Positions 1-64,000 of a stretch of 64,000 bases of DNA are shown here, in pieces; position 1 is the stretch's first letter, and each line of letters opens with the position of its first letter. The position numbers and the translations under genes are program-made. Source of the stretch: Isoetes taiwanensis (lineage: Eukaryota > Streptophyta > Lycopodiopsida > Isoetales > Isoetaceae); contig JAJEKV010000110.1 of NCBI GenBank assembly GCA_021234155.1, positions 3,006,338 to 3,070,337 on the forward strand. The letters are read 5' to 3'. The notes under the pieces are model-generated. The model made no database searches. It saw only the letters and a program-made list of their open reading frames with translations, and was not told where the DNA came from.

Positions 1-1500
1 AACCCCTCATTCCCTCTGTCTGCCCGGTCTATCCTTTTTATCGACACGGTGGGGTGCAAGCTTCCTCATGTCTATCTAGTGGAGCAACAATGTCCTTCTT
101 GTACCACAACACAAAAGTCCCCCGACTTCACCCATTTTTTCTATTTCCAATTGGGAATTGGTAGCGATGCTTGTCCATCCGAACATTCACAATTGAAGCG
201 ACAACCATACCCTCGGGACCCGATCCGAATTGTGATGGCTTCGAAATTGTGGACTCTTCCTTACGCCACCTTTTTCCCCGGCAGATCTGGCGGAATTACA
301 TCAGCCATCCTCCAAACAAGAGGTCGTGAATAAGCGGCGACGCGATCCTAGTGGCGTGCTTAATCGCGTGATCATAAACCACTACAAAAATATGAACTGA
401 AAAATAAGAAATGGTCACGACTTTTCGCCACCGCGATCTTATCGAGCATGGGTAAGAACGCGATCGCTTATTTGCAAGCATTCACACTAGCTCGTTTCAA
501 TAAGAACTTCGTGCAAATCAAATTTCGAGGCTAGCTAGTGGGTTCAACTCAAAGTTATCGATATCTGGGAGTTCTTTGGTCAATAGCAAGTGTAGATGGT
601 TGAAGGTATCGCGACCGCGATCTCGTGGAGCACCAAAGTTAAACGATTGACTTACAGAATAAGGCATTACTCCTACCTCCACGAATCACGGTGTTTTAGT
701 GTCATAAAAGCGGTGTTTAGTTTCATCCACATAGAGAAAGAAAGCATATACTTGAAACACGTTTACATTGTATAATAAACACACGAGTGCACATTTTGCT
801 TAGAACATCTATTTTTACATAGTTGCAACAAAGTATCGGGAGGTATCTTATCAATCCATGCAATACATAGTGAATGTTAGTGCGAGACTCGGAGGTTGCA
901 GTTATAATTGAAATTCAGTGCATTACTCATACGTTGAGTTCACTTCAGTGAGGGATATGCATCAGAATAGGCCTTTTACCTCGGCAGAAACCCTGAATTT
1001 GATGCAGTTGCAGAATTCCGAGTGTGTAGTGGCGGATTGCAAAGCGGATTATCAGGCGCCCTCGTCGGCGCCTTCAATGGATCGCGGAATTGCGGCAAAT
1101 CCTTGCCCAAACTTGGCCCGGCTTAGGGCTCAGCGCCTCGAAGATCTTGCAAAACAATGAAATTTGAATTGGCTTTTCCGCTTTCGAATTGGTTTGTTCT
1201 CGAATTCAAATTTTGCGATCATTGTCCGGTAAAGTAAACGGATATTTTGGAGGCATTTATGGTGGATAAAGTGTCGGTCGAAATTATGACCCGAAATTGA
1301 GCGTGGGCGTCAAGTGGATAAAGACCTTTCGCGACGGGTTCGCGGCCTTTCCGGACGGGTATATTCGCGACGACGCATTAATGTCGGGGAATAAATACAG
1401 GCGGCGGCCCGGTAATTATTGCTGCCGGCGTCAGACGACGCCATTATGGTCGGCACGCGTTTTTTCAGCGCCATCATGGGGCGGGCATTTAATTTCAGCG
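1..1500. other. Unassigned non-coding stretch
   Basis: No protein family or RNA gene is recognised here. Short open frames (for example 49-333 and 918-1160, +) show no familiar motif. The notable content is several copies of a GC-rich near-palindrome built on TCGCGRCCGCGA, the best at about 608-623, with degenerate forms near 337, 427, 460 and 1328. CACTACAAAAAT occurs near 380, but no transposon structure accompanies it. Confidence 0.5.
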
Positions 1501-1509
1501 GCAGCGTTC

Positions 1510-1668
1510 TATAAATTGAAACTCAAAACATTCAAAACTAATTTCTACTCAGCGATTTCATTCAGCCCTGGCGCGCCGACCTCCGGCTCCCAGACCCACT
1601 CAAAAACCCATATTTTTCTTGAGCCCGGGCCCGCGATCCCATGGCACCTAAGGACTCCCTCAGAGAAG
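1510..1668 (+). promoter_or_regulatory. Candidate TATA box and possible first exon
   Basis: A TATAAATT sequence lies at 1510-1517. About 130 bp downstream is an ATG in strong Kozak context (CCATGG, ATG at 1641), which opens a 28-base frame reading MAPKDSLRE up to a GT dinucleotide at 1669. This resembles a promoter with a short first coding exon, but no downstream exon could be joined to it. It could equally be part of an LTR or chance. Confidence 0.2.
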
Positions 1669-1691
1669 GTATTTTCTAACATTTCAGCTCA

Positions 1692-1715
1692 GCAAGATCG
1701 CGGCCGCGATCTTGC
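1692..1715. repeat. Perfect 24-nt palindrome with a NotI core
   Basis: The 12-base arm GCAAGATCGCGG is followed directly by its exact reverse complement, giving a perfect palindrome centred on GCGGCCGC. Degenerate copies of the same palindrome recur at about 608, 1756, 1831, 1909, 2033, 2079, 3754 and 5936. Function is unknown. It may be a protein-binding site or a repeat of a decayed mobile element. Confidence 0.7.
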
Positions 1716-1737
1716 CTACTAGAACTTCTATTGTTTT

Positions 1738-1935
1738 CATAAGTATAGATGCTCAGCAAGATCGCGGTGCGGTCTTGCTTGATAGGTTTTATAATTTCTA
1801 GATAGCGGTCTTCATAAGTGTAGCTGCTCATCAAGATCAGCGACCTTGGTCTTGCTTGATTGGTTTTATAATTTCTAGATAGCGGTCTTCATAAGTATAG
1901 CTGCTCATCAAGATCGCTGACGTGATGCGGCTGAG
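1738..1935. repeat. Tandem repeat, 75-77 bp unit, about 2.6 copies
   Basis: Units start with CATAAGTRTAGMTGCTC at 1738, 1813 and 1890. Each carries a degenerate form of the GATCGCG palindrome followed by a TTTTATAATTTCTAGATAGC segment. The third copy is partial. The perfect palindrome at 1692 sits just upstream, so the palindrome is an integral part of the repeat unit. Confidence 0.75.
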
Positions 1936-2326
1936 CATAGATTTTCTTTATTGCGATGTTCATCAGTACTAGTGTAGTAGGTCATTAGTTTCGCGACAGC
2001 GATGTTTTCTTGCCGTGCTTAAGTGCTACACAAAGTCGCGGCCGCGATTGTGTGGAGTTCTATTTTAGCTGCTTGGCAGGATCGCGGTCGCGTTTTCTCT
2101 ACAGATAGTTTAAACCTTTTTATTGCACCACATTATGCACGACCTACCGGGCACTCACTCACTGAGCTTTTGTTTACGGACACTTGCTCTCTTCCCGAGG
2201 ACCGGATGTCGAGCCGGTCCATATTATAACCCCTTCCAATGAAAGGAAATGGTGTATCGAGATTACCTGCGGGCTATACCGCACATTAAGGGTGTCGCAG
2301 AAAAGGACACATGCTCGTTTAGCAAT

Positions 2327-2975
2327 TTGGAAAAAAAGCTGAGGACGTTGAACAAGTTGGCATAGTGGTGGCAATGTGGGAAGGCACGAAGAACAATGTG
2401 CAAGATGCCATCATATGCAGCATTGAGGACCCACAAGCATTGCAGTTTCTGGAGTACATTTTGAAATGGCGCAATTATGACCCGTCTTTGATGACAGCCA
2501 GCAAAATGAACAAGCCAGCCACAGGGAAAAACGTCCCGACGTCAGCTAAGGGGTATGGCTGGTTGTTGCCATCCTATGAATCTCTCTCTTTGTCAGGTAT
2601 AAAGGGAAACAGAGACATATTGCTCGGGTTCTCGACATGCAGAAATGGTTTTGTCTGAGACAAAAGCCTCCGGGCTGTGCCTTGAAAGCGGTTCGGGACG
2701 AGAAGATGCCCTCCGTGATGGACACCAATTGGCTAAGAGCCGTGGCCAAGAAAAAGAGTGTGAAGCCTATTGCTACTTTGGGAGAGACCTCAGCACCAAA
2801 AGAAATTGCTCAAGAACCACAATCCACGATAAACCCCTCCGGTATTGTTAACCCTACTCTTCCTATTGCTATGAAGGCCCCAGATAGCAATACATCTGGT
2901 GGATTTATTCCAAAAAAATTCCCTCCTTTCAAAATTAGCCTTAAGAATCTGACACCTAATGAGGATAGCCCTTGA
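2327..2975 (+). CDS. Unidentified ORF remnants
   Basis: One frame runs to a stop at 2658 and is open upstream to about 2327. It includes the stretch QDAIICSIEDPQALQFLEY. A second frame (2637-2975) overlaps it and reads through a lysine/proline-rich stretch ending NLTPNEDSP. Both have protein-like composition, with few rare residues and mixed charge, but I recognise no domain. The overlap in different frames would fit one coding region split by a frameshift near 2640. No start codon or splice site can be chosen with confidence. This could be host gene debris or part of a mobile element. Confidence 0.25.
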
Positions 2976-5124
2976 GCCATAGTTCTCAAACCCCCCCTCG
3001 ATTCTGAATGCCTCCTCTAAACTAGCATTGACATGGCCCCAAGCACCACGCCATTCGGTCGAGTTGAAGTTCAATCGAAGAGGGCATAAGATGGCGAGCA
3101 AACCACTCGGAAGCTTGAGCGGTTCAAAGGTTCTACCCCTTAGGGGTTAATTGGTTTACAAAGATTTCTATTTTTGATTGTGAACTGCACCAGCAAACTT
3201 GACACACGAGAATGCGGTCAAATGACCATGTTCAAACTACGGTTAAAAGCTTCAAGACATACCCGAGAGGTCCTCACCCTGCTGGCGTCGTTCCGTTTGA
3301 CCCAATTACCGGGTAACTAATTCTTTATCTTTTGGACACTCGTTATGTAGATTTGATCGGCGGTTGTCTATCTTTTCGAGGAGGAGGGTGACATGGAGCA
3401 ATCCAGAAGATTTGAAGGGCAAGAAATTTTATATTATTTCTGGCAACCACAGTATTTGTCGCTGCACAACTCCTTTGTTCGGTCGTCGGCGAGTTCGAGC
3501 AACAACGAGAATTTGCCAAAGTATATGCTAGAAGAAGATCGAGGGTGCTGAGCGGAAATCTTCTGGACAAAGGAATATATAGAGTTGAGTATTCAATGCA
3601 GCGGTAATTGCAAAACAGGTGTAGAGAGCCAGCCGATTGAAAAGCGCAACAACCGTCCATCGGCACAAGGCTTATGGTTGCCCTCCACAAGGACCTATAG
3701 GGACAGCTAAAACTTCAGCTTGGAAGGTATTTATTTGTTTTCTACTCGCCAAGTTCGCGGCCGCGATCTTGATGACCTTGAAATTGCTTCTGCAGGATTT
3801 CCATGAAATTGCAACGACCACCTTGAAAGTGCGGGGAGCTTAAGGATGAAAAGCAATTCATTTTATGGATGAGAAGGTTTTCAAGAAGTTAATGGAAGTT
3901 GCTTGGCACGTGGGTGAGTCGTAAACTTCGGTGGCGATCATGGTGAGTTTCGGACAAGCCATTCAAAGACTTCTTTAACAAGACCTGGCTCCGGTTTGCT
4001 ACGAGGTATGTCGAATCTGAGTTGTCACGGTTGCTTTCGATGAGATTATAGAAGGCAAGACCTATTTAAAGGTGCAAAAGGTTATAGCGGGAGATTTGAT
4101 TGCGGACAACGACTGGCCCGACATCAGAACCCTCACTTTTATGAGGCGCGAAATCTTGTCTTATGCCTCAAATTTGCTGCAAAAGGTTTTCGATAGGTTG
4201 GGAGGAATTGCTTCGGGCTTTTTCGATTTCTTTGAGCGAGAGAATCTTGGATATATCGGAATCTGCGTCTGAATGCGTGAAGGCTAACTATAACAAGGAT
4301 CATACACTAGGTAACCTACCAGTAGCCTTTTTGGAGCCAATCGGGGAATATTCTAAAGCCGGAAGAGGCTAGAAAAAGAAAGGAAAAGAAAAATATTGTC
4401 ATAGCGGTGACAAAGGATGGCATCCTACTTCCTCCCAAGTGTCGAGGAGAATCGACGACGATATTTATTGACATCAGAGGGATAAACAAGGTATGGGATT
4501 GCAAGAAATACATGAATCTATTTACAAGGATAGCTACCATGACGGATGCCAAAGTTTATCACTTGGTCATTATCATGCTTCGGTGAATTTGCCCAATTGC
4601 TTATGCGGTCGGAAGCAAATTGAGGCGGTGGCTACCTATCTTTAGGTTCCTATGAAGAAATGGGATGGGAGAGCAAAAGAAGGGTGAAAGAACATCAGTA
4701 CTTTATTAGTCATATGTGCGTGCCGGGGGTGATGTTGTTGCCTTTTGTGCAACCGAGTTGGAGCTTCACCTATCTCCACCGCGGCAAGGCTCTAAGTCAA
4801 CACCATTGCCTCCAATGCCGCTAACAGGGTAATGAGGATGCCGGCGAGAAGATAAAAAGAAATATCGGACTCTTTTTTACAGGCAAACCAAGATTCAAAT
4901 GGCGGCCAATGGAAGGAGATCTTGTATTGAAATGCCACCTGAAAACCTCCTATGCCTACCATATTGTTGAGCGGTTTGGTGCCGGTGATGGTTGTGTTGC
5001 GGATTTCTTTTAAATTTTGGGGCGGCTTCGTGTTGCTCTTATGCAAGGCAAAAAAGCGTGGCTTTCGAAAGTTCGAGGTAAAGTGTCTTGGTTTCCTCGA
5101 GGCGTTCTTGGAAGCGCTTGATAA
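2976..5124. other. Long stretch without a recognisable gene
   Basis: Only short, mutually inconsistent open frames occur on both strands, and none carries a motif I recognise. A half-palindrome CGCGGCCGCGATCTT of the 5' repeat family sits near 3756. Sequence composition is similar to the flanks. Confidence 0.5.
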
Positions 5125-5670
5125 GATGGCCAATCCAAGTCCGATGGGTTTGAGGAAGAGCCGAAGCGAGAGAATGTTGACCCTGATCCAGCTCAACCCG
5201 ACATCAGTATCACCCAAAACACAGATCTATCAAAGTTGGATTCCATTTTGGAAAACCTCGATGCTAAGTCCTACGAAGAGAGAATGCAAGAAACAAAGCG
5301 CTTGCTTGAAGAGACGGAAAAAGGTATAGAAGCCCTGGAGCCCACTTTTCAGAAATTGAATGCACTTAATGAGAAGCTTGATGGGTACATGCCTTTCTTG
5401 ACAGGCGAACATAAGTTTGAATACGTGGGCGTAGAACACATGGAAACAGACCCAAAGCACATGGAAGCAGACCAACAGCACATGGACATTGACCAAGATG
5501 AGGTTCTTGGGTCACAGGAGCATCAGGTACACAGCAAGAAGCAGAAGCTCTATCATCCACATCAGAATGCTACTGCTGCGGAGCTACTGCAAAACGAACT
5601 TATAGGCGGGAGCAGTGCAGTGGACAGTGAAGAATGGGAGCCTGATTCACATCTGCGGCGCGCATCATAA
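5125..5670 (+). CDS. Acidic coiled-coil-like ORF, unidentified
   Basis: The frame is open from just after an in-frame stop at 5122 to the stop at 5668-5670, about 181 codons. The first ATG is at 5284. The middle is rich in Glu/Lys/Leu with heptad-like spacing (residues such as ERMQETKRLLEETEKGIEAL), suggesting a coiled coil. It is followed by three short repeats based on HMExDxxHM (about 5440-5500) and a basic patch KKQK. The upstream part continues in another frame (ALDKMANPSPMG), so the 5' end is probably frameshifted. It could be a host gene fragment or a transposon accessory protein. No family is assigned. Confidence 0.35.
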   Translation, partial: DGQSKSDGFEEEPKRENVDPDPAQPDISITQNTDLSKLDSILENLDAKSYEERMQETKRLLEETEKGIEALEPTFQKLNALNEKLDGYMPFLTGEHKFEYVGVEHMETDPKHMEADQQHMDIDQDEVLGSQEHQVHSKKQKLYHPHQNATAAELLQNELIGGSSAVDSEEWEPDSHLRRAS

Positions 5671-6355
5671 GCGCCATGGGTGTTGTAGTTCGAGATCCGC
5701 AGGTTATTGAGGAGATGGACACAACACAAGCTATGGAATTGGGTAGAGAGCATGTCAATCGCATGGCCAATGAAATGGGTGTGATACGATCAAGTATCCA
5801 AACACAATCAGAATAATTATCTCCTTCAATCAGTAATTATGTTGTATATTACTTCCTTCAATGGAAATTTTTGTTTCGAAAACTTTGGTTTTGTCTTTAC
5901 CCATATCTTTTACCATATGTTTAATGCTAAAAATAATCGCGACCGCGATCCTCTGTAGCAATTACATGGCTTTAAATACTGAATTTTGTGTGATATCCTT
6001 GCTCCTCGGTACCTTCTTTTAACACAATGCTCTCATATGGTTTTAATAAAAGGCACATTCTTTCGTCTCCTTTCAGCTGCGAAACATCGCGTTCGCGCTT
6101 CTTGCGAGAAGTTTTCACACTCCCTCCTACTACGTTATACTCGCGGTGAACCTCTGCATTAGCAGTAAAAACTATATTTCCGAATAAGACTGAAGCATTT
6201 GCAGAATTTGTGCAAAAAAACGCCAACTTTTACTCAATTGGTAGTAGTTTTTGCACTATATGGCTACCCGCTAACCTATTTCATGCTAAACGAGAATTCC
6301 AAATTTCTCTAATTAATGAATTCGTGCTTATTTGGGAAGAGACTGCAATTTGCAG
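5671..6355. other. Intergenic sequence
   Basis: I see no gene. A clear copy of the 5' palindromic motif (ATCGCGACCGCGATCC) lies at about 5936-5951, and a weak one near 6085. The sequence immediately before 6356 looks intronic (AT-rich, ending TTTGCAG). Confidence 0.5.
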
Positions 6356-6531
6356 ATGGAACACCTATCTCAGAGGAGGATTATGCAAAGATAATGAAGG
6401 TTTTGGAGGACGAGAAAGTTAATGTTCCGTGGCAGAAAGGAGACATTGTGCTGTTGGATAATTATGCTGTACTTCATGGTAGGGAGGGTCGCAAATCCAC
6501 TCGAAGGATTCTAATATCATTAACTAAATAA
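6356..6531 (+). pseudogene. Terminal exon of a TauD/clavaminate-synthase-like oxygenase
   Basis: After a splice-acceptor-like TTTGCAG, the frame reads GTPISEEDYAKIMKVLEDEK, then a PWQKGDIVLLDNYAVLHGRE segment, and ends SLTK before a stop at 6529-6531. This matches the C-terminal part of plant Fe(II)/2-oxoglutarate-dependent oxygenases of the TauD/TfdA superfamily (clavaminate synthase-like proteins). In that family the conserved segment has the form PWQKGDxLLLDNxAVLHxR and supplies the distal iron-binding His and the 2-oxoglutarate-binding Arg. Only about 58 codons are present. I found no upstream exon carrying the proximal HxD motif, so this is either a truncated copy or the last exon of a gene with very long introns. 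The family identity is clear, but the substrate is unknown. Confidence 0.75.
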
Positions 6532-6920
6532 ATTGTTGTATAAAGTCACTAAAGTGATTAAGTGTATAGTTTTCTATGCATAAATTTAAACTAGCAGCTT
6601 TTATCACAATAACATTGCACTTTCATCTTTAGTTGTCTATGCAGTCGCTGGTCATGTTCTCAACTTTTTTGGAGCAACTTGTCATCAGGATGTAGTCTGA
6701 AGCATTCGTTGTCGTTGTAAAGACTTCTCATAGCATTACATGGCTGGGCTTGCCAACTGGCTGCAGCATAATAGTCTGGCTCGCTTATTCTCTTTAATGG
6801 ATATCATTCAAGGAAATCGTGTACAAGAATCTCCTATATCTGGAATATGAAACACATATGCTGATATTGGATACTTAGGAGTCACTGCCATGCTAGCAGC
6901 TATTGAGTTGAGACAGATGA

Positions 6921-7994
6921 TTATATATCACCATCCCATAAATCAAATGGAGTCTTGTATGGGCTGGTACTCTCATTGATTTTCTTGAAATCATACACCA
7001 CTATCCATACATCGAATGGAGTCATGTATGGGCTGGTACTCTCATTGCAAAACAGGAATCCATCAAGTAAACGTCCTTGTTCCAACTTCATAATCTTGTC
7101 ATGGTCTTCTCGTGTTTTTCAAATCAAATATGTTAAAGTTCTCTGATAGCCTTGACTCGTTGTAACTCTTGAGAACAACAATATTCCCCCTTTCTAACTT
7201 CGACCTGAGTGAGACCATTTTAGATCACAGTGGTATATGGATCTTATTATTTATTTTGGCGTAGAGGTAAAAGATGTAACTGATCATGAATATACCTCGG
7301 CAGAGGTCTTTCCATATTTGTTCGCAATCTCGGCAATAATTGATTTGTCTATATCATACTTGCTCCCAACGTAACTTGTAATGCCACCTAATGGAGACCA
7401 TGCTGCCAATCTTATGTTGACACTATCACAATATTCCTTTAGGCGTCTTTGTTGTCAAGTAGGGTGGATCTCAACCTGTGCTCGGCCTCACAGGCCAGTG
7501 GACCAAATAAAGAACAACATATTGCAGCTGCAGCTTCCTAATTTAGAAAGGCAAAATAAAAACATCCTTAAACAAGAGGCCACAGTCTTTTGCGCAACTA
7601 TAAAACATAAACAGTACATAATTTACCCTAAACTGCTTTTCAGTGCAGCAAGAACTTCATCATGTTCTGTAGACCAAAGTTTTGTAGGAACAAAAATTTC
7701 CTCTCGCTTTACTGGTCCACATGAGAATGCTTCTGCAAGGACTTCTCCAAGGCAAGCTTCTGTACCATAAAAGTTGCCAGTATCAAAATGTCTATAACCA
7801 ATCTAGCAGCATATAAACAAATGCTTGTGTTATGTAAAGAACTAAAAGAAATGGAAGTGATACAGCAAATTATGACTGACATTGATTACATATAAAATTG
7901 AGCTCCTGAGCTCAAGCCTGTTTGACCCTGTGCCAAAGGCTATGGATGGAATTAGGCTGCCAGTATTTAGACGTAATGCTTTCATGTCTTCCAT
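6921..7994 (-). pseudogene. Aldo-keto reductase pseudogene, four exon pieces
   Basis: Reading on the minus strand, exon 1 starts at an ATG (7994) with RLNTGSLIPSIAFGTGS and ends near 7890 before GTAATC. Exon 2 (7802-7627) reads GYRHFDTGNFYGTEACLGEV and contains the catalytic Asp and Tyr of the AKR fold, then KREEIFVPTKLW. Exon 3 (7537-7296) reads KLQLQYVVLYLVHWP, then jumps directly to VEIHPT, stop, QQRRLKEYCDS and AAWSPLGG. The last exon (about 7215-6921) reads VVLKSYNESRLSENFNIFDL, frameshifts, then reads EDHDKIMKLEQGRLLDG and ends LWDGDI. Plant AKRs are about 315-330 residues. Here the segment between HWP and VEIHP, which holds the substrate-loop WRAME...SNF part, is missing. A TGA replaces the usual Trp after HPT, and the last exon has a frameshift. 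These enzymes reduce aldehydes or ketones with NADPH in the cytosol. Confidence 0.85.
6936..7046. repeat. In-frame 69-bp duplication in the AKR C-terminus
   Basis: The segment coding for NESTSPYxTPFDxW on the minus strand occurs twice, with starts exactly 69 bp apart (7046 and 6977). Because 69 is divisible by three, the duplication keeps the reading frame and adds 23 residues before the canonical AKR terminus LWDGxI. Confidence 0.85.
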
Positions 7995-8906
7995 TCGCTT
8001 CTATAATCGCACGGAAATATCAATGACCTCGAAATTCTTGCATCAAACAATAAGACAATCTTATCTTTAAACCTGTAGACTATCATGTAATTGAATAACT
8101 GCACAAACATGTAGAAAGGGATTTCTTCTATATCATTTCCCTTGTTGTATATTGGCCATATATTTATCAGAATGGTCAAGGCCAAATTATAGAAATACTA
8201 TGAAAATAAGGCCTCATCAATTACCAAAAACATTCATTCCATGGGCTAGAGGAACCCATTACCTTTGTTGTTCCTCTGCTGAAGGCCGGATCGTTGAGAA
8301 CATACAAATAAAGGGAAATTAAAACCAAAATGGAAGTTGGGTCGCGGATGGAAATTGGTTCATCAATTCAGCAGATGAAGCAGGTCAGTTAGAGTTCTGC
8401 GTTCTGTTACCTGTTTATTTTCATTCCTACTACAGAGCTTGCAGGGTTCCTGTCGGGTCTGCGCGGAGCTTGCATAGCTCACCTCTGTATCAAAAGGTCG
8501 GATCTACACCAAAAGTCCTTCCATTTTGTTAGGGAGTAATCGGCGCAGCCAGTCCCTTACAACAAGCAATTATACGATGATGACGAGGAGGTTAACCTTG
8601 TTCGGGAAATTTTTCCCCTATTATATGATTTTTTCCTACACTTTAAAATCTTACAAGGCAATTTCAAAAATTTGCCTACATTTTTCCTACACTTAATCTG
8701 ACAACGCAATTTCAAAAATTTGCATACAAATTCTTACAAAGTTCAAAGTAGACCAACAAGTTTCCTACAATTTAAAATTTGATTCAGAAAGTAGTTTTCG
8801 CTGAAAAGTATATTAAAAATAGATTCATAGCTGAACAACTTTAAAATTTGATCCAAAATCTGATCCAGACAGTATTTTATACCAGAATACAATATAATTA
8901 GCATGA
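7995..8906. other. Intergenic sequence with a short direct duplication
   Basis: I see no gene. At 8631-8729, a roughly 51-bp unit containing TTTTTCCTACACTT and GCAATTTCAAAAATTTGC is present twice in tandem. The sequence is AT-rich up to the CATGA target site at 8902. Confidence 0.55.
8902..8906. repeat. Target-site duplication, left copy
   Basis: CATGA immediately before the LTR start matches CATGA at 12015-12019 immediately after the other LTR. This is the 5-bp duplication expected from integrase. Confidence 0.9.
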
Positions 8907-9635
8907 TGATACAATTGAAGAAACTACAGTGATATTACAATCAATACTAAAGCAATGAGTGATCAAAAGAAAGCAAGATTCTATTATTCAAAAATACACA
9001 AACGGCTTAGAGCCGAAACAACTTGATAAGAGCTCCCTTATCCACCCAACCGGCCTCAAGCATGCACAGGAAATCGTTATCCTGCCACCAACAAGGATCT
9101 TCACTCCTAACAGGAGCAAGGCGGTGCTGGCAAGGGCTGTGGCTGGGATGGCAGTAGTCTAGAGCATGACCAAAGGCGGATAGCAGGGCTAAGTCGGAAG
9201 CTTTAGGAATAACAGAGCTTAACAAGGCTGGATCGATTGATTGAACGCTAGCTTTCTCACTTATTTATACAGACTAAAAGGCCTGCTTCCGGATTGCCTT
9301 TCTTACTGCTGATAATAGCTTCTTAGAAAAAAGAACAAAGGGAATCAAACAAAGGGGGAATCATCCGGAATAGCTTGGGTGCTCCCTTTTTCGGCTGAAA
9401 ATAGATAAAGGCTGACAAATAGAGGCAAATCGGCTTAAAATAGGAGAGATTCGGCGTTGCTTCAGCAGATCCGGCAGAACTGGTTAATCTGTGACGATTT
9501 TGTTCCAACAATTCGTCATCCCGTTATCAGCCATATTATTACTTTAGGCAAATATATTTTCCCTAAAGGTTTCCATGCGCCCTTGCCATTAAATCTTTGC
9601 TGGCTTGAACCACTCCCCCGAGCCGCTCTGTATCA
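8907..9635 (-). repeat. LTR, 3' copy in element orientation
   Basis: The repeat is 729 bp, starts TGATACAATTGAAG and ends CCGCTCTGTATCA. It differs from the copy at 11286-12014 at scattered single bases and has the same length. Confidence 0.92.
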
Positions 9636-9651
9636 AGTCCTTCCCTTCTTT
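9636..9651 (-). promoter_or_regulatory. Polypurine tract
   Basis: On the minus strand the bases immediately before the 3' LTR are GAAAGAAGGGAAGGACT, a purine run of the kind that primes plus-strand DNA synthesis in LTR elements. A second copy of its core, AGTCCTTCCCTTCTT, lies at about 9727. Confidence 0.7.
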
Positions 9652-10054
9652 CAGTCGATCGACCTCGATCGCTCTATAACCCTGAAAGAAATTCCATCAA
9701 AACCTTTGTCATGAAAGAGGTGTTCTAGTCCTTCCCTTCTTAGGGCCCATCTATTTCCCCTGAGAATGTTCTCTTTCTGATCCTTCAAGGCAGGGTCCGC
9801 ACTTGAATAGAAAAATCTCCATGTTGATCCATCAAGCAGGCGTCCCTCGCTTGAACAGCCATGGCATTCTCAGCCCTTTCTGATATTCCAGGTAGGTTCC
9901 CACCCCTACTCGGACAGAAAGTAAATTCCTTTCTAACAAGAAAGATAGTTTCCTTCCATTAGGAAGCAATAAAAATTTTCATTCTATTCAAATAAAGAAA
10001 AAAGATCACACATATTCAGATAGTTATGCATAACCTACTAAAACTCAAACCAAA

Positions 10055-11250
10055 CTAAGATAAATGACCGATAGTTAATCGGCTTCTTTCAAACTCCCTG
10101 GCTACAGCTTTATCAGCAGCTTTATCAGCTTTCCCATGAGAACTGTCAGATGTTTCTGCAATAGTATGCATTAACACTTTTCCTTTGTCTTCCTTGCTCT
10201 TGAGAACTTCAATTTCAGTTTGAGGATTGTCTGTAGGTGTCTGCCTTTTTGGGCAAAAAGCTTTGAAGTGAGGTCCACCACATATGTAACAACCTCTTCC
10301 GGTGCATTTGCCTGTTCCTGAGTTGTACGTTGTTCTGTACCCCTACTCCTGTTATTCGAGTCTCTACGATCGTCGTTGAATCTAACTCTTTTTTCTCCGT
10401 TATTGTTCGCCTTATCAGTGTCGCGCTTGCCATTATTTTCCCGGGGGTAACTTCCCATATGTCATATTTTGCTCCCTTGGGATTAAACTTTCTTTATGCA
10501 GCCTCGGCTTTCCGTACCGCTTCATCCAATGTTTGGGGCTCAATGAGCCTAAGTTCTGCGTAGAGCTCGTCCCTTAACCCAGACATAAATTTCCTGGTTA
10601 ACTCCTTGTCATTGAGACCTTCCATTTGAACCGACAGGTGGTTAAATTTACTTGCGTACTGATAAACAGATTCTCGTTCCCCTTGTGTAAATATATCCCA
10701 TTCTCTTCGTAGATCTACATAGTAACTTGCAGGTAAGTTATGGCTTTCAAAGGCTCTTTTGAATTCCTGCCATGTCTTAATCACCGGGGCCATTCTCTTC
10801 CTTCCCTGCCACCAAATACGGGCTACATCAGTAAGATACTTGTCCATTGCCTGCAGTTTCTGCAACTCAGTGGCTCCAACTCGTTCAAAAAAACTTTCCC
10901 ATGTAGCTAAGAATCCCATAACTGTAGGGGAACTGAGAAAGTCGGCATGCCCTCCACTTTCTGGAGCCATTTAATCCTGGCAGAAGCATTAGCTGGATTA
11001 GGAGAATTTGGCGGGGAATTTGTAGGCGGCGGTAGATTAACGGGTGGAGGTTGGTTTGGAAGTGGAGGCTGGGAGTTGCTAGGTAAGAATCCATAAAGCA
11101 GAGCTATTTGCTCCAGCTTTGTTTGATAATCTTGCTCAGATGTAGGCGATGGTAGAGAGCGATTTGATTAGCAATTTGCTTGGCTATAAAATCCGCAGTT
11201 CTTAACGCCTGCTGGTACTGTTGAACAGAGATATTAAAGCGGTTGGCCAT
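10055..11250 (-). pseudogene. gag: Retrotransposon Gag with zinc knuckle, frameshifted
   Basis: The frame starts at an ATG at 11250 (MANRFNISVQQYQQALRTAD), shifts into a proline-rich linker, and continues through a Retrotrans_gag core (about 10930-10494) with the hallmarks ARIWWQGRK, FKRAFESHNLP, SVYQYASKFNHLS and LRDELYAEL. A zinc knuckle CYICGGPHFKAFC (CX2CX3HX4C, 10253-10291) follows, then a Ser/Lys-rich tail ending at a stop at 10055. Gag forms the virus-like particle that packages element RNA in the cytoplasm. The spacing CX2CX3HX4C is common in plant gypsy Gag proteins. At least two frameshifts interrupt the chain. In an otherwise young element these are either recent mutations or sequence errors. 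Confidence 0.85.
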
Positions 11251-11270
11251 TGCACGGGATATAGAATCTA

Positions 11271-11283
11271 GGCTCTGATACCA
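11271..11283 (-). promoter_or_regulatory. Primer binding site, tRNA-iMet type
   Basis: On the minus strand, TGGTATCAGAGCC lies two bases inside the upstream LTR (LTR edge at 11286). This is the standard plant initiator tRNA-Met complement and fixes the transcription orientation as minus. Confidence 0.93.
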
Positions 11284-11285
11284 CT

Positions 11286-12014
11286 TGATACAATTGAAGA
11301 AACTACAGTGATATTACAATCAATACTGAAGCAATGAGTGATCAAAAGAAAGCAAGATTCTATTATTCAGAAATACACAAACGGCTTAGAGCCGGAACAA
11401 CTTGATAAGAGCTCCCTTATCCATCCAACCGGGCTCAAGCATGCACAGGAAATCGTTATCCTGCCACCAACAAGGATCTTCACTCCTAACAGCAGCAAGG
11501 TGGTGCTGGCAAGGGCTGTGGCTGGGATGGCAGTAGTCTAGAGCAGGACCAAAGGCGGATAGCAGGGCTAAGTCGGAAGCTTTAGGAATAACAGAGCTTA
11601 ACAAGGCTGGATCGATTGATTGAACGCTAGCTTTCTCGCTTATTTATACAGATTAAAAGGCCTGCTTCCGGATTGCCTTTCTTACTGCTGATAATAGCTT
11701 CTTAGAAAAAAGAATAAAGGGAATCAAACAAAGGGAAAATCATCTGGAATAGCTTGGGTGCTCCCTTTTTCGGTTGAAAATAGATAAAGGCTGACAGATA
11801 GAGGCAAATCGGCTTAAAATAGGAGAGATTCGGCGTTGCTTCAGCAGATCCGACAGAACTGGTTAATCTGTGACGATTTTGTTCCAACAATTCGTCATCC
11901 CATTATCAGCCATATTATTACTTTAGGCAAATATATTTTCCCTAAAGGTTTCCATGCGCCCTTGCCATTAAATCCATGCTGGCTTGAACCACTCCCCCGA
12001 GCCGCTCTGTATCA
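11286..12014 (-). repeat. LTR, 5' copy in element orientation
   Basis: The 729-bp partner of 8907-9635 has the same TGATAC/GTATCA termini. It drives minus-strand transcription toward the Gag frame. Confidence 0.92.
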
Positions 12015-12142
12015 CATGACAAGAAGATAATTTCAGCAAAGATCAATTATCCATCATCGTCCTCATTTCATTAATTGTCATTTTCTCGAAGACGCGCTTT
12101 GTTGGTTGATGAGAAGATATGCCTAAACTTTTTGCTTGATTT

Positions 12143-14011
12143 CTATATTCCAATGGCCTCTTCGAAACCAAAGTCTTCAAGAATCTCCATGCTTGGAGCT
12201 TCAATAGAAATTCGCATTAGAGCATCAGTTGCCCATGTTTTCAGCCTGTTTCTATACTTGTCTTTGATGTGATTCATTTGACTAAACCCTCTTTTACATA
12301 TTGCTGTACTTGAACATTGAACCATCGCAATAGCTGCTAACTTTGCCACCCGGGGGTTTCACCTACTATAAAGGGGATACGCCACCTGCGTTAATGGGGT
12401 CAGCAAAAAACCCTCCGTATACGCCTTGTCCAACCTTCTAAATGCCCCTTCCCATATACATATTACACTGGATTCCCTCCAGAAAACCCCCTAGCCGAGT
12501 CCCTATCCGTTTGTATACATACGGTTTAGGGTAAAAAAAACCCACCCCTTTCACTCACATGGTATATACGCCTTAAACTATATGACATCCCCGGGCTTTG
12601 CCAATTCAACATACTTATCCTCCCTCAACAGTTTTTCAGAAAAGATAATTGTCCAAGTATCTAAGAAGTATTTCCCCTTCCATTCTGTACTTGCTTGTAT
12701 CTTGAATTTTCGAACTGATCTGAAGTTATCTTGTGAGACAATGCTACTGAATGTAACTCCTCCAACAACTTGAGGCTGCCCATAAAATTGCATCAGTTTG
12801 TTGACCTCTTGCTAACCGAAATCTTTGATTTATTTTACGCTTTTTGGCATGTGGGCAGGTGATAAAATAATGAAGCAAGATAAAATTTCATGCTCCCAGA
12901 ACCTCTCGTCCAAAGCTTCCAATACTTGATTAGAAAAAGCCTTCTGAAATTCTATTGTCTCTATTAGATCATCACCTTCAATACTCCTTATCAATTCGAT
13001 ACTTCTAAACATGTCTCCCTTCACTGCCCCTCTAAGCACATCAAGGTATCCATTAGGGAAGCCATATTCAGGAAGTATGGGATATCCTTTGCTATCAGTT
13101 AGAAATCCATTCAAATCTAGTGCTGTAACTTCATTTAAAAAGTAAAGTTTAATCTGCTCCTTTATATTGCTTACAAGACTACCAAGTTACATCAATCCAA
13201 TCACGTTGAAAATCCAAACTCAGAGTGGTCAAATGCTTTAGAATATCAGCCAAAAAATGGAGTATATACACAACTTTAAACTCCCTTAGTTCACTATACA
13301 TACTTGCATAACTTTCTTTGAACAATAACATCACAGGCTCAAATGACTCACATAATTATGAACTGCATTATGCCTACTTAGCCATACTAATTTGAGAAAT
13401 ACCTTCGAGTCGAAGTGTGGAGTATGCAAGATCTTCTTGAAGCTCTACCAAATGTTGACGTCTTTGGCTGCTATTTGAAAAGTAAGTGGCGGCCCCATTG
13501 ATCAGCTTATCGATTTTGTCACAAATGGATTTACAACTAGCATGTGTGCTGATTGAACTGACACATAAATTTGTTCTATGTGCCACGCAATGGATGGAAG
13601 TCATAAAGGGGTTCACCTCCTTCAATCTAGTTGATACTCCTGTTCTACAATCAATCATTACAGAAGCACCGTCTGATCCAAAGCCAAGCATTTTGTTTAA
13701 ATCCAGCTTGCCATCTTCCTTGAGCCTATTGATAAGAGCATTTGTAATGGTTTTTGCATCCGCTTTCTGCAAGCTTAATATGCCTAAAAAAGATTTTTTG
13801 GACTCAAAGTACTCGCATATAGAATGAGCTGTTGTGTGACACTAACATCAGTTGACTCATCCACCATTATGCCAAACCAAGGGCTTTTTCTAACATTCTC
13901 AAAGGTTTTCTGCTTTAAAGATTTAGAGATGCACTTCATTATATCACTGCAAGCTTTATCATCATTGTACCATAGTGGGACATCCACTCCACAAACTCGA
14001 AGAAGATGCAA
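12143..14011 (-). pseudogene. hAT-family transposase pseudogene (DUF4371/ZNF862-like)
   Basis: On the minus strand, the N-terminal part (14011-13784) has SPWFGIMVDESTDVSVTQQL, the DUF4371 segment carrying the first catalytic Asp. Next (13772-13374) comes MLGFGSDGASVM with the second Asp, and NPFMTSIHCVAHRTNL with the CxxH of the RNase-H-like fold. After degraded sequence, 13114-12830 and 12793-12578 carry more of the body. The hAT C-terminal dimerisation region follows: CKRGFSQMNHIKDKYRNRL, then DALMRISIEAP. Between YVELAK and LAAIAMVQ the frame is interrupted by a 247-bp insertion. Stops and frameshifts elsewhere make it non-functional. hAT transposases cut and paste DNA in the nucleus and create 8-bp target duplications. 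Confidence 0.88.
12349..12595. mobile_element. 247-bp hAT-type MITE inside the hAT transposase
   Basis: The insert is flanked by an exact 8-bp duplication, CTTTGCCA (12341-12348 and 12596-12603). Its ends are inverted repeats CCCGGGG...CCCCGGG. It has no coding capacity. The 8-bp duplication and short terminal repeats are those of a non-autonomous hAT element. Leaving out the insert and one duplicate joins the transposase frame at YVELAK-LAAIAMV without a shift, which confirms the boundaries. Confidence 0.9.
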
Positions 14012-14019
14012 TACACTAT

Positions 14020-14330
14020 AACCCCAACATTTAGTCCACGGCTGAAAACAATAGTAAAAAAAAAAATACGGATTGTTTTTTTGAAGATTTAAAAAAAACC
14101 TACACGTAGTTATAGGGAGGTGTGGTTTTTTAAGGATATATTGTAGTTTTTCTTAGAGAGCCGTAGCTTTTGTTTTTAAGAATATGTGGTTTCTTTAGGA
14201 GGTGTAGTTTCTATTCTATTCTATTTAAGGATGTGTTGTTTTCTCAGGCGGTATGGTTTTTTGAAGGGATGTCTTTTTTTTAAGGTGTTGTTTTTGGTGT
14301 GGTTTTTTATGGTTTTGTAAGAATCCATGT
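14020..14330. other. T/G-rich degenerate repeat tract
   Basis: The plus strand is rich in GGTGTGGTTTTTT and AAGGATATGTTG-like motifs repeated imperfectly every 40-60 bp. No coding signal is seen. It separates the hAT pseudogene from the minisatellite. Confidence 0.5.
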
Positions 14331-14576
14331 ATGACCAAGTTGTCCACATGCCATTACTGCCACAAAATTGCGGCATAAAAGAACTGTATACATGCTTGAC
14401 AGACTCATTAGCATTTGACTTCATACATGTGTGTGCTGTGTGTGAGCTTGTAGAGCGTGAACTTGAAGATAGCCATCACTTGACAATTTGTAGAAGACAC
14501 ATTAATGCGAAGAAGCAAAGGTAGACACTGGTTTGACATCATATAGGCATTTCTTGAAGGACTCAAACATGCCACA

Positions 14577-16100
14577 CCCACTGTAACATGCCACGTGGGC
14601 TCCAACATGCCAAGGTGGCTCAAACATGTCACGTGGGCTTCAATATGCCACCTGGGCTCCAACATGCCAAGGTGGCTCAAACATGCCACATGAGCTCCAA
14701 CATGCCACCTAAACTCCAACATGCCAAGGTGGCTCAAACATGCCACGTGGGCTCCAACATGCCAAGGTGTTTCAAACATGTCACCTAGGCCCCAACATGC
14801 CACCTAGGCTCAAACATGCCAAGGTAGCTCAAACATGCCATGCGGGCTCCAACATGCCACCTAGGCTCCAACAAGCCACGGTGGCTCACAACATATGCCA
14901 CCTAGGTTCCAACATGCCAAGGTGGCTCAAATGTGCCACATAGGCTCCAACATGCCACCTAGGCTCAAACATGACAAGGTGGTTCAAACATGCCAAGCAA
15001 CATGCCACCTAGGCTTAAACATGCCAAGGTGGCTCAAACATGCCATGCGGCTCCAAGGCCACCTAGGCTTCAACATGCCAAGGTGGCTCAAACATGGCAC
15101 CTGAACTCCAATATGCCATCTAGGCTCCAGTATGCCAAGGTGGCTCAAACATGCCACCTCGGCTCTAACATGACACCTAGGCGCAAACATGCCAAGGTGG
15201 CTCAAACATGCCACGAGGGCTCCAACATGCCACCTAGGCTCAAACTTGCCAAGGTGGCTCAAACATGCCACGTGGGCTCCAACATGCCATCTAGACTCAA
15301 ACATGCCAAGGTGGCTCAAACATGCGACCTAGGCTCCAGCATGCCAAGGTGGCTCAAACATGCCACGTGAGCTCCAACATGCCAAGGTGGCTCAAGCATG
15401 CCATGCGGGCTCCAACATGCCACCTAGGCTCCATCATGCCAAGGTGGCTCAAACATGCCACCTAAGCTCCAACATCCACCTAGGCTCAAACATGCCAAGG
15501 TGGCTCAAGCATGCCATGGTGGCTCGCAGGCTGCAACATGCCACCTAGGCTCCAACATGCCACCTAGGCTCCAACATGCCAAGGTGGCTCTAACATGCCA
15601 CGTGGGCTCCAACATGCCAAGGTGGCTCAAACATGCCACCTAGGCTCCAACATGCCACGTGGGCTTCAACATGCCACCTAGGATCAAACATGCCAAGGTG
15701 GCTCAAACATGCCACCTAGGCTCAAACATGCCAAGGTGGTTCAAACATGCCACGCATGCTCCAGCATGCCACCTAGGCTGCAACATGCCACCTAGGCTCG
15801 AACATGCCAAGGTGGCTCAAACATGCTACCTAGGCTCAAACATGCCAAGGTGCCTCAAACATGCCATGGTGGCTCGCAGGCTCCAACATGCCACCTAGAT
15901 TGCAACATGCCACCTAGGCTCCAAGATGCCCAAGTGGCGCAAACATGCCAAGGTGGCTCCAACATGCCACGTGGGCTCCAACATGCCAAGGTGGCTCAAA
16001 CATGCCACCTAGGCTCCAACATGCCACGTGGGCTCCAACATGCCACCGAGGCACAAAGATGACAAGGTGGCTCAAACATGCCACATAGTCTCCAACATGC
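14577..16100. repeat. 19-bp minisatellite, roughly 80 units
   Basis: The array alternates two unit types: A, AACATGCCAAGGTGGCTC plus one base, and B, AACATGCCACCTAGGCTC plus one base, with a CACGTGGG variant of B. Because 19 is 1 modulo 3, three units (57 bp) form a 19-residue periodic peptide, and long stretches are open on both strands (for example 14990-15370, +). The GCCACCT of B units is the exact reverse complement of AGGTGGC in A units, so neighbouring units can pair. No gene is recognised within it. Confidence 0.95.
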
Positions 16101-16110
16101 TCTCTTAGCA

Positions 16111-16611
16111 AAGGTCACAAAAAGAAGAGAATCTAAGCAGTATATTTGGGTGGAACTACTGGGGAAACAAGGTAAAATTTATGTGGCGGGATGCTACTTC
16201 CCACCTCTACAAAAGCCTACATACCAGAAATATGAATTGGACATGGAGGACCCGTTTCAACAACTGGAGCTAGATAGCCTTGAACTAATGGAGTCAGGGA
16301 AAAGAGTATTAGTGGGTGACTTTAACGATAGAACTGCTGAGAAACAGGCCCCCTTAGTGAGCAACAATGGTGATCCAGTTTGGATAGATCAGATGGATGA
16401 ATATGAGCTAGAATTGGCAGGATGGGACCGGGCAACCTCAGATAAAGACAAATGGCCTACTGCAATGGGAAATCATCTGTTAAGTATGTATAGTGGACTC
16501 AATTTATTAATTTATAATGGCATAAGGAGATTTCCAGGCACCCATCATTGCACTTGCAAAGGTAAGACTTGCGTGTTATACTTGTCCACTTGGAATAAAC
16601 TGGAAGATTGA
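16111..16611 (+). pseudogene. LINE-type endonuclease (EEP fold) fragment
   Basis: The frame reads IWVELLGKQGKIYVAGCYFP, then VLVGDFNDRTAEKQAP with the conserved GDFN(D/A)R motif, and later NGIRRFPGTHHCTCKGKTCV. The order YxP...GDFNxR...NG...FPxTxxxxxGxS is typical of the exonuclease-endonuclease-phosphatase domain of LINE retrotransposons, which nicks target DNA. The N-terminal strand and the final SxxDH motif are missing, and no reverse transcriptase follows, so this is an isolated piece. Its 5' edge abuts the minisatellite directly. A cellular EEP protein fragment is an alternative. Confidence 0.6.
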
Positions 16612-17770
16612 AATGACTTTATATTTGGAACCATATGCATATATAGCTCTGATGTGCACATGTGCATATCATGAAGCTTCTGACTTGGGTTGCAGGCTTA
16701 GGACCTACTTTTGACTTGGTTTTTCCAAATTGATGGAATGCGCTTCTGCCAGCGCAAGATGTAATTTGGGAACTTGAGAGCAAGCAACTACGTGAGGTCA
16801 GTTGCATTTGTTTGTGTAAAATACTTTTACTAAGATGTTACATAGATGTAAGTGCCCCAGGATGCAATGCCCAACCATTCCTGATGCAATGGGGAAACGT
16901 TTCCTTGCCTGCAAGAAGGATTGCTCCTTACCTGTTGATGTAATATCTCACAAAGATATTTAATCAGTCAAATATGATAACTCAATATGAGCAACATACT
17001 TTTAGAACAAGACGTATATTACAAAAACTATCCCTCCCTTTTTTTTTGTAGACAAGATATTTAGATTAAATCAAACAAAGAGAAAAGTACACAATAGGCC
17101 TCAGACCTTATTATAGTGGCTCCAAAATAGGCCATATAGGAAGTTTTAATAGCAATGGTCACGAGATCAGAAGAATTAAATACATATCTCATAAGGGCTT
17201 CTGATGGACCAGGTAGAAATCTAGCTCACTTCCACCAGACTTGAGTCTAAGAACATCTATGTCTTTTCCAAGTGAAAATGATAAGACACCACTATAGTTC
17301 TGAAGTAAAGACCATTTGAAGCTTCTCCACCGAATAATGCAAGTAAGTGAAGGGATCAAGGGAAGTAACTATCTATATCACGTTGTAAAGGTACTTTTCT
17401 TAAAATTATGCCTACTTTATACAATCTTTAAAGCCAGTAATTTCCTTCCAGATTTGGAGGAGCGGCGCCCCCAAGATTCTCTGTCCCCACTATTCTAGCG
17501 ATTTTGCTTGCAAGTGGGCATATTCAAGAAGCTTCTTCTTGTGGCGTCAAATTAGGGTTTCTTTTAATTAAGCTATGTTCCCTGGGTCCATTCCGCAGGT
17601 TCTTACATACAAACTTTGGTTCTTGACTCCATTTCCCAGATAAATATGTAGCATAATAACATGGGGTTTTCTTTGTGTTTTTGTACGCTTTTCACTAAGG
17701 TTTTCCTATGATTTCGTGATGTATTCAAATGGATGTACTAATGCGTACATCTAGAGTGCACCATTTCTGA
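16612..17770. other. Intergenic sequence
   Basis: No gene or repeat is recognised. Open frames are short and without motifs. Confidence 0.5.
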
Positions 17771-17972
17771 GCCATTGATTTTAGCCCTTTTTTTTTCAAT
17801 GGTCAACAACCAATGGCTCACAACAAAAACCCCTTTTTTTGTGCGTGTGGTGCATAATGGCCACGTGAAGGGCCATTGATTTTAGCCTTTTTTTTCAATG
17901 GTAAACAACCAATGGCTCACAACAAAAGCCCTCTTTTTGTGTGTGTGGTGCATAATGGGCACATGAAGGGCT
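17771..17972. repeat. Tandem duplication, 101-bp unit, two copies
   Basis: GCCATTGATTTTAGCC starts copies at 17771 and 17872. Each copy contains CCATTGA...TCAATGG and ACCAATGG, allowing a short hairpin, followed by CACAACAAAA and a GTGTGTGGTGCATAATGG segment. Copies differ by a few bases. Confidence 0.85.
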
Positions 17973-19227
17973 TGAAGGGCGCATATAATGCAGTTTCCCC
18001 GCCGGCAACACATTTCTTATCATAACGTTTGATCCAGAGCTCTGTTTAAGATGATTTTTATTGCGTTAGAAAGCTCTCTCCGAGATATTTTTGATAGTGT
18101 ATGATATGGATATGTTTAAGTTATGTATGCTAAAACAGCAATTTTTCGGCCGGGTTTGGTAGGCTTTCACATCCTACCAGCTGATTAATACAGGATTGCG
18201 CTATTGGATATTGTTTTATGGCTCATTCCGAATGAAGCTTGCAAAAAATTACCATGCATTTTTTTTTTTAGATTTTGAGGCGGTTATTAAGCAAATTCCA
18301 AGGCTTCTAGATCCTTGTGCTAACAAGCGAGAAAAAGTTTCCCACTTTGGTTTCTCACCACAAGAATCCATGGAGGCCAAAGGTCAGCTGTTAAATTCAG
18401 GTTGAAAAATGTTTGTGTATGGGTGTTGCAAACTTTATAACTTTCAGAATAATGGGATCAATCTGCTCTATCTTTATGGTAACTTTTACTTATGTTCTAT
18501 TTGTTTTATTGTGATCAAATTCAAAAGCTACAGGTGATGAAAGCCTCAAATGAATTCTAGTTTTTTTCTGGTTTGAATTCTAAATTTTTTGTCACATCGG
18601 GGTGGCGTCTCTAAGGCCCAGAAGGGGCCAAAATTTTTTTCTTGCAACACAAACCATTAACATCCAATATATAAAAATTAAATCCCCCAACACATAACAA
18701 CCAACACATAACAACCATTGACATTAACAACCAACACATAACTACCATTGACATTAATTAACACAACCATTGGGTCCAACACATTTAAATTAAAATCCCC
18801 CTTAAACCCCTTTTGGTTTGGGTGCGTATTCACACGGGGGGTGACGTAGGGCAGCGAGAGCCATCATAATTGTATTTTGCACGTACGAAATCAACACCAT
18901 ATAGTATTCCGCTTGAAATCTTATAGTATTTTGCGAATCTTGTTATACAGTATAGCAAATTTTGTACTTGCATACCCCACAAACGAGGAACTTTATGTAC
19001 GGTGTAAATTAAGGAATCTGGTTACATAATCTCGGGCATAATGTTTGCAGGATTTGCACTGGATTTGCTTGCATCGGAGAAAGAAGGCAAACATATTGCA
19101 CTTAGAGATCATTTAGCTGTGGCTACAACCTAAGGCTCCAATTTTAAGCCCTATTCAGCAGCAAAAGCTTGAGTATTTTTTCTAAAACTCTTTAGGGCCT
19201 CTGTGAAAAGAGACGACGGAACTCTGT
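17973..19227. other. Intergenic sequence with short AACACATAACAACC repeats
   Basis: At about 18650-18790 short direct repeats of AACACATAACAACCATTGAC occur. The rest shows no coding or RNA signal that I recognise. Confidence 0.5.
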
Positions 19228-19380
19228 ATGGCTTTAGAGGAGGCTAAGCTGTTAAATTTTTCCTTCAATTTTTCATCGTTGTATTGTATCAATCCTGAAA
19301 TCTGTGGTAAGTTCGACTCCATAGCCATGGGAGACCGTCGAGAGACGTATGTTCATGTTGCTGTAGGCCAAATACCTTTA

Positions 19381-19540
19381 TATTTTATAAAATGCTTTTG
19401 TGGGATTTTACGGGCAGTAATGTCCTCGGCGGCGCCACCAAACGAGGTGGCGAGTGAGCGGCGGAGTCTCTCTCTCTCCTGTCGGTGACGCCAGGCATTG
19501 CAGCCCGTAAGATCCCATAAAAGCATTTTATATAATATGT
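19381..19540. mobile_element. Foldback/MITE-like element, about 160 bp
   Basis: The left arm ATAAAATGCTTTTGTGGGAT continues with TTTACGGGC. The right arm is its near-exact inverted complement (CCCGTAAGATCCCATAAAAG, then CATTTTAT), about 30 bp matched with two or three differences. The GC-rich loop holds a CT microsatellite. No clear target duplication could be fixed, so family assignment is open. Confidence 0.65.
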
Positions 19541-20685
19541 AAAACTGACAAACTTGGTTATAATATATAAAATCTATATAACTTTATTTAGCATAGATGA
19601 ACGACTGAGATGCATGGGGCAGATTAACGGCCAAGATCGTGATCTCCGCCCTCACATCCTATTGGCCCAAAGTTTTTCGAACATTTGAAGGGATTTTTTC
19701 TAATCGGTATTGGCGCCTTCCGATGCCTTTGGTGCCTTTCGCTTCCTTTGCCGCCAAGGCAGCCTCCCTGTTCCGATCATATTGCAACCTTGATTTCTAG
19801 CCCTTTCTTCCAGCGATTCTAATCCCTCTTCTTCCAGCGATTCTCTGTTCTATTGAGTTCCTCGATTCTATTTGTATAACTCTGTTCAAATCCCTCTTCT
19901 TCCAGCGATTTCTTCTGTTCTATTGAGTTCCTCTGTTCTATTTGTATAACTCTGTGCAAATATGCGAAATGCTTGATCTTCAGAACGGATTTGCCTTTTC
20001 CCCAGTAAAAATCTTGGCTTCTAAGATTATTCCATAACGCATGGCTCTTCATGTGCTATCTTTGCAAAAGCTGAGCGTCCAGACTGCAGCTACATTTCGG
20101 TAAAAGTTTTGAAAGTTTGCTTGAGGATATGGGTTGTCTATTTATCTTTAGCTCCATATACAACATCAAGATCTTCTTCTCAGCATAATATTGGTTTTGC
20201 AGGTTGTTCCAATGCAGGTTTAAGCAGCTTAGCGAGGTTGGAATCGCTTTCGTTGTAGCATAGTTGAGGGCCTGAGGGGGATTCTCCAAATAATCTCCAA
20301 CACCCAAACGAATTTTCTGTTTTTCCGGTTTTTATTTATCTTTTTTGCTTTATTTTTCTAACCCGAGTTTGTTTTTATTTTGTTACAGGTATTGTATCTT
20401 GTTGAATCTTTTAAAGAAGACATCCCAACTATATAACAGATAAACGTGTTGGCAGTGCCACCGCATCTCAGATAGCCCTTCCCTGGTATCAGATTATCTC
20501 TTTCTGTTATATATATTAATAAGCTAATTTGATAACATGCATCCTTGATGAGAATGAGACTGTCATGGTACATATCCTTCCAACGAATCTTTGAGTGAGA
20601 CATGTCATTAAATATATAAAAAATGTATCATGAGCTTTTGTTCATATGCTTTAGCAAGTATCAGATATATCACAACAAGAGAATG
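19541..20685. other. Intergenic sequence, 68-71-bp direct duplication
   Basis: Copies at 19823-19890 and 19891-19961 share CCCTCTTCTTCCAGCGATT and TGTTCTATTGAGTTCCTC. The pyrimidine-rich composition and the promoter-like upstream region could be the 5' leader of a gene, but no downstream reading frame was found. Confidence 0.45.
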
Positions 20686-20689
20686 GTCA

Positions 20690-21135
20690 TTTAGCAACGT
20701 GGGCTTGCGACGTTCCTGCGACGTGACGTCGCAATTGACGTGACCATGCGACGTCAATGCGGCGTCCGTCGGCGGAACGCATCATGCGGCGGTCTTCGCG
20801 ACGTCGACACTTCGTGACTGGCGGTCGGTGTCACGCGCCGGTGGATGTCGGTGCCAAGTGGACGACAGTTGCCACATTTGCGACGTCACGTCGCATGCGA
20901 CATCGCGTCACTTGGTCTATCGCGCCCGAGGTGATTTGGCTGGCCGGGTGGGCGGCAGTGTCACGCCATGTGGATGTCTGCGGCGTGGCGTCGCATGCGG
21001 CGTGGCGTGACATTTGAAGAAGCGGATGACATGTCGATGCGTATTTGCCGCGTGTCTTGCCAAAGTCGTAGGTGACCTAGAAGGTGGCCAGATTGACAAT
21101 ACGTCGCGTCGCGGCATTATCGGCAACGTCAAAAC
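20690..21135. repeat. CpG-rich segment with TGCGACGTnACGTCGCA palindromes
   Basis: The segment is much richer in CpG than its surroundings and contains many CGACGT and GCGTGGCGT motifs. Two 17-nt near-perfect palindromes share the sequence TGCGACGT(G/C)ACGTCGCA, at 20717-20733 and 20879-20895. It carries no recognisable protein. It may be the end region of a DNA transposon. Confidence 0.55.
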
Positions 21136-21172
21136 TCATTTCTTAGTTGGGTGAACATGTGTGGTCTTACGG

Positions 21173-24140
21173 CTCTGAAACTTGCTCCCGGGGCAATGTC
21201 GGCGTCCACGAGTCCATTGGCGAGGCGAATAGTGGTTCGGGGAGGGAGTTAGCCCGTCGGATCCCGGGGCCTTGGGGAGAGGAAATTCGGGGTAGCGGCT
21301 TAGGGGGATTTTAGGGTCTAAAGCTCACGGCGTCAACACCCCCACTCCACGTCAAGACCGCGGCCGCAAGGTCCGTAGAATCGATAAGGAGAGAGCGGCG
21401 AAACATAAACCCCGTGGGTTGCGAGGTTCTAGAAGGGTTTGCATTTTGGGGGCCGAGACTTGGTCTGTTGCACTTGGGACTGGCCAGAGTGCTGCTGGTA
21501 GAAAAGAATCTGAACAAGGGGAACCGGCGGAGCCGGAGTTTGGGCCTGTCCTCCTCCCGATGTGGCAAGTAGAAGTCGGGGGCTTTGCGTGATGGCAAGA
21601 CATTCATAAATTCGCAATTAATGCATTGTATGAAAATAAATTCTGATTTTTGCCGGAATTTGGATTCCTAATTCATCTCCAAAGACACACAGCCCAATTT
21701 TGAAATTTTTGGAGAAGGTCTAGGTCAAAGGGTTAGCATTAGAGCGGTCGGGGCAGCCCGCTGCGGCAACAGCCGTGGCCCCGCCCCCAAGTCAAAGCGA
21801 GGCGGGGACCTTGCGGGGAACCCTCACAAGAGGGGAGAGTCCGGACCCCAAGAGGCGGGATCAAAAAGTTCCCAGGAAGCCCTTCTGGCGGCTCCCAGGG
21901 GAACGCGCTAATGACCACCCTCCCGGAGCGGTTCCCCTATCCGATTTGTTGGATCCTCCGTTCGGGGGCCCCTCTTGGGGAAGGCCCAAAAGATTCCAGA
22001 TCGGATGCGGGAGAACTTGTCAAACTGGGCGGCCCCGAGGTCGGCCTTGTATAAACCGCAGATGTTTTTGTCGTTCGAACACCGGGAGGCTCAGGAATGG
22101 CAAATCGACCCGCCAAATTGTCCGGAATGGCTAAATTACCCTAGGGAGCAAGTTACAAGGTCGGTTTTGCAAAGAAAGAAACACTCACGCCCTCCCGACA
22201 CGGTATCCGCATCCACATCCTAGGCCAATTGACTACGAGTGTGATGGAAGTGAGCTACTTTGGCGCTTCTTGGAGGTCGGGTGGTCTTCTGGCCACGGAA
22301 CTTGGTCCCCAGGGCAATGTCGACGTTCTGAGTCCATTGGCAGAGCCAAATTGCGATTCCGGAGAGAGGAGGTCGCCCGTCCGTCCCCAGGGCCTTGGGG
22401 AGAGGAAATTCTGGGCAAGCAGCTTCTGGGGGGATTTTAGGGTCCGTGTTCTGCCGTCAACACCCCCACTTCACATCAAGTCACGGCGCAAGGTCCCGGC
22501 CGAATCTGACAAGGAGAGGCCCTCCAAAACGTAAACCCTGTGGGTTGCCAGGTTCTAGAAGGGTTTGCGTTTTGAGGGCCGAGACTTGGTCTATTGCACT
22601 TGGGACCTGGCCGAGAATACGGAGCAAGGGGAACTGATGGAACGGAGTTTGGGCATGTCCTCCTCTTGATGTGGCAAGTAAAAGTCGGGGGGCACTTTTG
22701 CAGTGGCAAGACATTCATAAATTCACAATTAATGCATTGTACGAAAATAAATTCTGATTTTTTGCCAGCTGGATTCCTAATTCATCTTCAAAGACCTTGA
22801 CCCAATTTTAGAATTTTTAGGAGAAGGCCCTAGGTCAAAGGGTTAGCATTAGAATGGTCGGGGCAGCCCATTTTGGGGGGCAACAGAGCTGGCACCCTTC
22901 CCCAAGTCAAGCGAGGCCGGGACCTTTGGGGATCCCTCACAAGAGGGGAGAGTCCAGGACCCAAGAGGCGGGATCCAAAAAGTTCGAGGCAGACCCTTCT
23001 GGCGGCGCTCCCAGGGGCTGAGCGCTAATGACCACCCTCACGGAGCCGGTTCCCCTATCCGGCCGTTGGATCCTCCGGATTCGGGGGCCCCTCTTGGGAA
23101 GGCCCAAAAGATTCCAGATCGGTCAGGAGAAGTTGTCAAACCGCGGCGCCCCGAGGTGCGACCTTGTATAAACCGCAGTTGTTTTGTCGTTCGGGACACA
23201 GGGAGGCTCGGAATGGCAAATCGACCTTGCCAAATCGTCCGGAATGGCGAAATTACCCTAGGGAGCAAGTTACAAGGTCGGTTTTGCAAAAGAAAGAAAC
23301 ACTCACGCCCTCCACGACAGTATCCTGCATCCACATCCTAGGCCAATTGACTACGAGTGTGATGGAAGTGAGCTACTTTGGCGCTTCTTGGAGGTCGGGC
23401 GGTCTTCTGGCTACGGAACTTGCTCCCCAGGGCAATGTCGACGTCCTGAGTCCATTGGCAGAGACGAATCGCGGTTCCGGGGAGGGAGATGTCCTGCGTC
23501 TGGGTCCCGGGGCCTTGGGGGAGGAAATTAGGGGGCAAGAACTTTAGGGGGATTTTAGGGTCCATGCTCTGGCGTCAACACCCCCACTCCACGTCAAGTC
23601 ACGGCGCAAGGTCCCGGCCGAATCTGATAAGGAGAGGGCCTCCGAAACGTAAACCCTGTGGGTTGCCAGGTTCTAGAAGGGTTTGCGTTTTGGGGGCCGA
23701 GACTTGGTCTGTTGCAGTTGGGACCTGGCCGAGAAGCTGCAGCCGAGAATACGAACAAGGGGGAACCGGCGGAGCGGAGTTTGGGCCTGTCCTCCTCCCG
23801 ATGTGGCAAGTAGAAGTCGGGGCTTTTTGCAGTGGCAAGACATTCATAAATTCGCAATTAATGCATTGTACGAAAATAAATTCTGATTTTTTGCGGTTGG
23901 ATTCCTAATTCATCTCCGACACACAACCCAATTTTGAAATTTTAGGAGAAGGTCTAGGTCAAAGGGTTAGCATTAGAGCGGTCGGGGCAGCCCGTTCGGG
24001 CAACCAGAGCTGGCACCCCGCCCCCAAGTCAAACGAGGCCGGGGACCTTGCGGGGAACCCTCACAAGAGGGGAGAGTCCGGACCCCAAGAGGCGGGATCC
24101 AAAAAAGTTCCCGAGGCAGCCCTTCCTGGCAGCGCTCCCC
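21173..24140 (-). repeat. GC-rich satellite, about 1.11-kb monomer, orientation A
   Basis: About 2.7 monomers are arranged head to tail. The landmark TTCATAAATT falls at 21603, 22714 and 23843, giving periods of 1111 and 1129 bp. Monomers include a conserved AT-rich block (GCAATTAATGCATTGTA) in otherwise GC-rich sequence, and a TATAAACC motif. Open frames shift between monomers, so coding is unlikely. Confidence 0.92.
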
Positions 24141-27100
24141 TGCAACAGACCAAGTCTCGGCCCTCAAAACGCAAACCCTTCTAGAACACGGCAGCCCACG
24201 GGGGTTTCACGTTTGAGGCCCTCTCCTTGTCCGATTCGGTAGGGACCTTCGTGACTTGGCGTGGAGTGGGGGTGTTGGCCTTGAGCACGGACCCTAAAAT
24301 CCCCCCGGAAGCTGCTTGCCCCGAATTTCCTCTCCCCAAGGCCCTGGGGACGGACGGGCGACTTCCCCTCTCCGGAATCGCGATTTGGCTCTGCCAATGG
24401 ACTCAGAACGTCGACATTGCCTTGGGGACCAACTTTCGTGGCCAGAACACCACCCGACCTCCAAGAAGCACCAAAGTAGCTCACTTCCATCACACTCATA
24501 GTCAATTGGCGCAGGATGTGGATGCGGGATATTGTCGTGGAGGGCGTGAGTGTTTCTTTCTTTTGCAAAACCGACCTTGTAACTTGCTCTCTAGGGTAAT
24601 TTCGCCATTCCGGACGATTTGGCAGGGTCGATTTGCCATTCCGGAGCCTCCCCGGTGCCTGAATGACAAAACACTGCGGTTTACCTCGGGGACCTCGGGG
24701 CCCGGTTTGACAAGTTCTCCCGGACCCGATCTGGAATCTTTTGGGCCTTCGAAGAGGGGCCCTTGAGCGGAGGATCAGCGGTCGGATAGGGGCCCGGGCT
24801 CGGGGAGGGTGGTCATTAGCGTGCGGCCCGGGGAGGCCGGGGAAGGGCTGCCTCGGGAACTTTTGGATCCAGCCTCTTGGGGTCAGGACTCTCCCCTCTT
24901 GTGAGGGATCCCGCAAGGTCCTGGCCTCGTTTCACTTGGGGAAGGGTGCGGCTCGGTTGCCACCAGCGGGCTGCCCCGACCATTCTAATGCTAACCCTTT
25001 GACCTAGGCCTTCTCCGAAAATTTCGAAAATTGGGCTGTGTGCTGGAGATGAATTAGGAATCCAGCTGGCAAAAAATCAGAATTTATTTTCGTACAATGC
25101 ATTAATTGTGAATTTATGAATGTCTTGCCACTGCAAAAGCGCCCCCCGACTTCTACTTGCCACATCGGGAGGAGGACAGGCCCAAACTCCGTTCCGTCAG
25201 TTCCCCTTGCTCCGTATTCTCGGCTGCAGCCACTCGGCCAGGTCCCAAGTGCAACAGACCAAGTCTCGGGCCTCAAAACGCAAACCCTTCTAGAACCTGG
25301 CAACCCACAGGGTTTACGTTTCGGAGGCCCTCACCCTCTCCTTGTCAGATTCGGCCGGGACCTTGCGCCGTGACTTGACGTGGAGTGGGGGTGCTTGCCC
25401 CGAATTTCCTCTCCCCAAGGCCCTGGGGACGGACGGGCGACTTCCCCTCTCCGGAATCGCGATTTGGCTCTGCCAATGGACTCAGAACGTCGACATTGCC
25501 TTGGGGACCAACTTTCGTGGCCAGAACACCACCCGACCTCCAAGAAGCGCCAAAGTAGCTCACTTCCATCACACTCGTAGTCAATTGGCGCAGGATGTGG
25601 ATGCGGGATACTGTCGTGGAGGGCGTGAGTGTTTCTTTCTTTTGCAAAACCGACCTTGTAACTTGCTCTCTAGGGTAATTTCGCCATTCCGGACGATTTG
25701 GCAGGGTCGATTTGCCATTCCGGAGCCTCCCCGGTGCCTGAATGACAAAACACTGCGGTTTATACAAGGCCGACCTCAGGACGCCCCGCGGTTTGACAAG
25801 TTCTCCCGGACCGATCTGGAATCTTTTGGGCCTTCCCGAAGAGGGGCCCTTGAACGGAGGATCCAACGGTCGGATAGGGGAACCGGGCTCCAGGAGGGTG
25901 GTCATTAGCGTGCAGCCCCCCGGGGGAGCGCTGCCAGGAAGGGCTGCCTCGGGAACTTTTTTGGATCCCGCCTCTTGGGGTCCGGACTCTCCCCTCTTGT
26001 GAGGGATCCCTGCAAGGTCCTGGCCTCGTTTGACTTGGGGAAGGGTGCGGCTCGGTTGCCACAGCAGCGGGCTGCCCGACCATTCTAATGCTAACCCTTT
26101 GACCTAGGCCTTCTCGAAAATTTGAAAATTGGGCTGTGTCTTTGGAGATGAATTAGGAATCCGGTGGCAAAAATCAGAATTTATTTTTTCGTACAATGCA
26201 TTAATTGTGAATTTATGAATGTCTTGCCCTTTGCAAAAGCGCCCCCAGACTTCTACTTGCCACATCGGGGAGGAAGACAGGCCCAAACTCCGTTCCGTCG
26301 GTTCCCCTTGCTCCGTATTCTCATTTGCGGCCACTTTCGGCCCGAGTCCCAAGTGCAGCAGACCAAGTCTCGGCCCTCAAAGCGCAAACCCTTCTAGAAC
26401 ACGGCAGCCCACGGGGTTTATGTTTGAGGCCCTCTCCTTGTCGGTCGGTAGGGACCTTGCGTGACTTGGCGTGGAGTGGGGGTGTTGATGCGAGCATGGA
26501 CCCTAAAATCCCCGAAGCTGCTTGCCCCAAATTTCCTCTCCCAAGGCCACGGGGGCCGGGGCCGGGCGACCTCCCTCTCTCGGGAATCGCGATTTGGCTC
26601 GCCAATGGACTCGAAGCGTCGACATTGCCTTGGGGACCAAGTTCCGTGGCGAGAAGACCACCCGACCTCAAGCGCCAAAGTAGCTCACTTCCATCACACT
26701 CGTAGTCAATTGGCGCTAGGATGTGGATGCGGGATCTTGTCGTGGAGGCGTGAGTGTTTCTTTCTTTTGCAAAACCGACCTTGTAACTTGCTCCCTAGGG
26801 TAATTTAGCCATTAGGACGATTTGGCGGGGGTCGATTTGCCATTAGGAACCTCCCCGGTGCCCGAGCGTCAAAACAACTGCGGTTTATACAAGGCCGACC
26901 TCGGGGATGCCCAGCGGTTTGACAACTTCTCGGGGCCGGTCTGGAATCTTTTGGGCCTTCGAAGAGGGGCCCTGAGCGGAGGATCAGCGGTCGGATAGGG
27001 GAACCAGGGCTCGGGGAGGGTGGTCATTAGCGTCGCGCCCAGGGGGGCGGCTGCCCGGGAAGGGCTGCCTCGGGAACTTTTTTGGATCCCGCCTCTTGGG

Positions 27101-30100
27101 GTCCAGACTCTCCCCTCTTGTGAGGGATCCCTGCAAGGTCCTGGCCTCGTTTGACTTGGGGAAGGGTGCCAGCTCGGTTGCCCTGCAACGGGCTGCCCCG
27201 ACCGTTCTAATGTTAACCCTTTGACCTAGGTCTTCTCTGAAAATTTCAAAAATTGGGCTGTGTGCTAGAGATGAATTAGGAATCCATCTGGCAAAAAATC
27301 AGAATTTATTTTCGTACAATGCATTAATTGTGAATTTATGAATGTCTTGCCACTGCAAAAGCGCCCCCCGACTTCTACTTGCCACATCGGGAGGAGGACA
27401 GGCCCAAACTCCGTTCCGTCAGTTCCCCTTGCTCCGTATTCTCGGCTGCAGCCACTCGGCCAGGTCCCAAGTGCAACAGACCAAGTCTCGGGCCTCAAAA
27501 CGCAAACCCTTCTAGAACACGGCAGCCCACCCGGGGTTTACGTTTGGAGGCCCTCTCCTTGTCGGTCGGTAGGGACCTTGCGCGTGACTTGGCGTGGAGT
27601 GGGGGTGTTGGCCTTGAGCACGGACCCTAAAATCCCAGGGGCTGCTTGCCCGAATTTCCTCTCCCCAAGGCCACAGGGGCCGGGCGAGGCGACTTCCCCT
27701 CTCAGGAATCAGCGATTTGGCTCGCCAATGGACTCGAGCGTCGACATTGCCTTGGGGACCAACTTCGTGGGCAGAACACCACCCGACCTCAAGAAGCGCC
27801 AAAGTAGCTCACTTCCATCACACTCGTAGTCAATTGGCCTAGGATGTGGATGCGGGATCTTGTCGTGGAGGCGTGTGAGTGTTTCTTTCTTTTGCAAAAC
27901 CGACCTTGTAACTTGCTCCCTAGGGTAATTTAAGCCATTCAGGACGATTTGGCGGTCGATTTGCCATTCGGAGCCTCCCGGTGCGAGCGACAAAACAACT
28001 GCGGTTTATACAAAGGAGACCTCGGGATGCCCAGCGGTTTGACAAGTTCTCGGGGCCGTCTGCGGAATCTTTTGGGCCTTCGAAGAGGGGCCTGAGCGGA
28101 GGATCAGCGGTCGGATAGGGAGCAGGGCTCGGGGAGGGTGGTCATTAGCGTGCGCCCCAGGGGGCGGCTGCCCGGGGAAGGGCTGCCTCGGGGAACTTTT
28201 TGGATCCGCCTCTTGGGGTCGGACTCTCCCCTCTTGTGAGGGATCCCTGCAAGGTCTGGCCTCGTTTGACTTGGGGAAGGGTGCCGGCTTCGGTTGCCTG
28301 CAGCGGGCTGCCCGACCGATTCTAATGTTAACCCTTTGACCTAGGCCTTCTCAGAAAATTTCAAAAAAATTGGGCTGTGTGCTAGAGATGAATTAGGAAT
28401 CCATCGGCAAAAATCAGAATTTATTTTAGGTACAATGCATTAATTGTGAATTTATGAATGTCTTGCCCTTTGCAAAAAGCCCCAGACTTCTACTTGCCAC
28501 ATCGGGGAGGAGGACGGGCCCAAACTCCGTTTCGTCGGTTCCCTTGCTCCGTATTCTCGGCTGCGGCCACTTCGGCCGGGTCCCAAGTGCAGCAGACCAA
28601 GTCTCGGGCCTCAAAGCGCCAAACCCTTCTAGAACACGGCAACCCACCGGGGTTTTCACGTTTGGAGGCCCTCTCCTTGTCGGTCGGTAGGGACCTTGCG
28701 CCGTGACTTGGCGTGGAGTGGGGGTGTTGGCCTTGAGCACGGACCCTAAAATCCCGGAAGGCTGCTTGCCCCGAATTTCCTCTCCCCAAGGCCACAGGGG
28801 GCCGGGCCAGGCGACTTCCCCTCTCGGGAATGCGATTTGGCTCTGCCAATGGACTCGAAGCGTCGACATTGCCTTGGGGACCAACTTCGTGTGGCGAACA
28901 CCACCCGACCTCCAAAAGCGCCAAAGTAGCTCACTTCCATCACACTCGTAGTCAATTGGCCTGAGGATGTGGATGCGGGATCTTGTCGTGGGGCGTGAGT
29001 GTTTCTTTCTTTTGCAAAACCGACCTTGTAACTTGCTCTCTAGGGTAATTTAGCCATTCGGACGATTTGGCGGTCGATTTGCCATTAGGAACCTCCCGGT
29101 GCACGAATGACAAAACAACTGCCCGGTTTATACAAGGCCGACCTCGGGGATGCCCAGCGGTTTGACAAGTTCTCGGGGACCGATGCGGAATCTTTTGGGC
29201 CTTCAGAAAGGGGCCCTTGAGCGGAGGATCAGCGGTGGGATAGGGGAACAGGGCTCGGGAGGGTGGTCATTGGCGTGTCGGCCCCGGGGGGCGGCTGCCG
29301 AGGGAAGAAGGGCTGCCTCGGGAACTTTTTGGATCCCGCCTCTTGGGGTCCGGACTCTCCCCTCTTGTGAGGGATCCACTGCAAGGTCGGCCTCGTTTGA
29401 CTTGGGGAAGGGTGCCGGCTTCGGTTGCCACAGCGGGCTGCCCCGACCATTCTAATCTAACCCTTTGACCTAGGCCTTCTCAGAAAATTTCAAAAAATTG
29501 GGCTGTGTCTTTGGAGATGAATTAGGAATCCGGTGGCAAAAATCAGAATTTATTTTCGTACAATGCATTAATTGTGAATTTATGAATGTCTTGCCCTTTG
29601 CAAAAGCCCCGACTTCTACTTGCCACATCGGGAGGAGGACGGGCCCAAACTCCGTTCCGTCAGTTCCCCTTGCTCGTATTCACGGCTGCGACCACTCGGC
29701 CAGGTCCCAAGTGCAGCAGACCAAGTCTACCGGCCCTCAAAGCGCCAAACCCTTCTAGAACACGGCAACCACGGGGGTTTACGTTTGAGGAGGCCCTCTC
29801 CTTGTCGGTCGGCGGGACCTTGCTTGGCGTGACTTGGCGTGGAGTGGGGGTGTTGATGCGAGCATGGACCCTAAAATCCCGGAAGCTGCTTGCCCCAAAT
29901 TTCCTCTCCCCAAGGCCACAGGGGCCCGGGCGAGGCGACCTCCCCTCTCGGAATCGCGATTTGGCTGCGCCAATGGACTCGGAAACGTCGACATTGCCTT
30001 GGGGACCAAGTTCCGTGGCGAAGACCACCCGACCTCAAAAGCGCCAAAGTAGCTCACTTCCATCACACTCGTAGTCAATTGGCCTAGGATGTGGATGCGG

Positions 30101-33100
30101 GATCTTGTCGTGGGGCGTGAGTGTTTCTTTCTTTTGCAAAACCGACCTTGTAACTTGCTCCCTAGGGTAATTTCGCCATTAGGACGATTTGGCGAGTCGA
30201 TTTGCCATTAGGAGCCTCCCGGTGCCGAAGCGACAAAACAACTGCCCGGTTTATACAAGGCCGACCTCGGGGATGCCCAGCGGTTTGACAAGTTCTCTCG
30301 GACGATCTGGAATCTTTTGGGCCTTCGAAGGGGCCCTTGAGCGGAGGATCAGCGGTGGGATAGGGGAGCCGGGGCTCGGGAGGGGTGGTCATTAAGCGTC
30401 GCGACCCGGGGGGCGCTGCCGGGGAAGGGCTGCCTGGGGAACTTTTGGATCCGCCTCTTGGGGTCGGACTCTCCCCTCTTGTGAGGGATCCTGCAAGGTC
30501 TGGCCTCGTTTGACTTGGGGAAGGGTGCGGCTCGGTTGCCACAGCGGGCTGCCCGACCGTTCTAATGCTAACCCTTTGACCTAGGCCTTCTCTGAAAATT
30601 TCAAAAATTGGGCTGTGTGCTAGAGATGAATTAGGAATCCATCTGGCAAAAAATCAGAATTTATTTTCGTACAATGCATTAATTGTGAATTTATGAATGT
30701 CTTGCCCTTTGCAAAGCGCCCCCGACTTCTACTTGCCACATCGGGAGGAGGACAGGCCCAAACTCCGTTCCGTCAGTTCCCCTTGCTCCGTATTCTCGGC
30801 TGCAGCCACTCGGCCAGGTCCCAAGTGCAACAGACCAAGTCTCGGGCCTCAAAACGCAAACCCTTCTAGAACCTGGCAACCCACAGGGTTTACGTTTCGG
30901 AGGCCCTCTCCTTGTCAGATTCGGCCGGGACCTTGCGCCGTGACTTGACGTGGAGTGGGGGTGTTGATGCCAGAGCACGGACCCTAAAATCCCGGGCTGC
31001 TTGCCCCGAATTTCCTCTCCCCAAGGCCACAGGGGCCGGACGAGGCGACCTCCCTCTCGGAATCGCGATTTGGCTCTGCCAATGGACTCGAAGCGTCGAC
31101 ATTGCCTTGGGGACCAAGTTCGTGGCGGAACACCACCCGACCTCAAAGCGCCAAAGTAGCTCACTTCCATCACACTCGTAGTCAATTGGCCTAGGATGTG
31201 GATGCGGGATCTTGTCGTGGAGGGCGTGAGTGTTTCTTTCTTTTGCAAAACCGACCTTGTAACTTGCTCCCTAGGGTAATTTCGCCATTCAGGACGATTT
31301 GGCGGGGTCGATTTGCCATTCGAACCTCCCGGTGCGAAGCGACAAAACAACTACCCGGTTTATACAAAAGTAGACCTCGGGATGCCCAGCGGTTTGACAA
31401 GTTCTCGGACCCGATCACGGAATCTTTTGGGCCTTCGAAGAGGGCCCCCTGAGCGGAGGATCAGCGGTGGGATAGGGAGGCAGGGCTCGGGGAGGGTGGT
31501 CATTGGCGTGCGACCCCAGGGGCGCTGCCGAGGAAGGGCTGCCTCGGGGAACTTTTGGATCCCGCCTCTTGGGGTCGGGACTCTCCCCTCTTGTGAGGGA
31601 TCCCTGCAAGGTCTGGCCTCGTTTGACTTGGGGAAGGGTGCGGCTTCGGTTGCCACAGCGGGCTGCCCCGACCGTTCTAATGCTAACCCTTTGACCTAGG
31701 TCTTCTCTGAAAATTTCAAAAATTGGGCTGTGTGCTAGAGATGAATTAGGAATCCATCTGGCAAAAAATCAGAATTTATTTTCGTACAATGCATTAATTG
31801 TGAATTTATGAATGTCTTGCCACTGCAAAAGCGGCCCCCGACTTCTACTTGCCACATCGGGGAGGAGGACAGGCCCAAACTCCGTTCCGGTCGGTTCCCC
31901 TTGCTCCGTATTCGGCTTTGCGGCCACTCGGCCGGGTCCCAAGTGCAACAGACCAAGTCTCGGGCCTCAAAGCGCCAAACCCTTCTAGAACACGGCAGCC
32001 CACCGGGGTTTACGTTTTGGAGGCCCTCTCCTTGTCGGTCGGTAGGGACCTTGCAGGTGACTTGGCGTGGAGTGGGGGTGTTGGCCTTGAGCCACGGACC
32101 CTAAAATCCCGGGAAGGCTGCTTGCCCGAATTTCCTCTCCCCAAGGCCACAGGGGCCGGGCCCAGGCGACTTCCCCTCTCCGGAATCGCGATTTGGCTCT
32201 GCCAATGGACTCGAAACGTCGACATTGCCTTGGGGACCAACTTTCGTGGCCAGAACCACCCCGACCTCAAGAAGCGCCAAAGTAGCTCACTTCCATCACA
32301 CTCGTAGTCAATTGGGCCTAGGATGTGGATCGCGGGATCTTGTCGTGGAGGCGTGAGTGTTTCTTTCTTTTGCAAAACCGACCTTGTAACTTGCTCTCTA
32401 GGGTAATTTAGCCATTAGGACGATTTGGCGGGTCGATTTGCCATTAGGAGCCTCCCGGTGCCCGAGCGACAAAACAACTGCCCGGTTTATACAAAGGCCG
32501 ACCTCGGGGATGCCAGCGGTTTGACAAGTTCTCGGGACCCGATCTGGAATCTTTTTTGGGCCTTCGAAGGGGCCCTTGAGCGGAGGATCAGCGGTGGGAT
32601 AGGGGGCAGGGCTCGGGAGGGTGGTCATTAGCGTGCGACCCAGGGGGGGCGGCTGCCGGGAAGGGCTGCCTCGGGAACTTTTGGATCCCGCCTCTTGGGG
32701 TCAGGACTCTCCCCTCTTGTGAGGGATCCACGCAAGGTCTGGCCTCGTTTGACTTGGGGAAGGGTGCCGGCTCGGTTGCCACACAGCGGGCTGCCCGACC
32801 GTTCTAATCTTAACCCTTTGACCTAGGCCTTCTCAGAAAATTTTGAAAATTGGGCTGTGTCTTTGGAGATGAATTAGGAATCCAGGTGGCAAAAAATCAG
32901 AATTTATTTTTCGTACAATGCATTAATTGTGAATTTATGAATGTCTTTGCCCTTTGCCAAAAGCCCCCGACTTCTACTTGCCACATCGGGAGGAGGACAG
33001 GCCCAAACTCCGTTCCGTCAGTTCCCCTTGCTCCGTATTCTCGGCTGCAGCCACTCGGCCAGGTCCCAAGTGCAACAGACCAAGTCTCGGCCCTCAAAAC

Positions 33101-36100
33101 GCAAACCCTTCTAGAACCTGGCAACCCACAGGGTTTACGTTTTGGAGGCCCTCTCCTTGTCGGTCGGCGGGACCTTGCGGCCGTGACTTGGCGTGGAGTG
33201 GGGGTGTTGCCTTGCGAGCACGGACCCTAAAATCCCCGGCTGCTTGCCCCGAATTTCCTCTCCCCAAGGCCCTGGGGACGGACGGGCGACCTCCCCTCTC
33301 CGGAATCGCGATTTGGCTCTGCCAATGGACTCGAAACGTCGACATTGCCTTGGGGACCAAGTTCCGTGGCCAGAAGACCACCCCGACCTCAAAGCGCCAA
33401 AGTAGCTCACTTCCATCACACTCGTAGTCAATTGGCCTAGGATGTGGATGCGGGATCTTGTCGTGGTGGGGCGTGAGTGTTTCTTTCTTTTGCAAAACCG
33501 ACCTTGTAACTTGCTCCCTAGGGTAATTTCGCCATTCAGGACGATTTGGCAAGGTCGATTTGCCATTCCGGAGCCTCCCGGTGCGAATGACAAAACACTG
33601 CGGTTTATACAAGGCCCGACCTCGGGGATGCCCAGCGGTTTGACAAGTTCTCCGGACCGATCACGGAATCTTTTGGGCCTTCAGAAGAGGGGCCCTTGAG
33701 CGGAGGATCAGCGGTCGGATAGGGGAACAGGGCTCGGGAGGGTGGTCATTGGCGTGCGACCCAGGGGGATTTGCCGGGAAGAGGCTGCCTCGGGGAACTT
33801 TTGGATCCGCCTCTTGGGGTCAGGACTCTCCCCTCTTGTGAGGGATCCTGCAAGGTCTGGCCTCGTTTGACTTGGGGAAGGGTGCCATTTCGGTTGCCAC
33901 CAGCGGGCTGCCCGAGCCATTCTAATGCTAACCCTTTGACCTAGGCCTTCTCAGAAAATTTCAAAAATTGGGTTGTGTGCTGGAGATGAATTAGGAATCC
34001 ATCGGCAAAAATCAGAATTTATTTTTCGTACAATGCATTAATTGTGAATTTATGAATGTCTTGCCCTTTGCAAAAGCGCCCCCGACTTCTACTTGCCACA
34101 TCGGGAGGAGGACAGGCCCAAACTCCGTTCCGTCGGTTCCCCTTGCTCCGTATTCTCGGCTGCGACCACTCGGCCCGGTCCCAAGTGCAACAGACCAAGT
34201 CTCGGCCCTCAAAGCGCAAACCCTTCTAGAACACGGCAGCCCACGGGGTTTCGTTTTGGAGGCCCTCTCCTTGTCAGGTCGGGCGGGACCTTGGCGTGAC
34301 TTGGCGTGGAGTGGGGGTGTTGATGCGAGCATGGACCCTAAAATCCCCGGTGCTGCTTGCCCCAAATTTCCTCTCCCCAAGGCCACAGGGGCCGGGGCCG
34401 GGCGACCTCCCCTCTCGGGAATCGCGATTTGGCTCGCCAATGGACTCGAAGCGTCGACATTGCCACAGGGACCAAGTTCCGTGGCGAGAAGACCACCCGA
34501 CCTCAAGAGCGCCAAAGTAGCTCACTTCCATCACACTCGTAGTCAATTGGCCTAGGATGTGGATGCGGGATCTTGTCGTGGGCGTGAGTGTTTCTTTCTT
34601 TTGCAAAACCGACCTTGTAACTTGCTCCCTAGGGTAATTTAGCCATTAGGACGATTTGGCGGTCGATTTGCCATTAGGAGCCTCCCGGTGCGAGCGACAA
34701 AACCTTTTGCGGTTTATACAAAGCCGACCTCGGGATGCCCAGCGGTTTGACAAGTTCTCCGGGACCCGATCACGGAATCTTTTGGGCCTTCGAAAGGGGC
34801 CCCTGAGCGGAGGATCAGCGGTCGGATAGGGGGCAGGGCTCGGGAGGGTGGTCATTAAGCGTGCGACCCCAGGGGGCGCTGCCGGGGAAGGGCTGCCTCG
34901 GGAACTTTTTTGGATCAGCCTCTTGGGGTCGGACTCTCCCCTCTTGTGAGGGATCTGCAAGGTCTGGCCTCGTTTGACTTGGGGAAGGGTGCCGGCTCGG
35001 TTGCCACTGCGGGCTGCCCCGTGGATTCTAATGTTAACCCTTTGACCTAGACCTTCTCAGAAAATTTCAAAATTGGGGCTGTGTGCTGGAGATGAATTAG
35101 GAATCCATCGGCAAAAAAAATCAAATTTATTTTTAGGTACAATGCATTAATTGTGAATTTATGAATGTCTTGCCCTTTGCAAAAGCCCCCAGAGCTTCTA
35201 CTTGCCACATCGGGAGGAGGACAGGCCCAAACTCGTTCCGTCGGTTCCCCTTGCTCCGTATTCACCGGCTGCGACCCTTCTCGGCCAGAGTCCCAAGTGC
35301 AACAGACCAAGTCTCGGGCCCCAAAGCGCCAAACCCTTCTAGAACACGGCAGCCCACGGGGTTTTACGTTTTGGAGGCCCTCTCCTTGTCGGTCGGTAGG
35401 GACCTTGGCAGTGACTTGGCGTGGAGTGGGGTGAGTGTTGGCCTTGAGCCACGGACCCTAAAATCCCGGGCTGCTTGCCCGAATTTCCTCTCCCCAAGGC
35501 CACAGGGGCCGGGCGAGGCGACCTCCCTCTCGGGAATCGCGATTTGGCTACGCCAATGGACTCGGAAGCGTCGACATTGCCACACGGGGACCAAGTTCGT
35601 GGCGAGAAGACCACCCGACCTCCAAGAAGCGCCAAAGTAGCTCACTTCCATCACACTTTCGTAGTCAATTGGCCTAGGATGTGGATCACGGGATCTTGTC
35701 GTGGAGGCGTGAGTGTTTCTTTCTTTTGCAAAACCGACCTTGTAACTTGCTCCCTAGGGTAATTTAGCCATTCGGACGATTTGGCGGTCGATTTGCCATT
35801 AGAACCTCCCGGTGCGAATGACAAAACAACTGCGGTTTTATAAAAGGTAGACCTCGGGGCGCCCAGCGGTTTGACAAGTTCTCGGACCCGTCACGGAATC
35901 TTTTGGGCCTTCGAAGAGGGGCCCTTGAGCGGAGGATCAGCGGTGGGATAGAGGCGGGCTCGGGGGAGGTGGTCATTAGCGTCACGGCCCCGGGGGGCGG
36001 CCCGGGGAAAGGCTGCCTCGGGAACTTTTTGGATCCCGCCTCTTGGGGTCAGGACTCTCCCCTCTTGTGAGGGATCCGCAAGGTCTGGCCTCGTTTGACT

Positions 36101-37678
36101 TGGGGAAGGGTGCGGCTCGGTTGCCACACAGCGGGCTGCCCGGCCATTCTAATCACTAACCCTTTGACCTAGGCCTTCTCAGAAAATTTGAAAATTGGGC
36201 TGTGTGCTGGAGATGAATTAGGAATCCGGTGGCAAAAAATCAGAATTTATTTTAGTACAATGCATTAATTGTGAATTTATGAATGTCTTGCCCTTTAAAA
36301 GCACCCCCAGACTTCTACTTGCCACATCGGGAGGAGGGACGGGCCCAAACTCGGTTTCGTCAGTTCCCCTTGCTCCGTATTCTCGGCTGCGACCTTCTCG
36401 GCGAGTCCCAAGTGCAGCAGACCAAGTCTCGGCCCCTCAAAGCGCCAAACCCTTCTAGAACACAGCAGCCCACGGGGTTTCGTTTTGGAGGCCCTCTCCT
36501 TGTCGGTCGGTAGGGACCTTGGGTGACTTGGCGTGGAGTGGGGGTGTTGATGCCGAGCCATGGACCCTAAAATCCCCGGGCTGCTTGCCCCGAATTTCCT
36601 CTCCCCAAGGCCACGGGGGCCGGGCCGGGCGACCTCCCTCTCGGGAATCGCGATTTGGCTCTGCCAATGGACTCGAAGCGTCGACATTGCCTTGGGGACC
36701 AAGTTCCGTGGCGAAGACCACCCGACCTCCAAGAAGCGCCAAAGTAGCTCACTTCCATCACACTCGTAGTCAATTGGCCTAGGATGTGGATGCGGGATCT
36801 CTTGTCGTGGAGGCGTGAGTGTTTCTTTCTTTTGCAAAAGCCGACCTTGTAACTTGCTCCCTAGGGTAATACCGCCATTCGGACGATTTGGCGAGGGGTC
36901 GATTTGCCATTCAGGAACCTCCCGGTGCGAGCGACAAAACAACTGCGGTTTATACAAAGGCCGACCTCGGGGCGCCCGGTTTGACAAGTTCTCGGACCCG
37001 ATCTGGAATCTTTTGGGCCTTCCAGAAGGGGCCTGAGCGGAGGATCAGCGGTGGGATAGGGGCCGGGCTCGGGAGGGTGGTCGCGTGTGACCCCCAGGGG
37101 GCTGCCCGGGAAGAGGCTGCCTCGGGAACTTTTTGGATCCGCCTCTTGGGGTCAGGACTCTCCCCTCTTGTGAGGGATCCTGCAAGGTCTGGCCTCGTTT
37201 GACTTGGGGAAGGGTGCGGCTCGGTTGCCACCCAGCGGGCTGCCCGACCGTTCTAATGCTAACCCTTTGACCTAGACCTTCTCCGAAAATTTGAAAATTG
37301 GAACATGTGTCTTTGGAGATGAATTAGGAATCCGGGAAAAAAAAATCAGAATTTATTTTAAGTACAATGCATTAATTGCGAATTTATGAATGTCTTGCCT
37401 TGCAAAAGCCCCAAACTTCTACTTGCCACATCGGAGGGAGGGCAGGCCCAAACTGCGCTCCGTCCGGTTTCCCTTGCTCCGTATTCTCTGCGGCTTCCGG
37501 CCGGGTCCCAAGTGCAGCAGACCAAGTCTCAGCCCCCAAAACGCAAACCCTTCTAGAACACGGCAGCCCACGGGGTTTTACGTTTTGGAGGCCCTCTCCT
37601 TGTCGGTCGAGGCGGGACCTTGCCGTGACTTGGCCGTGGGTGGGGTGTTGGCCTTGGAACCGCGAACCCTAAAATCCC
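24141..37678 (+). repeat. GC-rich satellite, about 1.11-kb monomer, orientation B
   Basis: The same monomer is inverted, about 12 copies. The landmark AATTTATGAA falls at 25111, 26210, 27333, 28449, 29577, 30688, 31803, 32932, 34047, 35156, 36274 and 37381, giving periods of 1099-1129 bp. Copies differ mainly by 1-3-base changes at GC-rich sites. One monomer (near 25390) lacks about 34 bp. The longest open frames (24164-24916 and 30691-31350, minus) lie in different registers and show no known domain. Confidence 0.93.
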
Positions 37679-38860
37679 GAGATTCTAATTTCGTGGCGTC
37701 TGTGCAATGCGACACCTTAGTGACCATGTCACGGTCAATTTCTCGAAAGGAACTAGGATATACACCATTTTATGTTGTCTTTATCTAAGCCATGCAGAAT
37801 AATATTTTGGCGTTCCACCCTTATCTCCATCTTCAATACTTGACATACTTGGCTTTATTTGTCATCATCTAGGCAAGAATACTGCTCCATCCTTTTCTTT
37901 CTCTACTCTTTGGTTTTGATTGTCATCAACTATCTCGACATTATCTAAGCCATGAGTTAAATTAGGAGCTCTAACCCTACCCCAGAGACGGACCCCATCG
38001 AGGCATAACCAATTAAGGTGATATGTCCAGGTGAGTTACACATTCAATTTGAGCATAGGATCTTGATTTTGCAATGCTATGTAGATGAGTGGCTTAATCA
38101 TATGAAAAGGAGATCTGCTATTCCACTTCAATCCAAGACCCGAGCCTATCTAACAATAACATCCTTAGATTGAATATGAGAATATAAGTATAAGAAATGC
38201 TAGAACAAAGATAACTGATTATAAAGATCAAAACTTGAACAAAATGCTCAAATATTCTCAAATACTTATCAATAATGGCTCAAATACTATGATTAGAGTA
38301 CAAATATCCATAAAAAATGTCGAGAAGATCGTGAGGTTGCCTCAAAGGTGGAAGAGGAGCGACCTCACACTCAATGTCGTCAGCACATCAATAATGCCTT
38401 CAAAGAAATTCAGCTCCACGCACATAATTTGCCAACTTCTCTCCAAATACCCGGCGGTGCGATATTATCGGGGCAAGCTATTGTATTCATCTCTTCTTCT
38501 TCAACAGCTCTAGCTGGTCTTCTATTTCCTCTAATGCTTCATCTTAGCGCATAGTTCTTGGAGGATTTCATTGGCTTGGCGGCACGATCAACCATACTCA
38601 CGAAACGTCTTTCAATGGCGTTATTAGGTATAGTAAGTGAGGCATCTGCATCCTCAATATTGAAGAGCTACAAATAAAGAGGCGATAATGAACAAAGTGA
38701 TTGAGAAAGGAAATACAAAATGTAACCTTAGATCGCTCAAAGGCGCTGGGATGCTTGCTAGAACTAGATGTGAAGCTGGCCAAGCTCTTGTTGCCTCAAC
38801 CAAGAATATTTGGCGGCTAGGGTTTTGGATGTCGGGGTTTTGCTTCAATTGAACCTTTGT
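37679..38860. other. Intergenic sequence after the satellite
   Basis: No gene is established. At about 37742-37785 (+) the reading ISRKELGYTPFYVVF resembles the HxSxGxTPFxVVYG end of a Ty3/gypsy integrase core, but it is too short to be sure. The rest is AT-rich with unremarkable short frames. Confidence 0.35.
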
Positions 38861-38877
38861 AGGTACAATTAACTTTT

Positions 38878-38990
38878 TTTGAATGGCGTCGATATTGGCC
38901 GTTTTGCCGGTATATCCGTCGATCATCGGCGTTTATCTGAAAGCGTCGATTCTCGGCGTCGCGGCGTCGATTATCGGCGTTGCTCTGTAA
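38878..38990. repeat. Cluster of GCGTCGATnnTCGGCGT repeats, left
   Basis: GGCGTCGATATTGGCCG, CCGTCGATCATCGGCGTT, GCGTCGATTCTCGGCGTC and GCGTCGATTATCGGCGTT follow one another within about 110 bp. The motif is near-palindromic (CGTCGAT/ATCGRCG). The same motif recurs at 43830-44190 next to a CACTA terminus, so this may be the opposite subterminal region of that element. Confidence 0.6.
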
Positions 38991-39299
38991 TATTTATTCA
39001 GCGCAGGAGGAAAACCCGTGACCTATTCGAGCAAGCAAAAACTTGGAGGAGCATTTATTCCGCGATTTTTTGAAGCCCATCGGTCTTGAAGCCCATTTCC
39101 TTTGCCAAGCAAGCTCGGAAAGGTATGTGCTTGGATCAACCATCTCTTTTTGAATCCATGCTTGTTTTTTTTTTTCCAAGTTTTAGGGATTTATGTTCTT
39201 GTTGTTTGTTCTTCCCATTCTCATCAATCTTGGCCTCTTTTAGTTAATTCTTCCATCCCCTTTCCATTTTGATCCCTTCAATGTTTCTATCCTCATATT

Positions 39300-39565
39300 T
39301 GCCCATGCCTTTTTTTTTATTCTTGCTTCTTTGCTCTTCAAATTCTTGCTTCTTCTTCCTTCTTCCAAATCCCCTCCCCTCTTCTATATTCTTTTCAAGA
39401 TTCTTACATCCCCTTTCTCTCATCATCTCTTCCTCTATTTCTTCTTCTTCTTCTATTTCTTCTTCATCATCCTCCTCCACTTTTCTTCTTCTTCCTCCTC
39501 CTCCTCCATTCTTCTTCTTGAATTCTTTTCACCATTAGTTTTTTCCTCTTCAATTCTTCCTCTAT
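39300..39565. repeat. Polypyrimidine (CTT/CCT) tract
   Basis: The plus strand is almost pure C/T for about 260 bp, with runs of CTTCTTCTTC and CCTCCTCCTCC. The apparent Phe/Leu/Pro-rich and Glu-rich frames on the two strands are products of this composition, not genes. Confidence 0.85.
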
Positions 39566-40020
39566 TATTTTCTTGCCGTCGATGAAGGGCTGACTTCCTT
39601 TATTTTTGTTTTTCTTTTTAATGCAAGGTCGATGAGCGACCTTGCAATGTTGTTCTTACTTAGTTTAATATTTTTTTTCTAACCATTGGATGTCTTGTTT
39701 TGCATGCATAACTCCTAACAAAATCGTTGCTTTTACGGACGACAACGAACACCTTGTACTTATTCAGGGTAGAAATTTATTTTTAATACGTTTAAGTTTA
39801 ATGCTTTGTTTAGGTTTAAAAAACTTGGGGAGACTTGGGCAAGGGGCATGAGTCGACTCCACCTTGAAGTGGAGGGGACTAAGTGCTTGGTCCAAAGCTC
39901 ACCTACTACTCTTGTAAATTTATTTGCTAATGTATTTAGGTTAATCCACGAATCCTTTTTTTCTTTGTATTTTTTTTTTATGCATTAGATAAAAATTAGT
40001 TTAATTTGGTTTGTAGGTAT

Positions 40021-41574
40021 GGCCCCAAATGTGAAGACACAAATGCTTACTGAGATTAGGCGTGTGCTCATAAATGAGATATGTGCCAGCGAAAGTCGAA
40101 ACGGTTGAGGCCCTTAAACTGGCGGTCAGCGTCTCTCGACCATTTTGTAAAGGCATGTCAAAAAGTGTCAAAATGAGTTAGCATCAAAATGGCCAGGCCA
40201 GGAGGAAATGTTGACATCTCTTCTGAACACACATGTAAAGTCAATGCTTGGAAACCCCATGGTCGAACTGGAGACATGTTTGAACCATTCAGTGCAGCTT
40301 CAAAGTCCCAATGCAAAGGCTCGTGTCGAGGAATGGGTAGCTAGTTGGAATTCCTCCAAAAAGCGGCGATGCGAGATCACAAGAATGTCATTAAGGATCT
40401 CAATGCGTCGGTTGGAGATAATAAAAGCGCCTTGCATCAAGGGAAGCTCTCTAGTGGAGCAGGGCCTAGCATGCCCCACTTTTCTTTGGAAAATCACATG
40501 AAGACATCAATCTTCGTTGAACCCATACCCATAGAGGCCGTAGAGCTGATGCGCCTGATTGAAGAGAGATCAACTCATAGCACATATCAAATCAAGATCA
40601 TTGGAACACAACACTTCCAAGATGATGAGTTCTATGCTGGATGGGTTTATAAAGCCACAGGGAGATAGGAGCATGTCATATGAGAAGGCCCAAAAATATA
40701 TCGCTTAAGAGTCCACATCACGCAGCTACACCCATTGGACTTCCTTATGAAGTTGCTAGCTCTAAATTTGAGGGTACCCCATAGGGCCAATGGTGATTCT
40801 ACCATTTATGAATGGAGAAACACTTGCACACTTGTTTGACCATTTACCTCGGGACCTTTGCGTTATAGGAGATGGTCAAAGCGATAGCCACCCGACAAAA
40901 AGGCCTCCTAAACACATATACACTAAAGTTGGGGCTCGAATGAGAGTTGTATATCGGTATGTTCGAGATATAGCTCTTGCCCTAGCGGGAAGGTGTCATT
41001 TGAGATCCACAAGGGCCCTTTACTCACACAAAGCTCAATTGCAAGGGGTCAAATTACATTTTGACTGACAAAGTACACAAATGTTTGGGTGGCAATTGGT
41101 GATTGGGATGGCGCATTACATTATTATTGCAAGAGCGTCGTCCCATGTTGAAAGGCAATACTCACTTCGGATGGAATGCGCCGAAATATCCTTGATGCGA
41201 GAAAAGTGTCTTTGAAATCGAGGATGATGATCGTGTTTGGGGGCGAAATTCATGATGTCTACATGCATTGGGATACATCTATGACATGCTCCTTGATTTT
41301 GTGCAAGCTATGCGACCCCGAATGGAGTGGTTTAACAATGTCGACAATGGCCAATACATCAATCAACACATATATGTACCAGCAGCGTCTTGACAAGTTG
41401 GAGGGCAAAACAAGAATGATGGCTCATCCAGCACGCGTGTTCACAACGATGCAAAGCACGAAGTTATTTGAAGCCTTACAAAGTGTTGGAATATCTTCCA
41501 CCATGGTTGTGAGACAAAGGCGACATATAAGTGCATGGATGCCTTGGAGATGTCAAAGTTGTTTTCTGACATAA
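40021..41574 (+). pseudogene. Unidentified broken coding region, possibly transposon-encoded
   Basis: The stretch starts with an ATG reading MAPNVKTQMLTEIRRVLINE and includes open frames 40345-40668 (with FLQKAAMRDHKNVIKDLNAS) and 41176-41574. Between them are stops in all frames of the apparent chain. It has protein-like composition but no domain that I can name. Its position between two clusters of GCGTCGATnnTCGGCGT repeats makes a role as cargo or accessory gene of a CACTA-like element possible, but the typical TNP2/TNPD signatures were not seen. Confidence 0.3.
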
Positions 41575-43630
41575 AGAATGAATTAGACATTGTATACAGC
41601 AATCTGCAGAGCGTTGTGTAACTAGTAAATATTTAAAGACATTTGTAAAGTCGAGCCATGTTAATATCGTCAAACTTTTTATTACATCAATATAATAAAA
41701 CAAAGCTTATTAAATGTGCAATGAAGTTTCTATGTAATTAAGGTTTTCTTAATTTCTTAATATATCATTCAACACACTCAATATTAATAACTTAGGGGTA
41801 CTTGTGCATATTCCAGCAATCATGAGCTTTAGTCAGCGTGACCTACTATGGGTTGCCAACCCTGTTACTTTGGTGGATTGACAACATTCTTGGCGACAAC
41901 AAACCCCGTTCTGCCCACGTTTGGGAAGTACTTGGTTGGATAATCGCCACCGCCACCTAAACCATTTTCTCGGTTGGTATGCATTATTAGCTAGGTTAAC
42001 ATTTAGGTTAGTAGTTTATTTCTAATATATTCTAATAAATATTTTTTCTAAATGTAGGGTGCATATCCACCATTGTTCTTTTCTTAACGTGTGCTTGGGT
42101 TGCACCCTTATATTTTAGGGCCTGTTTGGGTACCAACCCCAGGCCTACTGCCATGCCCAGAAGAATAAAGGCGAGGGCTCATCTAGGGCGAGGATCCACG
42201 ATCTCAGTATGGATCTCCGTCATATCGCGTCTGATCTCGGCTGGGGGAAAGCACACCACCCATCCGGCGGGTCAGTTTAAGCGTCAGCGTTGTCGCTGAA
42301 GGGTCGCCCGCGGTGCAAAGGGCTGGCCGCCCAACTAGAGCCGAGGTTCCTTTCGACATAGCTTGCCTACTTCTGGCGAATGTCGAGGGACCTCGGGGAA
42401 CCTCCCGGAAGGAGGCGTCGGTAATGAGCATCGGCGGCAAAATAAAGTCCCAGGCTTTCCTCTTGACTTCGACTAGAGGCTTCTGGGACTTGAGCGTGCA
42501 CACCACTTCTTATATGAGTGAGTTCGTCTTCAATTCGTAATTTATGGTTCACTAACACTTATTCATATGTATTAACTTTGAAGTTGATTTTCTTTGTTGA
42601 GTGGCCGAACACAAGTTTCATTTGGGCACTACTAAGATGGAGGAATTTCATAGGAGGTGAATGCCCTCACGAACAACATTGTTACCAGCGTCCACAAGGG
42701 TACTTGGAGGGATGACTCATTTGATCTGAGAGAAAATAGAACTAAGGAATAGGCTAGAGGAGGAATATCCACGAGCTCAAAGCAGGAGATGTCCACGAAG
42801 GCGTGATGGAGGAGCTAGTCAACATGTTAAAGCCATGAGGTATTACCTTCCCTTGTTCTTAATCATTGATCAATATCGTACTCATGTTTGATTTCACGTT
42901 ATGCGACCACGACCCGAAGAAGAAAGGCGATAAAACATCTTGATATGGAAAATGTCAGATAGAAAGGCGACTTCGACCCCATTGGATGAGACGAAGCGTC
43001 ATTAAGTGATTAGTACATCTCTAATGCTTAGCACAAGTCGTAGGCGTATATCTAGATTAATATAGGGACTAAGAACTTGTGTTGTGTGCGGTCTTGCAGG
43101 AGGCCAACATATTGTCGTGAGAGGATTAAGCTGACAGCTCTCGGCCCGACTTTGGCCATTGGTCTGACAGGCGTTATGCTACCAACATATTTGGATCAAT
43201 GGTGTTTATAGTAATTTTAGCAGGCTTATTGCTTAAAGCGGCCCGGCGTGACTAGAGATGATGTGAAAGGGGCTAATCGGTTGGGCAATCGCAGTGACCA
43301 TCAGAGATAAACTCTTGGTGTAGGGTGATGTATGTATTATTCACTACATAATTCTTTGCAAATTATTTAGCTTTAAGCTTAGTGATATGTTTTCATGGCG
43401 AGGATGACGAGGAAGGCGAGGAGGTCATCTGGTGGCCTTGCAGCTTGAACTCTCGATTTTTATGTTATGTCTAGCTATTCTCCAACTCAAGTGTGGTGAA
43501 TAGACTTTCGTACGTTTTGTAGTTCAATGATACATTAACTTTTGTTGAATATGATTTTGAAGTATATTTTCTCACTACTTTTATATATTTTGATTACGTA
43601 ATGCGCCTCGATACCTAAGTCTATTTTAAG
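41575..43630. other. Intergenic sequence
   Basis: Short frames occur on both strands (for example 42204-42506, minus) without recognisable domains. No RNA gene is seen. Confidence 0.45.
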
Positions 43631-43635
43631 AACGA

Positions 43636-43728
43636 CCTTTAATTGATTAATTTAGATTTTAATTGATTAATGTAGATTTTAGTTGTTTTTAATTAGATTT
43701 TAATTGATTAATTTAAATTTCACCAAAT
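43636..43728. repeat. AT-rich short tandem repeat
   Basis: About four imperfect units of TTTTAATTGATTAATTTAGA follow one another. Confidence 0.75.
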
Positions 43729-43829
43729 ATTTTATTTGATAAATAAAATTCGAAGTCTTTACAACTTAATATGTCTTAAATTGCACCCATTAAATTTTTT
43801 AATTTTTTGAATTTTTTTTTTAATATTTA

Positions 43830-44238
43830 GAGGCGTCGTTGCTCGGCGTCCACCATCGCTGCGCCCGTCACGCATGCCCGAGCGTCGATCGCCGGCGTCG
43901 GCGTATGTGCGCCACCGTAGCACGCACGCCGCCGCTGAACCTCGGTGGCACGCCACCATGTAGCCGCCGGTGAGCGTCGATCATCGGCGTTCGATCAACG
44001 ACTTCCGGTAACATCACCGTGGCATCGCCACGTCCGCGACCCGATCGATGATCGGCGATTCATCGTCGACCATCGGCGCCGCTATTCGACCGCGATATTT
44101 TGCCGGTTTTGGTCGGCGTCGGCGGTCGTCGGTCGATATAGAGGGTTCACGTCGACCTTTAGCGTCGATGATCGGCGTTGCATCGGCGTTCAAAGATCGA
44201 TATAGGCGTCGAAAAAGGCTCAACGTTTTTGTAGTGTT
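43830..44238. mobile_element. CACTA transposon terminus with subterminal repeats
   Basis: The sequence ends TTTTTGTAGTG at 44238, the reverse complement of CACTACAAAAA, the terminal inverted repeat of plant CACTA (En/Spm) elements. Inside it, about ten copies of GCGTCGATnATCGGCG-like motifs form a subterminal array, as is usual for this superfamily where transposase binds repeated sites. The boundary with a gypsy remnant at 44239 supports a real element end. The other terminus is not certain. A matching motif cluster at 38878-38990 is the best candidate, giving an element of about 5.4 kb. Confidence 0.65.
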
Positions 44239-45000
44239 TGTAAGCGGCAAAGCGGTATCGAAAAGGCGTATCCAAGTGGGTGCGACATGGCGAAATGAGC
44301 CATTTTCGACAATTTATCGACCACTACCATCAATGCATCATATCCGCGATGCGTGGAAGGCCCACAATGAAATCCATGGTTATCACTTCCCATTTGGCAT
44401 TGGACACATCCGAGGGTTGCAATTCTCTGGAATCCTTAATTGCTCAGCCTTGGTTTTGTTGACACACACGACAACTGTTTTATATACACGGCAATGTCCT
44501 TCTTCATACGGCCAAAAATACTTGGGCGGATCTTAAAGTAGGTCTTCATAGAACTTTGCATGTCGGCTATAGGGCATTGTGTGTATCATGGAGAATAAGC
44601 TTTCGTACTCACGAGGGCCTTAGGTACACACAACTTATCTTTGTAATATAACAAATTACCCTCTTTCTTATACGAGCGGAAAGCCTCACGTTCTTTATGC
44701 ATGGCGTGACTCCTTAGCCAAACTATCCACACTTCACGGAACTGCGGATGCGTGGCCAAGGTCATGTCTGTTTTCCGAACTCACTGGTGAGTGTGGAAGT
44801 GCGTTACAATGGGTTCGAGTTACCAAGGGATGGCGTGACAACGCATCATCATAGCGACATTATGTTTCCAGGCTTATACATAATTTCAAAATCATACTCC
44901 TCTATAAATTCCATCCATCTTCTCGGCGGAGGTTGAGATTCCGGTTGGGTTGATGAATACTTGGAGACTCGATGGTCGTATCAAGCTGAAATCTTTTAGG
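44239..45000 (-). pseudogene. pol: Ty3/gypsy RNase H-integrase fragment
   Basis: On the minus strand, from 45000 down, HRVSKYSSTQPESQ and RRWMEFIEEYDFEIMYKPGN match the gypsy RNase H end (HKSLKYxxTQ...RRWMExLxxYDFxIxYKPGK). Then come FGRMKKDIAVYIKQ and LSCVCQQ, the H2C2 zinc-binding region, then WEVITMDFIVGLPR with the first integrase Asp. A shifted frame follows with GYDALMVVVDKLSKMAHF, the start of the rve core. Stops and frameshifts are frequent. The fragment is cut at 44238 by the CACTA terminus and at about 45000 by unrelated sequence. Confidence 0.85.
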
Positions 45001-47080
45001 GTAAAACCTTATTTGTGGTGTTCAATTCGTTTGTCCCCCTGTCCCCCAAAATGTGGCGTTGCATCCACCACTTTTGTGGTATGAAAGTGTAATTATGGCA
45101 GCTCAATTTGCGGTATTTAAGAATAGAGTCCCTTTCAGGTTGTGGAAATTCTAATTTCAAAAACTAAAATTCAAATTCAAATTCTATTCTTTGGCCCCTT
45201 CCGTTCTTTGCCCTAAATCCGTTCTTTGGCTCCCTCCTTTGAGAGCTCCAATCCATTGTGGATATGGATGTCAATGAGGTAATCTGTATACAAAAAGTAT
45301 TTTAGGCGGGAGAAAATGAAGAAGAACCAAGGAACAAGAAATGTTGAAGAAAAGCGCATGAGGAAAAAAAGAAAATTGAAGAAAAATTGGAGCTTGCTGA
45401 ATTGGCCCGAAGGATCAGGTTCATCAAAGTGCAAGCGAGGAAGCGCCGTATTGTCCTTAATTTGCTAACGTCTTTCCATAAACAGACCAAAAGAATGGAG
45501 GATAGCACGAAGAAAGAAATTTTACTTGATTTTTGAGGGGATAAAACATTGGAAAAATTCATAGGTGAAGAATTAAAGGATTTGGAAGCCAAGAGCATCG
45601 TTATAAAGAGCCTGCGGGGACTCCATGCGGTATCAAACTCTCTACCAGCAATGGCCTAGCAGCCAAGAATAGCTGCCTTGCAATGTGCGTACCCGATGCG
45701 ATTCTGAAACAAGTGACAAAATCAACCCCGAGATCTTGGAAAGGTATTAGGTGTTCACCCAAGAAACACACGCAAAGGCAAAGAAAAAGAGGAAGAGATC
45801 GATTACAATGGTGGGAAATGGGTTTCTTACAAAGGGGCTAAAAGATTCGATGCAATTTCAGATGAACATATAGAAAAAAGATTCAAAATTTTGGATTGAG
45901 AACACAGTGTCTCTAACACAAAGGATGTTAGAACTAGAAGATTGGAGAGAAATGTAAAGAGAAGAACATCTTGCTCACTATACGGAGGAATCCTGGTTAG
46001 TTTATTTCTGTTATTCATGTTTTCTTAGTTATGGTGCTTAGTGTGTTGGTGCATGTGGTGGTTATTGTGTTGTCTGATGATTGTGGTGTCTTGTATGCGG
46101 CATGTGAATGGTGTGTGTAGTTGACTCTAGTCACGAAATGCAATATTTAATGTTTGGAATATTATTAGAACATGGCAAATTGGTACTCCTTTCTTTGGGT
46201 GTGTGTATACAGTCTAAAAATATTTGAGCTATAACTAACTGATCTGAGATACAAATTTTGTTGAATAAAAGACAATTTTTGTCAGATTCAAACACAGACT
46301 CTGTTGGAAAGTATGATATATTAAAAAAGGATCTTACAAAATTTGGCTTTACAAATTTGGCTTTCCATTAAGCTTCTGTGCGAGAACTAAATTTACATGC
46401 ATGATCTAAGCAGCGAGGAAATCTTTGGTATGGTGGCTCAAAGGCGGGTGCATCCAAAATTATTTTTTTGCACTAAAGCATCTAAGCTTTCTGCTGGTCA
46501 TCCAATTTATGAGGATGAGGTTTGCTAGTGCTTCCTGCATCCCACGGTGGTAAAATGCGCGTCAATTACGCGATAAAACCATCGATCGGAGGCGGACAAG
46601 TGGCAGAGAACAAATATACCCGGCTACCCTTGCGGCAGCATGTAACATAAGGTGATGGACCTTGTCTAAGAGCTCTCTTCTGTCAATCTGACTCAAGCAT
46701 GCCATTGAGGCCCGACATCGGTCGTTGTATGCCTTTAGGTTGGATTCGAAATCAACAAAGAAGGTGGATTTAGGCATATCCACCTTGATTGATCCACGAG
46801 CCCTGTTTAACATGTGCCGAATGCCCTCCTCGCTCACCCTACAATGGCAGTAGTGATCTCACGAACATGGATCCTACCATGTTGCGGAATGAACTTCTTC
46901 GATTTGGCGCAATTGGGAATAAACGCCAAAAATGGGGCGTAGGAGCAGGTTGGGACCAGGTTCCTTTTCTAATGATTAGAAGAGGAATGTAATTATTATC
47001 AGGGTGTACGAATTTCAGAAGTGTTTATGAGAGCAGGCTAGGCAGATTTTTTATATCAGACGAAATAGGATAAAAGTGAT
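45001..47080. other. Stretch with unassigned ORFs
   Basis: At 45310-45660 (+) a Lys/Glu-rich, coiled-coil-like reading occurs (for example LELAELARRIRFIKVQARKR, then EKFIGEELKDLEAK) interrupted by a stop. At 46562-46837 (-) an open frame contains KSTFFVDFESNLKAYNDRCR. Neither matches a family I recognise. Confidence 0.35.
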
Positions 47081-47850
47081 GTGATGTGATGTGTGGTGTC
47101 GTGATGGTGTGGTGTGGTGTGGTGTGGTGTGGGTTGCGTTATGTCCATGGTGTCATGTGGGTGTGTGCATGTTAATGTATGATATGTGTGGATTCAATTT
47201 TATTTATTCTCCCCCTCACCCACCCACCCCATCTATCCCCACCATAGACTACCACCACATCTTTGCGACCACCACATTACCACCACATGCACATCCCACC
47301 ACATCCCGCCCACACCCCTCCACCACCACCACCCACACTCCACCACCACCCACATCACACCACAATCTACAACACCACACCACCCACCACCACCACCACC
47401 CCCTCCCCACCACACTCCACCACCACCACACACCACCCCGACCACCACCCCACCACCACACTCCACCCACCACATCATAGCACCACACACCTACACACAC
47501 CACCACCACCCCCCCCCCACCACCACACACCTCCACCCACCACCACCCCCACCACGCCCCACCACCCTCCACCTCCCACCACCTCCCCACCCCCCCACCA
47601 CCACCACACACCCTCCACCACCCCCCCACCACAATCACCACCACCACCCCCCCCACCACCTCCCCACCACCACCACACTCCATCACCACTCCACACTCCA
47701 CCATTTGGTGTATGGTGTGTGGTGAATATTATGGTGTGTGATGGGGGTGTGTGGTGTGGTGTGTGTACACGACACTAAGGTGCTGGGTGCAGTGATATGA
47801 TGAGTGTGGGGCATGGTATGGTGCATGGTTTAGTGTGGTATACACATAAC
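47080..47850. repeat. Strand-switching GTGGT / CCACC low-complexity tract
   Basis: The plus strand is G/T-rich at 47080-47205 (GTGTGGTGTGGTG), C/A-rich at 47210-47700 (CCACCACC and CCCCCC runs), then G/T-rich again to about 47850. The proline/histidine or glycine/valine frames here are composition artefacts. Confidence 0.88.
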
Positions 47851-47959
47851 AGAGTTTAGTGTTCATTTCATCGAGATCTTTATTGTTCAAAGAGGTTTAC
47901 GGACCAACATCCAGAAATTAAGATTCAACCGAGCTTTTGAAGCTAAAACCACAATTTGT

Positions 47960-49690
47960 GGTGAAATTGGACTTCAATAGTTGTTGTTTGCATTCGACCG
48001 CGTGAGGATGCAAATGCTAGTGGATGGACTCAATGGGATGAGAACCAAACATCAGAAAATTGCACTTCACTGCGATGTTTGTAGATCACATGAACTTGGT
48101 CGGTGCAGGGCACACGACATAAAGTACCGTCTGAAGCTTGTGGAAGTCTATATTGTGTCAAAGAGTGAGTGGAGTAATGAGTTTCACAAGAAGCGTGCAT
48201 CCCTTGGAAATTGTGAGCTGTGTGGGAGCAAGTTCAGACCTGTCCCATGGAAGAGTGGCAGTAGGAGAGAGTGAGAATGGGAGTACATTGACGAAAGACA
48301 ACGTCTAAAGTGCAGAAGGAAGGACGGCTCATCGATTACAATGGGGCGAAGGGAAAGGATAAGGCGGACATTAAATGTGTTTTCGGATGAATTTCAGGTA
48401 CTCAATTCAAGGCTTCTAGACCATTTTAAGGAGCTTAGGTACACAAAGCGACAACGATGTCTATATGATGTGGATTTTTTGAGAGAACTATACATTCAAG
48501 GCAAGAGGAAAGGTGAACATGATTGGGTCAAAACCTGAGTTACCATTTGGTTCAAACAACATATCGGTATGACTCGGTGGCGGATGAGATTATCAAGAAA
48601 CACATTACTATGTATGGGATGATAGGAAAATGCTTTGTTTTGCGATGCGTGCTTACCTTCATGAAGCACCACAAATATCTGGAGCAGAAAGGAAGGGTTC
48701 CAATATGACGGACATTATGTGTTTTCGGATGGTGCGACATCTCAATTCAAGGCTTCTGGACCATTTTACTTTGTGGCTGGGTACATAAGCGACTTTGTGT
48801 CTATATTTGGAATTTTTTTGGTTCTAACCGGGAAAGGTGAACACGATGGCAAAAGTACCTAGTTGAAGAGATGGTTAAGTTCGCAATTAAAGTGGTACAA
48901 CATAAAATTGGGTACCGCTCATGAAGTGGTAGAAGTTCGAAAAGATGTTTACTTGTGGAACATCAGGGTGGATGAAACATACGAAACCGGTAAGAGGAAG
49001 AATATAAAAGGTTCTTTTGGGAAGTCAGGTGGAGGATATAGATAGAAAGAAAGCATGGGGTGCAGAAAGGTTTTTGGACACTAAGCGGATCCATTGTGTA
49101 CATGCATTCAATCCACGAATCTCATGCGGTTGCTGCGAGGAACTTTCATGCTTGCGGCAGTACGCTTGGATGGCATGTGGGGCGGTTATTGTGAACAAGC
49201 ACTCGTTGATGATTGGAAACTTCAAGTTATTACCATCCTTCAATGTGCATGCTAACATTGAGGACCGTAAATCAACAGGTCCTTGTTCTCCTCCAATCCC
49301 ACGATGTTAGCAGAGCATAGAGTTGGTGATAATTTTGTCGTTGCTCAGAAAGGAATGATGAGGGTTCTGAATTTTGGATTCTGATGTGCACAAAACCAAA
49401 ATGGATAGTGGAGAAAGACTTCCAACTCAATGGAACATGGTACCTCGCCCGGTGATAGTGTCATAGAAGGTATGTATTACAAGAAGGGCACTGAGATCAA
49501 CCATCAGCTATGATCTTTTGCAGTAAAAGACATGTAGGCATAGTATTCACAACACAGATCTGTGCAATCGGACTTCACATGCCACCAACTAAGCGTCAAA
49601 GCAGGATTTGTATATATTTGGATCCTTTAGATGAGGAGAAAATTTTCTGAAATTTACCCGAAGTTCTTTACGATGATGATGAAATGTAAA
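47960..49690 (+). pseudogene. Degraded gene with FSDGATSQFK and GKGEHDG motifs
   Basis: The N-terminal reading (47981-48274) has CDVCRSHELGRC and CELCGSKF, two Cys pairs that suggest a zinc-binding region. Around 48711-48860 a frame reads VFSDGATSQFK, GPFYFVAGY, then IWNFFGS and, one frame over, GKGEHDGKST. This combination resembles an uncharacterised protein family, probably transposon-derived, in which FxSDGxxxQFK precedes WNFFGxGHGKGEHDG. A broken copy of the same segment lies about 350 bp upstream (48353-48535, with GKRKGEHDW). The last readable piece is LPEVLYDDDEM at about 49650-49690. Frames change several times. The family match is from memory and should be treated as tentative. Confidence 0.4.
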
Positions 49691-51711
49691 ACCATTACAT
49701 GTATTTTTCAGAACTCATGTGAAGTCTTGTGCTTCAATTTGTGAAAAATGAGTTTGTCTTGATTTCTTTTGAAGATTTGGATTCTTCGAAACACTTGATT
49801 CCTTTGTTTTGAGATGAATTGAATATGAATTTTCATTGAAATGAATCGAGGTTACAATAACAATTATGTACATAAGAAAGATATATCGATGATTTAAGTG
49901 CGAGGTGACTCATGCACCTACATACTTCCCAATACATATGTTCCTCTCGGGTTCCGGCTTTTGTTGCTTCTAATCTTAAAACTTCAAGCATGAACACTCT
50001 AACATCAACTAGATCCTGGTACTGAAATGTCCACAAACTGTGATTAACCACACTTTGTCAATAACGGAGTTTGGTTTATCTGCTTCCACATTTAAAATTG
50101 ACTTACTAGATCGAGCAACAATATATTCACTCCTTTTAAGTACCCCCTCACAAATTTGTGCATAAGCGAACATGGCGGGGCCATGAATGACCATCGGTTT
50201 GAAGAAGGCGTTCTGGAAATTTTCACAACATCGAGGTTGTAAAAAGCTGAAATTATTGTGTCCAAGCAATTCGGGGAACCTGCACTCAAAGTTTGTTGTC
50301 ATTGTGCCACAACAACAAAATGCAATGAGCAAGCACTAACGTCTCAACATATGCATACGCCATGCAAGCCGAGCTATTAAAGTGATATATCCACGGTTTA
50401 TATCTCTGTATGCGAGACAGCGTAGCTTACAATCGAGAAAACAGGTTGATGATGTCCATCACAAGCGAGGCAAAAACATGTCTTGGCACTTATCCAGTTC
50501 ACATGTTTCCTTATTATTTGTAAACTATTTTGTGTCCTTGGACAATGTGAAAGTGAAAAAGGGTCAAAAAATGAAAGGATGGCTCATTCCTTGGAGAATC
50601 AAGTAGTATTCCATGTCTCGCAAACATATGCATATCATCTGGCACAATCCGATGATGCAAATCGAGATGAAAGTATCACCTTGAGAAGGAGGATCAATTG
50701 ATCATTGAACCCACTTGCGTATCAACTTCCAAAATTTTGATGTCGGTGGAGCTAATCACGGCAGTTCGAGTTCCCTCGGCACCACTTCCAGGATGTGTAT
50801 TTGGCTTTAGATAGTCGGGGCTAGAAGCTCTATCATCTCTAGTTCTAAACACACGAGAACATTTTGCTCACAATCGGAAAAGTACAACACATATCATAGA
50901 AATTTTTTACTTATATTGACTTTCAAAGAGTTTTACAAGATTCATTTATGAAAATGCTTTTATCGAGCATTTTCATGCGATTCTTGCGACTCTTGAAGAA
51001 TCCCACATGTTCCACATTTGATATTTCCTTCACATAAGTGACACACTTTCTGCGCCGAATTAAGTCCCTCCAGCCATGGTTTGAGTTGCTCAAAAAAAAT
51101 TGGAATCCAACACAGTCGGGAGCAAAACTATTTGGACATATCATTTGTGTTAAATTTGGTTGAGAACCCTTATATCTGCTGTCATCTATCAACAATGTGT
51201 TTGTCACCTGGTATCTCCAAATTTCTGGTACACTTTGGACAGATCCTTAAGGAAAATTGGCTTATTAACCACTTTTTAATTTTGTGTTAGATGCGGTCAT
51301 CTGATTCCAAATAAAAAGAAATACGCCCCTTATATTCCTGCATCAACTTTCACAAATCAACAAGTCAACATTACTCTTAGCCATGCTGGACCACAATGCA
51401 ATCTCAAATTTTGAAAAACACCATTCATTAAGAACTCCACGAAATCCAGGCCGGAGGCTGCGAACTTTTGATGGTTCAATTTCTGGATGGTCATACTGGC
51501 TCGCCGATCTGGGGATCCCTCTTTCAAGTCATAAAACTTGCCTAAAACCCATTAAAATCAGAACAAGGAGAATTTCAGTTAACCTCTTGGTTTTGTTGGT
51601 TGGTTGTATTGGACTCGTTGAATGATGCATCTTGTCCGGATCAAGGGGTTTTCTTTGTCAACTTCATTACCGCATCGCATTTGGCTCATATTGACACAAA
51701 ACTTTTTCGTA
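49691..51711. other. Stretch with unassigned minus-strand ORFs
   Basis: Open frames on the minus strand (50009-50332 with LNVEADKPNSVIDKVWLITV; 50923-51207 with FAPDCVGFQFFLSNSNHGW) look protein-like but match no family I know. They end just before the copia LTR. Confidence 0.3.
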
Positions 51712-52196
51712 TTTGGAATTACATGCCTAAGTGGTGGCATTTGATCAATACACACCGGTTAGCATTTAGACATGGATTTTGCATGGAAGAAAAATATAAA
51801 AATAAAAAGGTAGAAGAAAAAATACGGTGAACAGTTCAAGGGTTTTTGAAAAGCGAGGCGGCCCGGCGTGAGATTTTTTGGGCGGATCTAGTAGGCCGAT
51901 TATGCATTGCTGAATCGATCTTGGAGCTCCTATATCTTGCCGGATTTGGTCTTGGAAGCGAGTTGATAAGCGATCTTTTGCTATTTAATGGTTTCTGTAG
52001 TAAAAGCGGTCGATTACGTGTGATAATATTTTGATTCTTTGTGATATTATAGATTCGATCCTGTGTGGAATCCTTTGTGGGTCTTAATTGGTTTGAGCAG
52101 GTAAATCCTTTGTGGATTTAAAGGAAGATTAAGGGAGAAGATTGTATACGGTTTTCCTCTGGGTTCAATTCGGACTCAAAGTCTTTGATTCCAACA
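51712..52196 (+). repeat. 5' LTR of the copia element
   Basis: The repeat is about 485 bp, from GGAATTACATGCC to GATTCCAACA. It is clearly alignable to 56494-56974 but with many differences. The canonical TG start is degraded here (TATTTGG). Confidence 0.85.
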
Positions 52197-52198
52197 TC

Positions 52199-52210
52199 TG
52201 GTATCGAGCA
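52199..52210 (+). promoter_or_regulatory. Primer binding site, altered tRNA-iMet complement
   Basis: TGGTATCGAGCA starts two bases after the LTR. The usual plant site is TGGTATCAGAGC, and here CAG has become CG. The site in the gag-only element in this window is intact, so this difference is either old decay or a sequence error. Confidence 0.8.
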
Positions 52211-52259
52211 AGTTAGTCTAAAGGGAGATGGCATCTAATAAAGTTCTTGCCTCTATTTA

Positions 52260-53120
52260 GGCGTTAAGGTGTATAAAGGGGGATCGGTTTTCAAAAAAAA
52301 GCATGGAAGATGAAAGTTGAAAGGCTTTGGGCCGAGGAGGGGCTATGGGATTTGGTTAGAGTCCTCTCACAGGCCCGGGAAGCAAAGGCGGGTAACTATG
52401 AAGAATGAAGGCTTGAGAATCGTCAAAGGCTGGAGCGGAATCTGCAAAATCGACAAAGGCTCTTGATCAAAGATTTAGCTCAAACAAAAGGTATTATCAT
52501 TTCAAAGCTTGGTTATGGTATTATAGCTTCAATTCATAATATGGATCCACGAGATATGTGGCGGTATTTGTTAAATGAATTTGAGCGATTCTTAGCATCT
52601 AGAGACATAAATTGGAACAGAATTAAGAATGTTGAAATATGAAAGTGGTCAAGATCTGGTTGAGTTATTTGATAAAATGGATGGAATATTTATGGATTTA
52701 GAAGGTCTTTGTGCCTCTTACTGTTCAATCAAAATTCTTTATATCTCGAGATGTTTTTTTGCATATGATGAAAATATTGCATCCTTAATTCGCCACGATG
52801 GCTAGAACTAAAAGAAGAAGCTATAAGTATTGCAAGGACTGAAATTACACAAAGGGAAGCAAGAAGAAATTTATGATCAAGGGAGATAATATATTGTATT
52901 TTGGAGGAAGGGCGAGAAGTAAGGATGTAATATGTTATGGTTGTGGAAATTGGACACATAAAGCCAAATTGCACTAGAATTAGAGGCCGTTCATGCTATG
53001 CTTGTGGAGGAGCTGGTCATCTAGCCAATATGTGTACAAAAAGGGGAAGAGGGCGTGGAAACTTTGGGGGATCTTCTAGTAGGGGTGTGTCCGTCGGTGT
53101 TACCTTTCAAAGCCAACTAT
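52260..53120 (+). pseudogene. gag: Copia Gag remnant with two zinc knuckles
   Basis: After a degraded N-terminal region, a first knuckle CYGCG continues in the next frame as GHIKPNC (about 52930-52972), and a second knuckle reads CYACGGAGHLANMC (about 52995-53036, CX2CX4HX4C). A basic, glycine-rich tail RGRGNFGGSSSRG follows. The first knuckle is split by a one-base frameshift. Confidence 0.8.
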
Positions 53121-53209
53121 AGGTTACATGTCGGAAAGAAATTCACGAGGAGGAGGTGAAGTCATATGCTTTGTCAAATTTATGTGATGAAAATATTTCT
53201 AACCACAAT

Positions 53210-54560
53210 GATTTATAGATTACGGAGCTGAAAAATCCGTGATGCAAAGTTCACAAATTTTAAAAAGCTTGAGACTAGTAAGCTTCGAGATGTTAATGCG
53301 TATGGCTAATGGAAAAACAAAATGTAGAAGCTTGTGGTGTGTTAGAGCTCATAGGAGAAGATGGAAAAATTATTACCATTAATAATGTGTTGTACGGTAC
53401 AGGGGATGATAAAAAAACCTAATCTCAGAGTGTGATTTAGTTGATAAAAATTATAAAGTCTTGTTTGACAAGCATATGTGTATAGTTCATGATAATGGAA
53501 AAATAGTGTTGTATGCAAGAAGAATTGGAAATCGTTTTGAGCTTTGTCCTAGAAGTATAAATATTTTATCAAGTGAAGTTGAAAAGGGAAAACTCAATGG
53601 AATTTGTGGCATCAAAAGATTAGGCCACACGAACTTGAAAAATATAATTTTATGAAAAAACAAAATTCTTGGATGGTTTGGACTTTATAGATAATAGTGA
53701 GGGAAGTGCTTTGTGTCATGGTTGTATGTTGGGCAAACAAAGTGAAAGCCTTTTCCTATGAAGAGTGAGCGGGTAAATGAAAAATTAGCCTAGTGCATTC
53801 GGATGTATGTGGACCTATGAGAGTTAGAAGTGTTAGTGGAAAATACTATTTTGTGTCATTTATTGATGACTATACAAAAAAAAAGCTAAGTGGTACTTCT
53901 TAACTCATAAAAGTCAAGTGCTCAACTCATTTTAAAGCCTATCTTGCGAAGTAAAGCATTGAAGCAAGTGCTAAATTAAAATGTTTAAAGGAGGAGGATA
54001 GGAGAGTACTTATCAAATGAATTTAAAAGGTTTTGTTTAGAGCAGGAATCAAAAGGGCAATTAACTTGCAGAGGTACTCCTCGTGAGAATGGTGTCTCAC
54101 AGAAAGAAAGAATCGAAGCAGTAATGGGCATTTCGGGCTATGTTAAAGCATCACCGAGGTCTTCCAAATTTTTTATGGGCAGAAATTTTTGTAAATACTG
54201 CGTTCTATATTCAAAATAAGATCTCAAGCAAATCCACTGAATGGTGAGATCGGATGAGTTATGGACCGGCAAAGCGTCAATCGGTAAAAGACTTTAAAGC
54301 TTTTGGTTGTTTGGCATATTCAAAGGTAATAGATGATAAGATATCAAAATTGGATGATAGAAGTAAGGAAACATATTTTATTGGATACGATAAAAGAATC
54401 AAAAGGGTATAGGCTCTATGATCCAAATAAAAAGCGGTGATTATAAGTCGAGATGTCATTTTCTTTGAAAATATATTATACAAAGATCGGTTTCTAAGTA
54501 CTAATAAAGAAGGATCGAGATGAGATAAAGATGCGAGATAAAGATATTAGCGGGAGCCGA
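53210..54560 (+). pseudogene. pol: Copia protease and integrase remnant
   Basis: A weak protease-like reading DYGAEKSVMQSS is followed by a GAG pre-integrase segment ending RLGHTNLKNI (about 53618-53650). The integrase catalytic core starts LVHSDVCGPM, then SGKYYFVSFIDDYT (about 53783-53877), which includes two of the DDE residues. Later pieces include PNFLWAEIFVNTAFY and VIISRDVIFFE. The third catalytic region is fragmented. Many frameshifts. Confidence 0.85.
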
Positions 54561-54939
54561 TAGATTATTTTGATGATAAGGAGGAAAAAGCCATTGTCAA
54601 TCAAGCGAGGATGAAGAAAATTTGAGCGGGAAGGGTCGCTTTGAGCATCACGATAACGAAATGGAACCAGCTCGAGCCAATAAGGCGTAGAAGAAGGGGT
54701 GAAGGTGAATTGCTTAAAGAGGGATATCTTTTGATACTTCACAATATGGAAGGGATGAGTAGGAAGAAGTACTAGGAGAAGTGCTCATTGAGCAAGCGGA
54801 AGAAAGAGAAGAAGGTGAGCGGTAATTCCACGCTCTTATATGCACGTATTAGAAATTGATACTCAAGCAACTATAATGAAGCTATAGAAAGTCTAGATTA
54901 GAAATGGAAGGATGCAATGAATCTTGGGGAACTAAGTTC

Positions 54940-56330
54940 TTTTGAGCGTCACGAGAGCGTATAAAGCGGTTGTGAGACCTACTAACAGAAATATTGTTGG
55001 AAATAAATGGATTTTTAGAATTAAACGGGGACCAGATGGGCAAACTCAGAAATTTAAAGCTAGACGGTGGCGAAAGGGTTTACTCAAAAAGAAGGTATTG
55101 ATTATGATGAAACATTCTCTCCGATCGTTAAATTAACAAGTGTCAGGGCAATTATGGCTGCTGCTAATATGCACAACTTAGAGTTACATCATATGGATGT
55201 TTGCACGGCATTTCTCAATGCAGACTTGGATGAAGAAATTTATATGGAGCAGCCTCCTGGATACGAAGTTGATGGAGATAAGGTGTGGAAAGTGCGAGGA
55301 AGGCGTTATATGGCCTAAGACAAGCTCCACGTCAGTGGTATGTATGTATTGACAATCATTTGAAAACACATGGGTTTGAAAAACTAAATATGGATGGAAA
55401 TGTCTATATCTATAGGAAAGATGGATACTTTTGCATAATTGCAGTTTATGTAGATGATTGCGTAATGGCTGCTAATGATATTGGTTGCTTAAATTATTGC
55501 AAAGATATTCTAAAGAAAAGATTTCAAATGACAGACTTGGGGAACTTAAGCAGGTTATTAGGTATGGAAATTTCTAGAGATAAAGAAGGGATTTATAGCT
55601 ATTACTCAAAAGCGAAATATTTTAGGCATGCTTAAAAGATTTGGAATGATAGAATGTAAGTTCTTGGCAAGCACTCGGTAGCAACTGGGCAGAAAAATCA
55701 ACTCTGAGATGTGTCCCAAAACAAAAAGAAGAAGCATATCATGATGAATCGACCTTATAGAGAGCTTATTGGATGTCTTCAATATGTATCAATTTGTACC
55801 GCGTCGATATTTCATATGGAGTAAATGTGCTAAGCCAATTTCTAAATAATCTGGTGAAGGCCCTTTGGAAATCATAAAAGCGTATTTTAAAGGTTTACGA
55901 AAGGTACTGGGACTATGGTCTTGTATTGAGGGCGTGAACATGATGTAAAATTGCAAGGTCTATTACTTGAAGGTCAAAATTGGGATCTGATTGGGGGTGC
56001 TATTTCTTGGGGACACCCTCATGAGATCAAAGGTGGGGATATATGTCTCTTGCATCTAGGGAAATTCTCGCTATTTCTTGGAAAAGTAAGAAACAAACCT
56101 CTATTGCTCTTTCTATCGGAAAATTATGAATATGCGGGACAGTTGTCTCTTGCATCTAGAGAAAAATTGTATAATCAGAGCGGCTTAAAAAAACCAGTTA
56201 GAAAAAATTATTCAAAGGGGCCAACACCATTATATTGTGATAGTACAAGTTGTATTGCCATGACTAAGAATCCGGTCTTACATGAAAGAACAAAGCATAT
56301 CGAGCTACATAATCACTTTATAACGTGATC
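54940..56330 (+). pseudogene. pol: Copia reverse transcriptase-RNase H remnant
   Basis: The RVT_2 region reads NKWIFRIKRGPDGQTQKFKA, then AKGFTQKEGIDYDETFSPIV, MDVCTAFLNADLDEEIYMEQ, LYGLRQAPRQWY and the catalytic IIAVYVDDCVMAAND (about 55438-55480). The RNase H end reads LYCDSTSCIAMTKNPVLHER, then TKHIELHNHFI. The copia-type YVDD box is intact, but the frame is broken at least four times. Confidence 0.92.
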
Positions 56331-56479
56331 AAGTAAAGAATGGAGAAATAAAGCGTCTTATATAGACCCTCCCGAGAATTAGTGTGTTGCGACATTCTTA
56401 CAAAAGCTTTGTCGGAATCGAAATTTAAAGTATTTCAAAAGGATTTAGGAATAGAAGATGTTGGAACCATGAGCACTTA

Positions 56480-56493
56480 GGCATGAGGGAGAT
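56480..56493 (+). promoter_or_regulatory. Polypurine tract of the copia element
   Basis: GGCATGAGGGAGAT lies directly before the TGTTGGAATTAC start of the 3' LTR, as expected for the plus-strand primer. Confidence 0.75.
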
Positions 56494-56974
56494 TGTTGGA
56501 ATTACATGCCTAAGTGGTGGCATCTTATTAAATGACACATGGTTGGCGTCTACATATATATTTTGCATGGAACAAAATAAAAGGGGAAAAGCGGGACTAA
56601 AAATATTAGGTGAAGAGTCGAAGTTTTTTTCGAATAGGAACAGCCCGGCGTCATCGTTTTGTTAGGCGGATTTGTTGAACTTCGGCATTTGTTGCGAAGC
56701 AGAATATGGAGTTTCGGATCTTTGCGGTTGATGTTGGGCGAGGGTAAAAGCAGGTGATTATCGTGATATGATGTGTTCTATAGTAGAAGGCGGTCATTTT
56801 GTGGATTCGTTGTGATCTTTGTAATCTAGTCTGTGTGGAATTCTACGTGGGTTGTGATTTGCTTTAGCGAGGTGCATCCTTTGTGGATTTGAAGGAGGTG
56901 GATTTTAAGGGAGAAGATTGAGTTTGGATTTTCTTAGGGTTCAATTCCAGGGCTCAAAAGCGTTTGATTCCAAA
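56494..56974 (+). repeat. 3' LTR of the copia element
   Basis: It starts TGTTGGAATTACATGCC and ends near GATTCCAAAC, where CCAACA would be expected. It pairs with 51712-52196. Confidence 0.88.
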
Positions 56975-57017
56975 CGAGCCGCGAAGAAGACTTTGGGCAA
57001 GGAAATTTAATTTACCT

Positions 57018-57246
57018 CAATGGTTCGTTTAGTCTAGTGGTAACACACTAGATCTAGCAACTATAGGTCTCAAGTTGAGGCTGCCCGAATCGCTTTTCTG
57101 AGGCCCCATTGGGTGAAAAAAAAAACCCCTGCAGGAGCGCAATGTAAAAGTGGTTGGGGGACGGGACCCGGTGTGGTGTGTGGTCACATGTCGGTTGGAT
57201 CTTGCCTAGTGGCGTGGCGTTAAAATACTATCTATCTATCTATCTT
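57018..57246 (+). mobile_element. tRNA-derived SINE
   Basis: The head resembles a tRNA with an A-box-like TAGTCTAGTGG and a B-box-like GGTCTCAAGTTGA about 35 bp apart, the internal Pol III promoter arrangement. A non-tRNA body follows, and the 3' end is a CTATCTATCTATC simple repeat. It sits just downstream of the copia 3' LTR. Target duplications could not be fixed. Confidence 0.65.
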
Positions 57247-57420
57247 CTCTACGAAATAAATGGTCAATGAAAATAGATTTGGTAGAACATGAAAATAGGG
57301 GAAAGGAATACTTGACAAAACTAAGCAATGACCCTAAGGAATCAGCTAAGGTTCTTGTTGGATATGAAATCACTTTGTTCAATGCTTAATCTAGTGATCT
57401 CTTTAGAGGATCTTATTTAT

Positions 57421-57692
57421 AGCCATAGGTCTTCCGTAAGATCAACTGCGGTTTCTCCAGCGAGCCATTGTAAGATGGCCTATACTTGCTTCTTTAGTGC
57501 GTCATAATCGCACACTCGATGAAAGAGCTTTACAAGGCTGTGTTGTCCTTCTTCACCCGTGGTATTCTTTGGATCGGGTAATCTTATTGGCATAATGGTG
57601 TAAGCTTTGCTTTGGAAATGATTAGCGATCATGCCGCGCAACTTTCGGTGAGCGAATAAACAGGTATGCCATGTTGTATCGAGATCACGCAC
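57421..57692 (-). pseudogene. C-terminal exon of an unidentified plant protein
   Basis: On the minus strand the frame reads LDTTWHTCLFAHRKLRGMIA, then MPIRLPDPKNTT, SLVKLFHRVCDYDALKKQV, an in-frame TAG, and continues AILQWLAGETAVDLTEDLWL before a terminal stop at about 57421. The composition and the smooth continuation past the single TAG indicate a genuine coding exon with one nonsense change. I do not recognise the family. Confidence 0.45.
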
Positions 57693-57849
57693 AAAGATAA
57701 ACTAATAGTAGCATAAAACATGATGTATATTAATAAAGCCAAAAGAAGATCACATGCTTCTCAAACTTGAGCAAAAGATTCACTTTTAATATCAATAGAA
57801 ATGTAATAATCATCCATTTAAAAATATCAAACTGTTATGGTGCTCCTTA

Positions 57850-58035
57850 TAGCTCATATCTTGAAATCTTGGTCAATTTCTAGTAAGTCAATCTCAATAA
57901 GATGTTCGACTAGATATTGGGCAATTTTTAGTCAATCTCTAATGAGATCTTCCAATTTCTAGTAAGTCAATCTCCAATGAGATGTTCAATTAGATATTGG
58001 CCAATTTCTAGTCAATCTCCAAGGAGATTTCAAGC
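57850..58035. repeat. CAATCTCCAATGAGAT repeat, site 1
   Basis: Two to three tandem copies of a unit containing AATTTCTAGTAAGTCAATCT and CCAATGAGATGTTCAATTAG are present. The same unit occurs at 63560-63730. Confidence 0.8.
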
Positions 58036-58240
58036 CTTAAATCTTCTCTTCATTTCATCTATTTTTGGATATTATTAAGGGGTCATAGTACTGTTATCCT
58101 ATGAGGCTCTGTATTGGCTGTAAATTTCTGTCTCTTTCAGCATGCTTTCATATCAAAAGCATAAATTTTGCTTTGTACTTGAAGTTTTATAATTAATGAC
58201 AAAACCAACTCTTGCTTTCAAAAAAAAAAAAAAAGGTGCT
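58036..58240. other. Possible retroposon 3' end with poly(A)
   Basis: A GTTTTATAATTAATGACAAAA segment precedes a run of 14 A residues at 58221-58234. This resembles the 3' tail of a LINE or retroposed transcript, but no coding part was found upstream. Confidence 0.35.
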
Positions 58241-59790
58241 ATGACGGAGGGTTGCCCTCCATGGCCGAAGGTAAAGTGTCTTAAATCATAGTTCAAAATC
58301 GCGTTTTAATAATCAATTCAAATTGCTACTTCTAGAGAATAGAATACTTGATACCATGACTTTCACATTAGAAAAAGCAAGCAGCAGCAGGAAGGTCACC
58401 AGACCAAAAGAAATATGTTTTTCACTGCAATACCTGAACTCATTACTTAATCTATAGTAGATTTTAGCTGAAAATCGCATGCAATTGGATTAAAACCAGA
58501 AAGGGGAAACATGTACACGTGTGCATAATTCTAAAACATTTATCAAAGGAATCCTCAAAGTGATCTCCTTACCTACAAAACTATTTCTCTCAAATTCTCC
58601 CCTCAAATTAAGATGCAAAGACAAGTGTTGGCATCCTACATTTTTGACAATAAAATAATCAAAGACATTAGAGACAAAAGAGATCATAAAAATTTCAACT
58701 CAAGAACTATGGCTGACAATCTCTATACACTCGACATGCCAGAGACCATGTATGCCACTATCCATATTCAAGAAGACCTCAACAAAGATGGTCATGGGAA
58801 AGATGATTAACTAATTGCAATTGTCGTGTCACAACTGTTTGTACCCCATTCAAGGCCTTTTCGAGAATACTCCAATACACTTTTGTTCCTTGTCGATAAC
58901 TGGCACGCCTAATATTTCTGTGAAAAAATGATCTATTTCCTCAATCAAATTCTTTTGGGGTGGGGGGTAAATAATCTTGGACAAAACATCTACCAAGAAA
59001 GTAGAAGGCTATGCCTGCATAAGATGTTCACACTAATTGTTATTGTTTTACCATTTAAAAGACATGACCACCTTAAAGTTTCCTCTGCTTGGAAAGATAA
59101 TCTAGAGTGAGAAAAATTTGGATGGCTAGTATTTGGGTCCTTATTGTCCTAAGAAATAGCCAAGCATTCAAAAATATAATAAAATAAATGTGAGACCTTT
59201 AACTAAGAAAATTAAAAACTTAAAAATTTACAAACTTTAACCAGTCCTAGAGCTTTACATTTAAGAGATATGACCACCTTAAAGTTTACTTGATGCAGCA
59301 AGGTTGTTCTAGCAATTTAAAATACAACATGCACCAATGTGTATATTCCAACTACGTATACATAGAAAGGTATTATTGGATATCCACTAACTAGTTGTAC
59401 ATAGAAAGGTTATTGCACTTCATAACAACATTGGCGAAATGAACATTAGATTCTAGCCAAATCTTTTATTACATTGTTATAATAGTCAAGCAGCATATCA
59501 TGATGGTATGAAGGTGATTGAATGAAGTCCCAGGTGTGTAGTGTATGATTCTGTTTATCATCTCACATCTCACGTAGCACGCAAGCTTAACCTTTTCTTG
59601 GGGACACAATTAAGAGAGGGAGAAAATATTCCAAGTGATATAACCAGCATTGATGATCTAGTGTTAAGCTATGGCCAAAAGGCATGGAAGCTCTTTTGTC
59701 ATCCTGCCATATATACAATATACAATACAAAGAGGACACAACTAGACTGGGGGGGCATGGTCTTGCATTCTTCTAAACGCCACGAGATTT
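58241..59790. other. Intergenic sequence
   Basis: AT-rich, without recognisable genes. A CATGACCACCTTAAAGTTT segment occurs twice (about 59064 and 59270). Confidence 0.45.
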
Positions 59791-59792
59791 CC

Positions 59793-59870
59793 ATTTCGGT
59801 CTAGTAATGGGGACAAAATCCATTGCCCGAGGTCGCGGGTTCAAGTATGACCAATTGGTCTTGTGGTAGA
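59793..59870 (+). mobile_element. tRNA-like/SINE fragment
   Basis: TCGGTCTAGTAATGG resembles a Pol III A box, and GCGGGTTCAAGTATGACC contains a near-canonical B box (GGTTCAA). No complete cloverleaf can be drawn, so a SINE head or tRNA relic is more likely than a functional tRNA. Confidence 0.4.
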
Positions 59871-59928
59871 GACCTTAAACACGCCATATGAGCTTCATAA
59901 TTAGTGGATTGGCTTTCATGGTTTATAC

Positions 59929-61347
59929 CTATAGAATGGCGTCCTTCGGTGATTCTTCTTCACGAGATTTCCAAGAAAAACAAATAGGGCAAAAACAAAA
60001 GGGCAAAGTTAATGGCAAAAGGATTGCAAGAAGCCAATAGAAGTAGTCTAGATGACCCTTGTTGAGGTTATCGACAAGCCAGTCCACATGTCCATCATGA
60101 GCGGTGGTGTTATGAACCACTTTGTAACCAAAATGCTGCTCATGTAACTGCCAATAGCAGCAACACTTGAGAACAGGGCACTGGCTATGCTCCTTATGTT
60201 TTCAGGAAACTGATCATGGAAGAATTCATAGTGCCCAATTGCTATGAAGGCTTCAGCTAGTCCAAGCAGCATAGATTGAGGAACCAGCCAAAAGGCAGAG
60301 TAGGGCGCTGTAATTTTTGGATGGTATATCAAACCAGCATGTATTGCAGTTTCCCTCCTATTATGCTTCACAAAACCAGCCACCACCATGGCAATGATAG
60401 ATATAAACAAGCCGATCCCCATACGTTGCAAGAATGTGACTCCGTGCTCGATGCCCATAAATTTACGCACAACAGGCATGAAAACTCTATCATAAAGAGG
60501 AACCCAAGCAAGTAGTGTGATGACACCAAATACATGGAAAGATGCAGGGGGAATTTGAAAGTGAGAACCAAGATGCCTGTTCATGGTCCTGGTTTGCCTC
60601 ACTGTGAAAGTAGATTGCTGAGAATGAGCAAGTTGAATATAACCCATGTTGCCCAAATGGAGCTGTCCTTATAATGCACTTAATCTCCTCCACTTGATGT
60701 ACAGAACAAAGCCTTTACTGCAGCACCTTGCCATCAGGACCAATATCTTCTGTTGTTTTCACTGCTGCCTTGTCTAGAAATCTGCAAATGCATACAACAT
60801 ATAAGACACTTCAAAGATCTTATACATTACTTCAATGGTACACTTCAAAGATTAAACACAACATTACTTAAGCAACATCTGATACATCTGCAGAACATGA
60901 AAGTAATATAGACCTGAATTGATCCGTATGCTTCAGTTTTGCAGTTCCTTGCTTGATGAGCTCACAATGGTTTAACATATCAGGATCAAGTGGTAGACTG
61001 CATTTTCTTTTGCGAAATGCGGCGACTATGACTTGTGCAAGTCTTGTAAAAGGGCTTCCATTGTAATTCACATGGCGGTATACAGGGGATCCAATCACAA
61101 AGACAATCAAGGAGATCAACATGGCTATAGGAGGGATGCCAAAACCCCAAACCCAGCCTATGTTCTCCTGTATATACACAATGACAGTGATAGATAACAA
61201 CACTGCTAAGCCAAGCCCAAAATAATACCAATCGAAAAAGCTGAAAGACTGTTTTTTCTACTTAGGATCATTTGGATCAAACTGATCTGCTCCAAAAGCA
61301 GCCACACATGGCTTGATGGCTCTTGCACCCATTGCAAGGGTCAAGGA
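59929..61347 (-). pseudogene. NRT1/PTR-family (NPF) transporter pseudogene, 3' half
   Basis: Exon pieces on the minus strand are 61347-60914 and 60781-59929, joined by an intron with a GT donor and a CAG acceptor that rejoin FR-FLDKAA in frame. The first piece has TLAMGARAIKPCVAAFGADQ, FDPNDPK, a TAG stop, SFFDWYYF, VIVYIQENIGWVWGFGIPP and LISLIVFVIGSPVYRHV. The second has FLDKAAVKTTEDIGPDG, an in-frame TAA, RLCSVHQVEEIKCIIRTAP, then a shifted frame with PPASFHVFG, WVPLYDRVFMPVVRK and FFHDQFPENIRSIASAL. After another shift it reads LVDNLNKGHLDYFYWLLAIL. NPF proteins have 12 membrane spans and import nitrate, peptides, hormones or glucosinolates with protons. Only the C-terminal half is present. 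Confidence 0.92.
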
Positions 61348-61739
61348 CTAATTTAATACTTGGCTCATAGGGCGTGCCAGCAGGTTTACAAGCATGCATG
61401 TAAGCAATCTGTGGTATATTTACTTTGTGTTTAGTGAAACAAAGGTAGAATGTTGCCATGCTTCAACACCAAGGCAGAAATGAAGTAATCTGAGACCTGT
61501 AACTTCAAAAAGTTTAAGGCCCTTCCAAAGTCTCAATTTGGGCAATTGGATGTGACAAGAAAAGAGAGATAGGACCAAGGTATTTGCTGGGCATCCTGCC
61601 TGCAACACTTCGCTTGAGACAATCATGGCAATCCTGCCAAAAGAATCTCACGGCACTCCAAGCATTCCTGCATTTGTGCCGCCATGGGAGTCCTGTCAAC
61701 GTCACGACCCCCAAGCCATGCACTCTCTCGATCTGTTTA

Positions 61740-62226
61740 GGGTGGCTTTGATACCATGATGGAATTAGTCAAGAAGTAGAGATGCAAGAACTGGAATACG
61801 TCTTTATTGAAAGAGAAGATACCCTGCCAAGTGCACCTAAATGTCAAGAGAAGCATTGAATGTACAGAAACATTCTGTAACATATAAGAATGTCTGAACT
61901 CTTCGCATTGAGAGCAATGTCAGCACCATTGATGGCCCATCTAAACACCATGCGTATGGTTTCCTCAATCTGAAGTGCAACCACAAGGGATGAACTTCAT
62001 TGAGGCTCCTGAATTTCCTGAGGAACCACGATAAGATCAACATGATCCAACATGCTCTCTGCGCGGTTATGACCAAAACATATGCTCACGAGATCTTGGC
62101 GCATAGAGCATAAGCGAGAATCTTTGAATCTAATGGTAGATACAATAAAGAAATTTGAACTTACCGCTAAAAGGGTAATTCCTCAGCACACCATCTGACT
62201 TTGTAGTGGGATAGTGCATCCATCAT
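61740..62226 (-). mobile_element. LTR with adjacent primer site, retrotransposon remnant
   Basis: On the minus strand, GACTAATTCCATCA is followed at once by TGGTATCAAAGCC, a tRNA-Met-type primer site, so an LTR ends at about 61754. Its matching start, TGATGGATGC, would be at about 62226, giving an LTR of roughly 470 bp. TTTCAATAAAGAC near the 3' end resembles a polyadenylation region. No second LTR or polymerase was found. Sequence between the primer site and the NPF exon (61350-61740) is probably residual internal element. Confidence 0.5.
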
Positions 62227-62589
62227 TTGGAAGTGGCACCTCATCTGTAGAATATACTCATTTAGATCTGAATAATCAAATCACGGACCTTTGCTCAACT
62301 TGTGTATCCTATATAGACATGCTCGTCAACAAAGGAAGGGCCAAATACTAATGCTTCAAGGATTTGAGGCAAATGTTTCAAGATTTCAATTATGTGTGCA
62401 TCACCGTGCTTAAAAAAAAGACAAAATTTCTCAGGAATAGAGGCAGGCGGATACCAAGGTAAAATTAATTTGCATTGCATTTAAGAGAAAAAGATGAAGG
62501 TAAATGTCTATCAGACTATTTCTAGCACCTAATTTGGTTAAGTGTTCATCTGTCTGTGTGGGTATAGATAAAAATCACGGATCACTCAC

Positions 62590-62718
62590 CTATCAATTGA
62601 GGCTTTCCATTTTTAAAAGACAGAATCTTTTCTGAACCCTCTTCCAATGGCTCAAACACCACTTGATCTGGAAACTCCCACAGGCGCATCTGCCTACAAA
62701 TCTCTATCGCCATTATGC
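62590..62718 (-). pseudogene. Orphan coding exon with good splice sites
   Basis: The minus-strand exon lies between an acceptor TATACAG and a consensus donor GTGAGT. It reads IMAIEICRQMRLWEFPDQVV, then FEPLEEGSEKILSFKNGKPQ. It is open throughout its 129 bp, and an in-frame stop lies just upstream of the acceptor. The protein family is not recognised. A further open frame at 62480-62295 (SIPEKFCLFFKHGDAHIIEI) might be a neighbouring exon. Whether this belongs to a live gene cannot be told from the window. Confidence 0.4.
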
Positions 62719-63559
62719 CTGTATAGATCCACCTCTATATTGTCAATAGCTTTATTATTGTTAATAGCTTTTACATCCAATACTTTTCCTTCAACCATGC
62801 TTGTTCAAATGCCTGGAACCAATCTCTAATTCAGCTCAAAGCCAACACAAATGAAAAGGTTTGAATAGAAATTCTCTATTTTGCAAGGTGCACAAAACAC
62901 GAATGCTCTTAACCCTGGGCGGCCTATATAAAGGCGGCTTACAAACGCGGCGAGGTCGAGACTTCGTCAAAATCATAGCTATGGGTGGGTGATTACGCAT
63001 AATCGTACCGAGGATTCAAGAAGCTGTTTTTCAACAACATACTATACATGCAGAGGCCACGCGGCCGAGAGACTAGGAATGTCGACTCATTGTGTTGCAC
63101 ATAATGAAATCACGAGTTTGAGGATCGCGGTGAGAGCCCGACTTGTTGTGATCGGCATGATCTACGACATCACATTATCAACTTTTCGCCATCGCCACTT
63201 ACAAGCTAGAGTCCTCTAACTAGCCCACCTCGAGGAGAGTGCTGTTCTTCTAATGCATCGGCTAGTCTTACTTGGAAAAATCTCAAGGTTTCGTTCCGAA
63301 ACAAAAACAATGCTCATGTTGTTTTAGAGGGGATCACAGGATAGAGCCATGTTGGTTGCTCAATACCATGGGTCCTTACAGCCAGTTAAATAGTTCGAAC
63401 AGCGGCCCCCCAGCAACAGGGGTGACCGCCAGTTTACTGGCAGTAGTAAGTTTTGAGCAGTTTTCCGTATATTCTAGGAATATACTGGCATATATCAAGA
63501 ATATGCCAAAAACCCACACAAACAAGGGATTGCCCCCCTAGGGGCAACCCAAAAAAAAA
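62719..63559. other. Intergenic sequence with small palindromes
   Basis: No gene is seen. GTATATTC-TAG-GAATATAC (near 63467) and TTGCCCCCCTAGGGGCAA (near 63533) are short palindromes about 60 bp apart. Confidence 0.45.
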
Positions 63560-63730
63560 CTCCAATGAGATTTGTCAATTTCCAGTAATTCAATCTCCAA
63601 TGAGATGTAATTAGGTACTGGCCAATTTTTGGTCAATCTCCAATGAGATTGTGAATATCATATTTGTCAAATTTCTTACTTGCAATAACATATTTATCAA
63701 TCTTCAATAAGCATCTCTAATGAGATACGG
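63560..63730. repeat. CAATCTCCAATGAGAT repeat, site 2
   Basis: It has the same unit as at 57850-58035: TCAATTTCCAGTAATTCAAT followed by CTCCAATGAGATGTAATTAG, repeated with variation. The rest of the window to 64000 shows no recognisable gene. Confidence 0.8.
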
Positions 63731-64000
63731 CAAGAAGATAGAAGAGTCCTTGCCAATGGACAAATCTTTTCTTGAGGCATGGGCAAGTGTTCGTAGAAAA
63801 GCGAGAATGGATAAGGAAAGAGAAAGCTTCAATCATTTTGGGAAAGAAGGCAACCTCTTCACAATGATAAGTTATGTGTACCAAAGTCATCAAGAGCAAG
63901 GAGATTAATACTTTCTGATACGCATAATAGTCCAATAGTTGGTCATGCAGGTTTTTATGAATACTTACTTCAAAATCAAAAGTAGCTATCATTGACCAGA

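Follow-up and report, generated by a model that had tools for sequence, protein, structure and literature searches.

A GC-rich Tandem Array of a 1.1-kb Unit in Isoetes taiwanensis, Most Likely an Ordinary Lineage-specific Satellite with a Possible Mobile-element Link

The window analyzed here, a 64-kb stretch of DNA from Isoetes taiwanensis, contains a block of repeats of 16.5 kb. This block raises the questions of what kind of repeat it is, from what sequence it arose, and whether the differences among its copies are true mutations. The most likely answer to the first question is an ordinary lineage-specific satellite with a possible link to a mobile element. The array itself is real and known in kind, with a plausible CACTA border.

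Organization of the Array

A unit of ~1,115 bp is repeated ~15 times in tandem between about 21,160 and 37,680 (~21,159–37,685 by the unit profile and ~21,161–37,681 by edge alignment; Table 1). Fourteen copies are full-length, with sizes of 1,100–1,127 bp and a mean of 1,115 bp; 12 of these are on the minus strand and two are on the plus strand. The partial copies, two on the plus strand and one on the minus strand, are situated at the edges and at the orientation switch. This bears out the sequence-only reading, which had described about 15 monomers over 16.5 kb with a period of 1.11 kb. The 12 minus copies are 88.1–94.5% identical to each other, the plus copies are 83.1–89.3% identical to the minus copies, and the two full plus copies share 86.0% identity. 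The head-to-tail arrangement and high mutual identity that characterize a satellite are thus present in the 14 full copies (83.1–94.5% pairwise). The array is missing from the TRF list because the longest period was set at 500. Elsewhere in the window, there is a degenerate 19-bp tandem array (AACATGCCACGTAGGCTCC) at 14585–16100 with 79.4 copies and a GC content of 55% in its main part, as well as a strongly skewed, CCA-rich simple-repeat tract at 47296–47703.

Table 1. Coordinates of the array and associated features within the 64-kb window
Feature	Position	Strand	Evidence
CACTA-like terminus CACAACAAGAGA, followed by CpG-dense stretch with GCGACGT/ACGTCGC in both orientations	20671..21158	+	Motif counts, CpG observed/expected ratio
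Array, plus part: partial, two full and partial copy	21160..24140	+	Unit profile matches, edge alignment
Degenerate inverted repeat of ~270 bp, copy L2	23209..23477		Opposite-strand self-match E 3.2e-8; score 44 versus maximum 33 in 300 shuffles
Orientation switch, from unit coordinate ~440 (+) to ~16 (-)	24140..24141		Edge alignment, sequence
Array, minus part: 12 full copies, then a partial one at right edge	24141..37681	-	Unit profile matches, edge alignment
Inverted repeat, minus-oriented copy R09	33301..33573		E 1.9e-7; score 42 versus maximum 32 in 300 shuffles
Right flank (short), marginally similar to left flank in direct orientation	37682..37745		Score 14 versus shuffle mean 9.6; 2.3% of 1,000 shuffles

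The two parts of the array have GC fractions of 0.556 and 0.566, compared with 0.424 and 0.404 in the flanks (55–57% versus 40–42%), in agreement with the earlier observation that the array lies far above its surroundings. A sustained GC skew of 0.28–0.35 was observed separately over ~5 kb at 52001–57000, where it overlaps two repeat pairs of ~75% identity.

The change of orientation at about 24140 that the sequence-only reading had noted was recovered by edge alignment at ~24,140/24,141. In unit coordinates, the array starts at ~822 on the left and stops at ~967 on the right, and the switch passes from ~440 to ~16. Inverting either part leaves the array discontinuous in these coordinates. They therefore lend no support to one clean inversion and call for a deletion, a further event or a faulty join. 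The switch could represent a rearrangement within the array with loss of sequence, or it could have been introduced during assembly. That two pieces of array were joined in this way, with no counterpart in the chromosome, is a serious possibility although it falls short of an even chance, and it is compatible with every other reading considered below. The unit coordinates favor it in giving no clean inversion of one array, and the array consensus may be poor. Against it, the unit coordinates of the two sides differ where they meet, which excludes a simple hairpin artifact, and the plus copies diverge from the minus copies more than the minus copies do among themselves, as a real older edge would.

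Coding Capacity and Conserved Parts of the Unit

There are 60 stop-to-stop open reading frames of at least 120 amino acids, 38 of which overlap the array. A coding array was considered and rejected, as the six of these 38 frames that were scanned gave no Pfam match at E up to 0.1, and the unit is apparently non-coding. Two exact strings from the unit had no match in IMG/VR or GTDB contigs, and one copy had none among plasmids and phages, all of these being collections without plant genomes. Six strings had no match in a literature set that does not cover plant genomes.

Each monomer had been said to contain a conserved AT-rich patch and a motif. The AT-rich string ATTCATAAATT is indeed found in all 15 copies that hold this position (three plus and 12 minus), but TATAAACC is exact in only 12 of 14 copies, and the patch is not specially conserved. 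The 60-base bins at 121–240 that cover the patch have variation values of 0.104 and 0.108, within a range of 0.036–0.195 for all bins, and exceed 10 and 12 other bins, respectively. The longest near-invariant runs are located at consensus positions 687–732 (43% GC) and 765–809 (49% GC). The AT-rich patch is therefore not the best-kept part of the unit, and neither the patch nor TATAAACC carries special weight.

Each of the three copies tested contains a degenerate inverted repeat of ~270 bp at consensus positions ~630–905, a feature absent from the earlier description. In seven copies, a search with the unit profile gives an opposite-strand self-match at this location (E below 0.01). The self-complement scores of the three copies (44, 42, and 42) are higher than those of all 300 shuffles of each, and the score of the consensus (36) was matched in one of 500 shuffles. 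No internal direct dimer was found in the unit consensus. The inverted repeat may be what remains of a fold-back or MITE-like insertion. An RNA hairpin formed by this repeat was also considered and rejected, because the two copies that were folded gave z values of -0.56 (67 of 200 shuffles did as well) and -2.10 (3 of 100) and hence no clear RNA structure.

Flanking Sequences Resembling a CACTA Transposon

The left edge of the array is abutted by a motif-dense stretch of ~490 bp with GCGACGT in direct and inverted orientation. This stretch (20,671–21,158) contains five GCGACGT and three ACGTCGC, neither of which occurs anywhere else in the window. When up to three mismatches are allowed, GCGACGTNACGTCGC has five matches (0.52 expected), four of which fall within the same stretch. 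The CpG observed/expected ratio is 1.57 for 20,690–21,160. At the outer end of the stretch, CACAACAAGAGA is two mismatches away from CACTACAAGAAA, which we take to be the consensus of a CACTA terminus. Terminus-type matches with up to three mismatches number 80, versus 66 expected by chance, so that the terminus on its own is not significant, and it is the position of CACAACAAGAGA that speaks for it.

The left terminus at 20,671 is degenerate. No right-hand CACTA end was found for the array, and the GCGACGT/ACGTCGC pattern of the left flank is not seen on the right. A candidate right end at 37.7 kb was rejected, as its inverted likeness to the left ranked 98th of 1,864 windows and was reached in 7.05% of 2,000 shuffles and, in a second test, in 9.5% of 1,000. 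The likeness of the right flank to the left one at about 37.69–37.74 kb is in direct orientation and marginal (Table 1). No transposase (tnp2/Transposase_21) was matched by Pfam in the six frames scanned of the 38 in the array; a non-autonomous copy would be without one.

A second CACTA-like element lies at 38887–44236. Here, CGTCGATNNTCGGCG with up to two mismatches clusters at 38,887–38,979 and 43,834–44,177, with 15 of 16 rows for the window in these two clusters and 0.4 expected, some sites being counted on both strands. The element has a CACTACAAAAAC-type end on the minus strand at 44,225–44,236, and five open reading frames tested from it gave no Pfam match. A single element reaching from the array to this second one (38.9–44.2 kb) was rejected, because the subterminal motif differs.

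With moderate confidence, we link the array to a CACTA element, because of the motif-dense left flank with its CACTA-like terminus, published arrays inside CACTA elements, and a published satellite seeded by a CACTA fragment. Among the origins left open by the sequence-only reading, a lineage-specific satellite stands as the best reading, possibly with a link to a mobile element. The unit would have its source either at a CACTA (En/Spm)-type DNA transposon or within one, and the left end of that element would still adjoin the array. The lineage-specific satellite would then have grown, probably by unequal crossing-over or copy amplification, into a passive repeat that has no visible encoded function and is probably methylated.

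Copy-to-copy Variation

Any two of the 14 full copies differ on average by 113 substitutions and 36 indel events. Per base, the variation is 0.197 at CG (0.082 outside), 0.230 at CAG/CTG (0.086 outside) and 0.184 at CCG/CGG (0.083 outside), values that none of 1,118 rotations reach. For CCGG/CTGG/CCAG it is 0.235 compared with 0.088 outside (p 0.0009). Control words are not enriched (GC followed by A/T, p 0.07; GGA/TCC/CCT/AGG, p 0.86; CCC/GGG, p 0.30; CAA/TTG/CAC/GTG, p 0.99). The CG/CHG excess is seen with this per-base rotation test and is not clear in a cruder count of 107 variable clusters, where CG is present in 0.598 versus 0.565 expected and CHG in 0.561 versus 0.522.

The 345 changes at CG sites comprise 120 transitions, 145 transversions, and 80 gaps, and at CHG sites 84 of 209 changes are transitions. 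Elsewhere, the share of transitions is 136 of 344 at the remaining C/G positions and 230 of 440 at A/T. Because transitions are few outside CG and CHG as well, the odd spectrum characterizes the array as a whole and is not special to methylatable sites. An LTR-like pair is located nearby at 8,907–9,635 and 11,286–12,014 (729 bp, 97.3% identical, no gap), with a Retrotrans_gag fragment at 10,494–10,970 between its two members. Transitions account for 16 of the 20 differences between these members. Another seven duplicated pairs of the window have 19 gap openings to 112 mismatches, compared with 36 to 113 in the array.

At some sites in the minus-oriented part, short words replace each other. 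The string GATCTGGAATC reads CTGG (6), CACGG (4) or TGCGG (2), GAACCTGGCA reads CTGG (3), ACGG (9) or ACAG (1), and CCGG is changed to AGG, CGG or CAGG at two sites. These swaps, which recur at separate sites (for example CTGG to CACGG), were chosen by eye and in the minus-oriented part alone; in an automatic count, 17 of 294 distinct edits occur at two or more unit positions, several of them being homopolymer changes. Two or three different repeated strings are found in 9 of 30 windows of forty columns, in 1 of 20 windows of 60 columns and in 1 of 15 windows of 80 columns. Across the first 80 columns, one string is shared by 4 of the 14 copies, and in several copies some variants are apparently linked over ~100 bp, as judged by eye.

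Sequencing Error or True Mutation

The concentration of variation at CG and CHG, together with its richness in transversions and small indels, which differs from the LTR-like pair, points to consensus error linked to methylation. Such error may account for much of the difference among copies, some of the tests being mixed, and we consider it fairly probable that consensus error is the main cause. According to PMC6591954, the consensus errors of bacterial nanopore assemblies are concentrated in Dcm-methylated motifs, and PMC10687267 describes a nanopore accuracy lowered by modifications for which there was no training. By analogy with these bacterial results, CHG methylation in a plant could cause errors of a like kind. 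Several observations argue against this account. Transitions are few outside CG and CHG also, and the crude cluster count has almost no CG/CHG excess. Error alone predicts one shared string per window, yet two or three are held by 9 of the 30 forty-column windows, and variants look linked by eye over ~100 bp. Indels by themselves do not prove error, since the seven other duplicated pairs carry gap openings too.

The alternative is a plain satellite without a tie to CACTA, the differences being true mutations, some of them at methylated cytosines and spread by gene conversion. Variation at CG and CHG is expected of methylated DNA, and the strings common to several copies and the multi-string windows could be conversion tracts or sub-families. 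Deamination, however, leads to transitions, whereas 225 of the 345 CG changes are transversions or gaps, and the nearby LTR-like pair has mostly transitions and zero gaps. We regard this alternative as rather unlikely. The best explanation in our judgment, with a probability somewhat above even, is a satellite amplified at or inside a CACTA-type transposon, with variation that is largely consensus error at methylated CG and CHG. Should error be the main cause, the copies would in truth have diverged by less than the ~9% seen among the minus copies. Errors in methylation context could then mimic satellite sub-families and "conserved" patches in a long-read assembly.

Alternative Identities of the Unit

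The sequence-only reading could not match the monomer to an rDNA spacer, a centromeric satellite or a known element. No Rfam family was found at threshold anywhere in the 64-kb window, and a search of 3,351 bases of the array gave no Rfam match even with E values up to 1 allowed. Accordingly, no rRNA genes were detected between which an intergenic spacer would lie. The unit has no similarity below E 1 to the rest of the window, including the LTR-like pair. Because of this Rfam result, the absence of tRNA according to ARAGORN, the lack of Pfam matches in the six frames scanned and the unlikeness of the unit to other sequence in the window, an rDNA spacer in place is unsupported. An rDNA-derived satellite has a reported precedent, as one is said to be known in tomato; even so, Rfam gave no family for the window or for the array bases searched, the unit is unlike the LTR-like pair and other window sequence, and its derivation from an rDNA spacer or an LTR is very improbable.

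A centromeric, knob or subtelomeric role, of which the last two had been proposed, finds no support here, because the array is 16.5 kb in size, the TTTAGGG-type heptamer is present about once in each unit with single occurrences elsewhere, and a PTR2-family gene is present at 60.0–61.3 kb. This gene, for a PTR2/POT-family transporter, lies in two pieces on the minus strand at 60048–61257. A mobile satellite, in which a 1.1-kb unit with an inverted repeat is carried as CACTA-type cargo and shows true CG/CHG hypervariation through a process other than simple deamination, is very improbable.

Comparison with Known Systems

Satellites with long monomers in plants are in general arranged head-to-tail, with a longer uniform part, a more divergent edge and no coding match. 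The present array resembles them in all of these respects.

Among satellites with a transposon origin, the family CficCl-61-40 was seeded by a CACTA fragment according to PMC7320549, and the present array is similar in that CACTA elements would be tied to the birth of a satellite. The monomer described there is ~40 bp and comes from the tnp2 region, whereas six open reading frames of the unit studied here gave no transposase match.

A further case is that of Chenopodium quinoa, where, according to PMC8978399, 5,550 bp of 171-bp monomers lie inside a CACTA element of 16,523 bp, near its 3′ end. The likeness is one of description. In both cases, a tandem array occurs with CACTA-type terminal and subterminal sequence, and the size is comparable, with ~17 kb here from the left end to the right edge of the array. 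In contrast, the monomer here is ~1,115 bp, and the Chenopodium element has a transposase and nearly complete ends, compared with one degenerate end here. A GC-rich array with a long unit and a possible CACTA border would extend what is known of how transposons and satellites are connected.
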